From the NCBI RefSeq assembly GCF_000019165.1, contig NC_010337.2:2800001-2864000 (forward strand): DNA of 64,000 nucleotides, read 5' to 3'. The notes under the pieces were generated by a model. The model was given only the letters and a program-made list of their open reading frames with translations. It was not told the DNA's origin and searched no databases. Made by a program: the position numbers and the translations under genes. This document shows positions 1 to 64,000 of this stretch, piece by piece (the stretch's first letter is position 1; each line of letters opens with the position of its first letter). Source of the stretch: Heliomicrobium modesticaldum Ice1 (GTDB taxonomy: Bacteria; Bacillota; Desulfitobacteriia; Heliobacteriales; Heliobacteriaceae).

Positions 1-114
1 TCTTAATGTACAGCATGACGCGATTTGGTGCATCCCACAGCAAGCGCTTCGCCAAGCTGCGCAGCACTCCCGTTCAATTCGGCCATCTCTCCAGCATGGT
101 CGATAATTCGAAAT
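1..114 (-). other. tRNA-Ser-like 5' fragment at window edge
   Basis: Read on the minus strand, positions 79-92 give GGAGAGATGGCCGA, the typical 5' end of a bacterial tRNA-Ser. What follows towards position 1 contains no recognisable T-arm or CCA end, so this is not an intact tRNA. It may be a remnant or a chance match. Nothing else is recognisable between it and the window edge. Confidence 0.25.
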
Positions 115-192
115 TGGTAGCGGTGGTAGGATTTGAACCTACGACACTACGGGTATGAACCGTATGCTCTAGACCAACTGAGCTACACCGCC
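115..192 (-). tRNA. tRNA-Met (CAT), elongator
   Basis: The minus strand folds as a cloverleaf: acceptor GGCGGTG, D-arm GCTCAG, anticodon loop TTCATAC with anticodon CAT, T-arm GGTTCAAATCC and an encoded CCA. The first acceptor pair is G-U, as in Bacillota elongator tRNA-Met. It is the last tRNA in transcription order. Confidence 0.95.
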
Positions 193-234
193 GCACAAGG
201 CTTATTTATCTGGGACGACAAATAAAAAATTTGA

Positions 235-325
235 TGGCGGAGTGGGTGGGATTTGAACCCACGCTGGCCTTACGACCACTAACGATTTAGCAAACCGTCC
301 TCTTCAGCCACTTGAGTACCACTCC
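235..325 (-). tRNA. tRNA-Ser (GCT)
   Basis: A class II tRNA of about 91 nt including CCA. The acceptor is GGAGTGG paired with CCACTCC, the anticodon loop is TTTGCTAAA (anticodon GCT), a long variable arm is present, and the T-arm is GGGTTCAAATCCC. Confidence 0.95.
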
Positions 326-341
326 GCAAGACCAGGAAATT

Positions 342-417
<76 letters not shown>

Positions 418-423
418 ACAATA

Positions 424-498
424 TGGCTCCTCGAGTAGGATTCGAACCTACAACCTACCGGTTAACAGCCGGTTGCTCTACCGTTGAGCTATCGAGGA
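424..498 (-). tRNA. tRNA-Asn (GTT)
   Basis: Acceptor TCCTCGA pairs with TCGAGGA, the anticodon loop is CTGTTAA (anticodon GTT), the T-arm is TAGGTTCGAATCCTA, and CCA is encoded. Confidence 0.95.
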
Positions 499-505
499 AT
501 AAAAA

Positions 506-581
506 TGGTGACCCGTAGGGGATTCGAACCCCTGTTACCGCCGTGAAAGGGCGGTGTCTTAGACCGCTTGACCAACGGGCC
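506..581 (-). tRNA. tRNA-Glu (TTC)
   Basis: Acceptor GGCCCGT pairs with ACGGGTC, the anticodon loop is CTTTCAC (anticodon TTC), the T-arm is GGGGTTCGAATCCCC, and CCA is encoded. Confidence 0.95.
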
Positions 582-585
582 GTCA

Positions 586-661
586 TGGTGATCCATGCTG
601 GACTCGAACCAGCGACACCCTGATTAAAAGTCAGGTGCTCTACCAACTGAGCTAATGGATC
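586..661 (-). tRNA. tRNA-Lys (TTT)
   Basis: Acceptor GATCCAT pairs with ATGGATC, the anticodon loop is CTTTTAA (anticodon TTT), the D-arm is AGCTCAGTTGG, and CCA is encoded. Confidence 0.95.
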
Positions 662-679
662 AGGAGAGTGAGATCGAAA

Positions 680-754
680 TGGCTGGGGTGGCTGGATTCG
701 AACCAACGAATGGCGGAGTCAAAGTCCGCTGCCTTACCGCTTGGCTACACCCCA
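680..754 (-). tRNA. tRNA-Gln (TTG)
   Basis: Acceptor TGGGGTG pairs with CACCCCA, the anticodon loop is CTTTGAC (anticodon TTG), the T-arm carries GGTTCGAATCC, and CCA is encoded. Confidence 0.95.
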
Positions 755-758
755 GTGA

Positions 759-843
<85 letters not shown>

Positions 844-852
844 GTGACATGA

Positions 853-931
853 AGCCTAAAGGCGAAATCGAACCACCGCCACGAGGATCATCCGTCCTCT
901 ACCTCTGCTTAACCGACTGAACTGCCGAGAC
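853..931 (-). tRNA. degenerate tRNA-like unit (possible pseudo-tRNA, Ile-GAT-like loop)
   Basis: Between tRNA-Tyr and tRNA-Val the minus strand keeps a good T-arm (GGTGG, TTCGATT, TCGCC), a five-base variable region and an anticodon-type hairpin GAGGA-CGGATGA-TCCTC. Several parts are abnormal: G stands where U33 should be, about six extra bases (a near repeat of AGAGG) lie between the D-arm and the anticodon stem, the acceptor stem GTCTCGG/TTTAGGC has one mismatch and several G-U pairs, and the 3' end is TTCA rather than CCA. If decoded, the anticodon would be GAT. It is either a decayed tRNA or a processed tRNA-like RNA that is not used in translation. Confidence 0.6.
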
Positions 932-934
932 AGA

Positions 935-1011
<77 letters not shown>

Positions 1012-1018
1012 AAATTTT

Positions 1019-1093
1019 TGGAGGCGGCGCCCAGATTCGAACTGGGGTATAAAGGTTTTGCAGACCTTTGCCTTACCACTTGGCGACGCCGCC
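1019..1093 (-). tRNA. tRNA-Cys (GCA)
   Basis: Acceptor GGCGGCG pairs with CGCCGCC, the anticodon loop is TCTGCAA (anticodon GCA), discriminator U, CCA encoded. It is the first tRNA of the operon, just downstream of the promoter. Confidence 0.95.
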
Positions 1094-1113
1094 AATACCC
1101 GTGACGGTATTGT

Positions 1114-1142
1114 ATCTTATCAGCAATTCACGGAAATGTCAA
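1114..1142 (-). promoter_or_regulatory. tRNA operon promoter
   Basis: On the minus strand a consensus -35 TTGACA (1137-1142) and a -10 TAAGAT (1114-1119) are separated by 17 bases. They lie about 20 bases upstream of tRNA-Cys and point into the array. This fits a strong vegetative sigma-A promoter for the whole tRNA cluster. Confidence 0.85.
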
Positions 1143-1182
1143 TGTTATTTTATGCCAATCAAAATTGTTTTTAGGCCGGCTT

Positions 1183-1305
1183 GTGGAGCGTCGGGCGAAG
1201 CGAGAAAAAGAAGCGCTGGTGAAGGCAGCGGTGAAGCTGCAAAAACGCCTCTACGCCTGTGAAGCGGACGCACAGGCTGCGCGAACCGAATTCCTGAACT
1301 GGTAA
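1183..1305 (+). pseudogene. C-terminal transposase remnant (IS1634-like)
   Basis: A 41-codon open frame ends in TAA and encodes an Arg/Lys- and Ala-rich segment, starting VERRAKREKEALVKAA, then the motif ACEADAQAA and the end FLNW. From memory, IS1634-type DDE transposases carry a comparable region near their C-terminus. No upstream catalytic part and no start signal are visible, so this is taken as the 3' leftover of a lost IS. The family assignment rests on memory of sequence style only. Confidence 0.45.
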
Positions 1306-1418
1306 TTCTAAATCATAGCGGCGATTGAATTTAGATTAAATTCGTTGGCGTTTTAGCTAATCGATTGCATTTCGCAATACAATTGGGCATAATATTATCA
1401 GAATAGGAGGTGTTTATT

Positions 1419-1724
1419 ATGGCAAGAACATCAAATATATTTGCACGAGTCGAGCCGGAAATCAAAGAACAGGCAGAGCTGATTCTAGAGCAGCTTGGTA
1501 TCCCGATGTCAAATGCAATCGGACTTTTTCTCAGGCAGGTCGTGCTTCAGCGAGGTATTCCTTTTGAATTAAAGCTCCCGCAAAGTAAACCCCTGTCAGT
1601 GGGTACGCTTACAGGGGAGCAATTCAATGTTGAGATCGAGAAAGGTCTGGCCGATCTGACCGCTGGAAGGGTCGTCTCTGCAGAAAACGTCGCCGAAAGA
1701 ATGCGCCAGGACTATAGAATATGA
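1419..1724 (+). CDS. RelB/DinJ-family antitoxin
   Basis: A 101-residue protein starting MARTSNIFARVEPEIK. The N-terminal ribbon-helix-helix segment (about residues 1-45, with LGIPMSNAIGLFLRQVV) is typical of RelB/DinJ antitoxins, which bind their own promoter and neutralise a RelE-type toxin. The ATG at 1419 is chosen because AGGAGG lies at 1405-1410; the in-frame GTG at 1410 would overlap that site. The gene overlaps the following toxin gene by four bases (ATGA), as expected for a translationally coupled toxin-antitoxin pair. The acidic C-terminal half is the likely toxin-binding part. Confidence 0.88.
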   Translation: MARTSNIFARVEPEIKEQAELILEQLGIPMSNAIGLFLRQVVLQRGIPFELKLPQSKPLSVGTLTGEQFNVEIEKGLADLTAGRVVSAENVAERMRQDYRI

Positions 1725-2056
1725 GCGAGTGGATAGTTGTTTACACCGAGCAAGCTGAGCGCGACTTGCGCAGCATATTCGAGTACATCGCATTCTCACT
1801 GCTTGAGCAGGAAATTGCCAAGAATCAAGTACGGCGGATCATAGATGCGGTGGCGAAGTTAAATGAAATGCCGCTACGGTATCATCTTTATGAAAAAGAG
1901 CCGTGGCATAGCAAAGGCCTGCGGGTTTTGCCAATAGACAATTATTTGGCATTTTATCTGCCCGTGGAAGCAAAAATGACAGTCGCGGTTATCCGCATTA
2001 TGTACGGCGGACGCGATATTGATGAACAGCTACAGCAATCGGAAGCAGGACTGTAA
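1721..2056 (+). CDS. RelE/ParE-family toxin
   Basis: A 111-residue protein with the RelE/ParE pattern: an N-terminal strand WIVVYTEQAERDL, a helical segment with NQVRRIIDAVAKLNEMP, then GLRVLPIDNYLAFY and the terminal strand VAVIRIMYGGRDIDEQL. RelE toxins cut mRNA on the ribosome and ParE toxins poison gyrase; the sequence alone does not settle which applies, although pairing with a RelB/DinJ antitoxin favours the RelE type. The start overlaps the antitoxin stop. An IS1380-family element begins about 50 bases after the stop. Confidence 0.87.
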   Translation: MSEWIVVYTEQAERDLRSIFEYIAFSLLEQEIAKNQVRRIIDAVAKLNEMPLRYHLYEKEPWHSKGLRVLPIDNYLAFYLPVEAKMTVAVIRIMYGGRDIDEQLQQSEAGL

Positions 2057-2105
2057 ACACATCCTCGCAGGGCATAATTACATGCAGAACCTGCGCAATC
2101 CTAAT

Positions 2106-3804
2106 CCTGAATCCGTGAGTCGACTTAGCAGTACCCCAATGATTTTCCACAAAAAGTAATTCGTATTACAAGAATTTAATCCAATTTCCTTAGATAGCCA
2201 TTTGAACACGTCGCCTTATCAAAGAAGGTGGTGCCGTCAAGAAACGAGATCCATAAAAGCGTATAGCAAAGCTAACCTTTGACACATTTTACATCCAAAG
2301 GTCTATCCCATCGAATGAATTTGATTTTTTAGGAAATTCTTGCCGTTTACGAAAAAGCAAGATAGAGATCCTTAAACGTTGCGTACCAGGGACTATGCGC
2401 CCCGAGCCGGAGCTTCACTTGTCTGGCATGTCTCACCAATCGAGACGCAATGGTGATCACATTTTGAAGTACCGTGCGTATCCGGCGGCGCTGCGTATGG
2501 GCCTTTCTCTTTAGGGGAGAATCCGGATGGTGTAAGCTCATTTGACCAACGATGCGAAGCAGGTTATAGGCAAGCGCACCGAAATGAAAGACCAGATCAT
2601 TGACCTTAAATTTTCCACTAGGCAGTCGTTCCAAATCAAGGTCCGTTTTTAACTCGCTATGGAATTGCTCGCTGGTTCCGTGATCTCTTTGCAAATGGAT
2701 CAATTCTTCCGGCGAGACGGGTAACGACGTCCAGTACGTGGCCACTTCTAACTCTGGAAGCAGCAATTGCTGCCCATTGGACAAGATGGTTCGTTCCACG
2801 ACATGGAAAACCACCCGTTCACGTTGTTCCATATTGCCGACCTTCCACATTACACTGCCCATATACTCCACTTTTCCTTCCCGAACAATTCGGGCCTGCC
2901 CATTTTTAAGGGCGATGTCCCTCCACATTTCGGGAGTTTCTTGGCGAAGGTTACGTTTGATTATGTAGTCAACATTCTCTGCGCGGAGGACACGTATGTT
3001 ATCGACGCTGTCAAAGCCGGAATCCATGCGTACCAGAAGCTTCTCAGCTCCGCACTGGCGTGCGTAATTGATGCTCTTTGTTAAGAACTGGGGCGTTCCT
3101 TTCTGGCTATGATCTTTGCCCGGACGCAGCTCAACGTTTATGCAGTAGCCTTCCTGACCGAGGTAGGCCAGTATGGGCGCAAAGCCATCATGACCTTTGT
3201 AGGTGCGCGTCACCCCCTCTTTTTTGGAACCGGAATTATCCAATGGCGTCACATCTACGTCTACCGTCAGATAGTCTGTAGCGCCGACCCGAACAGGTGT
3301 CAGGGGAGCTTTTGCCTTTTTGATGAGACGAGCAGATTCTTCCATAATGATGTCGTTCCATTTCAAATCCGTCTCAACAACCTTTTCAAATCGTTGTCGT
3401 AACGTGGGACTGGAGGGTACGATGTCGACGCCCATGGCGTATCGAAAAAAGTCATCTCCACGAGCCAGCTCAATCGCATCGAAGTCATTCTTTCCCTGAC
3501 AGAGAAGGCCCAGGTAGCTCAGAGCAACAGTTCCGTGGCTTATATCTGGTGTCAAACAAGTGGGCACAGTGGACTTATCCAATCGCAATTTCAATGAAGT
3601 CTTTCTTAACAAGGCGCCCACGAGCGCCAATCCAGTTACCGGTGTAAGCTCCTCATTCGATTGCTCGATAATGAACTTCTTCATGGTCATGCATTCACCC
3701 CGTCGGTGAGTTTAAATCACTCCGATTAAACTCGTTTATCTCTATTATACGGGGAAATGCGCTGAATTTCGACTATTTACTTTTTATCCTGTCACTGATT
3801 CAGG
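2106..3804 (-). mobile_element. IS1380-family insertion sequence, complete
   Basis: The inverted ends CCTGAATCCGTGA (2106-2118) and, reading inward from the right, CCTGAATCAGTGA (3792-3804) differ by one base. They bracket one transposase gene, giving about 1.7 kb, the usual size for this family. The flanks (TAAT on the left, AAAT on the right) are not an exact four-base target duplication. The right end sits just inside the start of a minus-strand gene with its own promoter and palindrome, so the insertion removed that gene's body. Confidence 0.78.
2347..3690 (-). CDS. IS1380-family transposase
   Basis: A 447-residue DDE transposase. Recognisable parts are the N-terminal TPVTGLALVGALLRK, the first acidic region around VGATDYLTVDVDVTP, the second catalytic segment LLVRMDSGFDS, and a C-terminal region GTSEQFHSELKTDLDLERLP supplying the Glu. 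This order and length match IS1380-type (DDE_Tnp_1) transposases, which cut and paste the element. The frame is intact, so the element may be active. The ATG at 3690 follows a GGGGTG-like site; an in-frame ATG two codons later is an alternative start. Confidence 0.88.
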   Translation of the reverse strand: MTMKKFIIEQSNEELTPVTGLALVGALLRKTSLKLRLDKSTVPTCLTPDISHGTVALSYLGLLCQGKNDFDAIELARGDDFFRYAMGVDIVPSSPTLRQRFEKVVETDLKWNDIIMEESARLIKKAKAPLTPVRVGATDYLTVDVDVTPLDNSGSKKEGVTRTYKGHDGFAPILAYLGQEGYCINVELRPGKDHSQKGTPQFLTKSINYARQCGAEKLLVRMDSGFDSVDNIRVLRAENVDYIIKRNLRQETPEMWRDIALKNGQARIVREGKVEYMGSVMWKVGNMEQRERVVFHVVERTILSNGQQLLLPELEVATYWTSLPVSPEELIHLQRDHGTSEQFHSELKTDLDLERLPSGKFKVNDLVFHFGALAYNLLRIVGQMSLHHPDSPLKRKAHTQRRRIRTVLQNVITIASRLVRHARQVKLRLGAHSPWYATFKDLYLAFS

Positions 3805-3914
3805 AAATATTAAGCATGTGGCGCATTATATATTTTAATTTCACCTCCAACTTTATGCTTATATCCGCATAAACGAATATACTTTATTATACAATTATAT
3901 GCCGCGTGCTGCAA
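3805..3914 (-). promoter_or_regulatory. promoter, palindrome and truncated gene start cut by IS1380
   Basis: On the minus strand a -35 TTGCAG (3909-3914) and -10 TATAAT (3886-3891) are spaced by 17 bases. Just downstream is an inverted repeat TTTATGC / GCATAAA (3852-3873, 8-base spacer), positioned like an operator. A GGAGGTG ribosome binding site (3842-3848) follows, then ATG codons at about 3830, after which the IS end is reached. The arrangement suits an autoregulated small repressor of the ArsR kind next to a metal-type operon, but only a few codons survive and the family is inference. Confidence 0.6.
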
Positions 3915-4001
3915 TAGGTGTTCATTTTAAAAAAATAAAAAACATATTTGTTTCAAAAGAAAAGAAGCCGATCACTCGACCTCTTTTACGCAACGTATTC
4001 A

Positions 4002-4598
4002 TTAGCAGCATAGGGTTGAACCGGAAGATCCGCTACATGTGTTTTCTGTTTGCTGCTTCTTGCTTTTTATGGATTCATAAAAATGTTTTAGGTTCTCGGG
4101 CATTACATATTCCTGTACTGTGTCACTGATGGCTACGCCCCCTCCATATACCGCTTTCAGGATTGCTTCAATAATCATAGCTTTTGGAGGTACTGTATAT
4201 TCCTTACCCTGATAAACCCAAACACGACAGTCAACTTTGTCTCCGCATAAATCACCGCATGATTCACAAAGGCTCTCTCTGACCTCCATTTGAATATCGC
4301 TGCCGTTCACACGTATCGTAGGCGAACTTACAAATTTATGCATTAACGCTAATTCCTCATTTTTTACATTGATTTTGTTTACTATGACTTCAACCCCTGT
4401 TGCTTCAAGCACTTGCGAGACTTCCGCCAGTGCTTCGTCAAGGTTTGCATCAGTCCCCCGGCACCGTGTACAAACACTTAAATCCAGATATAAAAAGTCA
4501 ATTACGATACGCCTTTTATCAACCTTACTATCTTGTGTGCTTCCACAACACCCCGGGTTACAGGAACAACAGTCAGAATTATTATTTTTATTAATCAC
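4002..4598 (-). CDS. cysteine-rich DUF2703-type protein
   Basis: A protein of about 198 residues with three cysteine clusters: an N-terminal CCSCNPGCCG, the central DUF2703-like CTRCRGTDANLDEALAEV after a hydrophobic strand, then CESCGDLCGDKVDC, and a C-terminal CSGSSGSTLCC. The central part has a thioredoxin-like feel (strand, CxxC, helix). The start is taken as the GTG at 4598, eight bases after AAGGAG (4607-4612); the earlier GTG overlaps that site. It is the last gene of the operon with SigZ, two permeases and a ferredoxin, which suggests metal, metalloid or sulfur handling. The true substrate is unknown. Confidence 0.7.
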   Translation of the reverse strand: MINKNNNSDCCSCNPGCCGSTQDSKVDKRRIVIDFLYLDLSVCTRCRGTDANLDEALAEVSQVLEATGVEVIVNKINVKNEELALMHKFVSSPTIRVNGSDIQMEVRESLCESCGDLCGDKVDCRVWVYQGKEYTVPPKAMIIEAILKAVYGGGVAISDTVQEYVMPENLKHFYESIKSKKQQTENTCSGSSGSTLCC

Positions 4599-4689
4599 GC
4601 ATACCACTCCTTATATTTTCAGTCTGCAGACTTTTCACTTATAAAGACGCTGAAAAAGAAAAAAGGACGCATTTTTCGCCTTAATTTAT

Positions 4690-5259
4690 TTAGCAATATT
4701 TACATCCGCTGCTTTTATGTTTGTAGTCGATAACGTTTCCCAGTCGGTCAAACTCAAGATGACAGCAGCCCAAAAGCATTTCTTTCAATTTTTCTCTTCC
4801 ACGCTGCACTCTCGATTTTGCACCTGATAATGATAATCCCATTCTTTCACTTAACTCTTTTTGGGTTAAATTTTGAAATTCAGTTAATAAAACGGCTTCC
4901 TTATATTTTTCAGGCAAGCTGTCTATCATAGACTTTAAACAAGCTGCTATTTCCACATTTTGATTTATATCCTCATCATGCCCGATTGCCAAATCTTCAG
5001 GGGATTCCAACAAATCAACAGATTTCTCAATCCTTCTATAATAATCTGCAATTGCATTTCGAGTTATTCTGTATATCCAGGCATACATTTTTTGATCGTC
5101 GCTCAAGTTTTCAATATTTGCATGTATTTTTAAAAAAACTTCCTGCAAAACATCATCAACATCTTGCTCATTCGGTATGCGTTTCCTTATAAAATTTTTC
5201 AGAGGTCCGCTGAATTTTTCCCAAATATGATTAATACACACTGACACTGTACTCATCAC
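4690..5259 (-). CDS. sigZ: SigZ-type ECF sigma factor with Cys tail
   Basis: A 189-residue sigma-70 family protein. Region 2 is visible as DVDDVLQEVFLKIH and YAWIYRITRNAIADYYRR (about residues 30-80), and region 4 as LPEKYKEAVLLTEFQNLTQKEL and SGAKSRVQRGREKLKEML (about 120-165). The C-terminal extension CCHLEFDRLGNVIDY is the signature of the SigZ group and ends CKYC. ECF-type sigmas redirect RNA polymerase to a small regulon. The cysteine tail and the metal-type neighbours suggest it could sense a thiol-reactive ligand directly; no anti-sigma gene is adjacent. It lies between permease 2 and the DUF2703 gene, all on the minus strand. Confidence 0.85.
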   Translation of the reverse strand: MMSTVSVCINHIWEKFSGPLKNFIRKRIPNEQDVDDVLQEVFLKIHANIENLSDDQKMYAWIYRITRNAIADYYRRIEKSVDLLESPEDLAIGHDEDINQNVEIAACLKSMIDSLPEKYKEAVLLTEFQNLTQKELSERMGLSLSGAKSRVQRGREKLKEMLLGCCHLEFDRLGNVIDYKHKSSGCKYC

Positions 5260-5291
5260 CTTTAATGGCAGTTTCGTCTTTAATGAACTTC

Positions 5292-5828
5292 TTATTTCAA
5301 TGAAACCGCATTATCATAGATGTACTGCTTTTCCTTATCGCTTAAAAGCTTTTCCGTTGCATATGCTATCAAAGCAATTCCGGGTATGTCTATTATAAAC
5401 CGCGTAATCATAAACTTCCATCCCATTGAAGATGCCTCAAACAGCAGCATGGGTATTTTTGTTGTTGACCATGCGCCAATAAAAATAAGTACATTGGAAA
5501 ACTTGCTTCCCTTTTTTAATAGAACCCCGGCAACAGGGAACGCCGCATATAATGGTCCTGCAGCCGCAGAACCTAAAAAGAATGCTAATGCAACTCCGAT
5601 GAATCCTGATTTCTCACCCATCAGCTTAATCATGGTTTCACGCTGTACCCATACATCCAATAGTCCAAGAAGAATAAATATGGGCGGTATTACCGAAAGC
5701 ATTTCAAGGGTATTGCTCCATGTTATACTTATTGATTTCTGTCCGATGGAAGGGTAAATTGCCAGAATTCCTGAATTGACTGCCACAAGGATTATAAAAA
5801 ACTTATACCGTTTAATAATTTCTTTCAT
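5292..5828 (-). CDS. half-size DUF318/ArsP-like permease, second subunit
   Basis: A 178-residue integral membrane protein with about five hydrophobic helices. The conserved block LGSAAAGPLYAAFPVAGVLLKKG and the segment GAWSTTKIPMLLFEASSMG resemble the repeat units of the permease family (DUF318/ArsP/YraQ) that exports small molecules, including organoarsenicals in ArsP. Normal members are about twice this length and contain two such repeats. Here the second repeat is a separate gene overlapping the first-half gene by four bases, so a heterodimer is likely. The substrate is not visible from sequence. Confidence 0.72.
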   Translation of the reverse strand: MKEIIKRYKFFIILVAVNSGILAIYPSIGQKSISITWSNTLEMLSVIPPIFILLGLLDVWVQRETMIKLMGEKSGFIGVALAFFLGSAAAGPLYAAFPVAGVLLKKGSKFSNVLIFIGAWSTTKIPMLLFEASSMGWKFMITRFIIDIPGIALIAYATEKLLSDKEKQYIYDNAVSLK

Positions 5829-6304
5829 CTCAACACCACCCCTATTGCTATCGCCACAACAAATGAGAATATGAATGCCAAACCATTTCTTAAAATTGTA
5901 GCCTTTTTCCCAAAGTATTTTATCTCTACAGGTACGGTAACAATACCGACCATCATCAGCGTTGAAATGAACACTGCAATTTGCATAAAGCCTGCTCCAC
6001 TTTTAAGCAGTGCCGATGCCAGCGGAAAAGCAACAAATCCAGGTATTAACGTAATTGAACCGATGACAGATGCAATAACCATACCGATCCACCCTGACTG
6101 CTGGCCGATTAGTTTGGATATTGTTTCCGGGCTTAACACTGCAAGCATAATCCCTATAATTATTAAAATGGATAGAAATTGCGGAAGTATATTTTCAAAA
6201 GACTTCCATGCTTTTTTTAAAGCCATTTTTGTCTTTTTTCTGTCTTTTAAAAAAGAAAGCAAAAGCAATCCTGCCGCCAGGAAATATAGTATTGCCGTAA
6301 ACAT
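5825..6304 (-). CDS. half-size DUF318/ArsP-like permease, first subunit
   Basis: A 159-residue membrane protein: an N-terminal helix (YFLAAGLLLLSFL), a basic cytoplasmic stretch DRKKTKMALKKAWKSF, then helices including ILPQFLSILIIIGIML and SVIGSITLIPGFVAFPLASALLK. The PGFVAFPLASALL block aligns with GPLYAAFPVAGVLL of the downstream subunit, so the two proteins are the two halves of one ancestral permease fold. The start follows GAGGAGG. It is transcribed after the ferredoxin gene with a gap of about 150 bases and is translationally coupled to the second half. Confidence 0.72.
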   Translation of the reverse strand: MFTAILYFLAAGLLLLSFLKDRKKTKMALKKAWKSFENILPQFLSILIIIGIMLAVLSPETISKLIGQQSGWIGMVIASVIGSITLIPGFVAFPLASALLKSGAGFMQIAVFISTLMMVGIVTVPVEIKYFGKKATILRNGLAFIFSFVVAIAIGVVLR

Positions 6305-6453
6305 TTAAAACCTCCTCGCTCATTATAAAAAGCCGGTTAAAAACATGCCCCGGCTTTTGCCCTTCATGGTTTTATTATCTACATATCTGCAGAAGTATGC
6401 TTTTTTACAACCGCATGTTTCAATGCAAAACATGCAGTTGTTTCATTAAAGCA

Positions 6454-6690
6454 TTAGCCACAGCAGCTGCAGCCGCATGATTTTTTCCCGCCGGTATCTC
6501 CATAATATGTGATTGCTTCTGCAGAACACAGATTCTGACATCCGCGGCAGCCGTCTATGCATCCTTCCGGATATATGACCTCGGGTCTTTGTACATCTTT
6601 CTTGAAAACTCCATGCGAACATTTGTTGATGCAAGAGCCACACTCAATACAGTTGTCATAGTTGATGACAGGATACCAATTCTTAGCCAT
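6454..6690 (-). CDS. small ferredoxin-like 4Fe-4S protein
   Basis: A 78-residue protein starting MAKNWYPVINYDNC. It has one canonical cluster motif CIECGSCINKC (residues 14-24), then CIDGCRGCQNLC further on, and a C-terminal cysteine patch CGCSCCG. The first and second motifs together can hold two 4Fe-4S clusters. The start is chosen because GGAGGGAG precedes this ATG; a longer in-frame start upstream would lie across the IS junction. It is the first gene of the operon, and the IS copy at 6705-8469 ends directly before its ribosome binding site, so its native promoter has been displaced. Confidence 0.8.
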   Translation of the reverse strand: MAKNWYPVINYDNCIECGSCINKCSHGVFKKDVQRPEVIYPEGCIDGCRGCQNLCSAEAITYYGDTGGKKSCGCSCCG

Positions 6691-6704
6691 TTCAACTCTC
6701 CCTC

Positions 6705-8469
6705 CAGAACCCACGCATCTTTAATAAAAAAGTCTGCTAATCCCCTGTCTGAGGCGCTGTTGGAGAATTGTCGTGAAAACGCGACAATTCCCACGGGAAA
6801 ATGGATATAATTAGATTAATTTCCAGAAAATTTTAAAGGATTCCCGTTGCCTTTGTCGAAGTGAGTGGTTGCAAAGCAAAACACTGAACAAAGGGGGAAT
6901 CCTCAGTGCAAAGCGTAGCACAGCCACTCGAAGAAGTCCAGAAAATTTTTTGTAGAACACCTGGTGGAAAAAAAGCGGGCCGACTAATTCAACATTTTAC
7001 GCAGTACGCCTCAAAGGTATATGGCTTTTCGCAGATGGTCCGTCAAGCAAAGGATGGTCGCAAACAACCCCGTATCAAAGCCCCAGCCATTTTTACCGTC
7101 GCTTTTTTTGGCGCCTTTTTCTGTATGGAAAGTATGGAGCAGATGGACCGTTGGCAAAAAACCGGGGTATTCCGTCAATTGGTTCCCAAAAACATTCGAT
7201 TGCCATCACATGATACGGTGCGACAAGCCTTGATGAAATGGGATCTAAAAGAGCAACGAGAGCAGCATAACTGTGTGATCCAGCGATATAAGGAGCAACG
7301 CGGCCCGCAGAAGGAAAGCATCAATGGTTGGCGAGTGACTGCCATCGATGGCGTGGAGTTATTCCACACCAAGGCCTATCGTTGTCCCGAATGCCTCACG
7401 CGCGAACACCGCGACAAAACCACCGACTATTATCATGCGGTCGTAGTCGCCCAACAGGTTGGCGGCAACGCGAACCTGATTTATGACTGGGAAATGCGAA
7501 AACCTCAGGATGGGGTGGACAAGGATGAAGGAGAAACCACCGTCGCCCAACGATTGATCCGACGTATGGCCGAGACCTATGGAAAAATAACGGATGTATA
7601 CACGTTAGACGCGCTGTTTGCCAAAGCACCCGTCATTCATGCCGCTCTGGATGCAGGCGCTCATGTAGTTGTTCGCATGAAAGAAGAACGTCGACGGATA
7701 ATGAAAGAGGCAAATGCCTGCTTTGCGAACCGGCTTCCGGACTCCACTTGGGAAGAAAGAGATGGAAAAGGGAATACCGTTTACGTTCAAGCTTGGGACG
7801 AAGAGGGATTGGCACAATGGCCGCAAGTTCGCGTGCCCATGCGAATCGTAAAAATCATTCGTCATACCAACAAGACAGTCATCGAAGCAAACAAAGAAGT
7901 CTTTGTCACTGATGTGGTGGAGCGCTGGATAGCAACCACATGCTCATCCGAAAAAGCGGATACCCAGACGATCGCACAAATTGCCGCCGCTCGTTGGGAT
8001 ATTGAGAATATTGGATTTCGCAACCTTAAGACGTTCAACGCCTTGGACCACTGCTTCGTGCACGATTCGGTGGCGATCAAAGCGATGATCGGATTTCAAG
8101 TGCTGGCTTTTAATCTTAAGCGATTGTTTTTCTTTCACCACCTCCCTGCCTCTCGTCATCGAGATGTGCCGCTTCGATATCTCATTGATGAGATGCGCGA
8201 AGCGACGAGGTGGGTATCTTTACATCTATATCGTTGGGTCTGGGAGTGGGGCTTATCTACTGCCTAGCTGACCAAGGGTGAAAGGGTGGGATTGCCTATC
8301 GAAGCACTGGTATAATCAAGGTGTTTTTTTCCATAAAATTGCGTAGGATAAATGCAACTGTCGACTGGATAATTTAAACATTTAAAGAGAGAATTGGTAT
8401 CGCCATTAAATCGGTTAACCGTAAGAGGTCGCTCATTTGCTTGGTGCTATTTCGATTGCGTAGGTTCTT
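6705..8469 (+). mobile_element. 1765-bp DDE insertion sequence, copy A
   Basis: The ends are CAGAACCCACGCA on the left and, reading inward from the right, AGAACCTACGCA, forming short terminal inverted repeats. The element carries one transposase gene. It is nearly identical to the inverted copy at 57834-59598, with a handful of base differences. An inverted repeat GAATTGTCG / CGACAATTC lies inside the left end. Copy A has no matching target duplication: the left flank is CTCTCCCTC, the right flank is unrelated, and the last base is T where copy B has G. A deletion or exchange at the right side is likely. Confidence 0.85.
6906..8267 (+). CDS. IS4-superfamily DDE transposase, copy A
   Basis: A 453-residue transposase. 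Candidate catalytic segments are WRVTAIDGVELFHT (first Asp), DVYTLDALFAKAP (second Asp) and AARWDIENIGFRNLKT (Glu, in a Y/F-type C-terminal motif). A zinc-like pair in YRCPECLTREH follows the first Asp. The GTG start is used because GGGGG lies just upstream and both copies keep this context. It differs from copy B by one visible residue (Glu instead of Lys in KEQREQHN). I do not place it in a named IS family with certainty; the fold class is clear from the motifs. Confidence 0.85.
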   Translation: MQSVAQPLEEVQKIFCRTPGGKKAGRLIQHFTQYASKVYGFSQMVRQAKDGRKQPRIKAPAIFTVAFFGAFFCMESMEQMDRWQKTGVFRQLVPKNIRLPSHDTVRQALMKWDLKEQREQHNCVIQRYKEQRGPQKESINGWRVTAIDGVELFHTKAYRCPECLTREHRDKTTDYYHAVVVAQQVGGNANLIYDWEMRKPQDGVDKDEGETTVAQRLIRRMAETYGKITDVYTLDALFAKAPVIHAALDAGAHVVVRMKEERRRIMKEANACFANRLPDSTWEERDGKGNTVYVQAWDEEGLAQWPQVRVPMRIVKIIRHTNKTVIEANKEVFVTDVVERWIATTCSSEKADTQTIAQIAAARWDIENIGFRNLKTFNALDHCFVHDSVAIKAMIGFQVLAFNLKRLFFFHHLPASRHRDVPLRYLIDEMREATRWVSLHLYRWVWEWGLSTA

Positions 8470-9005
8470 TGTTGTTCATAGCTCCATTTTATCATTTCTG
8501 TAATTGCCAACACACACAAAATAGCGAGGAACCAGTATAGTATTGCTGGACTTTCCGCACCCTCACTTCCCCACCCTTGACATCAATACTACGCACTCAA
8601 CATGACGTGAGACGATTGAATTGATGTCATTTGAAGAAAAATGTCTCCGGCGTTCGCGGAAACATATCAATCGGCAAAATGCCATCTTTAAAATTGCACA
8701 AATTGACAGAATAGATATTCTTTGAAAAACCGTTCTCTTCTTCTAACCTATAACACTAATGTCATTTAACAATGAATGCCTCAGCTTTTACAACCTGATT
8801 AAGCTTTACTTGCCATAAGGTTCCTTGAATCGATTTCGTTTTCAAACTCCCGTATAACCATCAGCATCTTCTTTGCATAAATCAAAAAATACGATCTCTG
8901 CTTTTAACAATTCTATCCATAATTATAAGCATTTCGCTGCTTTGAATTTGAAAATCTGATAGATCTCACGTAAATCCCGCTTTTGTATATAAACATATGT
9001 ATTAG
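8470..9005. other. non-coding / decayed stretch next to IS copy A
   Basis: This interval has no intact gene. It contains a perfect 10-base inverted repeat TGACATCAAT / ATTGATGTCA (8578-8587 and 8620-8629) with a 32-base spacer. Beyond that the sequence is AT-rich, and only the remnant at 8799-8965 looks like former coding DNA. The absence of a target duplication for IS copy A suggests the junction at 8470 was formed by deletion or rearrangement. Confidence 0.5.
8799..8965 (-). pseudogene. frameshifted C-terminal remnant of an unknown gene
   Basis: Read on the minus strand, one frame gives LSDFQIQSSEMLIIMDRIV and then KSRDRIF before a stop. A neighbouring frame continues with FLIYAKKMLMVIREFENEI and then DSRNLMASKA, ending in TAA at 8799-8801. 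Together they look like the tail of a single helical protein split by a one-base shift. No family is recognised. It lies directly downstream of the restriction endonuclease gene. Confidence 0.35.
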
Positions 9006-9860
9006 TTACACAGCAAGGTCTAAAGGCAAATCAGATATATCTTTGAGCCTTTTACCATTTATCATGGTTTGCATCAAAACAATAGAGTCATCATTGCCAA
9101 ATTCATTTACAGCCTGTATCAATTCATATAGTGCAAAATGATAAACACAATCAATATCACCCGTTCCCAAAGAAATTGACGCAATTCTGCTTGGTAATGG
9201 TTCACCAGTTACAACCACAATATGAGGCAGGTGGCCTTTCCTATTACGAATTAAATTTAGCGCTTCTGTACGGCTATTTTGGCTCCTATCAGATCTAATA
9301 GTCCATTTTGAAGAAATACTTGCATGAAGTATATCTTTACCTCCATTAGATTTTCTCAATACGGTTTTAAGACATACACTGTCATCCACCAAAACAGTAG
9401 GTGTATTTATAACTTCATCATCGAACGGAGTATGTGATATTATAACATCTGGCGTTATTGTATAGTCACTTCCCAAAATAGCTGCAAGTTCCGGATTCCC
9501 TTTTGAAATCTCGTTCAAATCATATAAATGGGCATATTGCTCGAACCGTGATATTGCTAACCTATCTCTATTGCCTATCCGTTGGATATCCCAATTCCCT
9601 GGCCGTATATTCCCCAGTTTCAAAAAGGTATCCTTAAGAAATTCCATATTTATGGCCTCAAATTGAGAACCGCTTGTCTGGCCCGCTGCTTTTATTCCTA
9701 CATTTGTTTCGAGCAAATTGGTAATTCCCTTAGCTATCTCAACAGATAAACGGCTGTCTTTGTCAGCATTGCTTGGAATTCCATTGCTCCCGACTGTAAG
9801 AATAGAATTTAACAAATTAGCATGATATTTTTTCCTAGCCTCGCTAAAATATGCATTCAT
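9006..9860 (-). CDS. NgoMIV-like type II restriction endonuclease
   Basis: A 284-residue protein very close in layout to NgoMIV, a tetrameric type II enzyme cutting GCCGGC. Shared blocks include GQTSGSQFEAI (about 60-70), the catalytic SDYTITPDVI with Asp138, the variant SSKWTIRSDR with Lys185, RNRKGHLPHIVVVT, and the terminal KDISDLPLDLAV, which matches my recollection of the NgoMIV C-terminus. The start ATG follows AAGGAG. The methyltransferase gene lies seven bases upstream on the same strand. GCCGGC is the predicted target by family; it is not shown by the sequence itself. Confidence 0.92.
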   Translation of the reverse strand: MNAYFSEARKKYHANLLNSILTVGSNGIPSNADKDSRLSVEIAKGITNLLETNVGIKAAGQTSGSQFEAINMEFLKDTFLKLGNIRPGNWDIQRIGNRDRLAISRFEQYAHLYDLNEISKGNPELAAILGSDYTITPDVIISHTPFDDEVINTPTVLVDDSVCLKTVLRKSNGGKDILHASISSKWTIRSDRSQNSRTEALNLIRNRKGHLPHIVVVTGEPLPSRIASISLGTGDIDCVYHFALYELIQAVNEFGNDDSIVLMQTMINGKRLKDISDLPLDLAV

Positions 9861-9867
9861 ATAAATA

Positions 9868-10827
9868 TCACGCTCCTTTCATTTCAAGTTTGTTTGCTTT
9901 AAGCAAACACTTTCTTATCTGGGTTCCAACCGCACATGCTACAGGAGGTGGGAATGCGTTACCGATCTGGCGGTAAACGCTGGTTTTGGAACCGCTAAAG
10001 ATCCAATCATCAGGGAATCCCTGAAGCCTTGCTACCATCCGGTTAGTCAATTTAGGCATTCCAACAAAGTCACGAGCTGGCGCATCGTTTGCAATTCCGC
10101 TTCCATCAACTCCCAAAGCAGCCCATGCACGTTTCGCCCGGGTAGGCCCTAAATCAGGCCCACCATGTTTTTTTGAACCCCCAACAATGGTCGGGGCAAT
10201 ATCATTTGCCTGCTCTATCCATTGTTTAACTCCTATCCAGCCATTTGCTCCCATTAAATCACCTAATATTTCTCCAACTGTAGGAGCATGCATGATTTCT
10301 GTCGGAAATGTGAAATCTGCTGCTAAGTCATTTCTTATTGCCACAAAAACAACGCGGGGCCGCAATTGCGGTACACCGTAGTCAGAAGCATTTAATAGCC
10401 TCCATTCAACCTGATAACCTAGTGCTTCCAGACTATCTTTAATTTTTTTTCTGTATTCGTCAAATATAGAATCAAGAATGCCCCTCACATTTTCAAGCAT
10501 TACCGCCTTTGGCTTAATAACCTCTGTCAGCCTTATTGCTTCAGGGAATAAATCACGCTCATCTTCCGACCCAAGTTGTTTGCCTGCAACAGAAAATGGC
10601 GGGCAAGGCACACCTCCTGCGAGCAAATCAATTCCACGGTAAGCATTTCCGTCGAACAGCCTAACGTCTTCATTTATCACATTCCATTTGGGACGATTAA
10701 GCTTCAGGGTTGTGCAATACTCTTTCTCTATTTCTACTAAAGCAACATGTTCAAACCCAGCCATTTCAAGCCCTAGCGCTTGGCCTCCGGCTCCGGCGCA
10801 TATTTCAACAGATGTAAACATAACCAT
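9868..10827 (-). CDS. C5-cytosine DNA methyltransferase (cognate of NgoMIV-like enzyme)
   Basis: A 319-residue C5 methyltransferase. Motif I is VEICAGAGGQALGLEMAGF (about 7-25), the catalytic Cys75 lies in GGVPCPPFS (motif IV), ENVRG is motif VI, RPRVVFVA motif VIII, and the C-terminal RQIGNAFPPPVA is motif X. It transfers a methyl group from S-adenosylmethionine to cytosine and should protect host DNA from the adjacent endonuclease. It precedes the endonuclease gene, the usual safe order. A palindrome overlaps the promoter region upstream (10839-10863), which may limit its expression. Confidence 0.93.
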   Translation of the reverse strand: MVMFTSVEICAGAGGQALGLEMAGFEHVALVEIEKEYCTTLKLNRPKWNVINEDVRLFDGNAYRGIDLLAGGVPCPPFSVAGKQLGSEDERDLFPEAIRLTEVIKPKAVMLENVRGILDSIFDEYRKKIKDSLEALGYQVEWRLLNASDYGVPQLRPRVVFVAIRNDLAADFTFPTEIMHAPTVGEILGDLMGANGWIGVKQWIEQANDIAPTIVGGSKKHGGPDLGPTRAKRAWAALGVDGSGIANDAPARDFVGMPKLTNRMVARLQGFPDDWIFSGSKTSVYRQIGNAFPPPVACAVGTQIRKCLLKANKLEMKGA

Positions 10828-10838
10828 TCAATCTCCCT

Positions 10839-10863
10839 TTATAATAACTTGTGTCTATTATAA
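10839..10863 (-). promoter_or_regulatory. palindrome over the methyltransferase promoter
   Basis: A perfect inverted repeat TTATAATA / TATTATAA with a nine-base spacer lies just upstream of the methyltransferase start. On the minus strand the right arm contains an extended -10, TGTTATAAT. The placement suits an operator where a protein, perhaps the methyltransferase itself, represses transcription. No C-protein gene is adjacent. Confidence 0.5.
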
Positions 10864-10895
10864 CAAAAGCTTTTTTAAACTACTATAAACTTAAT

Positions 10896-11357
10896 TCATC
10901 GCTCCAATTCATTGGCATATTTATCAGTATATTCTTCCAACTTAACCTGGAATATAGTTTCTTTAACTGTTTTAATACAATCTTCTAAATTTTTTACGAT
11001 ATCCCTGCCCCAAAATCTTAGAACACGCCACCCCATAGATTTAAGCTGTTGATCAATTTCAATATCACGTTCCATATTCTTTTCTATTTTTTGTATCCAA
11101 TAATCCCGGTTATTTTTAATTTTAGGCTTCTTTATCTCCCAATCTTTTCCGTGCCAAAATTCTCCATCGCAAAAAATTGCAATCTTATATTTTGTTATTG
11201 CTATATCAGGTTTTCCGGGAAGCAATTGATAATTTTTCCTATAATTTATTCCTTCCCGCCATAGCGCTTTTCTAAAAACAGTTTCAATTCTTGTATTCTT
11301 GCTACGGATGCGGCTCATATTATAGTGCCGCTGTTCCTCTTGTGTCCTATGCACCAT
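10896..11357 (-). CDS. vsr: very short patch repair endonuclease (Vsr)
   Basis: A protein of about 153 residues starting MVHRTQEEQRHYNMSRIRSK. The Vsr signature is clear: MSRIRSKNTRIE at the N-terminus, LPGKPDIAITKYKIAIFCDGEFWHG with the catalytic Asp, and GWRVLRFWGRDI near the C-terminus. Vsr nicks 5' of T in T-G mismatches arising from deamination of 5-methylcytosine, so it usually accompanies C5 methyltransferases, as it does here. ATG 11357 is chosen because AGGTGG lies five bases upstream; the earlier GTG overlaps that site. It lies just upstream of the methyltransferase on the same strand. Confidence 0.93.
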   Translation of the reverse strand: MVHRTQEEQRHYNMSRIRSKNTRIETVFRKALWREGINYRKNYQLLPGKPDIAITKYKIAIFCDGEFWHGKDWEIKKPKIKNNRDYWIQKIEKNMERDIEIDQQLKSMGWRVLRFWGRDIVKNLEDCIKTVKETIFQVKLEEYTDKYANELER

Positions 11358-11387
11358 TAGCGCCACCTGCTTTATGCGAAATTTATA

Positions 11388-13919
11388 CTATATTCTAATT
11401 TGTGCACGTGTACGCTCTCTCTGACGATCTCTAATCCTTACATTACTTTGAAGTTTTTCATAAAGCTTAATATCTTCTTGACCGGAGTATGAAAAAGTAA
11501 TAGCTAACGCATAAGGTTGAGGTAACTCTTGTTCAGCATATTTAAACCGTTCTTTTCCTGTAACTAAAATATAAACATACGGTTCATTTTCGTTCCAAAG
11601 AAGATCTCTCCCGCCAGTTGCGCTTTTTGTCCATATGCGCTGTTGCAGCGTTGATTTTGAAATTTCCTTATATCCCGGATAAAATGCCGCTTTATTTTCA
11701 TCAGGCAAGTTTTCCAAATCGTCTTCATTATCTTCGCCTGATTCTTTTTTTGCCCTATACTGCAATAATGTTTCTTCATCTATTTTACGGAAAACCTCAA
11801 ACCATAAATTGCATGCAAGATAGTCTTTGCGGCTCAAGCGTGTTATAGGATTATAAGCTAAACTGATGGCAATTCTCTTTTCTGCACGAACAGACAAAAA
11901 TTCCTTTGGCACAGGTATTTTATATAAATGGAACAAACGCAAGTTTATTTCGTCTTCTGCAAATAAAGTAACTTGCTTTTCATGTGAGTAAAGTATGCTG
12001 TCATCCGCTTTCCCAAAGCCAATTAACCTTAACCTGCGCTCTTGTTTTGGATTTCCCTTGCCATTATATAACACATCAATAGATTTTTCCGTCCACTCCA
12101 CCATTTCAGGCGTATATCTTGCGGAATTTACCAATAAAGCTCTGATTAAATTGGCCGACGGCCTCTCTCCAATTTGCTCTTCAAGAGCACGCTCAATTCT
12201 GGCCGCTATATGCGTTACATGCGGTGCAGAGAAACTTGTCCCGCAATAGCCTTTGAATATTTTATCATTTCCGTTATGTAGTGTCGGCTCTAGCAGATTG
12301 CGGTCATTTTTATACCATCTTGTGTCGCCACGTGATATTTGATGAACAGCATAATTCCCGCCATAGTCCACAAGCTCCGGCTTTATGGCTTTATTTACGC
12401 CTCTCCCGATCCTTGTAAATACAGAAGGGTAATTCTTTGCTCCCACCGACAGCCTTACGCCACGGTTTTGTGTTACCTCTGGTTCATCAAAGCGTGTTAT
12501 AGATCCTACCGTAACGCTCAGAGCAGAAGTAGCCGGATCAATAAGCCTATGCTCGGGCTGAAACAGTTGGTTTCTGCAATTTTCCATAAGCGCATCTCTT
12601 GAATCAAAATCATTGATAGCAGGATTTGGCACATTACCCGCACTTACTATGATGACGATATCTAAATTTCTTGATAATTGATCTAGCATTTCTGCCCAAG
12701 CAAACTGCCTTCCACCATTATATAAATGATCCATATCTCCTGCGGACAAATTAAAAATCCTGCAATTATATTCCTTGTAGAAATATTCAATAGCCTCTTT
12801 TACTATCTGCTCCGGTCTTTTATCCGCTGGAAAACAAGTATCCCCATTTTCATTATGCATTATTTTACCATTGCATATCCGAACTAACGGTGTAAAAACT
12901 TTTGATTCAATACATTTATTAAAATCCCCATAAACAACTATACCAGCAACACCTGTCCCATGACCATGCAAATCAGAGGTTGTATTTTCAGTGTTGTCGA
13001 ATTCTTCTTCTCCAACTATAACATTGCTTAACAAAGGGTTAGCGGAAAAAACTCCTGAATCAAGCACTGCGGCCAAGGGAGCATTCTCACCAAGATTATC
13101 ATGAATAATGGGGTCAAAATGCAATGAGTATAATTCATATTGTTCCGCAGAAACAGTGCCAAGCGGCAAATCTACAAGGCTTATAACGTCCAAATCCAGC
13201 AATGCATTTAAAGTAAACTCATTTACTTGTGCACGGCCAAGCAACAAACTTGGTATCTCAAACAAATCCCCAAGCAAAGTGCTTCCTTGAGTCCCTAATG
13301 CCTTTTTTATAATTCTTTCCGTTTCTATAATCTTCGACCTGTCTCCGTTATACCACACATCAATATTTACAACGAAAAAACCTTCAGGGAACAGGGAAGG
13401 ATCATCAAAGTACTTCTTCAAACGGGAACCGATTCTATCTTCACGAGAAACGTTTCTGATATTTTCTATGCAGTTGAATAAATCTCTTCTTTGGGCATAG
13501 GTTAAAATAGCATCATTTGGATCATCATTTTGCCATAATTCTCTTTCCTGGTTAAATAAATTAAGCGCTGCCTTATCTTCAAATTGAATAACAAGTTTGG
13601 ATTTGTTAGGGTTAGCTGGATCTATGACATCCGTCTCCTCAACAAGAAACAGATTAAACTTAACCAGCATATTTTCTAAAATTTCTCTGGACATAGCATC
13701 ACTAATAACCTCTAAAACTAAGAGATTTTCCGAATCTATCCCCAAATGAACGCGTTTTGATTCTATAAATTCTGTGGTTTGAGACAATTCTTCTCCTAGT
13801 TTTTTGCCATGAGTTGCCCTGTCTCGATTGGTAGGCCTAGGGGCGTTAGGGAAAGATGGAAACCGATATTGCCTAACCGTATCCTCCCTCATTATTTCAA
13901 TATGATTTAGAACAGCCAT
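11388..13919 (-). CDS. ietS: subtilisin-like serine protease of an IetAS-type defence pair (IetS)
   Basis: An 843-residue S8-family peptidase without a signal peptide, so probably cytoplasmic. The catalytic triad is in place: Asp287 in LAAVLDSGVF, His320 in LHGHGTGVAG, Ser562 in GTSFSAPHV, with an oxyanion Asn in IVSAGN (about 429). A long N-terminal region (1-270) precedes the protease domain and a beta-rich C-terminal region (about 650-843) follows it. It is the partner of the AAA+ ATPase encoded just upstream. Large S8 proteases paired with a small AAA+ ATPase are known as IetAS, reported as a plasmid incompatibility and antiphage system. The trigger and the protein target are not known from sequence. 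Confidence 0.85.
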   Translation of the reverse strand: MAVLNHIEIMREDTVRQYRFPSFPNAPRPTNRDRATHGKKLGEELSQTTEFIESKRVHLGIDSENLLVLEVISDAMSREILENMLVKFNLFLVEETDVIDPANPNKSKLVIQFEDKAALNLFNQERELWQNDDPNDAILTYAQRRDLFNCIENIRNVSREDRIGSRLKKYFDDPSLFPEGFFVVNIDVWYNGDRSKIIETERIIKKALGTQGSTLLGDLFEIPSLLLGRAQVNEFTLNALLDLDVISLVDLPLGTVSAEQYELYSLHFDPIIHDNLGENAPLAAVLDSGVFSANPLLSNVIVGEEEFDNTENTTSDLHGHGTGVAGIVVYGDFNKCIESKVFTPLVRICNGKIMHNENGDTCFPADKRPEQIVKEAIEYFYKEYNCRIFNLSAGDMDHLYNGGRQFAWAEMLDQLSRNLDIVIIVSAGNVPNPAINDFDSRDALMENCRNQLFQPEHRLIDPATSALSVTVGSITRFDEPEVTQNRGVRLSVGAKNYPSVFTRIGRGVNKAIKPELVDYGGNYAVHQISRGDTRWYKNDRNLLEPTLHNGNDKIFKGYCGTSFSAPHVTHIAARIERALEEQIGERPSANLIRALLVNSARYTPEMVEWTEKSIDVLYNGKGNPKQERRLRLIGFGKADDSILYSHEKQVTLFAEDEINLRLFHLYKIPVPKEFLSVRAEKRIAISLAYNPITRLSRKDYLACNLWFEVFRKIDEETLLQYRAKKESGEDNEDDLENLPDENKAAFYPGYKEISKSTLQQRIWTKSATGGRDLLWNENEPYVYILVTGKERFKYAEQELPQPYALAITFSYSGQEDIKLYEKLQSNVRIRDRQRERTRAQIRI

Positions 13920-13938
13920 TTTTTAGCCCCTCCCTCAC

Positions 13939-14934
13939 TTAATACTGAGTTTTCCTTAATGAAACAATAGCTTCTTGTTTGCTTACAGCATAATCGACAT
14001 CTTTCTTTGTGTATATTTTCCTTCCCTCAAGAATGCATTGTTTCATTATAAATTGACAGACCTTTTCAACATCAGCATGAGAAAAGGCATGCATACGCTC
14101 CATGTATTGCTCAAATACATGATCCGGCCCCTTAAATCTTTTCATATTCAGTGCAAACAAAGCAATTTTCTCTTCATTCGTTGGCATATCGAAACGGATA
14201 GTTTCATCAAACCTGCGCCATATGGCATAGTCAAGCGATTGTTCAAAATTTGTTGCAGCAATCACTAAAGAACGGCCTTTATAATTATCCAATTGCTGTA
14301 AAAATGCATTGACCACTCGTTTGATTTCCCCATGTTCCGATGCATCGTTCCTGCTTCTTCCAATCGCATCGAATTCATCAAAAAAAATAACCCAGCTATC
14401 ATTCTTTGCATAATCAAACACTTTACGTATGTTGCTTGCGGTTTCTCCTAAATAAGAAGATATTAGAGCGTCAAATCTAACATACAGCATCGGAATGCCA
14501 ATTTCCGATGCTAACGTTTGAGCAGCAAGGGTTTTTCCACAACCAGGAGGCCCATAAAAAAGCACTCTTCTTGTTGGGAAAACTCCATTACTTGCTAACA
14601 CATCCCAGTTATTGAATTCTCTTACAACCTGTTCCAATTGACCGAGTTTTTCTTGCGTTATAATCAAATCAGAAAAGTACTTTTCCGGATATATCACTTC
14701 AACCAGAGACGCATTTTTATCGGCATCCTTTGGCATGCTTGCAATAAACGCCGCTGTTGAACGCTTAACAGGTGAATTACCGTTAGATAAGATCATTTTC
14801 AAGTCATCAGCAAGTATGCCATGATTTTTTTTGCGTTCATCCTCAATAATCTCATTTGCTATTTTATAAAAAGTTTCTTTATCATCTTGCTTAAAGCTAC
14901 TAAAAAGCTTTTTCAATAAATCTGCCCTGGCCAT
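13939..14934 (-). CDS. ietA: AAA+ ATPase of an IetAS-type defence pair (IetA)
   Basis: A protein of about 331 residues starting MARADLLKKLFSSF. Walker A is GPPGCGKT (about 128-135), Walker B VIFFDEFDA (about 182-190), and an arginine-finger region follows in ATNFEQSLDYAIWRRFDE. This is the classical AAA arrangement, as in FtsH-like ATPases, with a small helical N-terminal domain. The start is placed at the ATG behind AAAGGGG; an upstream in-frame ATG has no such site and would overlap the preceding gene. The ATPase probably recognises or unfolds a signal and controls the protease encoded 19 bases downstream. Confidence 0.86.
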   Translation of the reverse strand: MARADLLKKLFSSFKQDDKETFYKIANEIIEDERKKNHGILADDLKMILSNGNSPVKRSTAAFIASMPKDADKNASLVEVIYPEKYFSDLIITQEKLGQLEQVVREFNNWDVLASNGVFPTRRVLFYGPPGCGKTLAAQTLASEIGIPMLYVRFDALISSYLGETASNIRKVFDYAKNDSWVIFFDEFDAIGRSRNDASEHGEIKRVVNAFLQQLDNYKGRSLVIAATNFEQSLDYAIWRRFDETIRFDMPTNEEKIALFALNMKRFKGPDHVFEQYMERMHAFSHADVEKVCQFIMKQCILEGRKIYTKKDVDYAVSKQEAIVSLRKTQY

Positions 14935-14980
14935 AGTAATTTCCCCTTTCAATACAATATGTGTTTTGGTTTTTGCAGCG

Positions 14981-15193
14981 TTAGGATTTTTCAAGCTCGG
15001 AGGCAATAGCTGCATCTACATTTTTCTTGCTGCAAAAATCCAAAAGACGCATCTTGGCTAATTTGCTAGGGGAGGTATGCCCATTTTCCCACCGGTTAAT
15101 AGTTGAAAAACTTATATTAAGCTCGCGAGCAAGCTGCTCTTGAGTAATATTCAATTGCGCCCGAATAGCTTTTATAATGTCTTCAAACGGCAT
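14981..15193 (-). CDS. small XRE-family HTH regulator
   Basis: A 70-residue protein with a Cro/CI-type helix-turn-helix: IRAQLNITQEQLARELNISFSTINRWENG (about 10-38), followed by a short helix and KMRLLDFCSKKN. It is the first gene of the defence operon, ahead of the AAA+ ATPase and the protease. The promoter upstream contains a palindrome inside its spacer, so autoregulation is likely. Its small size suggests a DNA-binding domain only. It could instead serve as prophage regulator, since the prophage begins just beyond its promoter. Confidence 0.85.
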   Translation of the reverse strand: MPFEDIIKAIRAQLNITQEQLARELNISFSTINRWENGHTSPSKLAKMRLLDFCSKKNVDAAIASELEKS

Positions 15194-15216
15194 GTAGATG
15201 CACCTCCAGATATTAT

Positions 15217-15245
15217 ATTATAGCATATGCTATAGCATAATGCAA
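15217..15245 (-). promoter_or_regulatory. promoter with palindromic operator for the XRE-IetAS operon
   Basis: On the minus strand a -35 TTGCAT (15240-15245) and a -10 TATAAT (15217-15222) are 17 bases apart. The spacer holds the perfect 14-base palindrome TATGCTATAGCATA (15226-15239), and its half-site ATGCTATA recurs directly after it, running into the -10. This is a classic layout for repression by a dimeric XRE protein. Confidence 0.8.
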
Positions 15246-15261
15246 TAACTATCGAATAATT

Positions 15262-16836
15262 TTACCTATAATCCAGTTCCACACTAATGCCAGTCTTAAA
15301 TTTCACCACTATCCCGCCTTCAAACACAGTGACTTTCTCCACCAGCCATCTAACCAACTTTTCATCATATTCAAAAATAACGCCGCTCTGGCTTTCCAAA
15401 AAATCCATCATCTCTGCAATCCGCTGCCGCTTGTTCTGCCGCTCAGAGTTGCTGGCCAATGTTTCCTGACGCAGCTCCCGCAATCGGTATATTTCGTTTG
15501 CCACACTGTCATAGGCTGCTTTTGTGCTGGCAAGCCGCAAGAGTTCATGCTGCAGTTCTTCAAGCTTTTTATCTATAGCTTCCGTGCTTTCGTCAAACTC
15601 CCCGCCCAACGCCGTTTCAATGTTCCTGCGGAGAGTTTCAATAAACTCATCACGCCCGGCAATTATGCTGTTGATAGCCTTGAGCACTGCTTTCTGCAAG
15701 TCTTCCTCTGATACAGTCGGCGAGCCGCAGTCAGAACCTTTTTCCTCCAGCCTGCTTACGCACCGCCAAACTATGGACTTTTTGCCGCGGTTGTTCCAAT
15801 GCACCCTGCGGTAAATTTCACCGCACTCTCCGCAAAAAACAATACTCGACAGAGCATATTTGGAACTGTAAACGCGCTTGCCGCCTTTCTCGCCGCTCCG
15901 AAGGTTTGCCCGTCTTGCCAGCTCCTCCTGTACCTGCAAAAAAAGCTCCCGCGGAATGATCGGCTCGTGGCTGTTTTCTACATAATACTGCGGCACGATG
16001 CCGTTATTAATAACCCGCTTCTTGGAAAGGAAATCCACTGTATAAGTCTTTTGCAAAAGAGCGTCCCCAATGTACTTCTCGTTTTTGAGTATCTTTCGGA
16101 TAGTTTCCGGCCGCCATTTAGGTTTGCCTGCGGCGGTAAGAATGCCGTCAGCTTCAAGGCCACGGCCTATCTGCAGAAGGCTCGCGCCCTCAAGAAACTC
16201 CCGATAAATGCGTTTGACGATTTCCGCTTCCTCGGGAACAATAACCAGCCGTTTGTTTTCATCCTTTGTATAACCTAAGAACCGGTTATGGTTTACCTGT
16301 ATCTCGCCGTTTTGAAACCGAAATGCAATGCCCATCCTGACATTCTGGCTGAGCGACTGGCTTTCCTGCTGCGCAAGGCTTGCCATGATAGTCAAAAGGA
16401 TTTCTCCCTTGCTGTCCATGGTGTTAATGTTTTCCTTCTCGAAAAACACCGGTATGCCCTTGTCCTTCAACTGGCGTATGTATTTCAAGCAATCGAGGGT
16501 ATTCCGGGCAAAGCGGCTGATGGACTTGGTTATCACCATGTCAATTCTGCCAGCCATGCATTCCTCGATCATGCGGTTAAATTCCGCTCTTTTCTTCGTA
16601 TTTGTTCCGGTAATGCCTTCATCCGCAAAAATTCCGGCCAGTTCCCACTCCGGATTGCTTTGGATGTATCTGGTATAATGCTCTATCTGCACTTCATAAC
16701 TGGACGCCTGCTCTTCATTGTCAGTGGAAACCCTGCAGTAGGCCGCTACCCGCAGCTTTTGCCTGGCATTAGCCTCTGCAGTTCTATTCTGCTTCGGTTT
16801 TGCCGGTATTACCGACACGGTTTTTGCTGCCGCCAA
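15262..16836 (-). CDS. large serine recombinase 1
   Basis: A 524-residue site-specific recombinase. The resolvase catalytic domain starts with [13 protein letters not shown] (Ser37 as nucleophile) and includes [13 protein letters not shown] recombinase domain follows ([18 protein letters not shown]), then a zinc ribbon with [10 protein letters not shown], and a C-terminal coiled coil (about 390-480). Proteins of this build integrate and excise phages and transposons. It is the last of three tandem recombinase genes and overlaps the preceding partial recombinase by about 50 bases. Confidence 0.92.
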
Positions 16837-17617
16837 CTATGATCAGCTCCTTCCCATATATTTTGCCGTTTATAAGTTCAAACATCGCCGCCCCGCTCTG
16901 AAATACCGTAATTCTTTTAACAACCATTGACATAAACTTTCCGTCAAAAACCGCCGGCACATTTTTCATAATGTTTATCAACTTTTCTGTCATATAATCA
17001 AAATCATCTGCTTCTACCAGCGAGTAAACATACTCTGCCTGCTTAAGCGGATCATCATATTTCTTCTCAATAATCATCCTCTTTTTGGGCGGCCTTGCTT
17101 TTACATCCTCCATATCCAGCGCACAGACAACCTCCATGAATGCTTCTTCAAGACTCTGTTCCGATATCACTGGACTGGCGCAGCACAGCCGCCCTTTGAC
17201 AATACGCCTGCTGCATCTCCACCGTTCCTTGCCATTTTCCGCGTAACGCCGGTATTCGCTGCCGCATTCGCCGCAGAAAATCCTGCCCCAAAAAGGCGAG
17301 ATGTTTGCTTTATCGTCAGCAAAGTAATTCCGGTTTCTCCCAAGCATCTCTGCGCGCCGTATGCGCTCTTCCTGAACACGATTAAAAAGCTCCGCACCGA
17401 TAATGGCAGGATAAAATCCGTCGCCAAGATACCGCTCGTCGGAAAGCATTTTTCCAATCGAAGCATGCCTGCGGGGAATGCCCGCCTTATTTGCCGCGCC
17501 CTCCAAAGACAAGCCTCCGGCATATTCTTCAAAAAGCATCTTGACTTGCGCGGCTTTGTTTTTGTCAAGAGATGCAGACCCGTTTTTAATTTTATATCCG
17601 TATGGTATATGCGCCAT
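16784..17617 (-). CDS. recombinase-domain protein lacking the catalytic domain
   Basis: A 277-residue protein that begins directly in the recombinase domain ([27 protein letters not shown]) and has the zinc ribbon [11 protein letters not shown] but no N-terminal resolvase domain and so no catalytic serine. Its start is joined to the stop of recombinase 3 (TAAATG), so it is translationally coupled. This position and form recur in clostridial elements with three recombinase genes, so it is probably an accessory DNA-binding subunit and not debris. It could also have arisen by truncation. Confidence 0.8.
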
Positions 17618-19195
17618 TTACCGTTCAATCCTTTCCTTTAAGACAAGGCCGCATTTCATTCGGAATCCAATCTCTGCTGGCGAAAAAACGGTAATGCCTT
17701 CCACAAACCTTTCAAAGAGAAATTCATCAAACTCCTCAATAATGCCGCCTTCTTTTGACAGGTATTTAAGCAACGCTTCCGCTTCTGAAAGCGCAGACAG
17801 TCCTCCTGCAGAAGACGCTGCCAGCGCTGCCCGCTGTTCCCTGAGCCTTGCCGTTTCTGCCTTAAGTTCATTGTTCTGCTTATTAAAAAGAACGGGATCC
17901 AGATACCCTTTCGTCAGGAAACTGACCAGTATCTGCGCCCGCTCCGCGTTTTCCTCTATTTTTGCGTCAATTTCTCTTATCTTTGCATAAGAACCGCTTG
18001 CATCCTGTTCCTTCATAGCTTCAACCAGCGGCTTCAAAATGATGTTATGGTTGCTGTATAATTTGTTCATCATCAAAACGAACGCCTCTTTGATGCGGTC
18101 ATCGCGAATATATACCATGGAGCAATCCTTGGTCTTGCTGGCAATGTGCTTGCTGCAGCACCATGCAACGTATTGCCCAGGCTTATTTGCCATATGGATC
18201 CGCCGTTTGAATACGCTGCCGCATTCGCCGCAGATAATCCTGCCGGAAAAAGCGTAGCGGTTCAGGTATTTGCCTGTGCCTTTTTCAATTCCTTTTTCAC
18301 GGCTGCGCTGTGCCAAGATGCGCTTTGCCGCTTCAAAATCCTCCCGGCTTATGATCGCTTCATGATGATCTTTTATATAATACATTTCTTCTTCGCCATG
18401 GTTATAATGACGGATAAAATTATCGTCGGTATAGGTCTTTTGAAAAAGAGAATCGCCCACATACTTCTCATTTTCGAGTATCCCGCGGACAGCCGACGCC
18501 GTCCATTTCTTTCCCCGAGCGGGGTTGATTCCGTCAGCGTTAAGTCCTTCTGCCACGGCATGGGTGCCTCTGCCCGTCAAAATTTCCGCAAAGATACGTT
18601 TAACCACCGCCGCCTCCTCTGGATGCGGAACTATCGTTCCGTTGCAATATATATAACCGTAGGGCGGGCTTGAGAGCTTGAACGTCCCGTTTTGAAACCT
18701 CCTCTTGACGCCCCATTTGTTGTTCTGCGAGATGGAAACCGATTCATTTTCCGCAAGGCTGCTGAGCACCGAAAGCAAAAGCTCGCTGTCCATGGAGTGC
18801 GTGTTGATGTTCTCCTTTTCAAAATAGATGAAAATGCCAAGCTCCGAAAGCCTGCGGACGATCTCAAGGCAGTCGGCGGTATTGCGCGCAAACCGGCTGA
18901 TGGATTTGGTAATGATAAAGTCAATCTTATGCTTCTCGCAGTCCCGCAAAAGCCTCAAAAGCCCCTCACGGTTTTCCTTTTTAGTGCCGGAAATGCCCTC
19001 GTCGCAGTACAGCCCGGCAAACTCCCACTCCGGATTGTCCCTGATGATTTTTTCATAGTGCTGCTTTTGCGCTTCAAGGCTTAAAAGCTGATCGTCATTG
19101 TCGGTGGAAACGCGGCAATATGCCGCCACCCGAAGCTTCAGGGATGAAACAAACCTGTCCCCATTAGCTTCAATCTTCATTACTTTTCGCATCAT
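17618..19195 (-). CDS. large serine recombinase 3
   Basis: A protein of about 525 residues. The catalytic domain carries [16 protein letters not shown] (Ser30 as nucleophile) and [16 protein letters not shown]; the recombinase domain has WTASAVRGILENEKYVGD; the zinc ribbon has CGECGSVFKRR; a coiled coil follows at about 420-490. The start is the first ATG of an ATGATG pair behind GGGAGGAGG; the longer in-frame extension has no such signal. It is first of the three recombinase genes and immediately follows the 80-residue gene at 19253-19495. Confidence 0.92.
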   Translation of the reverse strand: MMRKVMKIEANGDRFVSSLKLRVAAYCRVSTDNDDQLLSLEAQKQHYEKIIRDNPEWEFAGLYCDEGISGTKKENREGLLRLLRDCEKHKIDFIITKSISRFARNTADCLEIVRRLSELGIFIYFEKENINTHSMDSELLLSVLSSLAENESVSISQNNKWGVKRRFQNGTFKLSSPPYGYIYCNGTIVPHPEEAAVVKRIFAEILTGRGTHAVAEGLNADGINPARGKKWTASAVRGILENEKYVGDSLFQKTYTDDNFIRHYNHGEEEMYYIKDHHEAIISREDFEAAKRILAQRSREKGIEKGTGKYLNRYAFSGRIICGECGSVFKRRIHMANKPGQYVAWCCSKHIASKTKDCSMVYIRDDRIKEAFVLMMNKLYSNHNIILKPLVEAMKEQDASGSYAKIREIDAKIEENAERAQILVSFLTKGYLDPVLFNKQNNELKAETARLREQRAALAASSAGGLSALSEAEALLKYLSKEGGIIEEFDEFLFERFVEGITVFSPAEIGFRMKCGLVLKERIER

Positions 19196-19252
19196 TTTCA
19201 CCTCCTCCCGGGGTGGACATGATACCTCTGAGCATAAATAATAGCAAGGCAA

Positions 19253-19495
19253 TTACGCCATCAGCCGCGCCAGCTTGGGCGAGAAAGTTTTGCGGTTTAA
19301 TTCGTCGATTTTGTGGAATTCATCCGGTGTGATTAAGCCCCCGTCAAGCATCCTCTGCAGGACTTTCCGGGAACGCCAGTAATCCAGCTCCCCCTGCAGC
19401 TCCTCCGGCGGCATGGAAAGCTTCGCTCTTTTCACGTAATCCTCGAATCCCTCCGGATGCTTGGAAACCGTTCCCGCATGCGCCACAACAAACAC
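19253..19495 (-). CDS. small SHOCT-like protein ahead of recombinases
   Basis: An 80-residue protein. The C-terminal half, VLQRMLDGGLITPDEFHKI with a following basic stretch, resembles the SHOCT type of short helical motif (LxxLxxxGxITxEEF). A good ribosome binding site (GGGAGG) precedes the start. It is the gene just before the three recombinases and could be an accessory or directionality factor, but that is inference from position only. Confidence 0.6.
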   Translation of the reverse strand: MFVVAHAGTVSKHPEGFEDYVKRAKLSMPPEELQGELDYWRSRKVLQRMLDGGLITPDEFHKIDELNRKTFSPKLARLMA

Positions 19496-19572
19496 CTCCC
19501 GAGTTTAAGTTGAGCGGGAGCAGCCAAACCGCCGCCCCCGCTTTTTTGACTTTTCATTCAGCAATTGAGGTC

Positions 19573-20295
19573 TTATTTCGGTATCTTCAAAACCTGCCCG
19601 GGGTAAATCGCCGTCGAGGACAGGTTGTTAAGGGTCATAATCTCCGGATACCTTGCCCCGCTGCCGAGCTGCTTTTGGGCAATGCCCCAGAGGGAGTCGC
19701 CTTTTTGCACAATGTACGTCTTAGGATTGCCCGCAGCGTCAAGCAGCTTCCTTACATCGGCGCGAAACGCATCCATGGACTTTCCGAAACGCACAAACCA
19801 ATGCATAACGTCGCTGTGGTTGCTTGCTATTCCGAGCTTATAGCCCTCCGAATGGCAGATGACGTCCTTTTCGGTAAGCCCGTACTCCTTGCAAAGATAA
19901 GCGCACAGTTCGGCGGCTTCCCTGTAGACGGCGGAAAAATATGAAGCGTCGTTCAGCCCGTCCTCGCAGATTTCAAAACCGATATATGAATCGTTGCCGG
20001 AGCCTCCGCAGTGCCAGCCGCGCATATTCCATGGCAGCGTCTGGTAGGTGGCAATCGTGCCGTCGGCGAGTTTCCCAATAAAGGCGTGGACGCAGACCTG
20101 CCGCCCGTCCGGCTTATCCTGGTTCCAATGATTGTTGTACGGATTTTTGCCCAGCAAGCCGTCGTCCGGGCCAACATAGCGCTTGAGCCATGGATTGTTT
20201 GCCCCGGTGGAATGCACCATGATGCCCTTCGGGACAATAGTCCGTCCCGCTTTATAGCAGGCGTTGTTTGTCAGAATGAGTTTATGCAGGTTCAT
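19573..20295 (-). CDS. phage endolysin: N-acetylmuramoyl-L-alanine amidase with LysM
   Basis: A 240-residue protein. An amidase_2-type domain spans about residues 1-180, with zinc-ligand candidates in GIMVHSTGAN and VICHSEGYKLGIASNH. A single LysM repeat follows (TYIVQKGDSLWGIAQKQLG ... IYPGQVLKIP). It cleaves the bond between muramic acid and the stem peptide at the end of the lytic cycle. No signal peptide is visible, so it needs the holin encoded directly upstream to reach the wall. Confidence 0.92.
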   Translation of the reverse strand: MNLHKLILTNNACYKAGRTIVPKGIMVHSTGANNPWLKRYVGPDDGLLGKNPYNNHWNQDKPDGRQVCVHAFIGKLADGTIATYQTLPWNMRGWHCGGSGNDSYIGFEICEDGLNDASYFSAVYREAAELCAYLCKEYGLTEKDVICHSEGYKLGIASNHSDVMHWFVRFGKSMDAFRADVRKLLDAAGNPKTYIVQKGDSLWGIAQKQLGSGARYPEIMTLNNLSSTAIYPGQVLKIPK

Positions 20296-20709
20296 TTACT
20301 TGTCCTCCTTTTCGCTGCGGTCATGAAGCTGCTCCAAGACCGCCTTGAGTTTTTCGGGAACCGGCAGCCCGACATGCGCGGCGTTTTCCAGAATGGAAAT
20401 GCCCTCGTTGCTCAGGTAAAAGAAGATAACCGCCGTCCGCACCGCGCCGCCGCTTACGAGCACCTGGCTGTCGATGATATGTCCCACGCCCACCAGCACA
20501 AAAATGAACACCTTCTTGAAGATGCCCTTTGCCCCGACTTCGCTGGACAGCTTCCTGTCCGCAATCGCGCACATCACGCCGGTCAGGTAGTCGACGACCA
20601 CAAAGGCGATGAGGGCATAGAGAAACCCGTCCGCCCCGCCGAGAAACCAGCCAAGGAAACCGCCGATGGCGGCAAAGGCCGCCTGCACCCAGTTCCATAT
20701 TGTTTTCAT
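20296..20709 (-). CDS. phage holin (holin_4_1 type)
   Basis: A protein of about 137 residues starting MKTIWNWVQAAFAAIGG. Hydrophobic helices are seen at about 8-30, at FLYALIAFVVVDYLTGVMCAI with the family motif DYLTGV, and at KVFIFVLVGVGHIID. A charged C-terminal tail ends the protein. Holins of this class form pores that let the endolysin out. ATG 20709 is chosen because GGAGG lies upstream; the longer start overlaps it. It abuts the endolysin gene. Confidence 0.9.
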   Translation of the reverse strand: MKTIWNWVQAAFAAIGGFLGWFLGGADGFLYALIAFVVVDYLTGVMCAIADRKLSSEVGAKGIFKKVFIFVLVGVGHIIDSQVLVSGGAVRTAVIFFYLSNEGISILENAAHVGLPVPEKLKAVLEQLHDRSEKEDK

Positions 20710-20745
20710 TGTCCAAAACCTCCGTTTCAATCAAATTTGAATATT

Positions 20746-20775
20746 AAAAAGCGCCCTGCCTAAAAGCAAAGCGCT
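20746..20775 (-). terminator. terminator between tail and lysis genes
   Basis: On the minus strand the arms AGCGC and GCGCT enclose a 16-base loop that has an inner GC / GGC pairing, followed by TTTTT. It lies between the GH18 tail gene and the holin gene, so the lysis genes may need read-through or their own promoter. Confidence 0.55.
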
Positions 20776-20796
20776 GAATATATAAATACCCCTGAC

Positions 20797-23265
20797 CTAT
20801 ATTTGTTTCGGAAGCGCCTCCCAGAACCGCATATCCTCCTGCCCGAGCGACCAGAGGGCGATGCCGCGCAGTTTCCAGCGGTAAGCCGCTTCGTTCGCCC
20901 AGTAAACAAGGCTGTCCACGTCCTGATAATACAGGATGGAAAAACCGTCCGCGTCTCCGAGAAAGAGACGGGATATCCAGATGTTGACGTCCTTCGGGAC
21001 GATTTTGACGAGATAATCGCTGCCGCAGGAAAGCTCTAAAAGCAGCGAGTGGAAGAAATCATAGTCCAGCGATATATCCTCCGTTCTCGTAGCCGATTCC
21101 TCCACATCGCTGGTGACCGAGAACACCTGAAACTCCTCATCCCATGTGACGCCCGTGCGGGGAATTCTTCCGAAGCTTGCTGTTGTGCCATCCGGAAGTT
21201 CTACATCAAAGCGTTCATACGGCTCATATACCCACGCATCGCCAAGCCGCAGAAGCTCACATACTATCCGGCTGTCCGAGCGGATTCCCGCATAGCCGCT
21301 TGTATTGTTGACAGCCGCCGTAAAGCGCAGGGTGGAGCTTGCGCCGGAATAGACCCTGACCGTATTGCCGCGCTTTCGCATTTCAATGGTGTACATATTG
21401 GGGTTTGTGCGGATTTCGCCGTCCGGAGTCCTTGAAAAGCTTGCGGGATAGTTTCCCAGCAGGGAAGCGCCCTGATAAAGCTCCACTCTCCGCGTGTCGT
21501 AATTAAGGCAGCAAAAAATATCGCCGAGGAACACTCCCGCCCGGCCGCCGCCGTTTTGCGGGAAGGCCAGCCTCGCCCGGATATGGACGTCGGAAAAGCC
21601 GTCATACTTCCATGCAAGCTCGCCGTATCCATCAAGCTGGGAATAGGGGCGGTCGGCAGCGCTTTCCGGATCCTGCCACACGCTCCACTCTCCGGAAAGG
21701 ATCGTCCAGTAGCTTTCCGGAAGTATATTTCTGTCCCGGAAATCCTCATACCAGATAAGTGCAGAGTCTGGTTTTCTCCGCAGCATTTCAAAGGTCAGCT
21801 TAAACCCTCGATCTGGCCCGGCCATCACGCCGTTTACATCCTTAAATTGCCTCGGCGACAGCATATATGCCGCCTCGCCCGCAAAAGGGCGCTCTGTAAA
21901 ATCGCTGCACACCCGAAATCCGTAAAATTGGACTCCCGGCACTCCTCCGCTTATGCTGACAGCGTGCATACCTGCCGAAAGAAAGACACCCTTTGCAAGG
22001 ATAAGCCAGCAAAGCCTTCTCCAGTATGGCCACCACAGGCGGTTTTCGCTGAAAGTCTTCGCATTGCCGTCCAGGGAAACCACAATCGCATTTTTGTCCC
22101 AATAGGGAAAGCAAAGCCGGACGGCAATATCGTAATATCCCGCCTGTGCTATCTCGAAGCGGTACTCCGCCGATGTCTCCGCATCTCCAAGCGAAGCCAT
22201 GTCCTCCGCCACAATGACATTTCCCTCATATTCGTCCGGAAGGCCGTTTCTGTCGATATATACGGTTCCGAACTCCGCTCTCTGCTCCTTGCCGTAGCCA
22301 GTCAAATACCTCCGCCTGTTGTATACGCCTTTTTGCAGAGGATATTCCCAGGATACGGCGTCCCAGCCCTCCATGTAGTCGTACACGTGGGGCAGCGCCC
22401 ACGGCACCTTGTTGTAGTCGTCCCAGTAGGCGACAATCGGAATGAACGGCTGGGGCGGCGCGTCGCCGGTAAAGTTGTATACCCCCGTCATCCAGTATTT
22501 GGCCGCATAGTAGGTGTTGGACACTCCGCGATAGGTGACTCCGAGGTTTTCGGGCGTGTCGTGGATCCGCCAGTTCCAGCCGTAGGCGGGCAGTCCCATG
22601 AAGATTTTATCCGGTGACATCGCGGTAACCGCATAGTCATATATGCCCTCCAGCCAGTCCCGGGGAGATACAGGCCCTGGAGCGGAGCCGGCCCACGCCA
22701 TGCCGTAGCTCATAATGGCGGCGGTATCACAGTACGGGTCAAGGTCTGAATAAACGCACCAGTTTTCGCCGCCCACCGACCCCTGGACGCCGGTCATCCC
22801 AGGCAGGCAGATGTTGACAAGCTTGGCGGGATTGAAGTTTTTTACGGTCTGGTAGATATCCCTGAACAGGGCGTTTGCCGAGTCCTTGTTTTCATATCCG
22901 CCGCCGCGCTCCAGGTCGATGTCCACCCCGGCGCACCACGGATACTTGTTCATGATCCGCACGATCTCAGTGAGAAACTTATCCTTTGCTCCGTTTGTGT
23001 TATTCCTCAGCGCGGTAAAAACAGAGGCTGTTCCATGGTTCATAATGGTCAGCAGCCACTTAATGTGCGGCCATTTTTGGATATACGGAAGCATGCTGCT
23101 GATGCTGGTGCCGGTTTCTGAAATAGTACCGGTGGCATCCACTTCAAAGGTAAAAATCCCCACCGTATCAAAGCGATCGCCGTACTGGTCAAGTGCCTGA
23201 TACATCCGGGCATTGCCCATAAAGCTCCACACCATGCACCGTTTGCCTTTCAAGATATCCCTCAC
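20797..23265 (-). CDS. GH18-domain phage tail protein
   Basis: An 822-residue protein. Residues about 8-330 form a glycosyl hydrolase 18-type barrel with the catalytic DxDxE motif in CAGVDIDLERG (Asp115, Asp117, Glu119) and typical strands such as AAIMSYGMAW and IFMGLPAYGWNW. The remainder holds beta-rich segments, one of which (about 530-660, from ALIWYEDF to GYAGIRSD) looks like a lectin-type sandwich. GH18 enzymes cleave beta-1,4-linked N-acetylglucosamine polymers, so in a tail this would act on the cell wall or a surface glycan. It overlaps the preceding tail gene by four bases. Confidence 0.82.
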   Translation of the reverse strand: MRDILKGKRCMVWSFMGNARMYQALDQYGDRFDTVGIFTFEVDATGTISETGTSISSMLPYIQKWPHIKWLLTIMNHGTASVFTALRNNTNGAKDKFLTEIVRIMNKYPWCAGVDIDLERGGGYENKDSANALFRDIYQTVKNFNPAKLVNICLPGMTGVQGSVGGENWCVYSDLDPYCDTAAIMSYGMAWAGSAPGPVSPRDWLEGIYDYAVTAMSPDKIFMGLPAYGWNWRIHDTPENLGVTYRGVSNTYYAAKYWMTGVYNFTGDAPPQPFIPIVAYWDDYNKVPWALPHVYDYMEGWDAVSWEYPLQKGVYNRRRYLTGYGKEQRAEFGTVYIDRNGLPDEYEGNVIVAEDMASLGDAETSAEYRFEIAQAGYYDIAVRLCFPYWDKNAIVVSLDGNAKTFSENRLWWPYWRRLCWLILAKGVFLSAGMHAVSISGGVPGVQFYGFRVCSDFTERPFAGEAAYMLSPRQFKDVNGVMAGPDRGFKLTFEMLRRKPDSALIWYEDFRDRNILPESYWTILSGEWSVWQDPESAADRPYSQLDGYGELAWKYDGFSDVHIRARLAFPQNGGGRAGVFLGDIFCCLNYDTRRVELYQGASLLGNYPASFSRTPDGEIRTNPNMYTIEMRKRGNTVRVYSGASSTLRFTAAVNNTSGYAGIRSDSRIVCELLRLGDAWVYEPYERFDVELPDGTTASFGRIPRTGVTWDEEFQVFSVTSDVEESATRTEDISLDYDFFHSLLLELSCGSDYLVKIVPKDVNIWISRLFLGDADGFSILYYQDVDSLVYWANEAAYRWKLRGIALWSLGQEDMRFWEALPKQI

Positions 23266-23849
23266 AACCGGTCACCTCCGTCCTGCATCTCCTGAAATTC
23301 AAAAAGCACCCACGCCGATTTCCTCTCCTCCAGCTTCACCGTATGCTTGCTGTCCCATGCCGCAGAATACTGATAAAACCCTTCCTTTTGAGCTGGACTT
23401 CCGTTTTTCAGGCACCTGCGGGCAGACGCCAGCAGCGCCAGCTCATCGCCTGCGTTCACCGGATCAAGAAACCTCACCTTGTGCGCGCCCATTCCCTGGG
23501 AAAGTTCAATACTCTCTGCAGCCATATCCTGTACAGGATAGATATAGCAGTCGAGTCCCGCGGATGTTTTGCCCAGGTTGAATAAAATAACCGTTTCCGC
23601 CGTCCGCACCACGCCGTTGTAATGGCGAGGCGGGACTATCTCCCCGTTTTCCCGCAGCTTCATCAGCATTTTGCTTGTGTGGACGGTGTAACCCGTCAGC
23701 CTGTCTCCCTCCTGAAGCTGCAGGTCGGTAAAATAGATTGTGCCGGTGCAATCTGCGATCATCAGACGTACTGTGATACTGACCACGCGCATTTCTTCCT
23801 TTATTTTGAACGTTTCCGCGAACCTGATAAAGCTGTTTTTTGCCATCAT
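23262..23849 (-). CDS. phage tail-associated protein of unknown function
   Basis: A protein of about 195 residues beginning MMAKNSFIRFAETF. Its N-terminal third (VSITVRLMIADCTGTIYFTDLQLQ) is clearly related to the 67-residue protein at 24292-24492 (ITIRLCVTDCSGTVYFTDLLLQ), so the two are paralogues. The rest (about 80-195) is beta-rich, with no recognised domain. Several ATG codons follow a GGGGTG site and the exact start is open by one or two codons. It lies between two tail genes and is probably a minor structural component. Confidence 0.7.
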   Translation of the reverse strand: MMAKNSFIRFAETFKIKEEMRVVSITVRLMIADCTGTIYFTDLQLQEGDRLTGYTVHTSKMLMKLRENGEIVPPRHYNGVVRTAETVILFNLGKTSAGLDCYIYPVQDMAAESIELSQGMGAHKVRFLDPVNAGDELALLASARRCLKNGSPAQKEGFYQYSAAWDSKHTVKLEERKSAWVLFEFQEMQDGGDRL

Positions 23850-23867
23850 CAACACCCCAGGTAAAAT

Positions 23868-23889
23868 AAAAAAGACCGCCGATGCGATC
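23868..23889 (-). terminator. terminator of the small tail-module cassette
   Basis: On the minus strand a six-pair stem GATCGC / GCGGTC (one G-U) with loop ATCG is followed by six T. It lies just after the small AT-rich gene at 23928-24197 and closes a promoter-gene-terminator cassette inside the tail operon. Confidence 0.65.
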
Positions 23890-23927
23890 TCTTATAACAA
23901 AACTGTATTAATTCTATTTACAATGCT

Positions 23928-24197
23928 TTATTCTTTAGGAGTAATATTATTTAAGGCTTCTAGTAAATCTTCTCTCGTTACGATCATTTGGCATATCTTT
24001 TTTGATGCTTTTCCATCTTCAATCGGCATTGCCATTACATCTAGAGTAATGAATTCTCCACCTTGTAATATCGATGAGTTTTTGTGGAACTTTAAATATC
24101 TCCCTGAGACTTGACATTCTACATGCAATGGACCAAGAGAATTCTTTCGGCGTTGCGAATATGTAATAGGAAACTATTTAATTTTATTCTTATCCAT
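23928..24197 (-). pseudogene. AT-rich moron gene with in-frame amber codon
   Basis: An ATG at 24197, preceded by AAAGGATG-type sequence, opens the frame MDKNKIK, then TAG at 24174-24176, then an uninterrupted frame of 81 codons (FPITYSQRRKNSLGPLHVECQ at its start, ending NNITPKE). The frame is the same before and after the amber codon, so a single base change such as TAT to TAG would explain it. Without suppression only a seven-residue peptide is made, or translation restarts at an internal TTG with no ribosome site. No family is recognised. It has its own promoter and terminator and is visibly AT-richer than the tail genes around it. Confidence 0.55.
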
Positions 24198-24231
24198 CTC
24201 CGGCACATCCTTTCAAACATAAATCAAACAG

Positions 24232-24240
24232 ATTATACCA
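24232..24240 (-). promoter_or_regulatory. extended -10 promoter of the moron cassette
   Basis: The minus strand reads TGGTATAAT, an extended -10 element, about 35 bases upstream of the ATG at 24197. No good -35 is visible, as is usual for extended -10 promoters. It gives the inserted gene transcription independent of the phage operon. Confidence 0.6.
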
Positions 24241-24291
24241 TTATTTCAATATAAAAACTACTTGTTTGCAATTACTACCTCCTACTTTTAT

Positions 24292-24492
24292 TTACCCGTC
24301 CAATGTCCACCGTATCTCGCACACATGCCCCACCCAGCCGGTGGCCACCGAGCCACCCTGCAGCAATAAGTCGGTGAAATACACAGTACCGCTACAGTCG
24401 GTGACGCACAGCCGGATGGTGATGGATTTAATTTTGCTCCCGCTTTTGGGAGAAATATTGTGCGCAGTCTGATTGAAATAAGCCATATCCAT
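24292..24492 (-). CDS. small phage tail-associated protein
   Basis: A protein of about 67 residues related to the N-terminal domain of the protein at 23262-23849. The shared block is IRLCVTDCSGTVYFTDLLLQ. It ends TRWTLDG-like (EIRWTLDG), without the C-terminal region of its paralogue. It follows the large tail protein gene after a gap of nine bases and has an AAAGGATGG ribosome site. It may be a small decoration or adaptor, or a shortened duplicate. Confidence 0.65.
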   Translation of the reverse strand: MDMAYFNQTAHNISPKSGSKIKSITIRLCVTDCSGTVYFTDLLLQGGSVATGWVGHVCEIRWTLDG

Positions 24493-24501
24493 TACCATCC
24501 T

Positions 24502-27033
24502 TTAAAACAAATCAATAAACCTTGTTTCCGTCGTGCCGTCCTCATATTCAATGACCACTTCAACGCCCACCTGGCCGTTTTCGCCCTTTTCGAGGTTTTC
24601 GGAAGCAATCTGCGCCGAAAAGGTGTAACTTTTGCGCGTTGCCGGATATACCGTCTGCGACAGGCTCTTTGTCATGCCGGGCACGCCAACAGCCTTGAAG
24701 GAAGCCGTTCCCGAAACGCCGTTCCCGGCATCCACCTCAAAGCCGGAATTGACCCAATAAGCAAAGCCGTCGTCCGCCCGGGAATTGCGCAGATGATTGA
24801 AGGGCACCATATCCTTGATCTCCTGCCGGTCGAGGAGATCGGTTGAAGACAGCGTGTCCGCCGCCTTGTCCCACTGCGCCGAAGAATCGCCAAGCTCCTT
24901 AAGCTTTGTGGAAAGCTCGATCACCGTTTTCCAGGGCTCCTGCAGGTTGTACTGCCTCCGCACTACGCGGGTCTTGATGGAAAGTCCCAACTCTTTATCG
25001 TCCACCGTTACGATATCGCCCAGTTTCCACACTTCATGCTCATAGCCTGTCAGCGCCGACAAATCCATGGCCGACAGCACATAAGAAACGCGAGGCTTCG
25101 AATATTCCGCAAGCCGCATCCGGGTATATTCCAGCATCTGATACGGATTGCTGAAAGAGGAACAGTCAAGCGTAGACACCCTCACTTCGCTGGAGAAGCT
25201 GTAATCCTCCACATACTCCTTGCCGCCGTTGATGGAAGCAAAGGTCATGCCGTCCTTCCCATAGGCATAAAGCCTTGTCACCAGTTCCCGCGTATCGACC
25301 ACCCTCTGGATGCTTTTCAGGTTCTTTCTATACGAAAACAGCGCTCCGCTGTCTGTGCCGCTGAATGCCAATAGATGCACCAGCCGGTTGGCGCTGTCAA
25401 AAACAAGGTCGCCGCCATAGATGTTCTGTACAGCTCGAAGGATGGATAAGGCATTCTTTTCTGTGCACCGCCATGTCCGCTTCGCTGTTACTGTTACGTT
25501 TCCCACCGACCAGCCGGTGCCCAGCAATGCGTATTTCATCGGAACGTCGGCGGCGTCGGCGTTAAAGTCCGCAGGTTCCTTTTCCGCGCTGAAAGACAAA
25601 TCATAAAACGCCGCCTCGGCGTAAACCTGTGTAATGATGCGCCCGTCCTCGCTTTTGTTGTCCGTCAAAGTACGAATGCGATAGATATCGTTTACTATCT
25701 GCACCTGCTTTTCGTTTTCCAGCGCCCTCCTTTTCGGGTCATGGAACGGGAGCTTGAACTCCAGCGTATCCGCGCCGTTTACCTCGCCGGTGACGATGAT
25801 GTCAAAAGCGTTTTCAAGGACGGCTTCCCACGCTCCGTTTCCATCCAGCACCACCGGACGGGCAAAGCCAAGCTTTTCATAGGGCGGTTTGGGGATGTCA
25901 TGAAGCTGGATTTCCAAGAGTTTCGGCGTTTTTGACGTGTCGGCGGTGGTCAGCGTCACCCGGAACCGGATATATTGCCGGTTTTGGGACTGAAGCTCGC
26001 CGCTTGTTCCCACCGCCTGCCATGCCGACCATTCCGCAAGGTCGTCGCTCGTGCTGGTTTCTATCAGTGAAACCGACGTTATGCCTGCGGCATACTCGCT
26101 GGTCACCGCCACGCGCCCGCTGCCGGACAAGGCGCAGGGAGCTGCCTTGGTATACAGCACGCCGCTTGCGGGATAAACGCCGTTTGCCGCTTTCAGCATA
26201 ACCGCGCCCGGCTCCGTCAGGGCGTCCACACTGGCGGCACTGTCCGCGCCGTTCGCCAGCAGCGCATTCTTAAAATGCTGCGCCAGGTCGTCGATGGTCA
26301 GGCGCGAATCGGTCTCCAGAAACCAGTCGTCGAAGCCGCCCGCAAAATAATAGGTGTCGGCGTGCATGCCCATGACGATATTGGCCGTACAGGACGGGTT
26401 GAGCGTGCCGGTAAAGGTGCGCTTGGGGCCTGTCCAGACCGCGCCGCTGCCCCGGTCGCAGAGGATAAACTGCGAGGTCTTGGCCGTCACCTCAATGACG
26501 GCCGCGATGAAGTACCAGCCGCCGTTGACCATGGAAAAGCCCGGCGTTTCGCTCTGATCAAGAATAAGGGAACCGGCGGAGTTATACAGCATCATGCGCG
26601 GCCTGCCCTGATAGAGGGACACATAGAAAATCGGCTGGCCGGGTCCTTGCCGGGTGTTAAAGATAGGGCAGTATGTCTGCCCTACCGAATAGGTGGTGGG
26701 GTTGATCCATCCGCCTACGACAATCCTCTCTCCCAGATTGCTGAAAATGCTGCCGTCGTTGGCAGCCACAAGATGCGTTTTTTCTGATGTTGGGTTGTTG
26801 ATGTTCTGCCGGAAATAGCGTCCGAACCGGCCAAGTGGAAGCGAAGCGGTGGTGCCCGACCAGCCCGATACAGTAAAATGCCTGCCATGCCCGGACGAAT
26901 CTAAAAGCCGCAGATTGCCGTCCGGAGCGCTTTCGTTGAACCGCCACAGCGCGGACGTCCGCGAAGTTGCAGGAAATTCTCCGGTAAAATCCTCCTGAGA
27001 GGTTAATACTGATTTTATCGCCACTAAAGCCAC
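24502..27033 (-). CDS. phage tail endopeptidase/tail spike protein with LamG-like domain
   Basis: An 843-residue protein. Residues about 30-260 form a concanavalin/LamG-like sandwich (LLDSSGHGRHFTVSGW, GERIVVGGWINPT, MGMHADTYYFAGGFDDW). The region from about 390 to 730 matches prophage tail (gp18-like, endopeptidase tail) proteins: FDIIVTGEVNGADTLEFKLP, EKQVQIVNDIYRIRTLTD, and WKLGDIVTVDDKELGLSIKTRVV. A carbohydrate-binding C-terminal part follows. It sits after the distal tail protein, where the tail-associated lysin or baseplate hub is expected. Confidence 0.85.
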   Translation of the reverse strand: MALVAIKSVLTSQEDFTGEFPATSRTSALWRFNESAPDGNLRLLDSSGHGRHFTVSGWSGTTASLPLGRFGRYFRQNINNPTSEKTHLVAANDGSIFSNLGERIVVGGWINPTTYSVGQTYCPIFNTRQGPGQPIFYVSLYQGRPRMMLYNSAGSLILDQSETPGFSMVNGGWYFIAAVIEVTAKTSQFILCDRGSGAVWTGPKRTFTGTLNPSCTANIVMGMHADTYYFAGGFDDWFLETDSRLTIDDLAQHFKNALLANGADSAASVDALTEPGAVMLKAANGVYPASGVLYTKAAPCALSGSGRVAVTSEYAAGITSVSLIETSTSDDLAEWSAWQAVGTSGELQSQNRQYIRFRVTLTTADTSKTPKLLEIQLHDIPKPPYEKLGFARPVVLDGNGAWEAVLENAFDIIVTGEVNGADTLEFKLPFHDPKRRALENEKQVQIVNDIYRIRTLTDNKSEDGRIITQVYAEAAFYDLSFSAEKEPADFNADAADVPMKYALLGTGWSVGNVTVTAKRTWRCTEKNALSILRAVQNIYGGDLVFDSANRLVHLLAFSGTDSGALFSYRKNLKSIQRVVDTRELVTRLYAYGKDGMTFASINGGKEYVEDYSFSSEVRVSTLDCSSFSNPYQMLEYTRMRLAEYSKPRVSYVLSAMDLSALTGYEHEVWKLGDIVTVDDKELGLSIKTRVVRRQYNLQEPWKTVIELSTKLKELGDSSAQWDKAADTLSSTDLLDRQEIKDMVPFNHLRNSRADDGFAYWVNSGFEVDAGNGVSGTASFKAVGVPGMTKSLSQTVYPATRKSYTFSAQIASENLEKGENGQVGVEVVIEYEDGTTETRFIDLF

Positions 27034-27061
27034 CTCCGTTCAGCGCGCGAATTGCCGCCGG

Positions 27062-27835
27062 TCACCTCCAGCGGCTTTTCGCCTGTATTTTCAGTTCCGT
27101 GAATGTCGCGTTCACGGCGCTGATCCCTATATTGTTCACGCCCTTCCTGAGAATCGGGAAGTTCAGCTCCTGCAGGCACGGCAGGCCGTTTCTCAGGGTA
27201 TTTCCGGCGGCGTCCGTCACCTTTGCGGTTACCATGCCGGAATCAATGACAAGCGTCTCGCCCTCAGATAATGGGCCGACAATCCGCAATTCCTCTCCAT
27301 TTGTAATGAGGGATATATAGCTTGAGGAGGATGCGGCGATCACGCCCTTCAAGAGATACACCGGCTCGGAATCGGCGTTTCCCGCAAGCCTCTCAAACTC
27401 GTGCATTCGTGTTTCGGAAATAACAAATACTTCATCATCCAGTGCATACGCAAAGGGATCAGGACAGATAAAACGAAGTTCGAAGCTTCCGGCAGTGCGC
27501 AGCAGCCGCTCGCAGTCCACCGCCTCCGAGAGCCGCGCCATGAAATACCTGTCGGGCACGTCGTCGAGGATAAGCTGCTTAAGCCCGTTTGCCGGATTCA
27601 GCCATTCCGCCGCGTTATCCAGAACCGACACCAGCTCGGCAAAGCTGCGCCGGGGAAGCACGCCGCAGCTTATTGTGATGGTTCGTTCGGAGATGTCACA
27701 TCCAAAATCGGCTATACCCGCTTTACCCGGCACAGTTTCAAAGGAGTTGCGCAGGGCAGGGGACACCTGCCATCCGGCAAGCCTGGCCCGGATTTTCATG
27801 CTTTGCGACGAAATTCCGTTATAGATAAATCCCAT
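27062..27835 (-). CDS. distal tail protein (Dit, siphovirus tail family)
   Basis: A 257-residue protein starting MGFIYNGISSQSMKIRARL, a typical Dit start. The pattern VPGKAGIADFGCDISERTITISCGV and then LNPANGLKQLILDDVPDRYFMARL is characteristic of siphophage Dit proteins, which form the hexameric ring at the tail tip. It lies between the tape measure gene and the large tail hub gene, the conserved order. Confidence 0.88.
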   Translation of the reverse strand: MGFIYNGISSQSMKIRARLAGWQVSPALRNSFETVPGKAGIADFGCDISERTITISCGVLPRRSFAELVSVLDNAAEWLNPANGLKQLILDDVPDRYFMARLSEAVDCERLLRTAGSFELRFICPDPFAYALDDEVFVISETRMHEFERLAGNADSEPVYLLKGVIAASSSSYISLITNGEELRIVGPLSEGETLVIDSGMVTAKVTDAAGNTLRNGLPCLQELNFPILRKGVNNIGISAVNATFTELKIQAKSRWR

Positions 27836-27848
27836 TGTTCTTCGCCTC

Positions 27849-30137
27849 CTACGCTGTGCTGAAGCGGCCCTGCGCCCTTGATCCGGTCTGCATCAGGTTG
27901 TACAATTCCTGCGAAATCCTGCGGATATCATCCTCGCTGCGCACTATCATCTGCTGAACAACGACCAGCGGGCCGGAAGCTGAAGCGGCGGATCCGCCGC
28001 GTCCGTTTACGCTAATGTCAGGCGAAATATTAAAGTCCGTCGGCACCGCATTTTGCATGTCGTCCGCCACTCTTGCCATGGCCTTGTTAAAGCCCTCGCC
28101 GAGGCCCAGCGCCATATTGCCGCCGATGCCTTCAAAAACGGTGGACGGGGAGCGGATGCCAAGGAAATTTTTCACGCCGTCGACAATGCCGGAGAAAAAG
28201 CCGCTGACCTTATCCCACAGCCAGCTTCCGAGGCTCTTGATGCCTTCCCAAATACCCCTGACAATGTTCCTGCCGATCTCAACCACCGAAACAACCGCCT
28301 TGCCCAAGCCTTCAAGGATGGCCGCAACAATCTGCGGAAGCGCCTTGACCAGCTCCGGAATAGCTTTGATCAGGCCCACAACCAACTGGACGATAAGCGT
28401 AATCCCAAGTTCTACGATCTTCGGAAGGTTGCTTGTCACGAAATCAATGATTGACGCGATAATTCGCGGAAGCGCCTCGATAAGCTTTGGCAGAGCGTTT
28501 AAAAGTCCCTGCGCCAGCCCCTCGATAATGGCAAAGGCCGCATCTAAAATTTGATCCATGTTGTCAATAAGCGTTTCGCAAATAAGGATAATAGCTTCAA
28601 CTACAGCGGGTATCAGTTCCGGAAGCGCCTCTCCGATGCCGGACGCCAGCGTCGCAATCATTTGCACCGCGGCTTCCACCAAAGCGGGAAGGTTGTCAAT
28701 AATCCCCTGCACCAGCGCCATTACAAGCTGCAAAGCGCCGTCGGTTATCTGCGGCAGTGCGTCGATTAAAGCCTGCAGCAGCGTCATGACAATCCGCACC
28801 GCCGCGTCGATAATAACCGGCAGATTGTCCACAATAGCCCCGCCGATGGAAGTCACGATATCCAGGCCCACCTGAATGAGCTTCGGCAGGTTTTCCATCA
28901 GCATATCCACAAGGCTTCCCACCGTATTGCCAATGACCTCGCTTATCTTTGTCCAGTCGCCGTTGGCCTCGGACAGTCCCCGCGTAAAATCGCCAAGAAG
29001 TGTAACTCCGTCGTCGGCCAATATCTGAAGCTGGGGAAGTAGCACGGTGCCCAGCATGTTCTTTGCCGCCTCGCCGCCCGCCTTGAGCCGTTGGATGCTG
29101 TCGTCAAATTTTCCGAGGGCGTTCAGTGTATCCTCGCTCATCACCGCGCCCATGCGCTTTGCTTCCTCGGTCAGTTCCGCAATGCCTGCAGAACCTTGCG
29201 ATATAAGGGGATTGAGTTCCTGCGCGGATTTGCCGAAAATTTGCATGGCCAGCGCGTCGCGCTCGGTTTCGTTGGACACCTTGCCGAGGGCGTCTATGGT
29301 TTCCCAGTAGACGGTTTCGCTGTTGCGCAGATTGCCGTTGGCGTCAGTGACCGAAACTCCGAGCTGCCGGTAAGCGTCTGCGACCTCGCCGGTGCCTTTT
29401 CTTGCTGAAGACATGGATCTGACGTTCCTTGCCATGCTGCCGGTTAAAGTGTCCAAGGACACATCCACAAGCTCCGCGGCGTACTTGTACGCCTGCAGGC
29501 TGTCGGCGGACATGCCGGTTACGGTTGAAGCGGTAAGGATTTCATCGGCATAGGCCGCCGAATTTACCGACATATCCACAAGAGCCTTGCCCGCGCCTAC
29601 TGCCGCCGTGCCTATTGCCGCCATAGCCGCGCCCATGGCCACGCCGATCCCTTTCAAAACGCCGCCCAGTTTTTCGAAGCGCCCGCCCGCCTCATCCGCC
29701 TGATCCGCGGCTTTTTTAATTTCATCGCCGAATTCGTCCGCTTGTTTTTCCGCTTCGTTAAACTCTTTTTCTGCAGTATCCAGAACTTTGTTGTTTGCCT
29801 CCAGCTCGCGCTCCATCTTGATCAGTTCCGCTTTGGCGTTGTTGAGCTGTATCTGCCAGCCTAAAGTGCGCCGGTCGGTCTCCCCGAAAGAGGAGGCGGC
29901 ATTGGCAAGCGCTTTTTCCAAGGTGGCAATTTTTTCTTTCTGCGCGTCGATCTCTTTGCTTAGCACCCTGTTTCGCGCTGTAACAGCTTCAACTGATTTA
30001 TCCTGCTTGTCGAACTGGGATGCAACAAGGTTCATCTCGCTGCCCAGCACCTTGAAGCTTTGGTTGATCTCCCGGATGGCATTTTTAAACTCGCGCTCTC
30101 CTTCAATGCCGATCTTCAGGCCAAAATCGTCTGCCAC
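27849..30137 (-). CDS. tail tape measure protein
   Basis: A 762-residue protein. It has an N-terminal coiled coil (about 15-150, rich in Glu, Lys and Ala), a glycine/alanine transmembrane-like segment (GIGVAMGAAMAAIGTAAVGAGKALV), and a long run of hydrophobic helical repeats with the pattern LPxLIxAxxxII (about 400-640), ending in FLGIRSPSTVFEGIGGNMALGLGEGF, a hallmark of tape measure proteins. It sets tail length and may help form the channel through the membrane. At 762 residues it predicts a fairly short tail. Confidence 0.93.
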   Translation of the reverse strand: MADDFGLKIGIEGEREFKNAIREINQSFKVLGSEMNLVASQFDKQDKSVEAVTARNRVLSKEIDAQKEKIATLEKALANAASSFGETDRRTLGWQIQLNNAKAELIKMERELEANNKVLDTAEKEFNEAEKQADEFGDEIKKAADQADEAGGRFEKLGGVLKGIGVAMGAAMAAIGTAAVGAGKALVDMSVNSAAYADEILTASTVTGMSADSLQAYKYAAELVDVSLDTLTGSMARNVRSMSSARKGTGEVADAYRQLGVSVTDANGNLRNSETVYWETIDALGKVSNETERDALAMQIFGKSAQELNPLISQGSAGIAELTEEAKRMGAVMSEDTLNALGKFDDSIQRLKAGGEAAKNMLGTVLLPQLQILADDGVTLLGDFTRGLSEANGDWTKISEVIGNTVGSLVDMLMENLPKLIQVGLDIVTSIGGAIVDNLPVIIDAAVRIVMTLLQALIDALPQITDGALQLVMALVQGIIDNLPALVEAAVQMIATLASGIGEALPELIPAVVEAIILICETLIDNMDQILDAAFAIIEGLAQGLLNALPKLIEALPRIIASIIDFVTSNLPKIVELGITLIVQLVVGLIKAIPELVKALPQIVAAILEGLGKAVVSVVEIGRNIVRGIWEGIKSLGSWLWDKVSGFFSGIVDGVKNFLGIRSPSTVFEGIGGNMALGLGEGFNKAMARVADDMQNAVPTDFNISPDISVNGRGGSAASASGPLVVVQQMIVRSEDDIRRISQELYNLMQTGSRAQGRFSTA

Positions 30138-30164
30138 AAAACCGCCTCCTTTCCTGCAAAATAT

Positions 30165-30356
30165 TTAAATCCCATAAGGTATCACATCATCAATGGTCAG
30201 CTCCCGCTTCGGTTTGGAAATACCTAAGAACTGTTTGTGGCACTCCCACAAATCCAGCAGGTACCCGATGGGCATAAGCCATGCTTCATCCTCGGTGCGG
30301 TTTAGCTGGACGGTACCATAATATATGAGCCGGGTAAACAATTCCTCATCGCTCAC
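30165..30356 (-). CDS. tail assembly chaperone, frameshift extension (gpT-like)
   Basis: A 63-codon frame that can be opened by its own GTG at 30356 but is better read as the -1 extension of the gene at 30353-30736. It includes FTRLIYYGTVQLNRTEDEAWLMPIGYLLDLWECHKQF, the DUF-type helix seen in the second part of tail assembly chaperones. Directly before the tape measure gene, this is the expected place for a gpG/gpGT pair. The frame between the slippery site and the GTG has no stop, so a fused product is possible. Confidence 0.75.
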   Translation of the reverse strand: MSDEELFTRLIYYGTVQLNRTEDEAWLMPIGYLLDLWECHKQFLGISKPKRELTIDDVIPYGI

Positions 30357-30736
30357 CCGGCCGGTGTGTTTTTTGGGTCATCCACACTTTCAATATTTCT
30401 TTTAGTGCCTTTAAACATCGCTTCCATGATAGCGTCTTTGTATGCCGCCAGCTCCAGCGGGGATGTGAGAAGCTCCACCGCCTCCTCGGTCAGAAGCTCC
30501 CGCTTATCCTTATTTTTCAGGTTGTGTATCAGAATGCTCTGGTTGGCCAGAAGCGTAATCAGCCATACCAGTTCATCCAGCGCCATCTCAAAGTTTTCCG
30601 TTTTCATCAGCTTGGTACCGAGATTCTCAAGCCCACCGTACCTTTTAGCGATTTCCTTTGTCGCTCTGGTGGTTAGAATAAGTTGGTACTCCTCGCCACC
30701 AATTTTGATGCTTGCGCTTCTATCCGTATCCTCCAT
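30353..30736 (-). CDS. tail assembly chaperone (gpG-like)
   Basis: A 127-residue protein with the pattern IKIGGEEYQLILTTRATKEIAKRYGG, typical of tail assembly chaperones that coat the tape measure protein. It lies between the major tail protein and the tape measure. The slippery heptamer A AAA AAC near its end (30368-30374) is in the correct register to shift ribosomes into the following frame, giving a longer gpGT-type form. Confidence 0.82.
   Translation of the reverse strand: MEDTDRSASIKIGGEEYQLILTTRATKEIAKRYGGLENLGTKLMKTENFEMALDELVWLITLLANQSILIHNLKNKDKRELLTEEAVELLTSPLELAAYKDAIMEAMFKGTKRNIESVDDPKNTPAG
30368..30374 (-). promoter_or_regulatory. -1 ribosomal frameshift site (A AAA AAC)
   Basis: In the zero frame the codons are CCA AAA AAC, which forms the canonical slippery heptamer A AAA AAC. 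After a -1 slip the reading continues CAC ACC GGC CGG GTG AGC into the downstream frame without a stop. Programmed frameshifting at this spot is well known in tail assembly chaperone genes of long-tailed phages. Confidence 0.8.
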
Positions 30737-31335
30737 TATTCGTCGCCTCCTCCCACAGCAAAGACAGGTTCATAAACTCTCGTATACCAGCCGGTAATAG
30801 TGGCGGGCAATACACCGGGATCGTCCTCGCTGACCTCCGCCTTCCACGGATGTCTGCCCTGACCGTCCGGCTTGTTTCGCCTCATGACCGTTCCTTCAAT
30901 AGTTGGCGTGGAAAAGGTAATGCTGTCGCCTTTCGTCTGCAGATTTGTTGCCGGGATGCCGAATTTTACGCGGTACAACCAGAAGTACCGGTACTTTCCG
31001 TTGGCTTTCTTTGCCCTGAAGCCAATAGCCACCGGATCCCCTCCGTCCTCACTGGCCGAAATCAGCACCTTGTTGTCGTCAAGGGTGGCTCCTGTCAAAA
31101 CCTCGGCTGCGGCAGCGCCGATATCCGCAACGCCGAGAGATAAGGTGCCGCTTTGAAACTCCTTGACCACTTCTGCCGCTCCATCGTCGGCATAAAGCGT
31201 AGCCTCGGCCAACTCCACCGAAAGCTCCGCCGTAATCGCCTTGGCCAGCGGAACAGGCGTGCCGTAGCTCTCTTCTCCGTTTTCATCCTCGGTAATTTTG
31301 GCGTAATACAACCTGTCCAGTCCGATTGTCGCCAT
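30736..31335 (-). CDS. major tail tube protein
   Basis: A protein of about 199 residues starting MATIGLDRLYYAKI. The layout, with ELSVELAEATLYADDGAAEVVKEF followed by GTLSLGVADIG and later YRVKFGIPATNLQTKGDSITFSTPTIEG, is that of siphophage major tail proteins, which polymerise into the tail tube. The ATG at 31335 is preferred over one three codons earlier because a GGAATGAG site precedes it. It overlaps the chaperone gene by one base. Confidence 0.87.
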   Translation of the reverse strand: MATIGLDRLYYAKITEDENGEESYGTPVPLAKAITAELSVELAEATLYADDGAAEVVKEFQSGTLSLGVADIGAAAAEVLTGATLDDNKVLISASEDGGDPVAIGFRAKKANGKYRYFWLYRVKFGIPATNLQTKGDSITFSTPTIEGTVMRRNKPDGQGRHPWKAEVSEDDPGVLPATITGWYTRVYEPVFAVGGGDE

Positions 31336-31340
31336 GTCTC

Positions 31341-31685
31341 TCATTCCTCCTCTATCTCGTATTCTTTTGCCACGTCGATGGCATAGTGGTGATAGCCGGT
31401 ATCGTCCTCATGGCCAATATACCGCCGGTCGGTAATGGTAAAACCCGCCTGGAGCAGTGCGTTCACTATCTCATTTTTGCGGGCGGTGTAGTTGCCCTTA
31501 ACAAATAAAGACAGCCGAACCTCCTGCGTTTCCGTCTGAGGCCGGTTGTCTGCGAAAACCTCAAACGTGTCGGTCATCGGGGTTATGACAAGGTACTCAT
31601 CCGGCGGCACTCCGCTGAATACGCCCGTTTCAACAGGGATGCTCAGTGTTTCCACTATGGAATTTATCTCAGACAATATGCTCAT
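31341..31685 (-). CDS. tail terminator/tail completion protein
   Basis: A 114-residue protein with the pattern VETGVFSGVPPDEYLVITPM and a central TQEVRLSLFVKGNY, as in small minor capsid/tail terminator proteins located just before the major tail gene. It overlaps the preceding HK97 gp10-like gene by four bases. Function is assigned mainly from position and size. Confidence 0.7.
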   Translation of the reverse strand: MSILSEINSIVETLSIPVETGVFSGVPPDEYLVITPMTDTFEVFADNRPQTETQEVRLSLFVKGNYTARKNEIVNALLQAGFTITDRRYIGHEDDTGYHHYAIDVAKEYEIEEE

Positions 31686-32113
31686 ATCCGCCCCAGCTCC
31701 TCTTCAAGCTTTGCTTTCATCGCCTCGATGCAGGGCTTCCTCGACGCCGATTTCGCCGGTTTCAAAAACGGCTTTGCGGGCTGTCCGGACTTGCCGTATT
31801 CGATGATATTGGCAATCATGGCGTTGCTTTCTCCGTCTTTTCTCGGCTCCGAAAAGCCGATTTTAATATTGTGGTTTCCGTCCCTGTCCTGCTTGGCAGG
31901 GGAGAGGCCCAAAGCGCTTGCCAATTCTCCGGTTGTTCTGGACGGGTATTTAGTGCCGCTTCCGATGACCGACTGCAGGTTGGACTTCACTTTGGAAAGC
32001 ACCACTTCTCCGCCCGCCTCCAGTACCTTTGGTATGATCTCTTCTGTCTTTTCTCCAAGCCTGGAAAGCCGGAGCAAAAACTCCTCCGGCATCTTAACGT
32101 CAACCTTTGCCAC
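31682..32113 (-). CDS. HK97 gp10-like tail component
   Basis: A protein of about 143 residues beginning with GTG (VAKVDVKMPEEFLLRL) nine bases after AAGGAGG; the longer Arg-rich in-frame extension lies in the upstream gene and is rejected. The central region GGEVVLSKVKSNLQSVIGSGTKYPSRTTGELASAL and the C-terminal ANIIEYGKSGQPAKPFLKPA are typical of the HK97 gp10 family, which joins head and tail. Confidence 0.8.
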   Translation of the reverse strand: MAKVDVKMPEEFLLRLSRLGEKTEEIIPKVLEAGGEVVLSKVKSNLQSVIGSGTKYPSRTTGELASALGLSPAKQDRDGNHNIKIGFSEPRKDGESNAMIANIIEYGKSGQPAKPFLKPAKSASRKPCIEAMKAKLEEELGRI

Positions 32114-32441
32114 TGGCCTTCGCCTCCTTCTCCGCAAGCACCTCAATATACATCCCTCGCCCCTTTACATCCTCAACGCTGACAATATTGTATCTGCCGT
32201 CGCTGCAGGCAAGCACAAGATCCGTCGTGATTTCAAGGTTCGGGATCCTGCGGAAGCGGAATAGGGCGGACGCCTGTGAAAACGCCGCCCTGTTTGCCCA
32301 TTTTTCGCTGCCATGCCTGTCTTCCTTGTACGCCCTGACCGAAGCAAGGATGACGTCCCCTTTTTCAGCAAAGCCCTCGCTGTCCTTAACCGGCTTGGGT
32401 GAGATGATGTCAACAAATGTGTTCATTTTTCCGAAGCTCAT
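32100..32441 (-). CDS. phage head closure protein
   Basis: A 113-residue beta-rich protein starting MSFGKMNTFVDIISPKPVKD. The pattern with VRAYKEDRHGSEKWANRAAFSQASALFRFR fits the head-tail joining/closure family (SPP1 gp16 or lambda FII-like). It lies directly after the connector gene and overlaps the gp10-like gene by 14 bases. Confidence 0.82.
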   Translation of the reverse strand: MSFGKMNTFVDIISPKPVKDSEGFAEKGDVILASVRAYKEDRHGSEKWANRAAFSQASALFRFRRIPNLEITTDLVLACSDGRYNIVSVEDVKGRGMYIEVLAEKEAKASGKG

Positions 32442-32444
32442 CCC

Positions 32445-32753
32445 TCAAACCCTCCAGTCCTTGTCCAGCCGCAGCAGCATATTCACCGTATTCCACACCT
32501 GCTGTCCCGCCTGTACGCTATCCCCGAAAAAACCGGCCGTCGAGCCGTCCCTGCTTTCGTAGAAATGGCTCGACAACATAATCACAGCCTGTTCAGTAGT
32601 GGGCGGCATAGAGTTTTCGGCATAATACCCCTCCGGCTTTTTCTGGTAACTTTCCGCATAAGCAACTGCGGCTTTGATGTATTCCTGCAAAAGGGCGTCG
32701 TCTTCGCTGTGCTGCAGTATGAGGTTGGCTTTGACCTTCTCTAAAAGCTCCAT
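32445..32753 (-). CDS. head-tail connector protein (gp6-like)
   Basis: A 102-residue, mostly helical protein: VKANLILQHSEDDALLQEYIKAAVAYAESY, then PTTEQAVIMLSSHFYESRDGS and VNMLLRLDKDWRV. This is the standard pattern of HK97 gp6-like connectors, which form a ring under the portal. It follows the major capsid gene. Confidence 0.87.
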   Translation of the reverse strand: MELLEKVKANLILQHSEDDALLQEYIKAAVAYAESYQKKPEGYYAENSMPPTTEQAVIMLSSHFYESRDGSTAGFFGDSVQAGQQVWNTVNMLLRLDKDWRV

Positions 32754-32774
32754 GCCGCAGCCCTCCGTTTCTTA

Positions 32775-33971
32775 TCAGGATGCCTTCTGCTGCAGGATTT
32801 TGACGGCCTCGGCCAGCACCAACTTGCCGTCTACGCGCTGGGTTGCCATGAAGCCTACCTGCCCGGTAGCGGCATAAAGCTCGTTGAGGCGCTTGAACAC
32901 CCTGCCCTGGCGGTCGGCCACCCAATAGTAGGAAAAATCGCCGAAAACAATGGTCTTGGCTCCGGCGGCAATGGCAGGCATGTAGGCCGACGTTCTGACC
33001 GGGCGGTTGAGGATGGTATCCGGTGTTCCGGCGGCAACGGAAGGCTGCCAGAGATACTGGCCGTTGTTGTCTTTAAGCTTCCTGATGGCCTTGACGGTTG
33101 AGTCGTTCATTATAAATACGGCGTTTCTGCGGTAGGGAGACTTAAGGCTGTAGAACAAGTCCATGATCTCGTCAAGGGTAATGGCCGCCGCGCTTGCCGC
33201 GGTTACTCCTATTTCGCCACCGCCGTTATTGGCCAAAATTCCGGTCGGTTTGCCGGAGCCGTCGCCGATAAAGAAAGCTTCCTCCTCTTTGGCCCCGATG
33301 CGGCGGGCGAATTCCCTGGCGATGTACTGCTCCAGGTTGAATACGCTGTCGTTTAAGAGCTCCTCGGACACCTTGATCATGGTCGCCAGCTTGTAGGCTC
33401 CGATGGAGACCTGGGCGAAGGAGTCGTCGCTTTCCGGAATCTGGCCTTCCTCATCCACCCAGGACGCAGTGCCCTTGCTTGCCACTACCGGAATTTTTCT
33501 GTCTCCGCTGGACGTGGTAATGACATTGGCAATCTGCCTGAAGACATTCTCCTCTTCCAGCGCTTCCACAAGAGTACGCTCAAATTCGTCGGGCACAAGA
33601 TACCCGCCTTCGCTTTCAGTTCCTACCTGCAAGGCGTTCTGCACGTCAAAACTGAGTTTGTTGCGCATAGCCTTCCAAAACGCATTCTTATACTCGTCAG
33701 TTGCCCTGCCGGTTTTGGTTTCGCTTTGAGGAGCGGGTTTGTTGGTGATTGGATTGCTGACCGGCTTTGACAGTTCCAGATCTATGGCAGCCTGACGTTC
33801 GAAACGTTCTATTTCTTTACCCAGCGCCACAACCTCGGCTTCCATTTTCTCATAGGTTGCGGTGTCCTCCGGTGAAAGCAGCCCGTCGCTCCCGCGTTTG
33901 CTGTCAAGGAAAGCCTTGGCCGCTTCCCATGCTTTCGCGCGCTTTTCGCGCAGTTCCAATATTTTGCTCAT
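32775..33971 (-). CDS. HK97-family major capsid protein
   Basis: A protein of about 398 residues. The N-terminal 100 residues are helical and charged (KILELREKRAKAWEAAKAFL), the usual scaffolding-like delta domain removed in maturation. The mature part starts near FDVQNALQVGTESEGGYLVP, with LVEALEEENVFRQIANVI and SVFNLEQYIAREFARRIGAKEEEAFFIGDGSGKPTG, all classical HK97 fold markers. The ATG behind AGGAGG is used. It follows the prohead protease gene. Confidence 0.95.
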   Translation of the reverse strand: MSKILELREKRAKAWEAAKAFLDSKRGSDGLLSPEDTATYEKMEAEVVALGKEIERFERQAAIDLELSKPVSNPITNKPAPQSETKTGRATDEYKNAFWKAMRNKLSFDVQNALQVGTESEGGYLVPDEFERTLVEALEEENVFRQIANVITTSSGDRKIPVVASKGTASWVDEEGQIPESDDSFAQVSIGAYKLATMIKVSEELLNDSVFNLEQYIAREFARRIGAKEEEAFFIGDGSGKPTGILANNGGGEIGVTAASAAAITLDEIMDLFYSLKSPYRRNAVFIMNDSTVKAIRKLKDNNGQYLWQPSVAAGTPDTILNRPVRTSAYMPAIAAGAKTIVFGDFSYYWVADRQGRVFKRLNELYAATGQVGFMATQRVDGKLVLAEAVKILQQKAS

Positions 33972-33984
33972 GGTCAAATCCTCC

Positions 33985-34749
33985 TTATGGTTTTAATAAA
34001 TAAAGCCGCTTTTCCAGCGACTCAACCGGGGTTCCTTTTGTTTTTTCTTTGGGTGTAAGTTTTTGCAGGATGGAATTTGTCACTGCCTGCCTGCTGAAAA
34101 TCATTCCTTCCGCTACTTCGGAATCAGCGTGCGGCGATTCATCCCCCATAAACAGGATGCCGTCGGCAAAGCCGAGTTCCACCGCTTTCCTTGCGTTAAA
34201 CCAGCTTTCCGCATCCATAAGGTGCGATATTTTCGCCCGGGAAAGCCCGGTTTTCAGCTCATAGGCATTGATGATGGATTCCTTAATCTCCTCCAGCATG
34301 GCGATGGCTTTTTCCATTTCCTCGGTGTCGCCGATGGCTATTGTCGCCGGATTATGGATCATGATCATACTTACCGGCGACATTAAAACGTCGCCTCCGG
34401 CCATGGCTATGACCGAAGCGGCGCTGGCCGCGATGCCGTCGATTTTGACGGTTACCTTGCCTTTGTAATCCATCAGCATATTGTAAATCTGGCTGGCCGC
34501 AAACACGTCGCCGCCCGGGCTGTTGATCCAGATCGTTATATCGCCCTCTCCGGATAACAGCTCCGATTTGAACTGTTTGGGGGTCACCTCGTCTCCCAGC
34601 CAGCTTTCCTCGGCTATAGGCCCGTCGAGGTACAAAGTCCGGCTGCCGTCTTCGTTTTGCACCCAGTTCCACCAGCGTGACGCTGGACCCAATCCGCGCT
34701 GCGGGTTTTGCGGGTTTTTGGACTTACCTGCCCGCGTTCTTGCTTGCAT
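33985..34749 (-). CDS. ClpP-like prohead maturation protease
   Basis: A protein of about 254 residues. The ClpP fold is shown by ITIWINSPGGDVFAASQIYNML, then the nucleophile region IDGIAASAASVIAMAGG, and MIMIHNPATIAIGD with the catalytic His. The C-terminal third is charged. It cuts the delta domain from the capsid protein and other head proteins. The ATG behind AAGGAGG is chosen, so the gene overlaps the portal gene by 26 bases. Confidence 0.92.
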   Translation of the reverse strand: MQARTRAGKSKNPQNPQRGLGPASRWWNWVQNEDGSRTLYLDGPIAEESWLGDEVTPKQFKSELLSGEGDITIWINSPGGDVFAASQIYNMLMDYKGKVTVKIDGIAASAASVIAMAGGDVLMSPVSMIMIHNPATIAIGDTEEMEKAIAMLEEIKESIINAYELKTGLSRAKISHLMDAESWFNARKAVELGFADGILFMGDESPHADSEVAEGMIFSRQAVTNSILQKLTPKEKTKGTPVESLEKRLYLLKP

Positions 34750-35995
34750 TCTTATCTGCCTCCTTATCATAAAAATTTCCTGCCCGCGACAGCGGGAGCA
34801 TATTGCCGTTGATGAGGTATAAATCGCCGCCCAGCTCCGCAGGAATGCGGTTCATGTTCTCAAGCTCGCGGATATCGTTGGCCGACATCCAGCCGTTCTG
34901 GCGCGCCACGGCATAGCCGTTCATGCGGCTGGCATAATCCCCGCGCAAAAGGCCGTCCACGTTGAACTTGACAAAGTACGTCCTCTTCTCCGAAGGCAAA
35001 AGCAGCGCTTTTTGGATGGCCTGCTCCCAGCGCACCACCCACGGGTCGAGTGTATATTTGACAAACTCCAGCGACTGCTGCTCGATGTTTGAAAAGCTCG
35101 ATTTTTCAAGGTCTCCTACCATATGGGGCGGCACGCGGAATATCCGGGCGATCTCGTTTATCTGGAATTTCCTTGTCTCCAAAAACTGCGCCTGCTCCGG
35201 CGGGATGCCGATCTGCTGGAATTTCATGCCCTCTTCCAGAACGGCGATGCGGTGGGCGTTGGCGCTGCCTTGATAGACGGCGTTCCAGCTTTCGCGCACC
35301 TTAGCCGGGTCCTTTAATACGCCTGGGTGTTCCAGCACGCCGCCCGGATTTGCGCCGTTGGCAAAGAAGGACGCGCCGTACTCCTCGCAGGCGATGGCCA
35401 TGCCTATGGCGTTCTTGGCCATGGCGATGGGGGAGTAGCCTATAAGACCGTCAAAGCCAAGCCCCGGGATATGCAGCACCTCGTCGCTTCGCAGGTATAT
35501 AAGGCCTGCCTTCGGATTTGTCCTGCTCTCCTCGCTGTCCCGCCGGTAGGTGTAATACAGCACTCCGTTTGGAGCCCTGTCCACCGTCATCTTGCTTGGC
35601 AGAAGCGGATAAAGCGCCAGCACCCGGCCTGCGCCGTCCCTGATAATCTGGGCGTAGGCGTTACCCCATAAAAGAAGATGACTCATCAGTGTCTCGCGGA
35701 ACACGAATGAAGTCATCTCCGGGTTTGGCTCGTCATGGAGCAGGTAATACAGCGGGTGGGTCAGCGCTTTCTCTTTGCCGCCGTCTTCTTTATACCGGTA
35801 CACATGAAGCGGAAGACCGGCGATGGCCTCGGCCAGTATCCTTACACAGGCATACACTGCAGTCGTCTGCATGGCCGTCCGCTCGTTGACAGCCTTGCCG
35901 CTGGATGTGCCGCCAAAGAAAAAGCCGTATGCGCTGCCGAACAGGCTGTTTTTCGGCTTGTCCCTTGCTTTGAACAGGCGGGAAAAGATATTCAT
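34724..35995 (-). CDS. HK97-family portal protein
   Basis: A 423-residue protein with RTAMQTTAVYACVRILAEAIAGLPLHVYR near the N-terminus, LSHPLYYLLHDEPNPEMTSF-like segment (ALTHPLYYLLHDEPN), MVGDLEKSSFSNIEQQSLEFVKYTLDPWVVRWEQ, and NGWMSANDIRELENMNRIP. These are the standard blocks of HK97 portals, which form the twelve-fold DNA channel. It overlaps the TerL gene by four bases. Confidence 0.94.
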   Translation of the reverse strand: MNIFSRLFKARDKPKNSLFGSAYGFFFGGTSSGKAVNERTAMQTTAVYACVRILAEAIAGLPLHVYRYKEDGGKEKALTHPLYYLLHDEPNPEMTSFVFRETLMSHLLLWGNAYAQIIRDGAGRVLALYPLLPSKMTVDRAPNGVLYYTYRRDSEESRTNPKAGLIYLRSDEVLHIPGLGFDGLIGYSPIAMAKNAIGMAIACEEYGASFFANGANPGGVLEHPGVLKDPAKVRESWNAVYQGSANAHRIAVLEEGMKFQQIGIPPEQAQFLETRKFQINEIARIFRVPPHMVGDLEKSSFSNIEQQSLEFVKYTLDPWVVRWEQAIQKALLLPSEKRTYFVKFNVDGLLRGDYASRMNGYAVARQNGWMSANDIRELENMNRIPAELGGDLYLINGNMLPLSRAGNFYDKEADKNASKNAGR

Positions 35996-37557
35996 ATAAA
36001 CAACAACCCCCTTTCGTCATAAACCGAGCCGGTGTTCTCCCCGCTGTGCCTTAGTGCGCGGTCAAGCGCCATAATAAGCGCGACCGCGCCGTCTATCCTC
36101 TCGGTGGATTTTTCCTTATCCGGCTTGATGTTTCCGGCCGGGTCGGTTTTGACAAAAATATTGTCCATCATCCAGCGCAGCACCGGATGTCCGCCATGGG
36201 CTATGCGCTCCTCCAGGGTAAGCTTCATCAGTTCCTTGGTGGGTGGGGACATGTCCTTGAAACCCTGCCCGAAGGGAACAACCGTAAATCCCATGCTTTC
36301 CAGGTTCTGCGTCATCTGCACCGCTCCCCAGCGGTCAAAGGCAATTTCGCGGATGTTGTATTTCATGCCAAGCTCCTCAATAAAGCTCTCGATAAAGCCG
36401 TAATGCACCACGTTGCCCTCGGTGGTGTATAAAAAGCCCTGCCGTTCCCAGACGTCGTACGGCACATGATCCCGCCGCACGCGCTGGTCGATATTGTCCT
36501 CCGGTATCCAGAAAAACGGCAGGATCTGATATTTATCCGATTCATCCAGCGGCGGAAACACCAGTACAAAGGCGGTAATATCGGTAGTAGACGACAGATC
36601 AAGTCCGCCGTAGCAGAAGCGTCCGCGCAGGCTGTCGGCATCGACAGGAAAGGCACATCTGTCCCATTTGTCCATAGGCATCCAGCGCACCGATTGCTTC
36701 ACCCACTGATTTAAGCGAAGCTGACGAAATAAGTTTTCCTCTGCAGGGTTTTGCTTGGCGTTTTCAAAGGCCACCCTCAGCTTCTCAATGTCCACTGTAA
36801 TGCCCAGCGAAGGATTGACCTTCTTCCATACTTTTTCACTTGTCCAGTCGTCGGTATCGGCCGCGCTGTAGATAACCGGGTAGAAGGTCGAGTCTATCTT
36901 GCGCCCCTGCAGGATATCCTCCGCCTTTTGGTGCACCTCCCAGCAGATGGAGTTCCTGTCGGTGCCTGCCGTCGTGATCAGGAAAAACAGCGGCTGCTTC
37001 CTTGCGTCGCCAGATCCGTGCAGCATCACATCATACAGATCGCGGTTCGGCTGCGCATGCAGCTCATCAAATACCACGCCATGGACATTCAGCCCATGCT
37101 TGGTATACGCCTCCGCCGAAAGCACCTGATAGAAGCTTCCTAGCGGCCTGTATATCAGCCGCTTCTGAGACAGCATCGGTTTAATCCGGGACTTTAATGC
37201 CGGGCATTGCTCCACCATATCCACCGCCACGTCGAATACGATGGACGCCTGCTGCCTATCAGATGCGCACCCGTAAACTTCGCCACCATGCTCGAAATCA
37301 CCGCAGGTCAGGTATAAGGCAATTGCCGCCGCAAGCTCGCTCTTCCCCTGTTTTTTTGGGATTTCTACATAGGCGGTGTTGAACTGCCGGTATCCGTTCG
37401 GTTTCAAGACGCCGAATATATCCCTGACAATCTGCTCCTGCCAGTCAATGAGCTCGAATGGCATCCCGTACCATTCGCCCTTGGTATGCTTCAGGCAGTT
37501 GATAAAAGCAACGGCGGCATCCGCCGCTTCTTTGTCGTACCGGGAGCCTTCCGCCAT
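35992..37557 (-). CDS. terminase large subunit (HK97-type TerL)
   Basis: A 521-residue packaging motor. The ATPase part has a Walker A variant in EIPKKQGKSELAAA and Walker B in VHGVVFDELHAQ; the nuclease part contains YGGLDLSSTTDITAFV and a C-terminal GAVALIMALDRAL. The reading frame is open further upstream and codes for KRYKPTKF, often present in this family, but no ATG, GTG or TTG start is seen there, so the ATG at 37557 is used; a rare CTG start is possible. TerL is unusually far from TerS, with the accessory block between them. Confidence 0.93.
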   Translation of the reverse strand: MAEGSRYDKEAADAAVAFINCLKHTKGEWYGMPFELIDWQEQIVRDIFGVLKPNGYRQFNTAYVEIPKKQGKSELAAAIALYLTCGDFEHGGEVYGCASDRQQASIVFDVAVDMVEQCPALKSRIKPMLSQKRLIYRPLGSFYQVLSAEAYTKHGLNVHGVVFDELHAQPNRDLYDVMLHGSGDARKQPLFFLITTAGTDRNSICWEVHQKAEDILQGRKIDSTFYPVIYSAADTDDWTSEKVWKKVNPSLGITVDIEKLRVAFENAKQNPAEENLFRQLRLNQWVKQSVRWMPMDKWDRCAFPVDADSLRGRFCYGGLDLSSTTDITAFVLVFPPLDESDKYQILPFFWIPEDNIDQRVRRDHVPYDVWERQGFLYTTEGNVVHYGFIESFIEELGMKYNIREIAFDRWGAVQMTQNLESMGFTVVPFGQGFKDMSPPTKELMKLTLEERIAHGGHPVLRWMMDNIFVKTDPAGNIKPDKEKSTERIDGAVALIMALDRALRHSGENTGSVYDERGLLFI

Positions 37558-37624
37558 AAATTTCGTTGGCTTATATCGCTTTAACTTCCGCAGCTTTGCC
37601 GCCCCCCTTCCTGAAAGTGAACAA

Positions 37625-37655
37625 GAAAAAAGGAACTCCTTAACGAAGCTCCTTT
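37625..37655 (-). terminator. terminator ahead of terL
   Basis: The minus strand forms AAAGGA-GCTT / AAGG-TCCTTT-type pairing with a short loop and runs into TTTTTT. It follows the gamma-glutamylcyclotransferase gene and precedes terL, so it marks the end of the accessory transcript or an attenuator before the late genes. Confidence 0.6.
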
Positions 37656-37704
37656 ATCAAGTGGATTTCTATGAAATTATCTATTATGCTGACATCGTTT
37701 TCTC

Positions 37705-38172
37705 CTATATCTCCGCCGCCGTCTCCTGAGCCGCCGAATCCCGCACCGCTTTGTTGAGAATGGATATGTCAAAGCCCGCGTCAATATATCCCTGCCGGAT
37801 TACCTCGTAGTAGTAGCGACCCGGCGTACCCAGCAGCCTGCCTTCGTTCATGATATATGCCATTGCGGAAACCCACTTCCCTTTGAAAAGAACCTTAACC
37901 GTTTCTTTCCGGTACAGATGCGGATAGCCTTCATAGCGGTCCAGCGCCTCCTCGTCATAAGGCGTGATTCTCCAAAGCAATACCGGCACGCTTCCGCCTT
38001 TTTGCTTTTCTATCGTCGCCACCGCGCCGCCGTTCCCGCCCCGGAACAACAGCCGGAAGCCTGTGAGCTTCGCGCTCCCCAGAACCCGCGCCGTCGGGCA
38101 GCGGTATGCCATCTGCTTCAAATTCAAGTTGCTTCCGTATGCCAGATAAATTGTTCCTTTTTCCTTGTCCAT
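37705..38172 (-). CDS. gamma-glutamylcyclotransferase (AIG2/GGCT-like)
   Basis: A protein of about 155 residues starting MDKEKGTIYLAYGSNL. The substrate loop YGSNLNLKQM is the family signature, and the catalytic Glu lies in ALDRYEGYPHLYRKE. GGCT enzymes release an amine or amino acid from gamma-glutamyl conjugates by cyclising the glutamyl part to 5-oxoproline. The start with nine bases after AGGAGG is chosen. It is the last gene of a run that includes an amidoligase, the enzyme type that could make such gamma-glutamyl amides. Confidence 0.85.
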   Translation of the reverse strand: MDKEKGTIYLAYGSNLNLKQMAYRCPTARVLGSAKLTGFRLLFRGGNGGAVATIEKQKGGSVPVLLWRITPYDEEALDRYEGYPHLYRKETVKVLFKGKWVSAMAYIMNEGRLLGTPGRYYYEVIRQGYIDAGFDISILNKAVRDSAAQETAAEI

Positions 38173-38231
38173 TTGCATCTCCCTCCTTGTGTTTGCCGCG
38201 GGATAAGGGGCGGCTGTCCGCCCCCGCTCAT

Positions 38232-39131
38232 CTATGCCGCCCGAAACCGCCATGCCGCGTTGCCGTCGAGGTGTTTGCAAAGATGCTCCCGGCAGTTTTT
38301 GAACTCGTCGCCGATAAGCCCGATGCGGTTGAGGTATGTCCGCATGGCGAATTTTTCGTTTTCAACCTGCGGTTTCTTGCTGGAAGCGCATTTTTGCGTC
38401 AGCGCCTGATGGTTCAGCGCCAATGCAAGCACTATGTAGCTTCTGATTTTTCCCGCGTGAAGTTCACTGTTGAATCCCCTCAGTTCAATCGTTCCGTTGC
38501 CGTTGAAAAAGCTGTGCAGGTTCAAAAAATTGTATCTACTTCCATGATAATGCTGCCTGCGGCTTCCCTCGTAGCCTTCATACCAGATGCTCTCGATGGT
38601 CGCCATGGTCTTGGGCTTGCGGCGGTTTATCTTCTCCACCAGCGCCGCATCCATCTTCTTGCAGAAACGCATCCTTTCCGGCTCAATCTGCAGCGCCTTG
38701 TAGAGCAGGTCGTTCTTGCTGGCAATGATGTTGATGAAGTTGCGGATGCTTCTTGGCGTGTGGTTTGCGCTATCAAGATGGACATGAATTCCTGCACTGC
38801 TGTTGGTGAAGCCGCCCGCCTTGCGGAGCATCCTGATCAGCTCCTGCAGGGTTTCAATGTCCCCGCGGTAGGTCAGTATCGGGCTTACCAGCTCCACACT
38901 ATATTCCCGGCTTGCCTCGACAATCCGGCCGCACTCCTTTTTCTGAGTCCGGATGCTGCCGTCGCTCATGAACTTCCATACCCGTCCGTCCGGTGCGATT
39001 ACTTTCTGCGTGTTGTAATAATCGTTTCCGCTTTCGACCCTCCCGCCCAAAAACTCCGCGGCGACCTTTGCCGCCTGCGCCCTTGTAATCCCTGTAAATT
39101 CAACCTCGATTCCAAATCTCGTTTCAAGCAT
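38232..39131 (-). CDS. phage amidoligase (COOH-NH2 ligase, glutamine synthetase-like fold)
   Basis: A protein of about 299 residues starting MLETRFGIEVEFTGITR. GIEVEFTG supplies acidic metal ligands, YSVELVSPIL another acidic strand, AGIHVHLD the His pair, and NGTIELRGFNSEL the C-terminal acidic strand; this is the motif order of the amidoligase_2 family, which joins carboxyl and amino groups using ATP. The family has been proposed to act in phage-encoded peptide tagging or modification, often with GGCT partners. The start follows AGGAG. The C-terminal region EKFAMRTYLNRIGLIGDEF is shared with the paralogue at 39829-40503. Confidence 0.85.
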   Translation of the reverse strand: MLETRFGIEVEFTGITRAQAAKVAAEFLGGRVESGNDYYNTQKVIAPDGRVWKFMSDGSIRTQKKECGRIVEASREYSVELVSPILTYRGDIETLQELIRMLRKAGGFTNSSAGIHVHLDSANHTPRSIRNFINIIASKNDLLYKALQIEPERMRFCKKMDAALVEKINRRKPKTMATIESIWYEGYEGSRRQHYHGSRYNFLNLHSFFNGNGTIELRGFNSELHAGKIRSYIVLALALNHQALTQKCASSKKPQVENEKFAMRTYLNRIGLIGDEFKNCREHLCKHLDGNAAWRFRAA

Positions 39132-39140
39132 TGCGCTTTT

Positions 39141-39213
39141 CTCCTCGCTTTCCTGTGTTTTCTGCCCTTCGGCAGTGTACATTAGGCCATTGAAAACACA
39201 GGATAGCAAGGCA
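39141..39213 (-). promoter_or_regulatory. structured leader before the amidoligase gene (element 1)
   Basis: The minus strand reads CCTTGCTATCCTG, then TAATGTACACTGCC, a small hairpin CTGCC-GAAG-GGCAG, and AAAACACAGGA. The arms TCCTGTGTTTTC and GAAAACACAGGA form a 12-base inverted repeat that encloses the TAATGTAC segment. A related element precedes the paralogous gene (40551-40615). The two share CCTTGCT(A/T)TCC and TAATGTACxCxGCC, which suggests a common cis-acting RNA or protein-binding site. Confidence 0.5.
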
Positions 39214-39272
39214 ATTCTGCATGAGTTTCCGCAGGATTTTCAACAATTTTTCGCAGCGGGATTTGTGTACAT

Positions 39273-39503
39273 TTAAAGCTTCCTGATCATGTCCGCACCA
39301 TAGGCCGCGCCGAGGGTTGACCCGCAATCCCAATCCACAAAAATAGTCCCTATATCATCCACAAATGAAACGGTGCCTTGATCTCCCGGTTTCAGCATAG
39401 AGTACGGATCATCCATGCGGATAAGCTCGACGCGTGTCCCCGGCGGATACTGTTTTTTAAGACGGAGGACGGTTTCATTTGAAGGAAAGCCTCCTGCGCT
39501 CAT
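39273..39503 (-). CDS. DUF4314 protein
   Basis: A 76-residue protein: PPGTRVELIRMDDPYSMLKP, then GDQGTVSFVDDIGTIFVDWDCGSTLG. This is the DUF4314 pattern, a compact SH3-like beta barrel, often found in clostridial mobile elements. A good AGGAGAGGA-type ribosome site precedes the ATG. It sits between the two amidoligase-type genes and may be a small binding module of that system; the family has no assigned activity. Confidence 0.82.
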   Translation of the reverse strand: MSAGGFPSNETVLRLKKQYPPGTRVELIRMDDPYSMLKPGDQGTVSFVDDIGTIFVDWDCGSTLGAAYGADMIRKL

Positions 39504-39506
39504 CTT

Positions 39507-39836
39507 TCAATCCTCTCCTCCCGGATAATATGCGGCGTATTTGGGATAATCCATGCCATCGGGCATCACCAGCACTCCGTCCGGCTGCCCCCGCTGCCGT
39601 ACCAGCAGGCATTGCCATACCCCGTCTTCGTCAATGCGGCAAAGCCCCTTGTTTTCCTCGATAAACCGACGGCCGACACACAGATCGGCAATGAAGTTCT
39701 CATAGTCAATCTTTGAAAGCCCGATAGTTTTCACAACCGCAAAAGGTTTCCTTTGCTCATACAGGTGAGGCATCTTTAGATCATCAATCCTGAACGGATG
39801 CTTGACAAAGAAGGCGGTGCTATGAAAATCACTCAT
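39507..39836 (-). CDS. small protein of unknown function in amidoligase block
   Basis: A 109-residue protein starting MSDFHSTAFFVKHPFRID. It overlaps the end of the amidoligase-like gene by eight bases, so it is translationally coupled to it. Notable segments are AVVKTIGLSKIDYENFIADL and EDGVWQCLLVRQRGQPDGVLVMPDGMDYPKYAAYY, a beta-rich C-terminal half. No catalytic motif is recognised and I do not place it in a family. It occurs only in the accessory block. Confidence 0.65.
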   Translation of the reverse strand: MSDFHSTAFFVKHPFRIDDLKMPHLYEQRKPFAVVKTIGLSKIDYENFIADLCVGRRFIEENKGLCRIDEDGVWQCLLVRQRGQPDGVLVMPDGMDYPKYAAYYPGGED

Positions 39837-40503
39837 TCTCATCCGCCGCCTTTGCTCTGCCTTTCCGGTACGCCCCGTTGCCGGACAGCCTTGAAAGCAA
39901 TATCCTGCGCTCAGTCCTGAACTCATCCCCGATAAACCCCAGCCGGAGCAGGAAACAACGGAAGGCATACTTTTCATTATCCGCCGGTTTTTCGGCAGCC
40001 AGCACGCGCTTCTGCGCCTTTGCCTGTTCCGCCATCTGCCTTGCCAGCGTGATATACGTCTGCACCTCGTCGGCATTCAGGGTCGCATTCCAAAAAGGGA
40101 AGGCGATTTCGCCATTTTCAGCCGACACTTCTATGTCACAGTCAGCCGACAGCGCTTTCTTTATCAGCGTTTCCTTGCTGGCCAGCATATTTTTAAGATT
40201 TTCAAGGCTCGCCTCGCCAAAGCCGTACAAAGAAAGCACAATCGTCATATTTCCCTCTGCGGACAGCCCGGCGATATTCAGCGCGTCGATAACCGGCCGG
40301 ATGCTTTTGATTTCGTCAAGGCCGGTTTCCGGCGAATGCACAGCGCCGTCCCTGTCAACCGACCAGCCGTTTGTCTCATATGAAAAGCCCGGCGCTCCGG
40401 CATAGTGCACCTGGCCTCCAAGGGCCTCGGCGATTATTGCGGCAATAACTTTTCTCTCCTGACTGGCAACCTTCTGTGAAAAGCGGAAGCTGTTATTCCT
40501 CAT
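39829..40503 (-). CDS. amidoligase-like protein lacking catalytic motifs
   Basis: A protein of about 224 residues whose C-terminal third (EKYAFRCFLLRLGFIGDEFRTERRILLSRLSGNGAYR) clearly matches the end of the amidoligase at 38232-39131. The middle keeps helix-strand order, but the GIEVEF acidic strand is replaced by an N-terminal segment SQKVASQERKVIAAII, and the GIHVHLD position reads MTIVLSLYG. Without these ligands it should not bind metal and ATP in the usual way. It may be a non-catalytic partner of the intact enzyme. The start uses GGGAGG eight bases upstream. Confidence 0.75.
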   Translation of the reverse strand: MRNNSFRFSQKVASQERKVIAAIIAEALGGQVHYAGAPGFSYETNGWSVDRDGAVHSPETGLDEIKSIRPVIDALNIAGLSAEGNMTIVLSLYGFGEASLENLKNMLASKETLIKKALSADCDIEVSAENGEIAFPFWNATLNADEVQTYITLARQMAEQAKAQKRVLAAEKPADNEKYAFRCFLLRLGFIGDEFRTERRILLSRLSGNGAYRKGRAKAADENE

Positions 40504-40550
40504 TCCATACACCTCCCATCAAATAAGCTGAACCATTTTTGATTCCCATA

Positions 40551-40615
40551 AAAAAATCCCACCTTTCTTCTTTTGGCGGGGTACATTAACGCTCTGTTTT
40601 GAGGGGAAAGCAAGG
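40551..40615 (-). promoter_or_regulatory. structured leader with terminator hairpin before the amidoligase-like gene (element 2)
   Basis: The minus strand reads CCTTGCTTTCC, then TTAATGTACCCCGCC, then a hairpin CCCGCC / GGTGGG followed by seven T. It shares order and key sequence with element 1 (39141-39213), but here the last hairpin is a complete intrinsic terminator. Transcription from the methyltransferase genes could thus be stopped or attenuated before the amidoligase-like gene. Confidence 0.55.
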
Positions 40616-40621
40616 ACATTT

Positions 40622-41875
40622 TCAAGCGATCTGTGTTTCCGCATAAGGAATTTTTTCATCCCCGCGCAGCAGGAATGCGGCGTTATCCCCGAACTGGGAA
40701 ACATAGCGCTTTGCAATCACATCGCAGTACTTCGGGTCAAGCTCCATCATGAAGCAGACCCGCCCGGTCTGCTCAGCGGCAATCATTGTCGTGCCGGAAC
40801 CTCCGAACAAGTCAAGCGCCAAATCTCCCGCATGAGAACTGTTGAGCATGGCCTTTGCCACAAGCGAAACAGGCTTCATGGTCGGGTGCTCCTCCGACAC
40901 TTTCGGGCGGGGTATCTCCCAGACATCCGACTGCTTGCGGTCTTTAAGCGGGCAAAGGCGCGTCCCCTCCAGCCAGCCGTACCAGATCGGCTCGTACTGG
41001 GTATGGTAATCCTTGCGGGAGAGTACAAGGCTATCCTTTTTCCATATAATCGTGCTTGACCAGTGGTACCCCGCCTCCCGCAGGACGTTCATCAAGCTGC
41101 CCCATTCCTGCGCAGACATCACCACATAGGTCATGCACCCGGCCTCTGAAACCTCCCTCATGCAATTAAAAGCGCGCGATAAAAAAGCGCCGAATTCCTC
41201 GGTGCTCATTCTGTCGTTTAAGATTTGCCTGGGCTTCCAGCTTGGGTGTCTGGTATCCGAACCGTAATCCACGTTCCAGGGAGGATCGGTGAAAACGAAC
41301 CGCACCTTTTTGCCATCCATCAGCTTTTGCACATCCAATAGCAAGGCGCTGTCGCCGCACATCAGCCGGTGCCTGCCGAGCAGCCATATATCTCCCCTTT
41401 GGGTAACCGGCGTTTTGATTTCCGCCGCCGCCTTTTCCGCATCGAAATTATCCTCTTTGACATTGGCGGCAGTTTTATCACGGAACAGCTCGTCGATCTC
41501 TGCAGCGTCAAAACCGGTAAGGGAGACATCAAAGCCATCATCATTCAAACCTTTAAGCAAATCTGTCAAAAGCGGAATATCAAACTCTCCGCTGATTTTA
41601 TTCAAAGCAACATTGAGCGCCTTTTCATGCTGCTCATCCAAATCAACCACAACACAGTCGATTTCCTTATACCCCAAGGCAGTCAATACCTTATACCGCT
41701 GGTGCCCGCCAACGATATTCCCTGTGCGCCTGTTCCAAATGACCGGCTCTACATATCCGAACTCCTCAATGGAGCGGCAAAGCTTTTCATATTCAGAATC
41801 GCCCGGCTTTAAGTCCTTCCGCGGGTTATATTTTGCAGCTTTTAATTTTTCTGCAGGTATTTTCTGTATCTCCAT
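40622..41875 (-). CDS. ParB-domain DNA methyltransferase, DPPW type
   Basis: A 417-residue fusion. Residues about 1-110 are a ParB N-terminal-like domain (AAKYNPRKDLKPGD, then NIVGGHQRYKVLTALGY). The methyltransferase has catalytic motif IV FTDPPWNVDYG and SAM motif I LALDLFGGSGTTMIAAEQTG near the C-terminus, with motif IV before motif I (beta-class order). DPPW enzymes modify the exocyclic amine of adenine or cytosine. No restriction partner is adjacent, so a protective or regulatory role for phage DNA is likely. It follows a second, related fusion gene by five bases. Confidence 0.88.
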   Translation of the reverse strand: MEIQKIPAEKLKAAKYNPRKDLKPGDSEYEKLCRSIEEFGYVEPVIWNRRTGNIVGGHQRYKVLTALGYKEIDCVVVDLDEQHEKALNVALNKISGEFDIPLLTDLLKGLNDDGFDVSLTGFDAAEIDELFRDKTAANVKEDNFDAEKAAAEIKTPVTQRGDIWLLGRHRLMCGDSALLLDVQKLMDGKKVRFVFTDPPWNVDYGSDTRHPSWKPRQILNDRMSTEEFGAFLSRAFNCMREVSEAGCMTYVVMSAQEWGSLMNVLREAGYHWSSTIIWKKDSLVLSRKDYHTQYEPIWYGWLEGTRLCPLKDRKQSDVWEIPRPKVSEEHPTMKPVSLVAKAMLNSSHAGDLALDLFGGSGTTMIAAEQTGRVCFMMELDPKYCDVIAKRYVSQFGDNAAFLLRGDEKIPYAETQIA

Positions 41876-41880
41876 AAATG

Positions 41881-43188
41881 CTAACCCTCCACTTTCATAG
41901 CTTTTTCGCCGGTGAAGTCCTCCCAGCGTTTAACCGCCAAATCGCAGTATACAGGCGACAGCTCCATCGCATAGCATTTACGCTCGGTCTGTTCTGCCGC
42001 AATAATGGTCGTGCCGCTGCCGGAAAACGGCTCCAGCACAATACCGCCCTTATCGCTGTGCATTTTGATGCAGCGCCATGGAAGCTCCACAGGGAACATG
42101 GCAGGGTGCTCCTTGTTTGCCCGGACTGTCGTCATCTCCCATATGCCGGCATAGCCCCACTTCTTACGCTCCTCCTTGGTCAGCCGTTTTACAAATTTAT
42201 AACTGTGTCCTGCAAACGCCGAAAGCCACACATACTCCTGATCGTTGTATTCCTCAGCCTCTCCGTTTTTACTGAACGCCGAAATATATTCATACTGCTG
42301 CACCGGTTTGTTTGAAACAAGGTGATAGGGGCCCACGCCGAAATTCTGTCCCTGCTTCTTCCAGATACGGATCCATATGGGGCGAAAACCGTTGTCCAGA
42401 AACATATTCACGCTGTATACGCTGGTAGGCTCGATGAATTGTGAGCCGGTGGCGTAAAGGTCGCCCAGATTCCAGCAAACAATATCCGCACGCCTGCACA
42501 GATTTCTGATAACCGGGCGCACGGTTTCAAACCACGGCTCGATTCCGGCCTTCTCATATTCTTTGCCCACTCCGTATGGCGGGGAGGTAACTGCCATCTG
42601 TGCATGACCCCCGTTCATTAACTTCTCAAAATCCTCCTCGCTCGTAGAGTCGCCGCACATCAGGCGGTGGTTCCCGAGAAGCCAGATATCACCCCGCTTT
42701 GTTACCGGTTCGCGCTGCATGATTTCCTCATGCGCTTTGTCTATGTCAAAGTTGTCCTGCACCGCCTCTTTGGAGTACCAGCGGTTGAGAAGCTCGTCGA
42801 TTTCAGAAGCGTCGAATCCTGTGAGCGAAACATCAAAGGCACCTGCGTCCAGCTCGGCCATCAACTCTGCCAGTTTATTCTCGTCCCACTCTCCCTGAAT
42901 CTTGTTGAGGGCAAGATTGAGCGCTTTTTCCCTCTGCGGGTCAAGCTCCACCACGACGCAGTCGATTTCGGCCTGCCCCAAATCCAGCAGCACCTTCAGC
43001 CGCTGGTGGCCGCCTACCACATTGCCGGTCTTCTTATTCCAGATGACAGGCTCCACATAGCCGAATTCCTCTATCGAGCGTTTGAGTTTCTCGTATTCCT
43101 TGTCGCCTGGCTTTAAGTCCTTGCGGGGATTGTAGACGGCAGGATTCAAAAGCTCGGCTTTGATTTTCTGTATGTTCAAATCAACCAC
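41881..43188 (-). CDS. ParB-domain DNA methyltransferase, TSPPY type
   Basis: A 435-residue fusion with the same ParB-like start (NPAVYNPRKDLKPGDKEYEK, NVVGGHQRLKVLLDLG). Its motif IV is VTSPPYGVGKEYEKAG, which points to an N4-cytosine-type enzyme, and motif I is VLEPFSGSGTTIIAAEQT. A central segment with FIEPTSVYSVNMFLDNGFRPIWIRIW differs from the first fusion, probably the target-recognition part. It overlaps the terS gene by eight bases. With its neighbour it would give the phage two different base modifications. Confidence 0.88.
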   Translation of the reverse strand: MVDLNIQKIKAELLNPAVYNPRKDLKPGDKEYEKLKRSIEEFGYVEPVIWNKKTGNVVGGHQRLKVLLDLGQAEIDCVVVELDPQREKALNLALNKIQGEWDENKLAELMAELDAGAFDVSLTGFDASEIDELLNRWYSKEAVQDNFDIDKAHEEIMQREPVTKRGDIWLLGNHRLMCGDSTSEEDFEKLMNGGHAQMAVTSPPYGVGKEYEKAGIEPWFETVRPVIRNLCRRADIVCWNLGDLYATGSQFIEPTSVYSVNMFLDNGFRPIWIRIWKKQGQNFGVGPYHLVSNKPVQQYEYISAFSKNGEAEEYNDQEYVWLSAFAGHSYKFVKRLTKEERKKWGYAGIWEMTTVRANKEHPAMFPVELPWRCIKMHSDKGGIVLEPFSGSGTTIIAAEQTERKCYAMELSPVYCDLAVKRWEDFTGEKAMKVEG

Positions 43189-43732
43189 CCCTTCTTGCCG
43201 TCAGGAGTTTTTCCATCACGTCGTCGTGCGGTGTCGCCCCTTTGTATTCGCTGGCGCAGTTTTCGCGCACTACTTGGTAAATCTGATACCACAGGTTGTT
43301 GGCCTGCTTCATGAAGCTTTGGCTCATGGCCACATAAGGCGACGGGATGGCGTTGCCGGTCGTCGGATGCTTGGCAAGAAAGCCAAACTCGGTGATGCAT
43401 TCCTCGCACTGGATCCACCGCGCCACGCTCTGTGCGTATTGCTCGATTAGCTGCGCAGGGATAAGATGCTCACACCGTCGCTCGTACAGCCACTGCCATG
43501 TCTTTTCGTAAATCTCCACCGCCAGTGTCGCCTTGCCATTCTTCTGCTTTGCGGCAAGATACTCCCTCGGCGGCGGCATGCTCTGCCCTTCCAGATCTGC
43601 AGTGTCCATAAACTCCATTACCATAAGCTTGCGTCTGCCCGGGTTTCCTTCCAGAATCTTGTCAGCCAGCGGCTTTTTCTTTTGTCCCGCGCCAATACGC
43701 GCTCCGCCGCGGCTGGTACCATCCTTTGCCAC
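43181..43732 (-). CDS. terminase small subunit (P27 family)
   Basis: A protein of about 183 residues. The N-terminal block GGARIGAGQKKKPLADKILEGNPGRRKL is the hallmark of P27-type TerS. The middle holds the helical LIPAQLIEQYAQSVARWIQCEE, and the end is PHDDVMEKLLTARRG. TerS recognises the packaging start on phage DNA and hands it to TerL. The GTG behind GAGGTG is the likely start; an ATG two codons earlier would touch the ribosome site. Confidence 0.9.
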   Translation of the reverse strand: MAKDGTSRGGARIGAGQKKKPLADKILEGNPGRRKLMVMEFMDTADLEGQSMPPPREYLAAKQKNGKATLAVEIYEKTWQWLYERRCEHLIPAQLIEQYAQSVARWIQCEECITEFGFLAKHPTTGNAIPSPYVAMSQSFMKQANNLWYQIYQVVRENCASEYKGATPHDDVMEKLLTARRGG

Positions 43733-43879
43733 ACACATCACCTCGATTCATGTAATTAATTGGGGCCTGCACAGCGCAGTTTGAGACGACGAGGGATATA
43801 CCCCGTTTGAAACTGCGACTTTTCGCGCGCGACCCCACGCCCGTTGCACGAAACATATCCACCAGAGATTTTGACCCCC

Positions 43880-44239
43880 CTACCGTCTTTTCCAGCGCCC
43901 GCCTTCTTTTGCCGTTATTGCCGAGTGGCAGCTTGTGCACAGGCTCATGAGGTTGCCGTCCTCATTGGTTCCGCCTTTGGATAAAGGGATAATATGATGC
44001 ACCTCTTCGGCTGGAGTGAGCCTTCCGGCCTTTTGACATTCCTCGCAAAGCGGATGCTCCGCTATGTATCTGTCTCGGATGCGCTTCCAACTCCGGTCAT
44101 AGCGTTTTCGTGTTGCCGGGTCGCGCTCATATTTGTTGTAGTATGAGTCAGCTTGTTTTTGATGCTTATCGCAGTATCTTCCGTCCGTCAGCTCCGCACA
44201 GCCCGGATAGCTGCACGGGCGCTTGGGTTTTCTTGGCAT
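43880..44239 (-). CDS. HNH endonuclease
   Basis: A protein of about 119 residues starting MPRKPKRPCSYPGCAELTDG. Two CxxC pairs (CSYPGC with CEEC, and CTSC) and the HNH core EVHHIIPLSKGGTNEDGNLMSLCTSCHS are clear. HNH nucleases next to terS take part in cutting DNA at the cos end together with terminase in HK97-like phages. It is preceded by a terminator, so it begins the late transcript. Confidence 0.9.
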   Translation of the reverse strand: MPRKPKRPCSYPGCAELTDGRYCDKHQKQADSYYNKYERDPATRKRYDRSWKRIRDRYIAEHPLCEECQKAGRLTPAEEVHHIIPLSKGGTNEDGNLMSLCTSCHSAITAKEGGRWKRR

Positions 44240-44260
44240 AGTCCCATCCCTCATGCATGG

Positions 44261-44293
44261 AAAAAGCCCTCAGGGCGTTTGCCCCAAAGGCTT
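44261..44293 (-). terminator. terminator between early and late genes
   Basis: The minus strand has AAGCC...GGGGC-AAAC-GCCC...GGGCTTTTT: an outer AAGCC/GGCTT stem, an inner GGGC/GCCC stem, and a T-run. It lies between the sigma-like regulator and the HNH gene, a plausible control point for late expression. Confidence 0.65.
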
Positions 44294-44372
44294 CTGTGTG
44301 ATTATCATACTATTTCATGCTACAAGTATAGCACAGAACAAAGCAAACAAACCGCCATCAAACCGCCATCTT

Positions 44373-44825
44373 TTATTTGCCGAACAGCATCAGTGAAAGA
44401 CGGGAAAGCGCTTTGCTGCGCAGGCGTTCAATCTGTCTTTCGCTGTAATTGAGCTCGCACTGAAGCCTTGAAGCCGCTCCGGAACGCTGATTGCCGGTCA
44501 TGTAAAACTCACGCAAAATATGCTGTTCCTCATCGGTCAAGGCGCCCCACGCCGGTTCAAACCAGCCCATGTATTCTATCGCCTGGCGGTACCGTTCCTG
44601 AAGCACGTCCAGCTTGTCAAGAGACTCCGCCAGCGCTTCCTCTCCGCTTCGCGGGTTCCTCACCCTCGGAAGGCCGGTAAGCTTAGCCGCGCGGGGACTA
44701 ATCATCCGGTCGTAAAGTTCTTTTATCTCCTGCGGTGTGATGTTGATGACATTCCGCATGCTGTTGTAGTCCTTGATGGCGGCGATCGTCGCCGCCGGTT
44801 TGTCTATGTATCTCCACGCTATCAC
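44373..44825 (-). CDS. phage late regulator, sigma-like (DUF1492/ArpU type)
   Basis: A protein of about 150 residues starting with GTG (VIAWRYIDKPAATIAAIKDY) behind GGAGGTGGG. The C-terminal part ALTDEEQHILREFYMTGNQRSG followed by LNYSERQIERLRSKALSRLSLMLFG is a helix-turn-helix like sigma region 4. Proteins of this type close the early module in many Firmicutes phages and switch on late genes. It overlaps the end of the VRR-NUC frame. Confidence 0.75.
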   Translation of the reverse strand: MIAWRYIDKPAATIAAIKDYNSMRNVINITPQEIKELYDRMISPRAAKLTGLPRVRNPRSGEEALAESLDKLDVLQERYRQAIEYMGWFEPAWGALTDEEQHILREFYMTGNQRSGAASRLQCELNYSERQIERLRSKALSRLSLMLFGK

Positions 44826-45132
44826 GAGCGCCCACCTCCAAGTTTTCAAGAATGGATAAACCGTCCAAAACGGTTCTGACATCCCCGACGCTTGTTACCT
44901 TGAAGGCCTCGCCCTTTGCATCTCTGATTTTTCGCATCGTCGCTTCCTGAAGCTTTGTCAGCCTGCCGGACGCTGTTTTCACCTCAAAGGCGATAAACCT
45001 GCCTTTAATGCAGCAGATAATGTCCGGCAGACCGGCTGTGCCGTACATGCCGCCATGCTCTTTCCAGCAGAAACATTCCGGCACAGACTTTAAATACCGC
45101 ATGATTGCGTTTACGATATCTCTTTCTGCCAT
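44698..45132 (-). CDS. VRR-NUC domain nuclease
   Basis: A 144-residue frame. The VRR-NUC core is complete: MAERDIVNAIMRYLKS, WKEHGGMYGTAGLPDIICCIKGRFIAFEVKTASGRLTKLQ with the catalytic Asp, Glu and Lys, and VRTVLDGLSIL. Stand-alone VRR-NUC proteins of phages resolve branched DNA and are usually about 95-100 residues. The last 40 residues here (rich in His, Gln and Arg) overlap the next gene by 128 bases and look like out-of-frame reading, so the protein may simply have gained a tail by loss of its stop. Confidence 0.82.
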   Translation of the reverse strand: MAERDIVNAIMRYLKSVPECFCWKEHGGMYGTAGLPDIICCIKGRFIAFEVKTASGRLTKLQEATMRKIRDAKGEAFKVTSVGDVRTVLDGLSILENLEVGARDSVEIHRQTGGDDRRHQGLQQHAECHQHHTAGDKRTLRPDD

Positions 45133-45152
45133 AACGCCGCTCCTTAGTTCCT

Positions 45153-45418
45153 GAACGGGTTTTGAACGGGAGCGAACGGGTCCCGAACCGGTTTTTAACG
45201 TTAAAAACCCAGTATTTATACCGCTTTGAACGGGTTGAACGGGTTTTTATCCATATTCTTTTATATATATTAATTTCTCTCTATATACCCTCTGCTGTTC
45301 TGGTTCCTATATAAGAAATATGAAAAAGTGGTTCACCCCGTTCAAAACCCTATGCTGCAAGGCTTTAAAGCATTTTAAAGTGGTTCGCGGCCCGTTCGTT
45401 TTTGCCCCAGACCCGTTC
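45153..45418. other. candidate phage replication origin with GAACGGG iterons
   Basis: Direct copies of GAACGGG occur at 45153, 45164, 45174, 45228 and 45237, with a one-base variant at 45185. The reverse form CCCGTTC occurs at 45337, 45391 and 45412. Most direct copies are 9-11 bases apart, about one helical turn. Between the two groups is an A/T-only-like core (45244-45297) including TTTTATATATATTAATTT. No gene lies here. Iterons plus an AT-rich unwinding zone beside the primase-helicase gene is the usual build of a phage or plasmid origin. Confidence 0.65.
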
Positions 45419-45440
45419 AATATGTTTGCGTGTTCTCATA

Positions 45441-47942
45441 TCATTGCCCATTCAAGCGTATGCCGCGCCATGTTTTGCGGCGGCTGACCTTTTCAAGCCC
45501 GCGCTCCACGCGCTCGCCCAGGCTTTCAATATCCTTGTTAAAATTGGCCTGCGACATCGGCTTGAAGCCGTTTTTCAAGCAATAGTCCCGGTATGCCTGG
45601 AACAGCTCCTCCCGGACGCATTCCGCTTCGTCTTCCAGCACGCAGCATTCCTCCACAAACGACAGGGCGCTGTTGCTTTCCACCTTGTATCTTTGAAGCT
45701 CCGCTTTCGTACCTTCGGTTTCCGAAAACGCATAGCCGTTCGCAATCAGGCGCTTCAGCCCCTCAAGCGCCCACATAAAGATGCCGTCCCGCTCTGAGGC
45801 AAGCTTTTCTATCAGGTTCGGATCGCGTTTTTCAGGCGGCACCGGGTTTTCAAACCGGATGATAATGAGCCTGCGGTAAAACCCCTCGCTGCGGTCTCCG
45901 TAGTTGCGGGGGATCTCGTTGCAGGAAAAAAGCAGCCGGGCATACGGCTTGAAGCTGAAAGGATTCTTGTTCTTGCGCTCGGCGGTGATGTAGTCCTCTC
46001 CGGTCAAGGCTTTGAAAATGCCGTTGTCGTCCACGCTTTTTGAAGGCAGGTCGGCAAAGATGTTTGCAAGTTTCCCAAATAATTCTGCTGTCTTGAACCG
46101 GTCAGAAAGCGACTGCCACGGGATGTTGCTGACGTTTTCGCTCCCAAGCAGGATTTCCTGCGCCACCGAAAGAAGCGTCGATTTGCCCGCGTTGGGCGCG
46201 CCCACCAGAACAAAGCTTTTCTGCGCCTTGTTGACCGGGATGAGCAGGTATCCGAAGATCTCCTGCATCAGATGGATTTCCGTGTCCCCCAGAATGCTCT
46301 GAAGGAAAGCCATAAATTTCGGACACTCCGCGTTTTCATTGTACGAGGCTTTAAGCTGCACCGTAGAATAATACTCCGGAGTATGCGCCTTGAAGCTCCC
46401 GTCCAGCACGTTGTACAGCCCGTTTTTGAGGTTGATAATAAACGGGTTGCAGTTGATTTCCCGGATGGGCTTGTAAATGAGCATGCGCCACTGGCCCTCC
46501 GTATCGTTGATCGCGGACATGGTGGCGTACCGCTCGATGAGATGCCCGCGCACCCTGGCCGCCGCCTGCAGATCGGAGGCCGCCTTGTATACGCCGTTTT
46601 CGTAGATGTAATAGCTTTCCGCCCCGTAAAAGGCGCTGACGTTTTTGGACATATGGCTTGCCAGCAGGCCCGGGATAAAGCGCAGGCCGCCGCGCTCGGA
46701 GGGTTCGTACCAGTCCGGCAGTTCTTCGCCCATGGTTTCCCGCTTTGTTTCCTTGCTCTCGCGGTATTCTTTGAAAAGATCCTTCTGCAGCGCACAAAGG
46801 GATTTGACTGCCGGAGAATTGAGCTCGAAATGCTCCTTCATTTCGTATTCAATGAACGTGGCTGCGACGACGGAGTCCGCGTTGTACAGAAAATCCCGGA
46901 CAAAATCCTGCGCCTTTTGCACGTTATCCACGGCCGACTTTGCAACCGGCTGTTCGGACAAAAATTCGCGCAGTTCCTCCACGGAAAGGGGTTTGTAGCA
47001 GAGGGCGGCCGGAGCCTTGCATCCGCAGAAGTTGTCCTCAAGCCTCGGGCACCTAAAGCCCTTTTCCGCGATGGTTCTACAGGTGATGGGTTTGGTGCCG
47101 CTCTCCAGAAAATGATTGATTTTGTCCTGCGTTTCTTTATGGCTGTACTTAGGATATGACTTTGACAAGGCGTGGATCAGCCGCTCGCCGCCTTCAAAAA
47201 CCGCAAGGTTTGCAATCATCGCATACCAGTCATGTTCAGAAAGCGTTTCTGCGTTTTCCCTGCAGTGCTGTATGAACAGGCACCTCCTGCCAACCAGCGT
47301 GAGCCCTTTTCTCGTTCCTTTTGGAGCCGGTGTTCCGGGTTTGGGTTCTTCCCGGATCTCCGGCAATGCCGCTTCCAGCTCCGCCTGCGTATAGCGCAGC
47401 TCGGGGCTGAATTTGATGCACTCTACCATGACTGGCTCTTCCTTGCAGTGGTAAAAGCCAGGCAGGCGCAGCACCCGGCTTTCATTGACGCAGGCCGGAT
47501 CTCCGTTGAATTTGGCTATCAGGCGTTTTTGCACCCGGCGGAAATCCTCGACCTTAGCATTCTTCATCAGCCAGTATGTGTGTAATGATTTTCTAGTCTT
47601 GACAATCAGCGATGGCTCGACAGGAAACGCTTCAATCGCGGCAAGCTGCTCCTCGAAACTCAGGCTGTCGCACTCCACAAACTGGGCGTTGATGCGGGTA
47701 ATATCCGCATCCTCATGCCCGCCGTAGTTGACGACAAAGAAGATGCCCCGGTTCTTTGCGTTATGTTTTTTCAAGGTTTCCATCATGCTGCCGATCCTGC
47801 CCGCCGGGCACTCAAGCTTCGCGCCCTTGAAAGCCGGATCTTTCCGGTCGCTGAATACCCGCAGGCAGACCGTTTCGCCCGCATCGAAAAACGGGCGCAG
47901 AAACTCCTCGATGGGAATACCCGGCGCTTTAACCCCTTGCAC
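45441..47942 (-). CDS. phage primase/D5-type helicase (P4 family)
   Basis: An 833-residue replication protein. The N-terminal half has a primase-like region (FFVVNYGGHEDADITRINAQFVECD and ESRVLRLPGFYHCKE) and a Cys-rich part around CRTIAEKGFRCPRLEDNFCGC. The C-terminal half is a superfamily 3 helicase with Walker A LVGAPNAGKSTLL (about 550-565), Walker B region FADLPSKSVDD and LLFSCNEIPRNYGDRSEGFYRRL. It both makes primers and opens the origin, which fits the iteron region directly after its gene. Confidence 0.9.
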   Translation of the reverse strand: MQGVKAPGIPIEEFLRPFFDAGETVCLRVFSDRKDPAFKGAKLECPAGRIGSMMETLKKHNAKNRGIFFVVNYGGHEDADITRINAQFVECDSLSFEEQLAAIEAFPVEPSLIVKTRKSLHTYWLMKNAKVEDFRRVQKRLIAKFNGDPACVNESRVLRLPGFYHCKEEPVMVECIKFSPELRYTQAELEAALPEIREEPKPGTPAPKGTRKGLTLVGRRCLFIQHCRENAETLSEHDWYAMIANLAVFEGGERLIHALSKSYPKYSHKETQDKINHFLESGTKPITCRTIAEKGFRCPRLEDNFCGCKAPAALCYKPLSVEELREFLSEQPVAKSAVDNVQKAQDFVRDFLYNADSVVAATFIEYEMKEHFELNSPAVKSLCALQKDLFKEYRESKETKRETMGEELPDWYEPSERGGLRFIPGLLASHMSKNVSAFYGAESYYIYENGVYKAASDLQAAARVRGHLIERYATMSAINDTEGQWRMLIYKPIREINCNPFIINLKNGLYNVLDGSFKAHTPEYYSTVQLKASYNENAECPKFMAFLQSILGDTEIHLMQEIFGYLLIPVNKAQKSFVLVGAPNAGKSTLLSVAQEILLGSENVSNIPWQSLSDRFKTAELFGKLANIFADLPSKSVDDNGIFKALTGEDYITAERKNKNPFSFKPYARLLFSCNEIPRNYGDRSEGFYRRLIIIRFENPVPPEKRDPNLIEKLASERDGIFMWALEGLKRLIANGYAFSETEGTKAELQRYKVESNSALSFVEECCVLEDEAECVREELFQAYRDYCLKNGFKPMSQANFNKDIESLGERVERGLEKVSRRKTWRGIRLNGQ

Positions 47943-48363
47943 TTTGCTTCACCTCCGCGCATTGTTCGCTAAAATGCCGGATGGGGATGCCGAGCCGCTT
48001 TGCCTTTTCCAGTTCTATGGCCATGCCGGGGGATATTCTATTGCCGAAGCGCCACAGTTCATGGCATTTTGAGAGCAATACCAATCCCATGAAAATGGCC
48101 AGGTTTCTTTCGGATTTGTCACCGTCATCCATAAACTGCGGAAACAGCAGATGGGGCGCCAGCGGTATTGCACCTTTCGTTACGGCAAACCGGCAGCAGC
48201 GCCTTGCCCGCTCCAAATTATGCTCAACATCTCCTGCCAGCGGCGAGCAGATGAACACCAGCGGACGGAATGCCGCTTTCCTTGCCTCCCGCTCAATGGC
48301 CAGCAGCGCTTCATAAGCCGTTAGATCAAGGTATCCTTCGGCGTTGTATTTGCTTATGCTCAT
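47929..48363 (-). CDS. DUF4406-like (deoxyribosyltransferase-fold) protein
   Basis: A 144-residue protein. FRPLVFICSPLAGDVEHNLERARRCCRFAVTKGAIPLAPHLLFPQF is the DUF4406 pattern, related to the nucleoside 2-deoxyribosyltransferase fold, and MGLVLLSKCHELWRFG follows. A role in nucleotide handling is likely but no activity is shown. It overlaps both neighbouring genes by a few bases within the replication operon. Confidence 0.8.
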   Translation of the reverse strand: MSISKYNAEGYLDLTAYEALLAIEREARKAAFRPLVFICSPLAGDVEHNLERARRCCRFAVTKGAIPLAPHLLFPQFMDDGDKSERNLAIFMGLVLLSKCHELWRFGNRISPGMAIELEKAKRLGIPIRHFSEQCAEVKQSARG

Positions 48364-50297
48364 GTATTAACCCCCTCGATTATTTCCTTTAATTCTCCAA
48401 ACCTCACTCCGAATGCCGCTTCTGCAACAATCGGCACGTCAAACTCTTCAAAAGGCCGCTCTTCCATGCAAGACTTAATGAACACTGCCGCCTCATGCAC
48501 CTTGTCCTCCGGAACCTCAAACACCAGCTCGTCATGGATCTGCAAAACCGGGCGCAGCCTCATCCTCTGCGGCAGGCCCTCAATGATGCGTCCAAGAGCA
48601 AGCTTTAAAATATCCGCCGCCGTCCCCTGTATCGGAGTGTTCAGCGCGCACCGCTCGGCAAAGCTCTTTTTGCCCCAGTCGGAGGAGGCAATGTCCGGCA
48701 GATACCGTCTCCTGCCCAGCCAGGTTTCCGTATATCGTCTTGACGCCGCGCGCTTTTTTGTCTTCTCCTGCCACTGCACAAGCCTTGGATAACCTGCTTT
48801 AAGGTTTGCTATAATCCGCTCGCATTCCGACAGAGGCGTATCCAGTCCCGCCTTGAATTTCAGGTTTCGATGGAGCCCTTTTGGGAACAGGCCGTAGAAC
48901 ACCCCGAAGTTGCAGTTTTTGGCGATAGCCCGGCGTTCTTTGTAATGCTGCGCGCTTTTGTCCGCAGCCTCCTCGAAAGGGATGCGGTAGATAACCGAAG
49001 TCGTCTGCGCGTGAATGTCTCCGCCCGTGCGGTAGGTTTCCAGCATCCGCTCGTCCCGGCAGTAGAACGCGCCGACCCGAAGCTCGATCTGTGAGAAGTC
49101 CAGCGAAAGCAGCGCCTTCCCCTTGGGCGCGATGAAGAAATTGCGCACGCCAACAGGGTCGTTGTCCTTGCGGGGGCAGTTTTGCAAATTCGGGTTCCTT
49201 GCCGCAAAGCGTCCCGTCTCGGTGCCCAGCGGGAACATGTCCGGGTGGATCCTTCCGGTGACGCTGTTTATATACTCCAGATACCCGTCTATGTAGGTGG
49301 ATTTGATTTTTCCCCATCTGCGGTACTCCTGCACCAGTTCAAACAACTCCGCAAGCTCGGGCCGGTTTTCGCGGCACCACTCGGAAAGCAAAATCATGGC
49401 CTCGTCGTCCATGGCCTCCTGGTATTTAGCAGTTGTCTTGAATACCGGCAGCTTCAAATCGTCGTACAGATATTTCTTGAAAGCCGAGGTAGAAGCATTT
49501 GCTCCGATATTCACGTCGCCGATCAAAAAGGCGATATTACCCCGCAGCTCCGCAAGCTTCCCTTCGGCCTCCGCTTGTTTTTTAAGCATCAGTTCCTCAT
49601 CCGCAAGTAAACCATTGTACTTCATAAGCCCACAGTAAACCGCCGCAGGCGATTCAAGCTTTTCCACAATAAATCTGTGCTTCGGCAGATAACGGTTAAA
49701 CCAGTTATTGAAAAGATGATACAGCCGCAGTGTATAATCGCTGTCGGCGCAGGCATAGCGGACGGTTTCTTCATCCTGTGGATCCAGTTCGTCAAAATAT
49801 CTTCCTGCCGTCACCGTTTCAAAGCTTGGCAGGTCCACGCCAAACAGTTCCTGCGTCAGCGTTTTCAGCCCGCTGTCGGCAAGTGTCCTAAAAGCTGTAT
49901 TGCTCTTCAAAGTCATCAGTGCCGCCGCGATGGTGTCGTAGCAGGGCGGCTGCAGCACGACGCCGAGGGCGTACAGGAACATCGCCTCAAAGCTCAGGTT
50001 GTGAGCGATTTTTACAACCTTTCGATTGGCAAACACATTCTCTGACAGCCATTGCATGATCTTATCCGGCGAACCGGCATTCTTTCCGGTTTTATGTTTT
50101 AACGGAACATAAACGGCCGTTCCTTCGGAAACTGAAAAACTCACTCCGGCGATATCCGCCTTATGCGCGTCCAGCGCCGCCTTTTCATCCCTGCGGTATT
50201 TCTCCCGGGGCGCGGTTTCAAAGTCAAAAGCAATTAAGCCCGCTTTATCGAGATAGTCCCGTAATTCCGTTAAATCTGTTACGCATTTGTATTCCAT
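48360..50297 (-). CDS. family A DNA polymerase with proofreading domain
   Basis: A 645-residue phage DNA polymerase. The exonuclease domain starts LIAFDFETAPREKY (Asp and Glu of the DEDD motif) and has IAHNLSFEAMFLYALG and ACADSDYTLRLYH. The polymerase domain has motif A LLSLDFSQIELRVGAFY, the O-helix RRAIAKNCNFGVFYGLFPKGL, and motif C VLQIHDELVFEVP. There is no 5' nuclease domain. It replicates the phage genome and is followed four bases overlapping by the DUF4406-like gene. Confidence 0.95.
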   Translation of the reverse strand: MEYKCVTDLTELRDYLDKAGLIAFDFETAPREKYRRDEKAALDAHKADIAGVSFSVSEGTAVYVPLKHKTGKNAGSPDKIMQWLSENVFANRKVVKIAHNLSFEAMFLYALGVVLQPPCYDTIAAALMTLKSNTAFRTLADSGLKTLTQELFGVDLPSFETVTAGRYFDELDPQDEETVRYACADSDYTLRLYHLFNNWFNRYLPKHRFIVEKLESPAAVYCGLMKYNGLLADEELMLKKQAEAEGKLAELRGNIAFLIGDVNIGANASTSAFKKYLYDDLKLPVFKTTAKYQEAMDDEAMILLSEWCRENRPELAELFELVQEYRRWGKIKSTYIDGYLEYINSVTGRIHPDMFPLGTETGRFAARNPNLQNCPRKDNDPVGVRNFFIAPKGKALLSLDFSQIELRVGAFYCRDERMLETYRTGGDIHAQTTSVIYRIPFEEAADKSAQHYKERRAIAKNCNFGVFYGLFPKGLHRNLKFKAGLDTPLSECERIIANLKAGYPRLVQWQEKTKKRAASRRYTETWLGRRRYLPDIASSDWGKKSFAERCALNTPIQGTAADILKLALGRIIEGLPQRMRLRPVLQIHDELVFEVPEDKVHEAAVFIKSCMEERPFEEFDVPIVAEAAFGVRFGELKEIIEGVNT

Positions 50298-50364
50298 AGT
50301 CCCTCCCCTCCGCCTAAAGCGGGGAACAGGAATGAATCCTGCTCCCGCGCCCCAAGCATGGTTC

Positions 50365-51132
50365 TTATTTTAAAGGCTCGATAATTTCGCCAGTTTCGGG
50401 ATCCGCAAATGCCTCTTCATCAATGTCCGTTTCCACGGTATTGTCCGCTTCGAAACCGACCCGCCTGCTGTACTCCCTGACCTGCTCGGACAGCTTGCCG
50501 ATAAGCGCGTATTCCTCGGCCGTCAGCGTCCTGTCTATTGCAAACTGCGCCTGCGAATAGGCGATGCCGCCGCTGTTTGTCGCTTTCTTTAAAGAAAAGC
50601 GGGTTACCACACTGTTGGATTTCCTGCCCTTGGACAGCAGCCGCTTGATGTATTTGGTAAATTCCTTTAAAGAGCCGGTGGGGAGTGACAAGAGCAGCGG
50701 GAAAATCTCCCCCTCGCGCAGCACATAGATCCTGCGGCGGTTCTTGCATGCCTTGCTGCCGTTTTCGCCGGTGCCGAACCGGTTCAATGGGCAGGTATTG
50801 CAATTTCCGCCCGGGTCGCCTTCGCCGGTTATGCCGTCGAAGCTGCCGCAGTCGGGCGGCTGGCTGCCTCCGGTGTATTTGGTCTTGTAGTAGGCATGAA
50901 GCGGATGATGGTACAAAATCACCGCCGAAAATTCCTTGACCGTATCCGGCTCCCCCGGGTTTTCGCCAGGCACTTCAAATACGGTGCTGCCCGCCGACGG
51001 GATTTTAATCCGCTCAAAGCTCATATCCAGGCCGTCCAGCTCTTCTGCCATCATCCCAGCCATGTTGAAATCGGCAAGCCTCAGAAAACCGTTGTCCTGC
51101 TTTGTTAACGACGTTTCTTTTTTGCTTGACAT
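50365..51132 (-). CDS. conserved phage replication-associated protein
   Basis: A 255-residue protein. A Cys-containing centre (GNCNTCPLNRFGTGENGSKACKNRRRIYVLREG) and flanking beta segments (SAVILYHHPLHAYYKTKY) are the main features; the end is acidic (TDIDEEAFADPETGEIIEPL). Proteins like this are found between the helicase and polymerase genes of many clostridial phages, where single-stranded DNA binding has been suspected. I recognise the type but cannot assign a proven function. The CxxC plus later Cys could bind zinc. Confidence 0.65.
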   Translation of the reverse strand: MSSKKETSLTKQDNGFLRLADFNMAGMMAEELDGLDMSFERIKIPSAGSTVFEVPGENPGEPDTVKEFSAVILYHHPLHAYYKTKYTGGSQPPDCGSFDGITGEGDPGGNCNTCPLNRFGTGENGSKACKNRRRIYVLREGEIFPLLLSLPTGSLKEFTKYIKRLLSKGRKSNSVVTRFSLKKATNSGGIAYSQAQFAIDRTLTAEEYALIGKLSEQVREYSRRVGFEADNTVETDIDEEAFADPETGEIIEPLK

Positions 51133-51153
51133 TTTGAAAACCTCCTAAATTGA

Positions 51154-51576
51154 TTATTTTGAAGCCTTGCGCATCCCGACCGAGGTCCTTTCAAAGACGT
51201 TTACAAGCCCCGAAAGCCAGCCTGGAAGCTCATCGTTGTTTTCTTCCATCTGCTCCTTGACAAAGGCCGACAGGGAGTTGGCGTTGACCGTTTCATAGAC
51301 AAGGTCGCCAAACCCAGCTTTTTTGAGCGCCGAATACAGTTCCTCTTTCCGGCCCGCGGCAGCCGACGCCCTCATTGTGCCGGTCAGATAGTACATTACG
51401 CCGCCCCGGGTAAAGTTCTGCGTTTCGGTTTCCGCCATCAGCTCCGACAGGCGGTATTCCGTCTCGTCGATCCTGTCGTTGATTTTCTTGAGCTCCTGCT
51501 CTGTGGATTTCTTCAGGTCTTTGAGTTCCTTAAGCTGTTCGGCCAGTTCAAACATCTTCTCGCCTTGCTCGTTCAT
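51154..51576 (-). CDS. coiled-coil phage protein
   Basis: A 140-residue protein. The first 45 residues form a strong coiled coil (ELAEQLKELKDLKKSTEQEL and KKINDRIDETEYRLSELM), then a small beta part (GGVMYYLTGTM) and a helical tail. It overlaps the SNF2 helicase gene by four bases. Its place and form suggest a structural partner in the replication module; no catalytic motif is seen. Confidence 0.7.
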   Translation of the reverse strand: MNEQGEKMFELAEQLKELKDLKKSTEQELKKINDRIDETEYRLSELMAETETQNFTRGGVMYYLTGTMRASAAAGRKEELYSALKKAGFGDLVYETVNANSLSAFVKEQMEENNDELPGWLSGLVNVFERTSVGMRKASK

Positions 51577-53036
51577 GCTTTTTCACCCCCTGCCGCAAAA
51601 GGATTGAGCCCGCTTCTGTAATCGTCCACCAGCATTCTCGCCAGATCTGCCTTATCCCTCAAAGCTTTCAGCACTTTTTCATCGACAGTGCCTTTTGCCG
51701 TCAGGTACAGATAGGTGCAGTTCTCTTTCTGCCCGACGCGGTGGATGCGCGCCCTGGCCTGCTCGAAATTGCTCATGCTGTAGTCCAGCGAATAGAACAC
51801 CATGGTGCTGGCGGCGGTGAGCGTCACGCCGAGCCCCGCAGTCGCGATCTGTCCGACAAACACCTGCACCTCCGGGCCGTTTTGAAACGCCGACACCTGC
51901 TCCTCGCGGTCTTTCACGCCGCCCATGAGGAGCGAGTACCTGATGCCTTTTTTCTCAAGGAGCCTGCAGATGGCGTTGATTTCCGGAATGAACCGCGCTA
52001 TGATCACCAGCTTTTTGCCGCTTTGCAAAACATCCTCGATAATATCTTCAAGCGCTTCCTCTTTTGCAGTGCTGACGCGCTGCACAGGGCCGCCTTCGCC
52101 GCCGCCGATAAAGCCGCCGGTTATCTGCGACAGCCGGAGCAGGCGCGTCAGTATGTTTGTGGCCGTCACTTCTCCCTTGCCAAGCTCCGCGTAGCTGTCC
52201 CTTACCAGATCCCTGTAAATCTTCATGGCGGCGCTCTCCAGCTCCACATACCGCACAATGTCGGTGGTCTTCGGCAAATCAAGGCATTCGGCCTTGGTCG
52301 CCCGGAAGGCGACGCTGTGGAGCCTTTTCATCAAATCCTGCTCCATTGATTTTTTCAGCACCGGCGTGTGGTTGCCGTAGCCTGTCATGTCAAAGTACCG
52401 GTTGCGGAACACATAGAAGCTCTGGCCGAAGACGGCGGGACTCAAGAATTTGTACTGGCTGAACACGTCGATGGCCTTGTTAGTGATGACCGTTCCGGTA
52501 AGCAGCAGCCTGTACCTTGCCCGCGCGCCCAGCCGGTGCATGGCTTTGGAAGCGGCTATGTTGTGGGTTTTGATCTTGTGCCCCTCGTCCGCAATAATCA
52601 GGTCGGGGTTCCATGCGGCAAGTTCCTTTTCCAGCCGCCACGCCGATTCATAATTGATTACCGCGACTTGCAGGGGAGAGCCGCGCATGTGCCGCAGTGT
52701 ATCGGTTTTCTTTGCGGCGCTGCCTTCAAGAACCGCAAGGCTGTAATCGAAATCCGCAAACTTGGCGAATTCCCCGTCCCAGACGCCGAGGATTGAGAGC
52801 GGGGCCACCACCAGAAGCCTGCGGATTTTGCCCGCCTGATACAGAGCGCCGGCGACCGCGATGCTTGTTATGGTCTTGCCGGTACCCATTTCCATGAGCA
52901 GCGCCGCGCCTGCAGAAGGCATAGTTTGCGAAGGGATAAGCCCGAACTTGCCGCATACAAAATTGAACGCTTCAATCTGATGCCTGTAGGGCTTAGCTTT
53001 AATCAGCATGGGCAGCAGCGGTTTCGGCTGTTCCAT
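51573..53036 (-). CDS. SNF2-type DEAD/DEAH helicase
   Basis: A 487-residue superfamily 2 protein. Walker A is MEMGTGKTITSIAV (about 48-61), the Walker B motif is IIADEGHKIKT, motif III RLLLTGTVITN, and the helicase C part has MVFYSLDYSMSNFEQARARIHRVGQ with the arginine finger region. SNF2 proteins move along double-stranded DNA and are regular members of phage replication modules. It follows the small gene at 52999-53190 with an overlap. Confidence 0.92.
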   Translation of the reverse strand: MEQPKPLLPMLIKAKPYRHQIEAFNFVCGKFGLIPSQTMPSAGAALLMEMGTGKTITSIAVAGALYQAGKIRRLLVVAPLSILGVWDGEFAKFADFDYSLAVLEGSAAKKTDTLRHMRGSPLQVAVINYESAWRLEKELAAWNPDLIIADEGHKIKTHNIAASKAMHRLGARARYRLLLTGTVITNKAIDVFSQYKFLSPAVFGQSFYVFRNRYFDMTGYGNHTPVLKKSMEQDLMKRLHSVAFRATKAECLDLPKTTDIVRYVELESAAMKIYRDLVRDSYAELGKGEVTATNILTRLLRLSQITGGFIGGGEGGPVQRVSTAKEEALEDIIEDVLQSGKKLVIIARFIPEINAICRLLEKKGIRYSLLMGGVKDREEQVSAFQNGPEVQVFVGQIATAGLGVTLTAASTMVFYSLDYSMSNFEQARARIHRVGQKENCTYLYLTAKGTVDEKVLKALRDKADLARMLVDDYRSGLNPFAAGGEKA

Positions 53037-53190
53037 CCGTTTTGTCCCTCCCTTCGTCAGGCAGTTTTTCGAGCGCTGCCAGTTTTTTTGCCAGCCGCTT
53101 TGACACCACGCTGATGGCGGTCAGGATGCCAACCAGTTCTTCCGCCGTTTCCTCGTTCTGCGTCAAAGCGGCAGTTGCATTTTTTCTCAT
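52999..53190 (-). CDS. small helical phage protein
   Basis: A 63-residue protein starting MRKNATAALTQNEETAEELV behind CGGAGGTGAAGG. It is helical and charged, with ILTAISVVSKRLAKKLAALE, and ends in an Ala-rich tail. The start given is preferred to a far upstream one that lies in unlikely sequence. It overlaps the helicase gene by 38 bases. No family is recognised. Confidence 0.6.
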   Translation of the reverse strand: MRKNATAALTQNEETAEELVGILTAISVVSKRLAKKLAALEKLPDEGRDKTDGTAETAAAHAD

Positions 53191-53269
53191 GTCCTTCACC
53201 TCCGTTTCGGGGAAAAAAACCCCCTCACAATCCAAAGGAAAGTTAGGGGGCGGGTGGGCAAAAAATTTT

Positions 53270-53668
53270 TTACATTTTTTCAATCAGCCTGCGCAGTTTC
53301 TCCAAGACTTTAGTTCTGCGGTAGGCGAGCGTCTTTCGCGGCACACAGGTTTCTTTAGACAGCTCGCGTTCCGATTTGCCGTTGTAAAACAACTCGTTGA
53401 CCAGAAAACGTTCATCGTCCGTCAATTCCGAAAGCGCCTTGAACAGCATGTCCAGCAAAAGCTTGTCCTCGACGATCTCTTCAACAAGCGCCTGCTCGGA
53501 AGGAATCTCAAACCCCGCGTCCGCAAACGCCTCAAGCGACAGCTCCTTTTCCGCGCGAACCTGCCTGCGCTTGCGCTCTCTCCAAACAGGGCGCTTGAAA
53601 GCATAATATACTTCCTTGCTGACCGGAATTTGCCTGCCGTTTAGTTCAATAAAATACTCCTTGTCCAT
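53270..53668 (-). CDS. phage sigma-like regulator
   Basis: A protein of about 132 residues starting MDKEYFIELNGRQIPVSKEV. The first 45 residues (KEVYYAFKRPVWRERKRRQ) match the start of small phage/ICE sigma-like proteins, and the C-terminal LTDDERFLVNELFYNGKSERELSKET with KTLAYRRTKVLEKLRRL is a region 4-type helix-turn-helix. It is the first gene of the prophage transcript, so it is a candidate master regulator of the early operon. A perfect hairpin covers its ribosome binding site. Confidence 0.78.
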   Translation of the reverse strand: MDKEYFIELNGRQIPVSKEVYYAFKRPVWRERKRRQVRAEKELSLEAFADAGFEIPSEQALVEEIVEDKLLLDMLFKALSELTDDERFLVNELFYNGKSERELSKETCVPRKTLAYRRTKVLEKLRRLIEKM

Positions 53669-53677
53669 CCGTTTCCA

Positions 53678-53708
53678 CCTCCTTTCCCGAAAGCTCAGGG
53701 AAAGGAGG
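53678..53708 (-). promoter_or_regulatory. hairpin that masks the ribosome site of the sigma-like gene
   Basis: The minus strand has two perfect 11-base arms, CCTCCTTTCCC and GGGAAAGGAGG, with a nine-base loop. The second arm holds the AGGAGG site of the gene starting at 53668. The fold would block translation unless it is opened by a factor, by a ribosome or by a change in temperature or RNA length. Confidence 0.6.
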
Positions 53709-53752
53709 CGGGGAGGACTGCGGCACCCAGAGAAAAGCACACAAAGACAAAA

Positions 53753-53788
53753 GCGGCCGAGTTTACTGAAATTCGTAAACTCGGCCGC
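53753..53788 (-). terminator. strong terminator at the prophage early end
   Basis: Perfect 13-base arms GCGGCCGAGTTTA and TAAACTCGGCCGC with a ten-base loop. In minus orientation it is followed by TTTTG, and in plus orientation A/T-rich sequence also follows, so it may work both ways. It insulates the prophage operon from the DNA on its right. Confidence 0.75.
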
Positions 53789-54337
53789 AAAAACTATTCT
53801 ATCAAGCAGCGCCCTGCCTAAGGGTCGTCATCGCTTTTTGCGCTGTATTGTCTTTTTATACGTGGATGGAATCTATTCCGGCGTATAGCTTTTGCCTTAT
53901 GTATATTGGCAGAGAACCGCTTGATATTGTATGAAGTCCTGGCCATACAATATCAACCTCTTAAGCTCCAACTTACACGGCAGCACCCGCCATACGCTCA
54001 GCTTCTATTTAATTTCGGCAGGTGTTGTCATGCCGAATTTGTCTTTTGGTTGTTTATTTTGTTTTTTATCCAAGAACACTTCCACCTTTATGCAGTGCAA
54101 CGTGATTACCGCCCTTCGATTCAACTGGCATTGTCGCGTTTTATTAAAAGATTCAGAATAGAAAAAGCCTTAAGGTTTTTCCATATGCTAACAACCAGAT
54201 ATTTCTCTCTACCAATAAAAACAAAATAAAGAGGCATTTTGTGACAATTATTTGTGCGCTTTTATACGGATCTGACTAAAAGTTGTTTAGTGCAAGAAAT
54301 TTCCATGATACATGATGTAAGAAAGGCATATAACAAA
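53789..54337. other. stretch without a convincing gene at the prophage right edge
   Basis: Short open frames on both strands lack ribosome sites and have no recognisable domain. The minus strand shows fragments such as DKKQNKQPKDKFGMTTPAE and VWRVLPCKLELKRLILYGQ broken by stops, which look like decayed coding DNA from a former mobile element. A one-sided sequence CGCCCTGCCTAA also occurs near 20750, but this is within chance expectation. The prophage end probably lies here. Confidence 0.45.
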
Positions 54338-54366
54338 ACATCCCCCGGAAAACTTCTGGGGGATGT
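54338..54366 (-). terminator. terminator after the M56 peptidase gene
   Basis: The arms ACATCCCCC and GGGGGATGT enclose an 11-base loop, with TTTTG following on the minus strand. It lies 40 bases after the stop of the M56 gene and ends the BlaI-M56 transcript. Confidence 0.75.
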
Positions 54367-54406
54367 CAGCAATATCAAGCCTAAAGACTGTTTTATATTT
54401 TAAACT

Positions 54407-56623
54407 TTATGATTCGTCAGGCAGCTTCAATATGCATCCGCCGCCGTATTCGCTGCTATTGGCAAGAACCAGGCCGGTGTCGGTTTCCGCCAGCGCAACG
54501 CTGTAAAACCACACTCCGTTTTCCGCCTTTTTTGACTGATCGACGAGTATCGTCCCTTTGTGGACGCTCCCGTCGCTGGAAGTTATCTCGAAGCGAAGGA
54601 TACAGCCGTTGGCGACGTCGCTGCTGTCGAACACGTCGCCTTCCGAAGGCGACCAGAGGATGGTTTTGCCCGCCGGGTAATCTGTTTCCTTCCCGCAGTC
54701 GATGTAATTTGGCGCTTTCGTTTCGTCGTTAAGCCAAAGCATTCCTCTGTCCACCGACACATGAGCGTTGGAAAAAGGGATATTGATGCGGATCGGCAGG
54801 GCGGGGAAGACGGAGCTTTTGGGGTTATACTCCCACGTGACGCCTGTTTTTGAAATAAAGTCGTGATACAGCGCCATCGCGGCGGCGGTGTAGTCGCCCT
54901 GATATTCTTCCTGCACTCCGAGCGTGTTGAATGCGCCCACCCTGCGCCGGATTTCGGATTTCGAGTCCCAGTCGTGGACGGTCACGAGAAGCGGCTGGCC
55001 CGTGCTGCCCCACTCTGTCAGCCAGCCGTCCTCCATTTTCATTCCTCCTGCGAGAACCACCTTTTCGGCGTCGTCCGGCAGCAGGCGGTACTCAAGCCGC
55101 CACATCTCGACAGCCTTGGTAAGGCTTGCGGTGCCGGTGTTCATAAGGGTCACTGCCGTGATCTTCGCGTCGGTTATGTTGTAGCCGAGGCTGTTGTAAT
55201 ACTTTATCTGTTCGCGCACATAGTCCTCCGCATAGTCTCTGACCGGAGCATAGTCTTTAAGCAGATGGGAAACGTCGGCGGGTAAGTTCCAGCGGATATT
55301 GATTGCGTTGCCGCTGCTTTTCTCCATGTTATCTGTATATACCTGATATAATACTTTGCCTGAATTCCCGCGAGTTTTGTAGATCCCGATATATGGCTCC
55401 TCAATATACTCGCCGCCGCCTTCCGAATACAGGCACAGCGTTCTCATCTCATTTTCCATAATAAGCCTTAAAACAAGATAGTTGTCCTGCATCGGGCGGT
55501 CGTTGACGGAACGCCTCAGCGTTTTTTTCGAGCCAGCCATGGCCGAAAGAATTGTGTCGATTTGCTCGGCGCCGGTTATACCCACACGGCCTACGCTTAA
55601 CCTGTCGTTGAACTGTTCCATTTCAACGGTAAATACCGACGCCGTGTCCGGAAGTTCAATGGTCTGGGCCGGATTCGCCATCAGCAATACGGCCCAGACG
55701 GCCGCGAAAATCACCGCCGCGCATACTATCCAAAACGCCGGTTTTTTGTAACGAAACATATGCTCAATCCGGCCTTTCGTTGCGCCTTCTCCGAAAGCCA
55801 GAGGGCTTCCCGCCGGAAGAGGACGCTTTATCGCCAGACGCATCAGCGTCTCGCCGTACCTGACCTTTCCATCCTGGTCAAGCCCGCGTGCCGCCCGCTC
55901 GTCGCAGCTCATTTCCATATCGCGGCTCATCAGGCGGAAGGCCAGCCACATGAATGGATTGAACCAGTGAATGGACAAGGCTAAAAACGCTATTGGCTTG
56001 GCGATGTGATCCTTCCTGAGGATATGCGCACGCTCATGAAGCAAAACGTATTTCCGCTCGGTTTCGTCGATCCCTGCAGGCAGGTATATTCTTGGCTTTA
56101 AAAAGCCGCACACAAAAGGAGAGGATATTTCGTCCGTTTCAAAAACATTGCCGCATAGCGGGACGGCCGTTGAAAGCCTATTTTTTAGGCGCAGATAGGA
56201 AACGACGCTGTAAATCAGCATCAAAGCCAATCCGGCAATCCAAACCCAAGCCCCACAAAATAGGAATGTCTGCATAAAGCCGGCGCTTGACGCCCCGGCG
56301 GACTGAACCGCTGCGGAATTTGCCGCTTCGCCGGCGATGTAACCAGTATCGGAGCCTATATGCTGCACGGCGTCAGGCATATTGCTATTTGCAATGTATT
56401 CCATTGCTCCGCTCTCTGTAACAGGCGCTCCCAAAAGACCAAACAGGGAGAAAAACGATGAAAAGGACACCGGGCAGACAAGCCTGAACAGAAGAACGCC
56501 CCAGAGCGCATAGGATATCCGCTTCGGCGCCCTCCTAAGCGGCAGACGCAGAACGAGTATGGCAAACAGCACGCAGGTGGCCGTAATGCTCATATTGAGA
56601 ATCTTCAAAAATGCTTCCGCCAT
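54407..56623 (-). CDS. BlaR1-like M56 membrane metallopeptidase
   Basis: A 738-residue protein. Residues about 1-300 hold transmembrane helices and the zinc protease site LLHERAHILRKDHI (HExxH), followed by HWFNPFMWLAFRLM, as in BlaR1/MecR1. A further helix lies at AFWIVCAAVIFAAVWAVLLMA, after which an extracellular part of about 420 residues follows. That part does not show the penicillin-binding SxxK/SDN/KTG set, so the ligand is probably not a beta-lactam. The protein is expected to sense an outside signal and lead to loss of the adjacent BlaI repressor. Its start overlaps the blaI-type stop by one base. Confidence 0.88.
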   Translation of the reverse strand: MAEAFLKILNMSITATCVLFAILVLRLPLRRAPKRISYALWGVLLFRLVCPVSFSSFFSLFGLLGAPVTESGAMEYIANSNMPDAVQHIGSDTGYIAGEAANSAAVQSAGASSAGFMQTFLFCGAWVWIAGLALMLIYSVVSYLRLKNRLSTAVPLCGNVFETDEISSPFVCGFLKPRIYLPAGIDETERKYVLLHERAHILRKDHIAKPIAFLALSIHWFNPFMWLAFRLMSRDMEMSCDERAARGLDQDGKVRYGETLMRLAIKRPLPAGSPLAFGEGATKGRIEHMFRYKKPAFWIVCAAVIFAAVWAVLLMANPAQTIELPDTASVFTVEMEQFNDRLSVGRVGITGAEQIDTILSAMAGSKKTLRRSVNDRPMQDNYLVLRLIMENEMRTLCLYSEGGGEYIEEPYIGIYKTRGNSGKVLYQVYTDNMEKSSGNAINIRWNLPADVSHLLKDYAPVRDYAEDYVREQIKYYNSLGYNITDAKITAVTLMNTGTASLTKAVEMWRLEYRLLPDDAEKVVLAGGMKMEDGWLTEWGSTGQPLLVTVHDWDSKSEIRRRVGAFNTLGVQEEYQGDYTAAAMALYHDFISKTGVTWEYNPKSSVFPALPIRINIPFSNAHVSVDRGMLWLNDETKAPNYIDCGKETDYPAGKTILWSPSEGDVFDSSDVANGCILRFEITSSDGSVHKGTILVDQSKKAENGVWFYSVALAETDTGLVLANSSEYGGGCILKLPDES

Positions 56624-57000
56624 TACTTTCGCCCCCTGTACTCGTCTATGATCCGCCTTATCTGCTCCGCCTCGCTGTCGCTGATTTTTTCATCTCCCAG
56701 AAAGGCTGCGATAAACTTCGGCAGGGAACCGTCAAAGACCCGGGCGACAACATTGCGGCTTTCAATCGCCTGAACGCATTCACGCCCCATTTTTGAAGTG
56801 ACAATTGTGTTCTCGTTCTGCAAAGCGCCTTTGTCGCAGAGCCGCTTTAGCACCGTGTACGTTGTCGTGCGCTTCCAGCCGAGCCGCACCTCCGCCAGCC
56901 TGCACAACTCGGGCGAAGCGACAGGCTCAAATTCCCACACAATTGACAGCAAACGGTAATCCGCATTGCTTAGCTTTAAATCCTCATCCATTAACAGCAC
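56623..57000 (-). CDS. BlaI/MecI/CopY-family repressor
   Basis: A 125-residue winged-helix regulator: LKLSNADYRLLSIVWEFEPVASPELCRLAEVRLGWKRTTTYTVLKRLCDKGAL (about 8-60) is the family DNA-binding domain, and the C-terminal half FDGSLPKFIAAFLGDEKISDSEAEQIRRIIDEYR the dimerisation part. It binds an operator as a dimer and is destroyed after signalling by the M56 partner. A large palindrome lies directly before its start. Confidence 0.93.
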   Translation of the reverse strand: MLLMDEDLKLSNADYRLLSIVWEFEPVASPELCRLAEVRLGWKRTTTYTVLKRLCDKGALQNENTIVTSKMGRECVQAIESRNVVARVFDGSLPKFIAAFLGDEKISDSEAEQIRRIIDEYRGRK

Positions 57001-57050
57001 CTCCAGTCGAACATATTAGACTAAATCCAGTCTAATATGTTCGACTGGAG
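57001..57050 (-). promoter_or_regulatory. 22-bp-arm palindrome, BlaI-type operator
   Basis: Two perfect 22-base arms, each containing AACATATTAGACT on one side and its complement on the other, are separated by six bases. The arm next to the gene includes the ribosome binding site (CTCC read as GGAG on the minus strand). It can act as a double operator for the BlaI-type repressor and, in RNA, as a hairpin that hides the ribosome site. Confidence 0.75.
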
Positions 57051-57159
57051 GTGTCAAGTATTTTTTGCCAGGTTTCCTGCGAGCTTTTTATTATCTTGCC
57101 GGTTCAAATGCGGCAAGGAAAGGCACGCTGGCATAAAAGCCTAAACAACAGCGGCATTT

Positions 57160-57819
57160 TTATTCGAACCCCGTTTCCTCCGAAGCAGCATCAGCCGTTA
57201 AATCGTCGCTGAAATAATCGGAGTATTTTACGTTGGTCCCATCCCCCGAATATTCGATGTCTTTCACTTCGACTTCCCCATCAAGTATCAGCATGTATGG
57301 AGTGTTGTTCGAGATGACTGTGGCGGCATCCTTTCCTTCGTCATAGATGACCCTGGCTTCCGAAAATTCGGCGGGCACAATCTTGTCCGACGAAAAATCA
57401 TATATACCGTCTGCTATATCTCCGAATACAATGGTCATGCCGTCCGTGACCAGCACTGAAGCGGAAAAACCGGCGGACATGGCTGTTTCGACAGTTTTGG
57501 CCGCTTTGACTAAATACACATCTCCATCTTTCTGCATCACAAAAACCCGGAACGACGTATAGAGACCTTCCACTTCCGGATTTTTATCACCTACCAAAAT
57601 AATACTATGGTTGTTGCGTGTTTCACCGGTTATAACATCATATCTGCTTGTTTGCGATGTAAACCATTTTATCGCATCTGCCAACTCTGCGTTCTTATCG
57701 TTTTTTTGCTGTTTACAGCCAGACAAAACCAACAAGCACAAAATTGCATATATTGTAAGTATTACTGTTGGAGAATGCACTACCCTGCAAAATACAGATG
57801 CCTTTTTTGATAAAGACAT
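57160..57819 (-). CDS. lipoprotein of unknown function
   Basis: A protein of about 219 residues starting MSLSKKASVFCRVVHSPTVI. The hydrophobic segment ILTIYAILCLLVLSGCKQQ ends in a lipobox (LSGC), so it should be lipid-anchored on the outer face of the membrane. The rest is beta-rich and acidic at the end, with no known domain. The start is at ATG 57819 behind AAGGGAGGA. That same nine-base sequence is the target duplication of IS copy B, so the promoter is now on the far side of the IS. Confidence 0.75.
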   Translation of the reverse strand: MSLSKKASVFCRVVHSPTVILTIYAILCLLVLSGCKQQKNDKNAELADAIKWFTSQTSRYDVITGETRNNHSIILVGDKNPEVEGLYTSFRVFVMQKDGDVYLVKAAKTVETAMSAGFSASVLVTDGMTIVFGDIADGIYDFSSDKIVPAEFSEARVIYDEGKDAATVISNNTPYMLILDGEVEVKDIEYSGDGTNVKYSDYFSDDLTADAASEETGFE

Positions 57820-57833
57820 TTTAATCCTCCCTT

Positions 57834-59598
57834 CAGAACCTACGCAATCGAAATAGCACCAAGCAAATGAGCGACCTCTTACGGTTAACCGATTTAATGG
57901 CGATACCAATTCTCTCTTTAAATGTTTAAATTATCCAGTCGACAGTTGCATTTATCCTACGCAAGTTTATGGAAAAAAACACCTTGTTTATACCAGTGCT
58001 TCGATAGGCAATCCCACCCTTTCACCCTTGGTCAGCTAGGCAGTAGATAAGCCCCACTCCCAGACCCAACGATATAGATGTAAAGATACCCACCTCGTCG
58101 CTTCGCGCATCTCATCAATGAGATATCGAAGCGGCACATCTCGATGACGAGAGGCAGGGAGGTGGTGAAAGAAAAACAATCGCTTAAGATTAAAAGCCAG
58201 CACTTGAAATCCGATCATCGCTTTGATCGCCACCGAATCGTGCACGAAGCAGTGGTCCAAGGCGTTGAACGTCTTAAGGTTGCGAAATCCAATATTCTCA
58301 ATATCCCAACGAGCGGCGGCAATTTGTGCGATCGTCTGGGTATCCGCTTTTTCGGATGAGCATGTGGTTGCTATCCAGCGCTCCACCACATCAGTGACAA
58401 AGACTTCTTTGTTTGCTTCGATGACTGTCTTGTTGGTATGACGAATGATTTTTACGATTCGCATGGGCACGCGAACTTGCGGCCATTGTGCCAATCCCTC
58501 TTCGTCCCAAGCTTGAACGTAAACGGTATTCCCTTTTCCATCTCTTTCTTCCCAAGTGGAGTCCGGAAGCCGGTTCGCAAAGCAGGCATTTGCCTCTTTC
58601 ATTATCCGTCGACGTTCTTCTTTCATGCGAACAACTACATGAGCGCCTGCATCCAGAGCGGCATGAATGACGGGTGCTTTGGCAAACAGCGCGTCTAACG
58701 TGTATACATCCGTTATTTTTCCATAGGTCTCGGCCATACGTCGGATCAATCGTTGGGCGACGGTGGTTTCTCCTTCATCCTTGTCCACCCCATCCTGAGG
58801 CTTTCGCATTTCCCAGTCATAAATCAGGTTCGCGTTGCCGCCAACCTGTTGAGCGACTACGACCGCATGATAATAGTCGGTGGTTTTGTCGCGGTGTTCG
58901 CGCGTAAGGCATTCGGGACAACGATAGGCCTTGGTGTGGAATAACTCCACGCCATCGATGGCAGTCACTCGCCAACCATTGATGCTTTCCTTCTGCGGGC
59001 CGCGTTGCTCCTTATATCGCTGGATCACACAGTTATGCTGCTTTCGTTGCTCTTTTAGATCCCATTTCATCAAGGCTTGTCGCACCGTATCATGTGATGG
59101 CAATCGAATGTTTTTGGGAACCAATTGACGGAATACCCCGGTTTTTTGCCAACGGTCCATCTGCTCCATACTTTCCATACAGAAAAAGGCGCCAAAAAAA
59201 GCGACGGTAAAAATGGCTGGGGCTTTGATACGGGGTTGTTTGCGACCATCCTTTGCTTGACGGACCATCTGCGAAAAGCCATATACCTTTGAGGCGTACT
59301 GCGTAAAATGTTGAATTAGTCGGCCCGCTTTTTTTCCACCAGGTGTTCTACAAAAAATTTTCTGGACTTCTTCGAGTGGCTGTGCTACGCTTTGCACTGA
59401 GGATTCCCCCTTTGTTCAGTGTTTTGCTTTGCAACCACTCACTTCGACAAAGGTAACGGGAATCCTTTAAAATTTTCTGGAAATTAATCTAATTACATCC
59501 ATTTTCCCGTGGGAATTGTCGCGTTTTCATGACAATTCTCCAACAGCGCCTCAGACAGGGGATTAGCAGACTTTTTTATTAAAGATGCGTGGGTTCTG
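57834..59598 (-). mobile_element. 1765-bp DDE insertion sequence, copy B
   Basis: The ends are CAGAACCTACGCA on the left and GCGTGGGTTCTG on the right. A perfect nine-base target duplication, TCCTCCCTT, flanks it at 57825-57833 and 59599-59607. It is nearly identical to copy A (6705-8469), in the opposite orientation. On the minus strand the duplicated target reads AAGGGAGGA, the ribosome binding site of the lipoprotein gene. Confidence 0.92.
58036..59397 (-). CDS. IS4-superfamily DDE transposase, copy B
   Basis: A 453-residue transposase equal to copy A except for one visible residue (Lys instead of Glu in KEQRKQHN). The catalytic segments AIDGVELFHT, TLDALFAKAP and RWDIENIGF are intact. 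The GTG start with upstream GGGGG is kept. High identity between the copies shows recent transposition or ongoing gene conversion. Confidence 0.87.
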   Translation of the reverse strand: MQSVAQPLEEVQKIFCRTPGGKKAGRLIQHFTQYASKVYGFSQMVRQAKDGRKQPRIKAPAIFTVAFFGAFFCMESMEQMDRWQKTGVFRQLVPKNIRLPSHDTVRQALMKWDLKEQRKQHNCVIQRYKEQRGPQKESINGWRVTAIDGVELFHTKAYRCPECLTREHRDKTTDYYHAVVVAQQVGGNANLIYDWEMRKPQDGVDKDEGETTVAQRLIRRMAETYGKITDVYTLDALFAKAPVIHAALDAGAHVVVRMKEERRRIMKEANACFANRLPDSTWEERDGKGNTVYVQAWDEEGLAQWPQVRVPMRIVKIIRHTNKTVIEANKEVFVTDVVERWIATTCSSEKADTQTIAQIAAARWDIENIGFRNLKTFNALDHCFVHDSVAIKAMIGFQVLAFNLKRLFFFHHLPASRHRDVPLRYLIDEMREATRWVSLHLYRWVWEWGLSTA

Positions 59599-59686
59599 TC
59601 CTCCCTTGTAATCCATCTATAGAAATTTGCATATGTTGGGGAAGGCCAAGGTAACTGGCCTTCCCCAACATAGGATGCCTAAAAAG

Positions 59687-60952
59687 CTATCTGTCGAAGT
59701 TGGCAGAGCTAAACTTCAGTTGGCGCATATAGCAGCTGTCGCTGCCCCACGCGCGGATCACTTCATCCAACTGTCTCCGCGCATTGCTTGTATGTTGGGT
59801 AATTTTAATGTTAGCGTAGGTATCGTTGGTACCCCCGGATACATATACAGAATGTCCGTAATCTCCGGAGCTGCCATTTCTAAACTGTAGTACCTGCCCG
59901 GTGACGATGCTGGTACAGGCAATATTGCTCCACACCTTGTTATTATTAACGCCGGTGGCTTTAGGTCCGGTAGAAGGAGAGCCGGTTGCAAAATTCCAAA
60001 GATTATTAACGCCTCCCCACGGATTGCCGAAACCGTTTTTATGTCCAAACCAATTATCCAGCGAAGTGCTGCTTTGCATTCGCTTGCGGGCTGCAATATT
60101 AGCGCTCATGATTTCATTGGTATCGCCGTCAGACCACCCGCCATACGCGGCCCAAATACACTGCGATACAAAATTTGTACAATCTGCGTTCGCCTCGTAG
60201 TAAAAACAGCTGTTAGGAGTGCTGTAATAGGTATCGGCATATCTGCGGCCGCGTTCCCCATCATAGGAGTAGGAGGTTGCTTTTAAACTTATGTTCGAAT
60301 TGTCCTGAGCTAAATATGCATTGAAAGTTTCCTCCATGTCGACTACATCAGCCGGGTCAACAACCATATTGTTACATTTCTCTTTGAATGCAACATAATC
60401 AGAAATAAGAGAGTCCACCACGCTTTCGGCTGATGCACGCTTCAAGACAAAGTCAGTATTAGCTAATAGACCTTTAAAATCGTGGAAATTAGCTTCCTCG
60501 GTATCAATCTCTGAGATGTAATACTTGCCATTTTGGGCAGCTATACGAATCGTATATGGAAAGTTGTACTGCTCGCTGGCATACTTACTGCAGGTACGGG
60601 TATAACTCAAATCCGCAGTAAATGTCAGTTCATCGTTATCGGCTCCTGCAAACCTCATATCGAAGTCATAGTTTGTCCAGTATTCCTTTGTGGCGTCGGT
60701 TAAACCGGTATACCATTTCAGATATTGGTTATACAGTTGTGTGCTTTGGCTGTCCAAAAAAATATCGCTTGTGTCAATGATCTGTCCGGTCTTATACGAT
60801 TCGAACTGCCTAGACAACAGTTCTTTTAACAACTCAGAACCTTTAACCTGAAGAATTCCTCCGCTGTCGTCGATTGCCGACGCAAAGGACGGCACACACA
60901 GTAGCGATGCAAAAAGGGCAAGCGTTAAAAACGAAGCAAATATTTTTTTCAT
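59687..60952 (-). CDS. secreted Amidase_6-domain protein
   Basis: A protein of about 421 residues. A signal peptide is clear (KKIFASFLTLALFASLLCVPSFASA). The middle (about 30-230) is an unassigned helical/beta part. The C-terminal 160 residues are an Amidase_6-type domain with the catalytic Cys in YEANADCTNFVSQCIWAAYGG and a later His in DYGHSVYVSGG. These domains belong to the NlpC/CHAP-like papain fold and cut amide bonds in peptides or cell wall. The start follows AAAGGAG. Confidence 0.85.
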   Translation of the reverse strand: MKKIFASFLTLALFASLLCVPSFASAIDDSGGILQVKGSELLKELLSRQFESYKTGQIIDTSDIFLDSQSTQLYNQYLKWYTGLTDATKEYWTNYDFDMRFAGADNDELTFTADLSYTRTCSKYASEQYNFPYTIRIAAQNGKYYISEIDTEEANFHDFKGLLANTDFVLKRASAESVVDSLISDYVAFKEKCNNMVVDPADVVDMEETFNAYLAQDNSNISLKATSYSYDGERGRRYADTYYSTPNSCFYYEANADCTNFVSQCIWAAYGGWSDGDTNEIMSANIAARKRMQSSTSLDNWFGHKNGFGNPWGGVNNLWNFATGSPSTGPKATGVNNNKVWSNIACTSIVTGQVLQFRNGSSGDYGHSVYVSGGTNDTYANIKITQHTSNARRQLDEVIRAWGSDSCYMRQLKFSSANFDR

Positions 60953-61063
60953 TTTTATAAAACTCCTTTCATTTGCAGTATTTTTTATGTTACGAACTAT
61001 TTTTGGTGAACCAATGGAACCACCTTCTTTCTTAATTAAGCCCACGGTAAAAAATCATATTTT

Positions 61064-61495
61064 TTAATAGGTTACAGTCTTGCTATAGACTGTGCCGGAC
61101 TCGTATCCGCCGTCGCCGGATACATAGTAATACGTCTCAACCCTGTAAGTCCCGCTGGACACCTGATATGTTTCGAGGATGGAGGCCGACGAGGACATCG
61201 AGGATGCAGACCAACTTTTTACGTTCGACCATGTGCCGTTGGAGTTGCGTTGTAAGGTTGACGAGAGATAAATGCTTTTCCCAGCGGGCGTTTTCTGCAC
61301 AAACCCGTATACGGTGGCCGTTCCGCTTGACGAAATGCTCAGTGAGGTGCTTGCTTGGTTGATGTAGGTATACTTGACGGACATCTCCGACTCCGTTGCC
61401 GCGCTTATTTCCCCCATAGCCAGCGCTCCCGGCGCCAACACGGTCAGAAGAAGCAACGCGCCCAATGCTGCGGATAAAAACCTTTTCTTTGACAT
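61064..61495 (-). CDS. secreted DUF6147-like protein
   Basis: A protein of about 143 residues starting MSKKRFLSAALGALLLLTVLAPGALA, a standard signal peptide. The mature part is a small beta domain, with SVKYTYINQASTSLSISSSG and SGTYRVETYYYVSGDGGYESG, rich in Ser, Thr and Tyr, which matches the DUF6147 type. AGGAGG precedes the start. Upstream is a 43-base leader that recurs at the right edge of the window. Confidence 0.75.
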   Translation of the reverse strand: MSKKRFLSAALGALLLLTVLAPGALAMGEISAATESEMSVKYTYINQASTSLSISSSGTATVYGFVQKTPAGKSIYLSSTLQRNSNGTWSNVKSWSASSMSSSASILETYQVSSGTYRVETYYYVSGDGGYESGTVYSKTVTY

Positions 61496-61511
61496 GGAAA
61501 AACCTCCTAAA

Positions 61512-61554
61512 TTTGTTCTCACTAATAAAACAAATCAGAAGAGGTTTTTGTGAC
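61512..61554 (-). repeat. 43-bp repeated leader, copy 1
   Basis: This stretch is the same as 63958-64000 apart from one base. On the minus strand it begins GTCACAAAAACC and contains TGATTTGTTTTATTAGTGAG, ending just before the ribosome site of the DUF6147-like gene. AACAAAT and ATTTGTT can pair across it. It is probably a shared promoter and leader region; the GTCACA start suggests an ECF-type -35, which is a guess. Confidence 0.7.
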
Positions 61555-61726
61555 AGGAAAAACGGTATTTTTTCGAAAAATTTTTGACCCCCTACGGGCT
61601 TGCGTCCGCGCCCGCCGTTTCAACGCTTCCGGCGAATCCTGAACACGGCATCCCTGTCCAGCGTGGAGGATACTATCTTTAAAAATAGGCTGCCACATGT
61701 TAGATAAGAGGCTTAGCTGTGCTTAT

Positions 61727-62176
61727 TTATGGTTTCGTGACTCCATTTTCTACTATATAATTTTCAATGATGGAACAAATATCGGAAGGCACTTTATACC
61801 ATTTTTTACTTACTTCTGTTTTATCATAATAGGTAATTGAAGCCAAAAATTTATTAGAATAGAAAACCAACTCATGCTCGTTATCTTGAATTATAATTGT
61901 TAACGTTGGCTTGTTTTCCGATTCATCTTTTACTTTTACCTCTTTCCATTCTTTTTCATTAAATAACTGCAAAAAATTCGAGTTAGGTTTTATATAATAC
62001 TCTTTGTTATCAGTAATCACCGTTAGCAAATCCCTTTGCCCCATTATTATTTTCGTATTATCAATTGACAGATATGAGTTGTAAGGCTGATTGAAATCAA
62101 CAAAAAAAATTACAATCAATGCAATTAATAATATAAATATAACGATTAATAAACTGAGTGCCTTTGTTTTATTCAT
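61727..62176 (-). CDS. membrane-anchored protein of unknown function
   Basis: A 149-residue protein with one N-terminal transmembrane helix (ALSLLIVIFILLIALIVIFFV) and a beta-rich outside part of about 115 residues, with KPTLTIIIQDNEHELVFYSN. It has no lipobox and no known domain. AAGAGGTGAG precedes the ATG. It stands alone between larger gaps. Confidence 0.7.
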   Translation of the reverse strand: MNKTKALSLLIVIFILLIALIVIFFVDFNQPYNSYLSIDNTKIIMGQRDLLTVITDNKEYYIKPNSNFLQLFNEKEWKEVKVKDESENKPTLTIIIQDNEHELVFYSNKFLASITYYDKTEVSKKWYKVPSDICSIIENYIVENGVTKP

Positions 62177-62562
62177 ATTCTCACCTCTTATTAAACAGAA
62201 ATAGTAAAAAAGTTCTCACCCTTAGAATAGTGTAAATGCTTTATTACCAGCAGTCATTATATAAAGCTTGATGCGGTGGTATTTTTCAACACCGCCGTTA
62301 GCATGGTATTAAAAATGTCTGAATTGCCTGAAAGCATGTACTTTTAGACAATTTTGCGGCAAACACCGCGTGACCTTTTCCTCTAATTTTGTTAAATTTT
62401 AACTATCGTCCCCTTGAAAATCCCTCTATTCTTCGTCTGAATTTTCGTCAAGGCTGGGCTTTAATTTTGGCTTAACTGAAATTCAATGACACAGATCATC
62501 AGAACAAATGTTGTTCATAAATCTTTGTACACTGCTTAAACAGGGGAAAACAGTTATAAGTC
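62177..62562. other. gap without a supported gene
   Basis: No open frame with a ribosome site is present. On the minus strand the piece VKPKLKPSLDENSDEE followed by a stop (near 62437-62490) looks like the end of a lost protein, and a stop precedes it in the same frame. The rest is AT-rich, without a recognisable element. Confidence 0.4.
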
Positions 62563-62601
62563 CTGCCTACTGAATAAATTTCAGACTTATTCAGTAGGCA
62601 G
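62563..62601. terminator. bidirectional-type terminator after second Amidase_6 gene
   Basis: The perfect 15-base arms CTGCCTACTGAATAA and TTATTCAGTAGGCAG enclose a nine-base loop. A T-run follows on the plus strand. It stands 17 bases after the stop of the gene at 62618-63820 and should end that transcript. Confidence 0.7.
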
Positions 62602-62617
62602 TTTTTGCTAGTTCTTA

Positions 62618-63820
62618 TTATTTTTCATTAGTTGCTTTGTCCATTTCATATCCATAAATTGTATATCCTTTATCATATAGATATTGTAGAGTATAATCCA
62701 CTTCTTTCTTAGCCGATGAGTCCCAACGTGTTTCACACCTATCATAAGTATGCTGTGTTAACAATATTCTTTCATCGTAATCTGAACCAGTCGACTTAAT
62801 TTTTGTTATAATTGCCGTATGATCTGTATCACCATCACCTGTCATATCTACAGAAACTACATCACCTGTTTGTAAATTCGAAGAACTTGGTGTTACACCT
62901 GCTCGCTGACTCCAATGATTATAAAAATTTAAAGCACCTCCCCATGTGTAAGACGGTTTTGAATCGCTATAATACCAATTTGTAGATTTTGTGTGCGGCA
63001 GAAGTATTCCTGATTTTATTTCAATCATTCCGCCAGCTTTAAGACACTGAGATACAAAATTTGTACAATCCGAATACGTTCTTCTTGTAGTTTGTGAACG
63101 TCCGCTCATTGGATCATGCTCAAGGTCATTCATTGCATTTGTGGAGGTATCTAATCCATAATAATCCGTATAATAAGGATAATCATCATTATTGGTCTGA
63201 TACCACCATTTCTTAGCATATGTAACTGCAGCCGAAGCATCGTATCCATTTGTAGATGCTTCACCGAAAATAATATTGTTTATATCATCACTAGATTTTG
63301 ACTCGCTTGTTATCCGCGCGTCCGTTGGTATTGGTAATAATCCCAAAAATTCTTCATCAACCTTTTTAGAGTTGAGCTCGTCTGCAGAATAATAACTTAG
63401 GATTTTATTGTTTTTACCTATGTTTTCATAATAGTCTATAAATTTAACAAATTCGATCATCTGATTGTCAATTGCCGTTCCTGTGTCTATAAACATATAT
63501 TGTTTGACAAAAGATTGAAACTCTTCGCTATTAATGTTAAATTCAATTGGTATGTTGCCCTTAATATAATCAATTGCTTTAGAATACTTTCCTTGCCAAT
63601 TCTCAAAATATTTCATATCTGGTTCTGGATAAAGACGAATAACATTTATACCAATAGTTTCAGAATTATAAATAATATAATGATCTTCAATTTTTGATGA
63701 AAAAATATTCCTCGTTAGTTTTTTATTGTCGTCTATCGCTTTTGCAGGAACACTATAACCTGTTATAAATATACTAGCAATGACTAAAATTGACATAATA
63801 GAAAGTAAACACTTTTTCAT
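62618..63820 (-). CDS. second secreted Amidase_6-domain protein
   Basis: A protein of about 400 residues starting MKKCLLSIMSILVIASIFIT, a signal peptide ending near VPAKA. The C-terminal domain has YSDCTNFVSQCLKAGGMIE with the catalytic Cys and DGDTDHTAIITKI with the His, as in the protein at 59687-60952. The N-terminal halves of the two are only weakly alike, so they are distant paralogues. The start is the ATG after GAGAGGTGG. Codon use is very AT-rich, unlike its paralogue, which hints at separate acquisition. Confidence 0.83.
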   Translation of the reverse strand: MKKCLLSIMSILVIASIFITGYSVPAKAIDDNKKLTRNIFSSKIEDHYIIYNSETIGINVIRLYPEPDMKYFENWQGKYSKAIDYIKGNIPIEFNINSEEFQSFVKQYMFIDTGTAIDNQMIEFVKFIDYYENIGKNNKILSYYSADELNSKKVDEEFLGLLPIPTDARITSESKSSDDINNIIFGEASTNGYDASAAVTYAKKWWYQTNNDDYPYYTDYYGLDTSTNAMNDLEHDPMSGRSQTTRRTYSDCTNFVSQCLKAGGMIEIKSGILLPHTKSTNWYYSDSKPSYTWGGALNFYNHWSQRAGVTPSSSNLQTGDVVSVDMTGDGDTDHTAIITKIKSTGSDYDERILLTQHTYDRCETRWDSSAKKEVDYTLQYLYDKGYTIYGYEMDKATNEK

Positions 63821-63957
63821 TTTTCTATCCACCTCTCTAAAAAATTAAGGTTTTACACTTCAATAACTTTCCATAAGCCGCTACAGCCTGTGCGTTTTTA
63901 CGCAAGCCCTGTCTATGCAATATCCCAAAAAGCCCAATGAAATCATCCCCTCTGATT

Positions 63958-64000
63958 TTTGTTCTCACTAATAAAACAAATCAGAAGAGGCTTTTGTGAC
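63958..64000 (-). repeat. 43-bp repeated leader, copy 2 (window edge)
   Basis: This is the same as 61512-61554 except for one base and is cut by the window end. It lies about 138 bases upstream of the second Amidase_6 gene on the minus strand, so it may serve that gene directly. Confidence 0.65.

Follow-up and report, generated by a model that had tools for sequence, protein, structure and literature searches.

Amidoligase-GGCT pairs in phages

Pairs formed by an amidoligase and a gamma-glutamyl cyclotransferase (GGCT) have been predicted to act as phage surface modifiers since 2009. The cassette of Iyer et al. 2009, exemplified by phiEco32, LUZ24 and PSA-HP1, is presented in the relevant passages of later papers as a predicted system of surface modification and superinfection exclusion (PMC11318856, PMC11253131, PMC5498523). 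Two amidoligase ORFs followed by a GGCT have also been reported in the C. clostridioforme prophages LM41phi13alpha/epsilon (PMC11318856) and in Terrisporobacter TPDSL_ph1 (PMC11253131), the latter being a direct relative of the prophage described here, with identical gene order. Both the pairing and the combination of two amidoligases with a GGCT in prophages are already known. In their passages on these loci, the two papers do not mention the pseudoenzyme status of one protein, the separability of the units, a common sequence element or a link to the integrase; the element, its unit-wise copies and the integrase link are new here.

The locus examined lies in a 64,000-nucleotide stretch of the Heliomicrobium modesticaldum Ice1 genome, referred to as the window. 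It shares with the phiEco32-type peptidoglycan-modification cassette, as outlined in these sources, an amidoligase of glutamine-synthetase (GS)-like fold together with a GGCT in a phage. Unlike that cassette, it belongs to a temperate phage, has an integrase-type leader and adjoins a pseudo-amidoligase unit. Each gene between the terminase genes TerS and TerL was identified, and neither an ATP-grasp enzyme nor a glutamine amidotransferase is among them.

A cargo zone between TerS and TerL

The prophage in the window resembles Candidatus Heliusviridae/Heliusvirales gut phages in its backbone, with close amidoligase, TerL and portal homologues (PMC9226167). It carries the Ca. Heliusviridae markers TerL, portal, Clp protease and major capsid protein, and the window also holds a DNA polymerase I (PF00476, E=3e-97), an SNF2-like helicase (PF00176, E=1e-33) and a VRR-NUC candidate (44698-45132) that matches the phage endonuclease family phrog_93 and no Pfam family. 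The nine genes shared by Heliusviridae exclude the block studied here (PMC9226167). The other two of these nine, the DUF2800 and DUF2815 genes, were not seen among the scanned part of the window ORFs, which reaches bla-type genes at 54-57 kb.

The gene set, order and coordinates proposed from the sequence-only reading hold from TerS to TerL, with all nine genes on the minus strand, and this order is kept in about 160 loci, far from chance. TerS (43181..43741), a P27-like terminase small subunit (PF05119, E=8.5e-7; phrog_83, E=6.6e-34), forms the upstream border, and TerL (35992..37557; PF20441, E=2.8e-49) the downstream border. For this phage group, the premise that the two are usually neighbours fails: a TerS was identified in 41 TerL-anchored loci, and in 33 of these it lies 1.7-9 kb away from TerL. 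The gap is normal for Ca. Heliusvirales-like Firmicutes prophages and is a cargo zone made of separable cassettes.

Two DNA methyltransferases combining ParB_N and N6_N4_Mtase domains lie at 41881..43188 (PF01555, E=3.9e-29; phrog_498, E=1e-112) and 40622..41875 (PF01555, E=3.2e-23; phrog_498, E=2e-150). Relatives often have a single copy, often preceded by MetK. These enzymes are conserved phage backbone and part of neither cargo unit; a DNA-hypermodification system that includes them was rejected, as it has no positive evidence and methyltransferases are found without either cassette.

Two separately inherited units

The co-occurrence of the cargo genes was examined in 44 TerL-anchored phage loci, with dereplication at TerL identity below 90%. 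The amidoligase and GGCT occur together in 18 loci, are both missing from 26 and are never found alone (p=1e-12); after dereplication, 11 loci have both, 15 have neither and none has only one (p=1.3e-7). The presence of the amidoligase is independent of that of the pseudo-amidoligase (Fisher p=1; 0.41 dereplicated), while the pseudo-amidoligase tracks DUF4314 (p=0.002). The loci are related, so these counts, like those of the element below, are not fully independent. The cargo therein comprises two separately inherited units, pseudo-amidoligase-DUF6329-DUF4314 and amidoligase-GGCT.

This outcome bears on the earlier proposal that all five genes form one phage modification system, with the pseudo-amidoligase, DUF4314 and the 109-residue protein working alongside the amidoligase and GGCT. 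The five families are indeed found together, side by side in the window and among close relatives, and both amidoligase-type proteins have a C-terminal motif in common that could be an interaction surface. Against a single system stand the independent presence and absence of the units, their separate leaders, each with its own element, the 46 of 63 pseudo-amidoligase-anchored loci that have no amidoligase before TerL, and the occurrence of the amidoligase-GGCT pair alone in conjugative elements. A five-gene system is accordingly considered improbable.

The pseudo-amidoligase unit

The pseudo-amidoligase (39829..40503; phrog_2443, E=1.5e-48) has no PF12224 match, and its homology to the amidoligase profile is full-length (hhalign probability 100%, E=4e-45). 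Every catalytic residue is lost, as had been claimed from the sequence: E9, E11, H116, H118, E216 and R218 are all replaced and the E80 segment is deleted. All three motifs are missing in 143 of 146 such paralogues. The AF2 model (pLDDT 93.6) has a Dop/YbdK/GS fold, with structural matches to Dop (Z 10.4) and YbdK (Z 10.2). The protein is a true pseudoenzyme of amidoligase ancestry and fold; a decaying pseudogene was rejected in view of a dN/dS of 0.09-0.19 and wide conservation. It occurs without an active amidoligase in phages of Streptococcus, Erysipelothrix and Gardnerella. In streptococcal phages, it is named 'virulence-related protein'.

The start of the 109-residue gene (39507..39836) overlaps the pseudo-amidoligase stop codon, so the coupling suggested earlier is probably translational. 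Its product is not entirely unknown, as it matches DUF6329 (PF19854, E=1.1e-6) and phrog_21303 (E=6e-16). DUF4314 (39273..39503; PF14192, E=4.8e-31) is the last gene of the unit.

The amidoligase-GGCT pair

The amidoligase (38232..39131) is intact, in agreement with the earlier reading. It scores 256.8 bits against PF12224, where the curated cut-off is 22 (E=3.3e-76), and its acidic, HxH and ExR active-site residues are all kept, with E9, E11, E80, H116, H118, E216 and R218 invariant or nearly so across 59 sequences. Its AF2 model (pLDDT 92.5) has a GS/GCS-like, that is gamma-glutamyl-ligase-like, fold closest to YbdK (Z 13.3, rmsd 3.9 over 234) and plant GCL (Z 13.0); sequence searches gave no convincing solved relatives of either amidoligase-type protein. 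Its predicted activity is ATP-dependent amide ligation. An apparent insert of ~370 bp in the amidoligase of several loci proved to be the C-terminus of the adjoining pseudo-amidoligase matching the query, and Rfam detected no intron.

The GGCT (37705..38178; PF06094, E=1.2e-13; phrog_2520, E=1.4e-44) retains the YGSN motif and the catalytic Glu when aligned with human GGCT, and 151 of 163 sequences keep the motif. The enzyme is predicted to act on gamma-glutamyl amines, setting 5-oxoproline free. Such removal has a precedent in butirosin synthesis, where the GGCT-fold protein BtrG takes off a gamma-glutamyl group put on by a ligase.

The acceptor of the glutamyl group may be judged from genomic context. 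In six conjugative-element loci, the pair adjoins VirB4, with the element and the pseudo-amidoligase absent, and in one of these (L006) it is followed by an M23 peptidoglycan hydrolase. This context, together with the earlier prediction of surface modification, is the reason for favouring an envelope acceptor. It also tells against a pair that makes or recycles a small gamma-glutamyl metabolite, such as a protected amine or thiol, instead of modifying a macromolecule. That reading draws on the small substrates of the closest folds, YbdK and glutamate-cysteine ligase, and on the closest solved GGCT, which works on gamma-glutamyl amino acids; it is a credible but lesser possibility. The most likely function of the pair would be to gamma-glutamylate an amine acceptor reversibly, probably in the cell envelope, as part of a lysogenic programme.

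A promoter-like element common to cargo and integrase

A promoter-like element opens each unit, with the consensus TTG(C/A)TA-N17-GATATA/TAATAT. It gave 435 nhmmer matches at E<0.01, and none at that threshold in 4.4 Mb of reversed sequence. Its copies stand before the pseudo-amidoligase (164), the amidoligase (144) and other small cargo genes (119), and all 416 copies whose locus has a TerL lie on its strand. The 17-nt hexamer spacing is found in 97/100 and 127/134 leaders. In the window, the minus-strand copy of the pseudo-amidoligase unit (40581..40614; CTTGCTTT...TTAATGTAC) is the divergent form of its clade (pattern 23/23), in a position orthologous to the 164 copies in relatives; a hairpin at ~40.57 kb, initially taken for a terminator, belongs to this leader. 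The amidoligase copy (39210-39177) matches the general profile weakly (E=0.76 in 64 kb) and is identified by its position and by comparison with clade members.

A third minus-strand copy (19215..19248; nhmmer E=0.019 in 64 kb) precedes the large serine recombinase, or integrase (17618..19252, minus strand; PF00239, E=1.6e-33). The integrase copy is present in 13 of 15 near-complete related phages, the window included; no such copy was detected in L324 and G056. The element is missing from the backbone packaging genes, and in related phages it stands almost only before cargo genes and the integrase gene. It is read as a probable promoter, and the genes sharing it would probably be expressed together; this suggests that the cargo is turned on as part of lysogeny and not of particle assembly. 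Alternatively, the element could be the binding site of a late-acting phage activator, which is conceivable because integrase is also needed for excision.

The same distribution weakens the idea that the block modifies the virion or packaging machine, with late-acting genes between TerS and TerL. Location within the packaging genes, a common strand and often short gaps speak for such a role; the presence of the element at the integrase, its absence from the backbone packaging genes and the occurrence of the pair in conjugative elements, where no virion is made, render it improbable.

The SAS/ESAS of Cluster K mycobacteriophages are likewise conserved multi-copy motifs close upstream of selected genes, some with inverted repeats (PMC3203893). 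The present element differs in its unrelated sequence, its two spaced hexamers and its restriction to cargo genes and integrase. By this precedent, it could be no promoter but a signal for translation initiation or recombination by which cargo genes are marked, a reading consistent with its hairpin potential and its position ~40-80 nt before start codons, where it contains or borders the ribosome-binding site. The fixed 17-nt distance between its hexamers, and their likeness to -35 and -10 boxes, argue otherwise, and a promoter-independent role appears unlikely.

Putative read-through masking of the amidoligase

The amidoligase-unit leader (39132..39272, minus strand) contains the element and a long hairpin, with the amidoligase ribosome-binding site on the 3' side of the latter. 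Its structure is conserved (fold z=-3.97), and among amidoligase leaders the element spacer pairs with the ribosome-binding region at -11.1 kcal/mol versus -8.6 kcal/mol when permuted (p<1/2000 at <65% identity). No Rfam relatives of the leader were found. A riboswitch or leader RNA was rejected as the primary reading, as the same sequence precedes the pseudo-amidoligase and integrase at the fixed 17-nt spacing. The pairing is retained as putative read-through masking: in amidoligase transcripts that read through from upstream, the ribosome-binding region would be paired with the spacer and the message should be silent, while transcripts begun at the element would lack the masking arm and be translated. 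In phage T4, the ribosome-binding sites of gene e and soc are masked in read-through transcripts and free in those from internal promoters. The logic is the same; here it is predicted from complementarity, and the sequences are unrelated.

Proposed model and implications

The explanation favoured here, with somewhat better than even confidence, joins a Heliusvirales-like cargo zone, two cassettes, lysogeny-linked elements and a reversible gamma-glutamyl cap. A backbone of HNH-TerS-(MetK)-ParB-methyltransferase...TerL-portal is broken by self-contained cassettes, whose cargo would probably be expressed with the integrase at the establishment or maintenance of lysogeny. The amidoligase would spend ATP on linking free glutamate, through its gamma-carboxyl, to an amine acceptor, and GGCT would take the group off as 5-oxoproline, a step that requires a free glutamate alpha-amine. 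The net result would be a reversible cap whose most likely acceptor lies in the envelope or cell wall. The pseudo-amidoligase is a distinct protein that shares the scaffold of the amidoligase but is non-catalytic. Separability, pairing, folds, loss of catalytic residues, selection and the shared element come from the computed results; promoter function, timing, masking, enzymatic activity and an envelope acceptor are inferences. A more specific form is put forward tentatively, as somewhat short of an even prospect: a lysogeny regulon in which the serine integrase and rotating cargo cassettes, including the gamma-glutamylation/deglutamylation pair and the conserved GS-fold pseudoenzyme, are under one conserved multi-copy promoter class, and in which the amidoligase promoter also acts as the arm that masks the ribosome-binding site, limiting translation of the enzyme to transcripts from its own promoter.

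These results narrow the candidate functional unit to exactly two genes, amidoligase and GGCT, and place a chemical constraint on the pair, as the predicted substrate is free glutamate attached via its gamma-carboxyl. They also suggest a timing for its expression, together with the integrase. The 'virulence-related protein' of streptococcal phages is now recognised as a GS-fold pseudoenzyme, and the common sequence signal may offer a way to find more lysogeny-linked cargo genes in this widespread group of gut phages.

Gene order and spacing in the terminase region

Nine genes, all on the minus strand, lie where the sequence-only reading had placed them, as confirmed by the window sequence and profile matches. 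The 109-residue protein, which that reading had listed as unknown, is present as a gene but belongs to a named family, DUF6329 (phrog_21303). Gene spacing within the block suggests two units. In one, the stop codon of an inactive amidoligase paralogue (pseudo-amidoligase, 39829-40503) overlaps the start of the 109-residue gene, and 3 nt separate the latter from DUF4314; the paralogue matches phage amidoligase family phrog_2443 (E=1.5e-48) and has no match to Pfam Amidoligase_2. The other is preceded by a 141-nt gap and comprises the amidoligase (38232-39131) and a gamma-glutamyl cyclotransferase (GGCT, 37705-38178), 53 nt apart. The TerL reading frame runs on before its first ATG (37558-37635, minus strand: KLRKLKRYKPTKF...), as it does in L007, the genome's second prophage, so translation of TerL probably begins upstream of 37557, at a codon other than ATG. 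Ten tRNA genes cluster at the left end of the window (118-1093, minus strand).

Across 160 loci fetched with amidoligase as bait, the recurrent order is HNH-TerS-(MetK)-ParB methyltransferase-pseudo-amidoligase-(DUF6329)-DUF4314-amidoligase-GGCT-TerL-portal. TerS and TerL are separated by 1.7-9 kb in 33 of 41 TerL-anchored loci with a TerS; the gap once taken as unusual is thus the rule, and together with the recurring order this distance rules out a block of random cargo. The methyltransferase is part of the phage backbone. A MetK (S-adenosylmethionine synthetase) gene, absent from the window, often stands immediately 5' of it in this phage group (L171, L172, L173 and many other loci), apparently as a dedicated SAM supply. 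In two loci (L008, 13922-14407; L010, 4090-4557), TerS adjoins TerL and a different HTH protein (phrog_2308) lies between HNH and methyltransferase.

Candidatus Heliusvirales gut phages are the closest annotated relatives of the window prophage. Of the nine genes that PMC9226167 lists for Ca. Heliusviridae, the prophage has TerL, portal, Clp protease, major capsid, DNA polymerase I and SNF2 helicase, and an endonuclease occupies the position matching that list; DUF2800 and DUF2815 genes were not seen among the window ORFs scanned. At 53740-57000 (minus strand) the last phage-like genes give way to a BlaR1-type M56 peptidase and a penicillinase repressor, and the early end of the prophage seems cut.

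An intact ligase and a maintained pseudoenzyme

As first read, the amidoligase has an intact active site: all its residues are kept, and they are invariant or nearly so across 59 diverse sequences. Its predicted structure (pLDDT 92.5) resembles YbdK (Z 13.3), plant glutamate-cysteine ligase (13.0), GshA (11.1) and glutamine synthetases (about 11). The GGCT alignment with human gamma-glutamyl cyclotransferase spans the catalytic glutamate and the YGSN motif, which are conserved in 151 of 163 sequences. Against close relatives, dN/dS is 0.05-0.10 for the amidoligase and 0.09-0.16 for GGCT, with TerL at 0.02-0.06 in most comparisons.

An hhalign alignment of the pseudo-amidoligase to the amidoligase is full-length (probability 100, E=4e-45), and the pseudo-amidoligase is modelled with the same fold (pLDDT 93.6; Dop Z 10.4, YbdK 10.2). 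It lacks the segment bearing E80 and segment 161-203, and E9, E11, H116, H118, E216 and R218 are replaced, while the C-terminal motif NEKYAFR..L.RLGFIGDEFK is retained. Judged by its dN/dS of 0.09-0.19 against close relatives, the pseudoenzyme is maintained and is no relic.

The genome has two further amidoligase genes, one in a conjugative element (L006, C1:180000-199000) and one in the second prophage, which has the same block (L007, C1:2893000-2912000). Both genes are interrupted by a 3479-bp element encoding three tyrosine recombinases (RIT type). The copies are 100% identical, in opposite orientations, and no third exists in the genome. Each insertion falls where the catalytic GIH/HxH motif is encoded, which suggests site-specific targeting of the conserved active-site sequence.

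Two separable cassettes

The five genes had been proposed to form one system. Co-occurrence was counted in 44 loci with at least 6.5 kb upstream, fetched with TerL, a bait neutral for accessory genes; these are related loci, partly fragments, and since the baits are close relatives of the window proteins the frequencies do not describe all phages. The amidoligase-GGCT pairing held without exception (both in 18, neither in 26). The single system did not survive: pseudo-amidoligase occurs in 14 of 18 amidoligase-positive versus 20 of 26 amidoligase-negative loci (Fisher p=1), and co-occurs with DUF4314 (p=0.0017). After dereplication at 90% TerL identity, the tests gave p=1.3e-7 for amidoligase-GGCT, p=0.41 for amidoligase-pseudo-amidoligase and p=0.002 for pseudo-amidoligase-DUF4314.

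Of 63 loci fetched with pseudo-amidoligase, 46 had no amidoligase before TerL. Streptococcus phage Javan630, Erysipelothrix phage phi1605 and Gardnerella phage AB1 carry it without amidoligase, annotated as "virulence-related protein" or "virulence protein". Conversely, in six conjugative-element loci a VirB4-type ATPase is followed directly by amidoligase-GGCT, without pseudo-amidoligase or DUF4314. This independent presence and absence, with each cassette found alone, establishes two separable units. An M23 peptidase follows the pair in L006; among the conjugative elements L345, L348 and L349, a 381-383-residue protein without Pfam match is encoded at that place (seen in L345 and L348), and a gene matching the local DUF6329 profile comes next.

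A shared leader element

Of 126 distinct amidoligase leaders, about 100 share a conserved sequence in the gap 5' of the gene; it also precedes pseudo-amidoligase. It consists of TTG(C/A)TA, 17 nt, GATATA or TAATAT, followed by GTAC and a small hairpin, with hexamer spacing of exactly 17 nt in 97 of 100 and 127 of 134 leaders. A profile search of the loci returned 435 copies at E<0.01, and zero in 4.38 Mb of reversed sequence; in TerL-containing loci, 416 of 416 copies lie on the TerL strand. Pseudo-amidoligase accounts for 164 sites and amidoligase for 144, the rest preceding other, mostly small, unlabelled genes (33-148 codons) and hardly ever TerS, MetK, methyltransferase, TerL or portal. 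Amidoligase-GGCT copies in conjugative elements lack the element. In the window's clade its sequence is divergent (E=0.76 for the amidoligase copy with the general profile), and recognition of the copies at 40614 and 39210 relied on a clade pattern and on position.

In phage records examined nearly whole, a further copy lies 4-69 nt upstream of the first gene for a large serine recombinase (integrase): in Javan630, phi1605 and TPDSL_ph1, three gut phages (L322, L325, L326), six viral contigs (G042, G044, G046, G048, G049, G054) and the window itself (19248). None was found in L324 or G056; some of the records are cut, which limits any statement of absence elsewhere. The window has three overlapping or adjacent large serine recombinase genes (15262-19252, minus strand), the element preceding the first; several relatives (L321, L327, G042, G048) also carry this trio, in which the middle protein is short. 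A phage transcription regulator (phrog_36/248) is encoded at 44373-44882 in the window, just upstream of HNH; that it acts on the element is a guess.

The spacer that separates the hexamers of amidoligase leaders is complementary to the stretch with the ribosome-binding site. Own-arm duplexes reach -13.2 versus -10.3 kcal/mol in permuted pairs, and -11.1 versus -8.6 kcal/mol among leaders below 65% identity (0 of 2000 permutations as low); the window's leader region folds with z=-3.97. The effect is weak in pseudo-amidoligase leaders. Should the element be a promoter, its transcription start would lie downstream of the 5' arm, so masking would affect read-through RNA only.

Proposed function

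Amidoligase with GGCT is already in print, as are two amidoligase ORFs with GGCT in clostridial prophages. An incomplete literature search turned up no earlier description of the paralogue as a conserved pseudoenzyme, nor any account of the two units being separable or of an element linked to the integrase.

We infer all functions in the block from sequence. A GGCT substrate must bear glutamate via its gamma-carboxyl with a free alpha-amine; most plausibly, therefore, the amidoligase would add free glutamate to an amine, and GGCT would give back the acceptor and 5-oxoproline, like the glutamyl protecting-group logic of butirosin synthesis, in which the group is added and then removed. An envelope acceptor is favoured over the main rival, a small molecule, given the conjugative-element context and what Iyer et al. 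2009 predicted, as cited in PMC11318856, PMC11253131 and PMC10580990. Coupling to the integrase argues that the amidoligase-GGCT pair may act in lysogeny or its establishment, for example in superinfection exclusion, rather than in virion modification.
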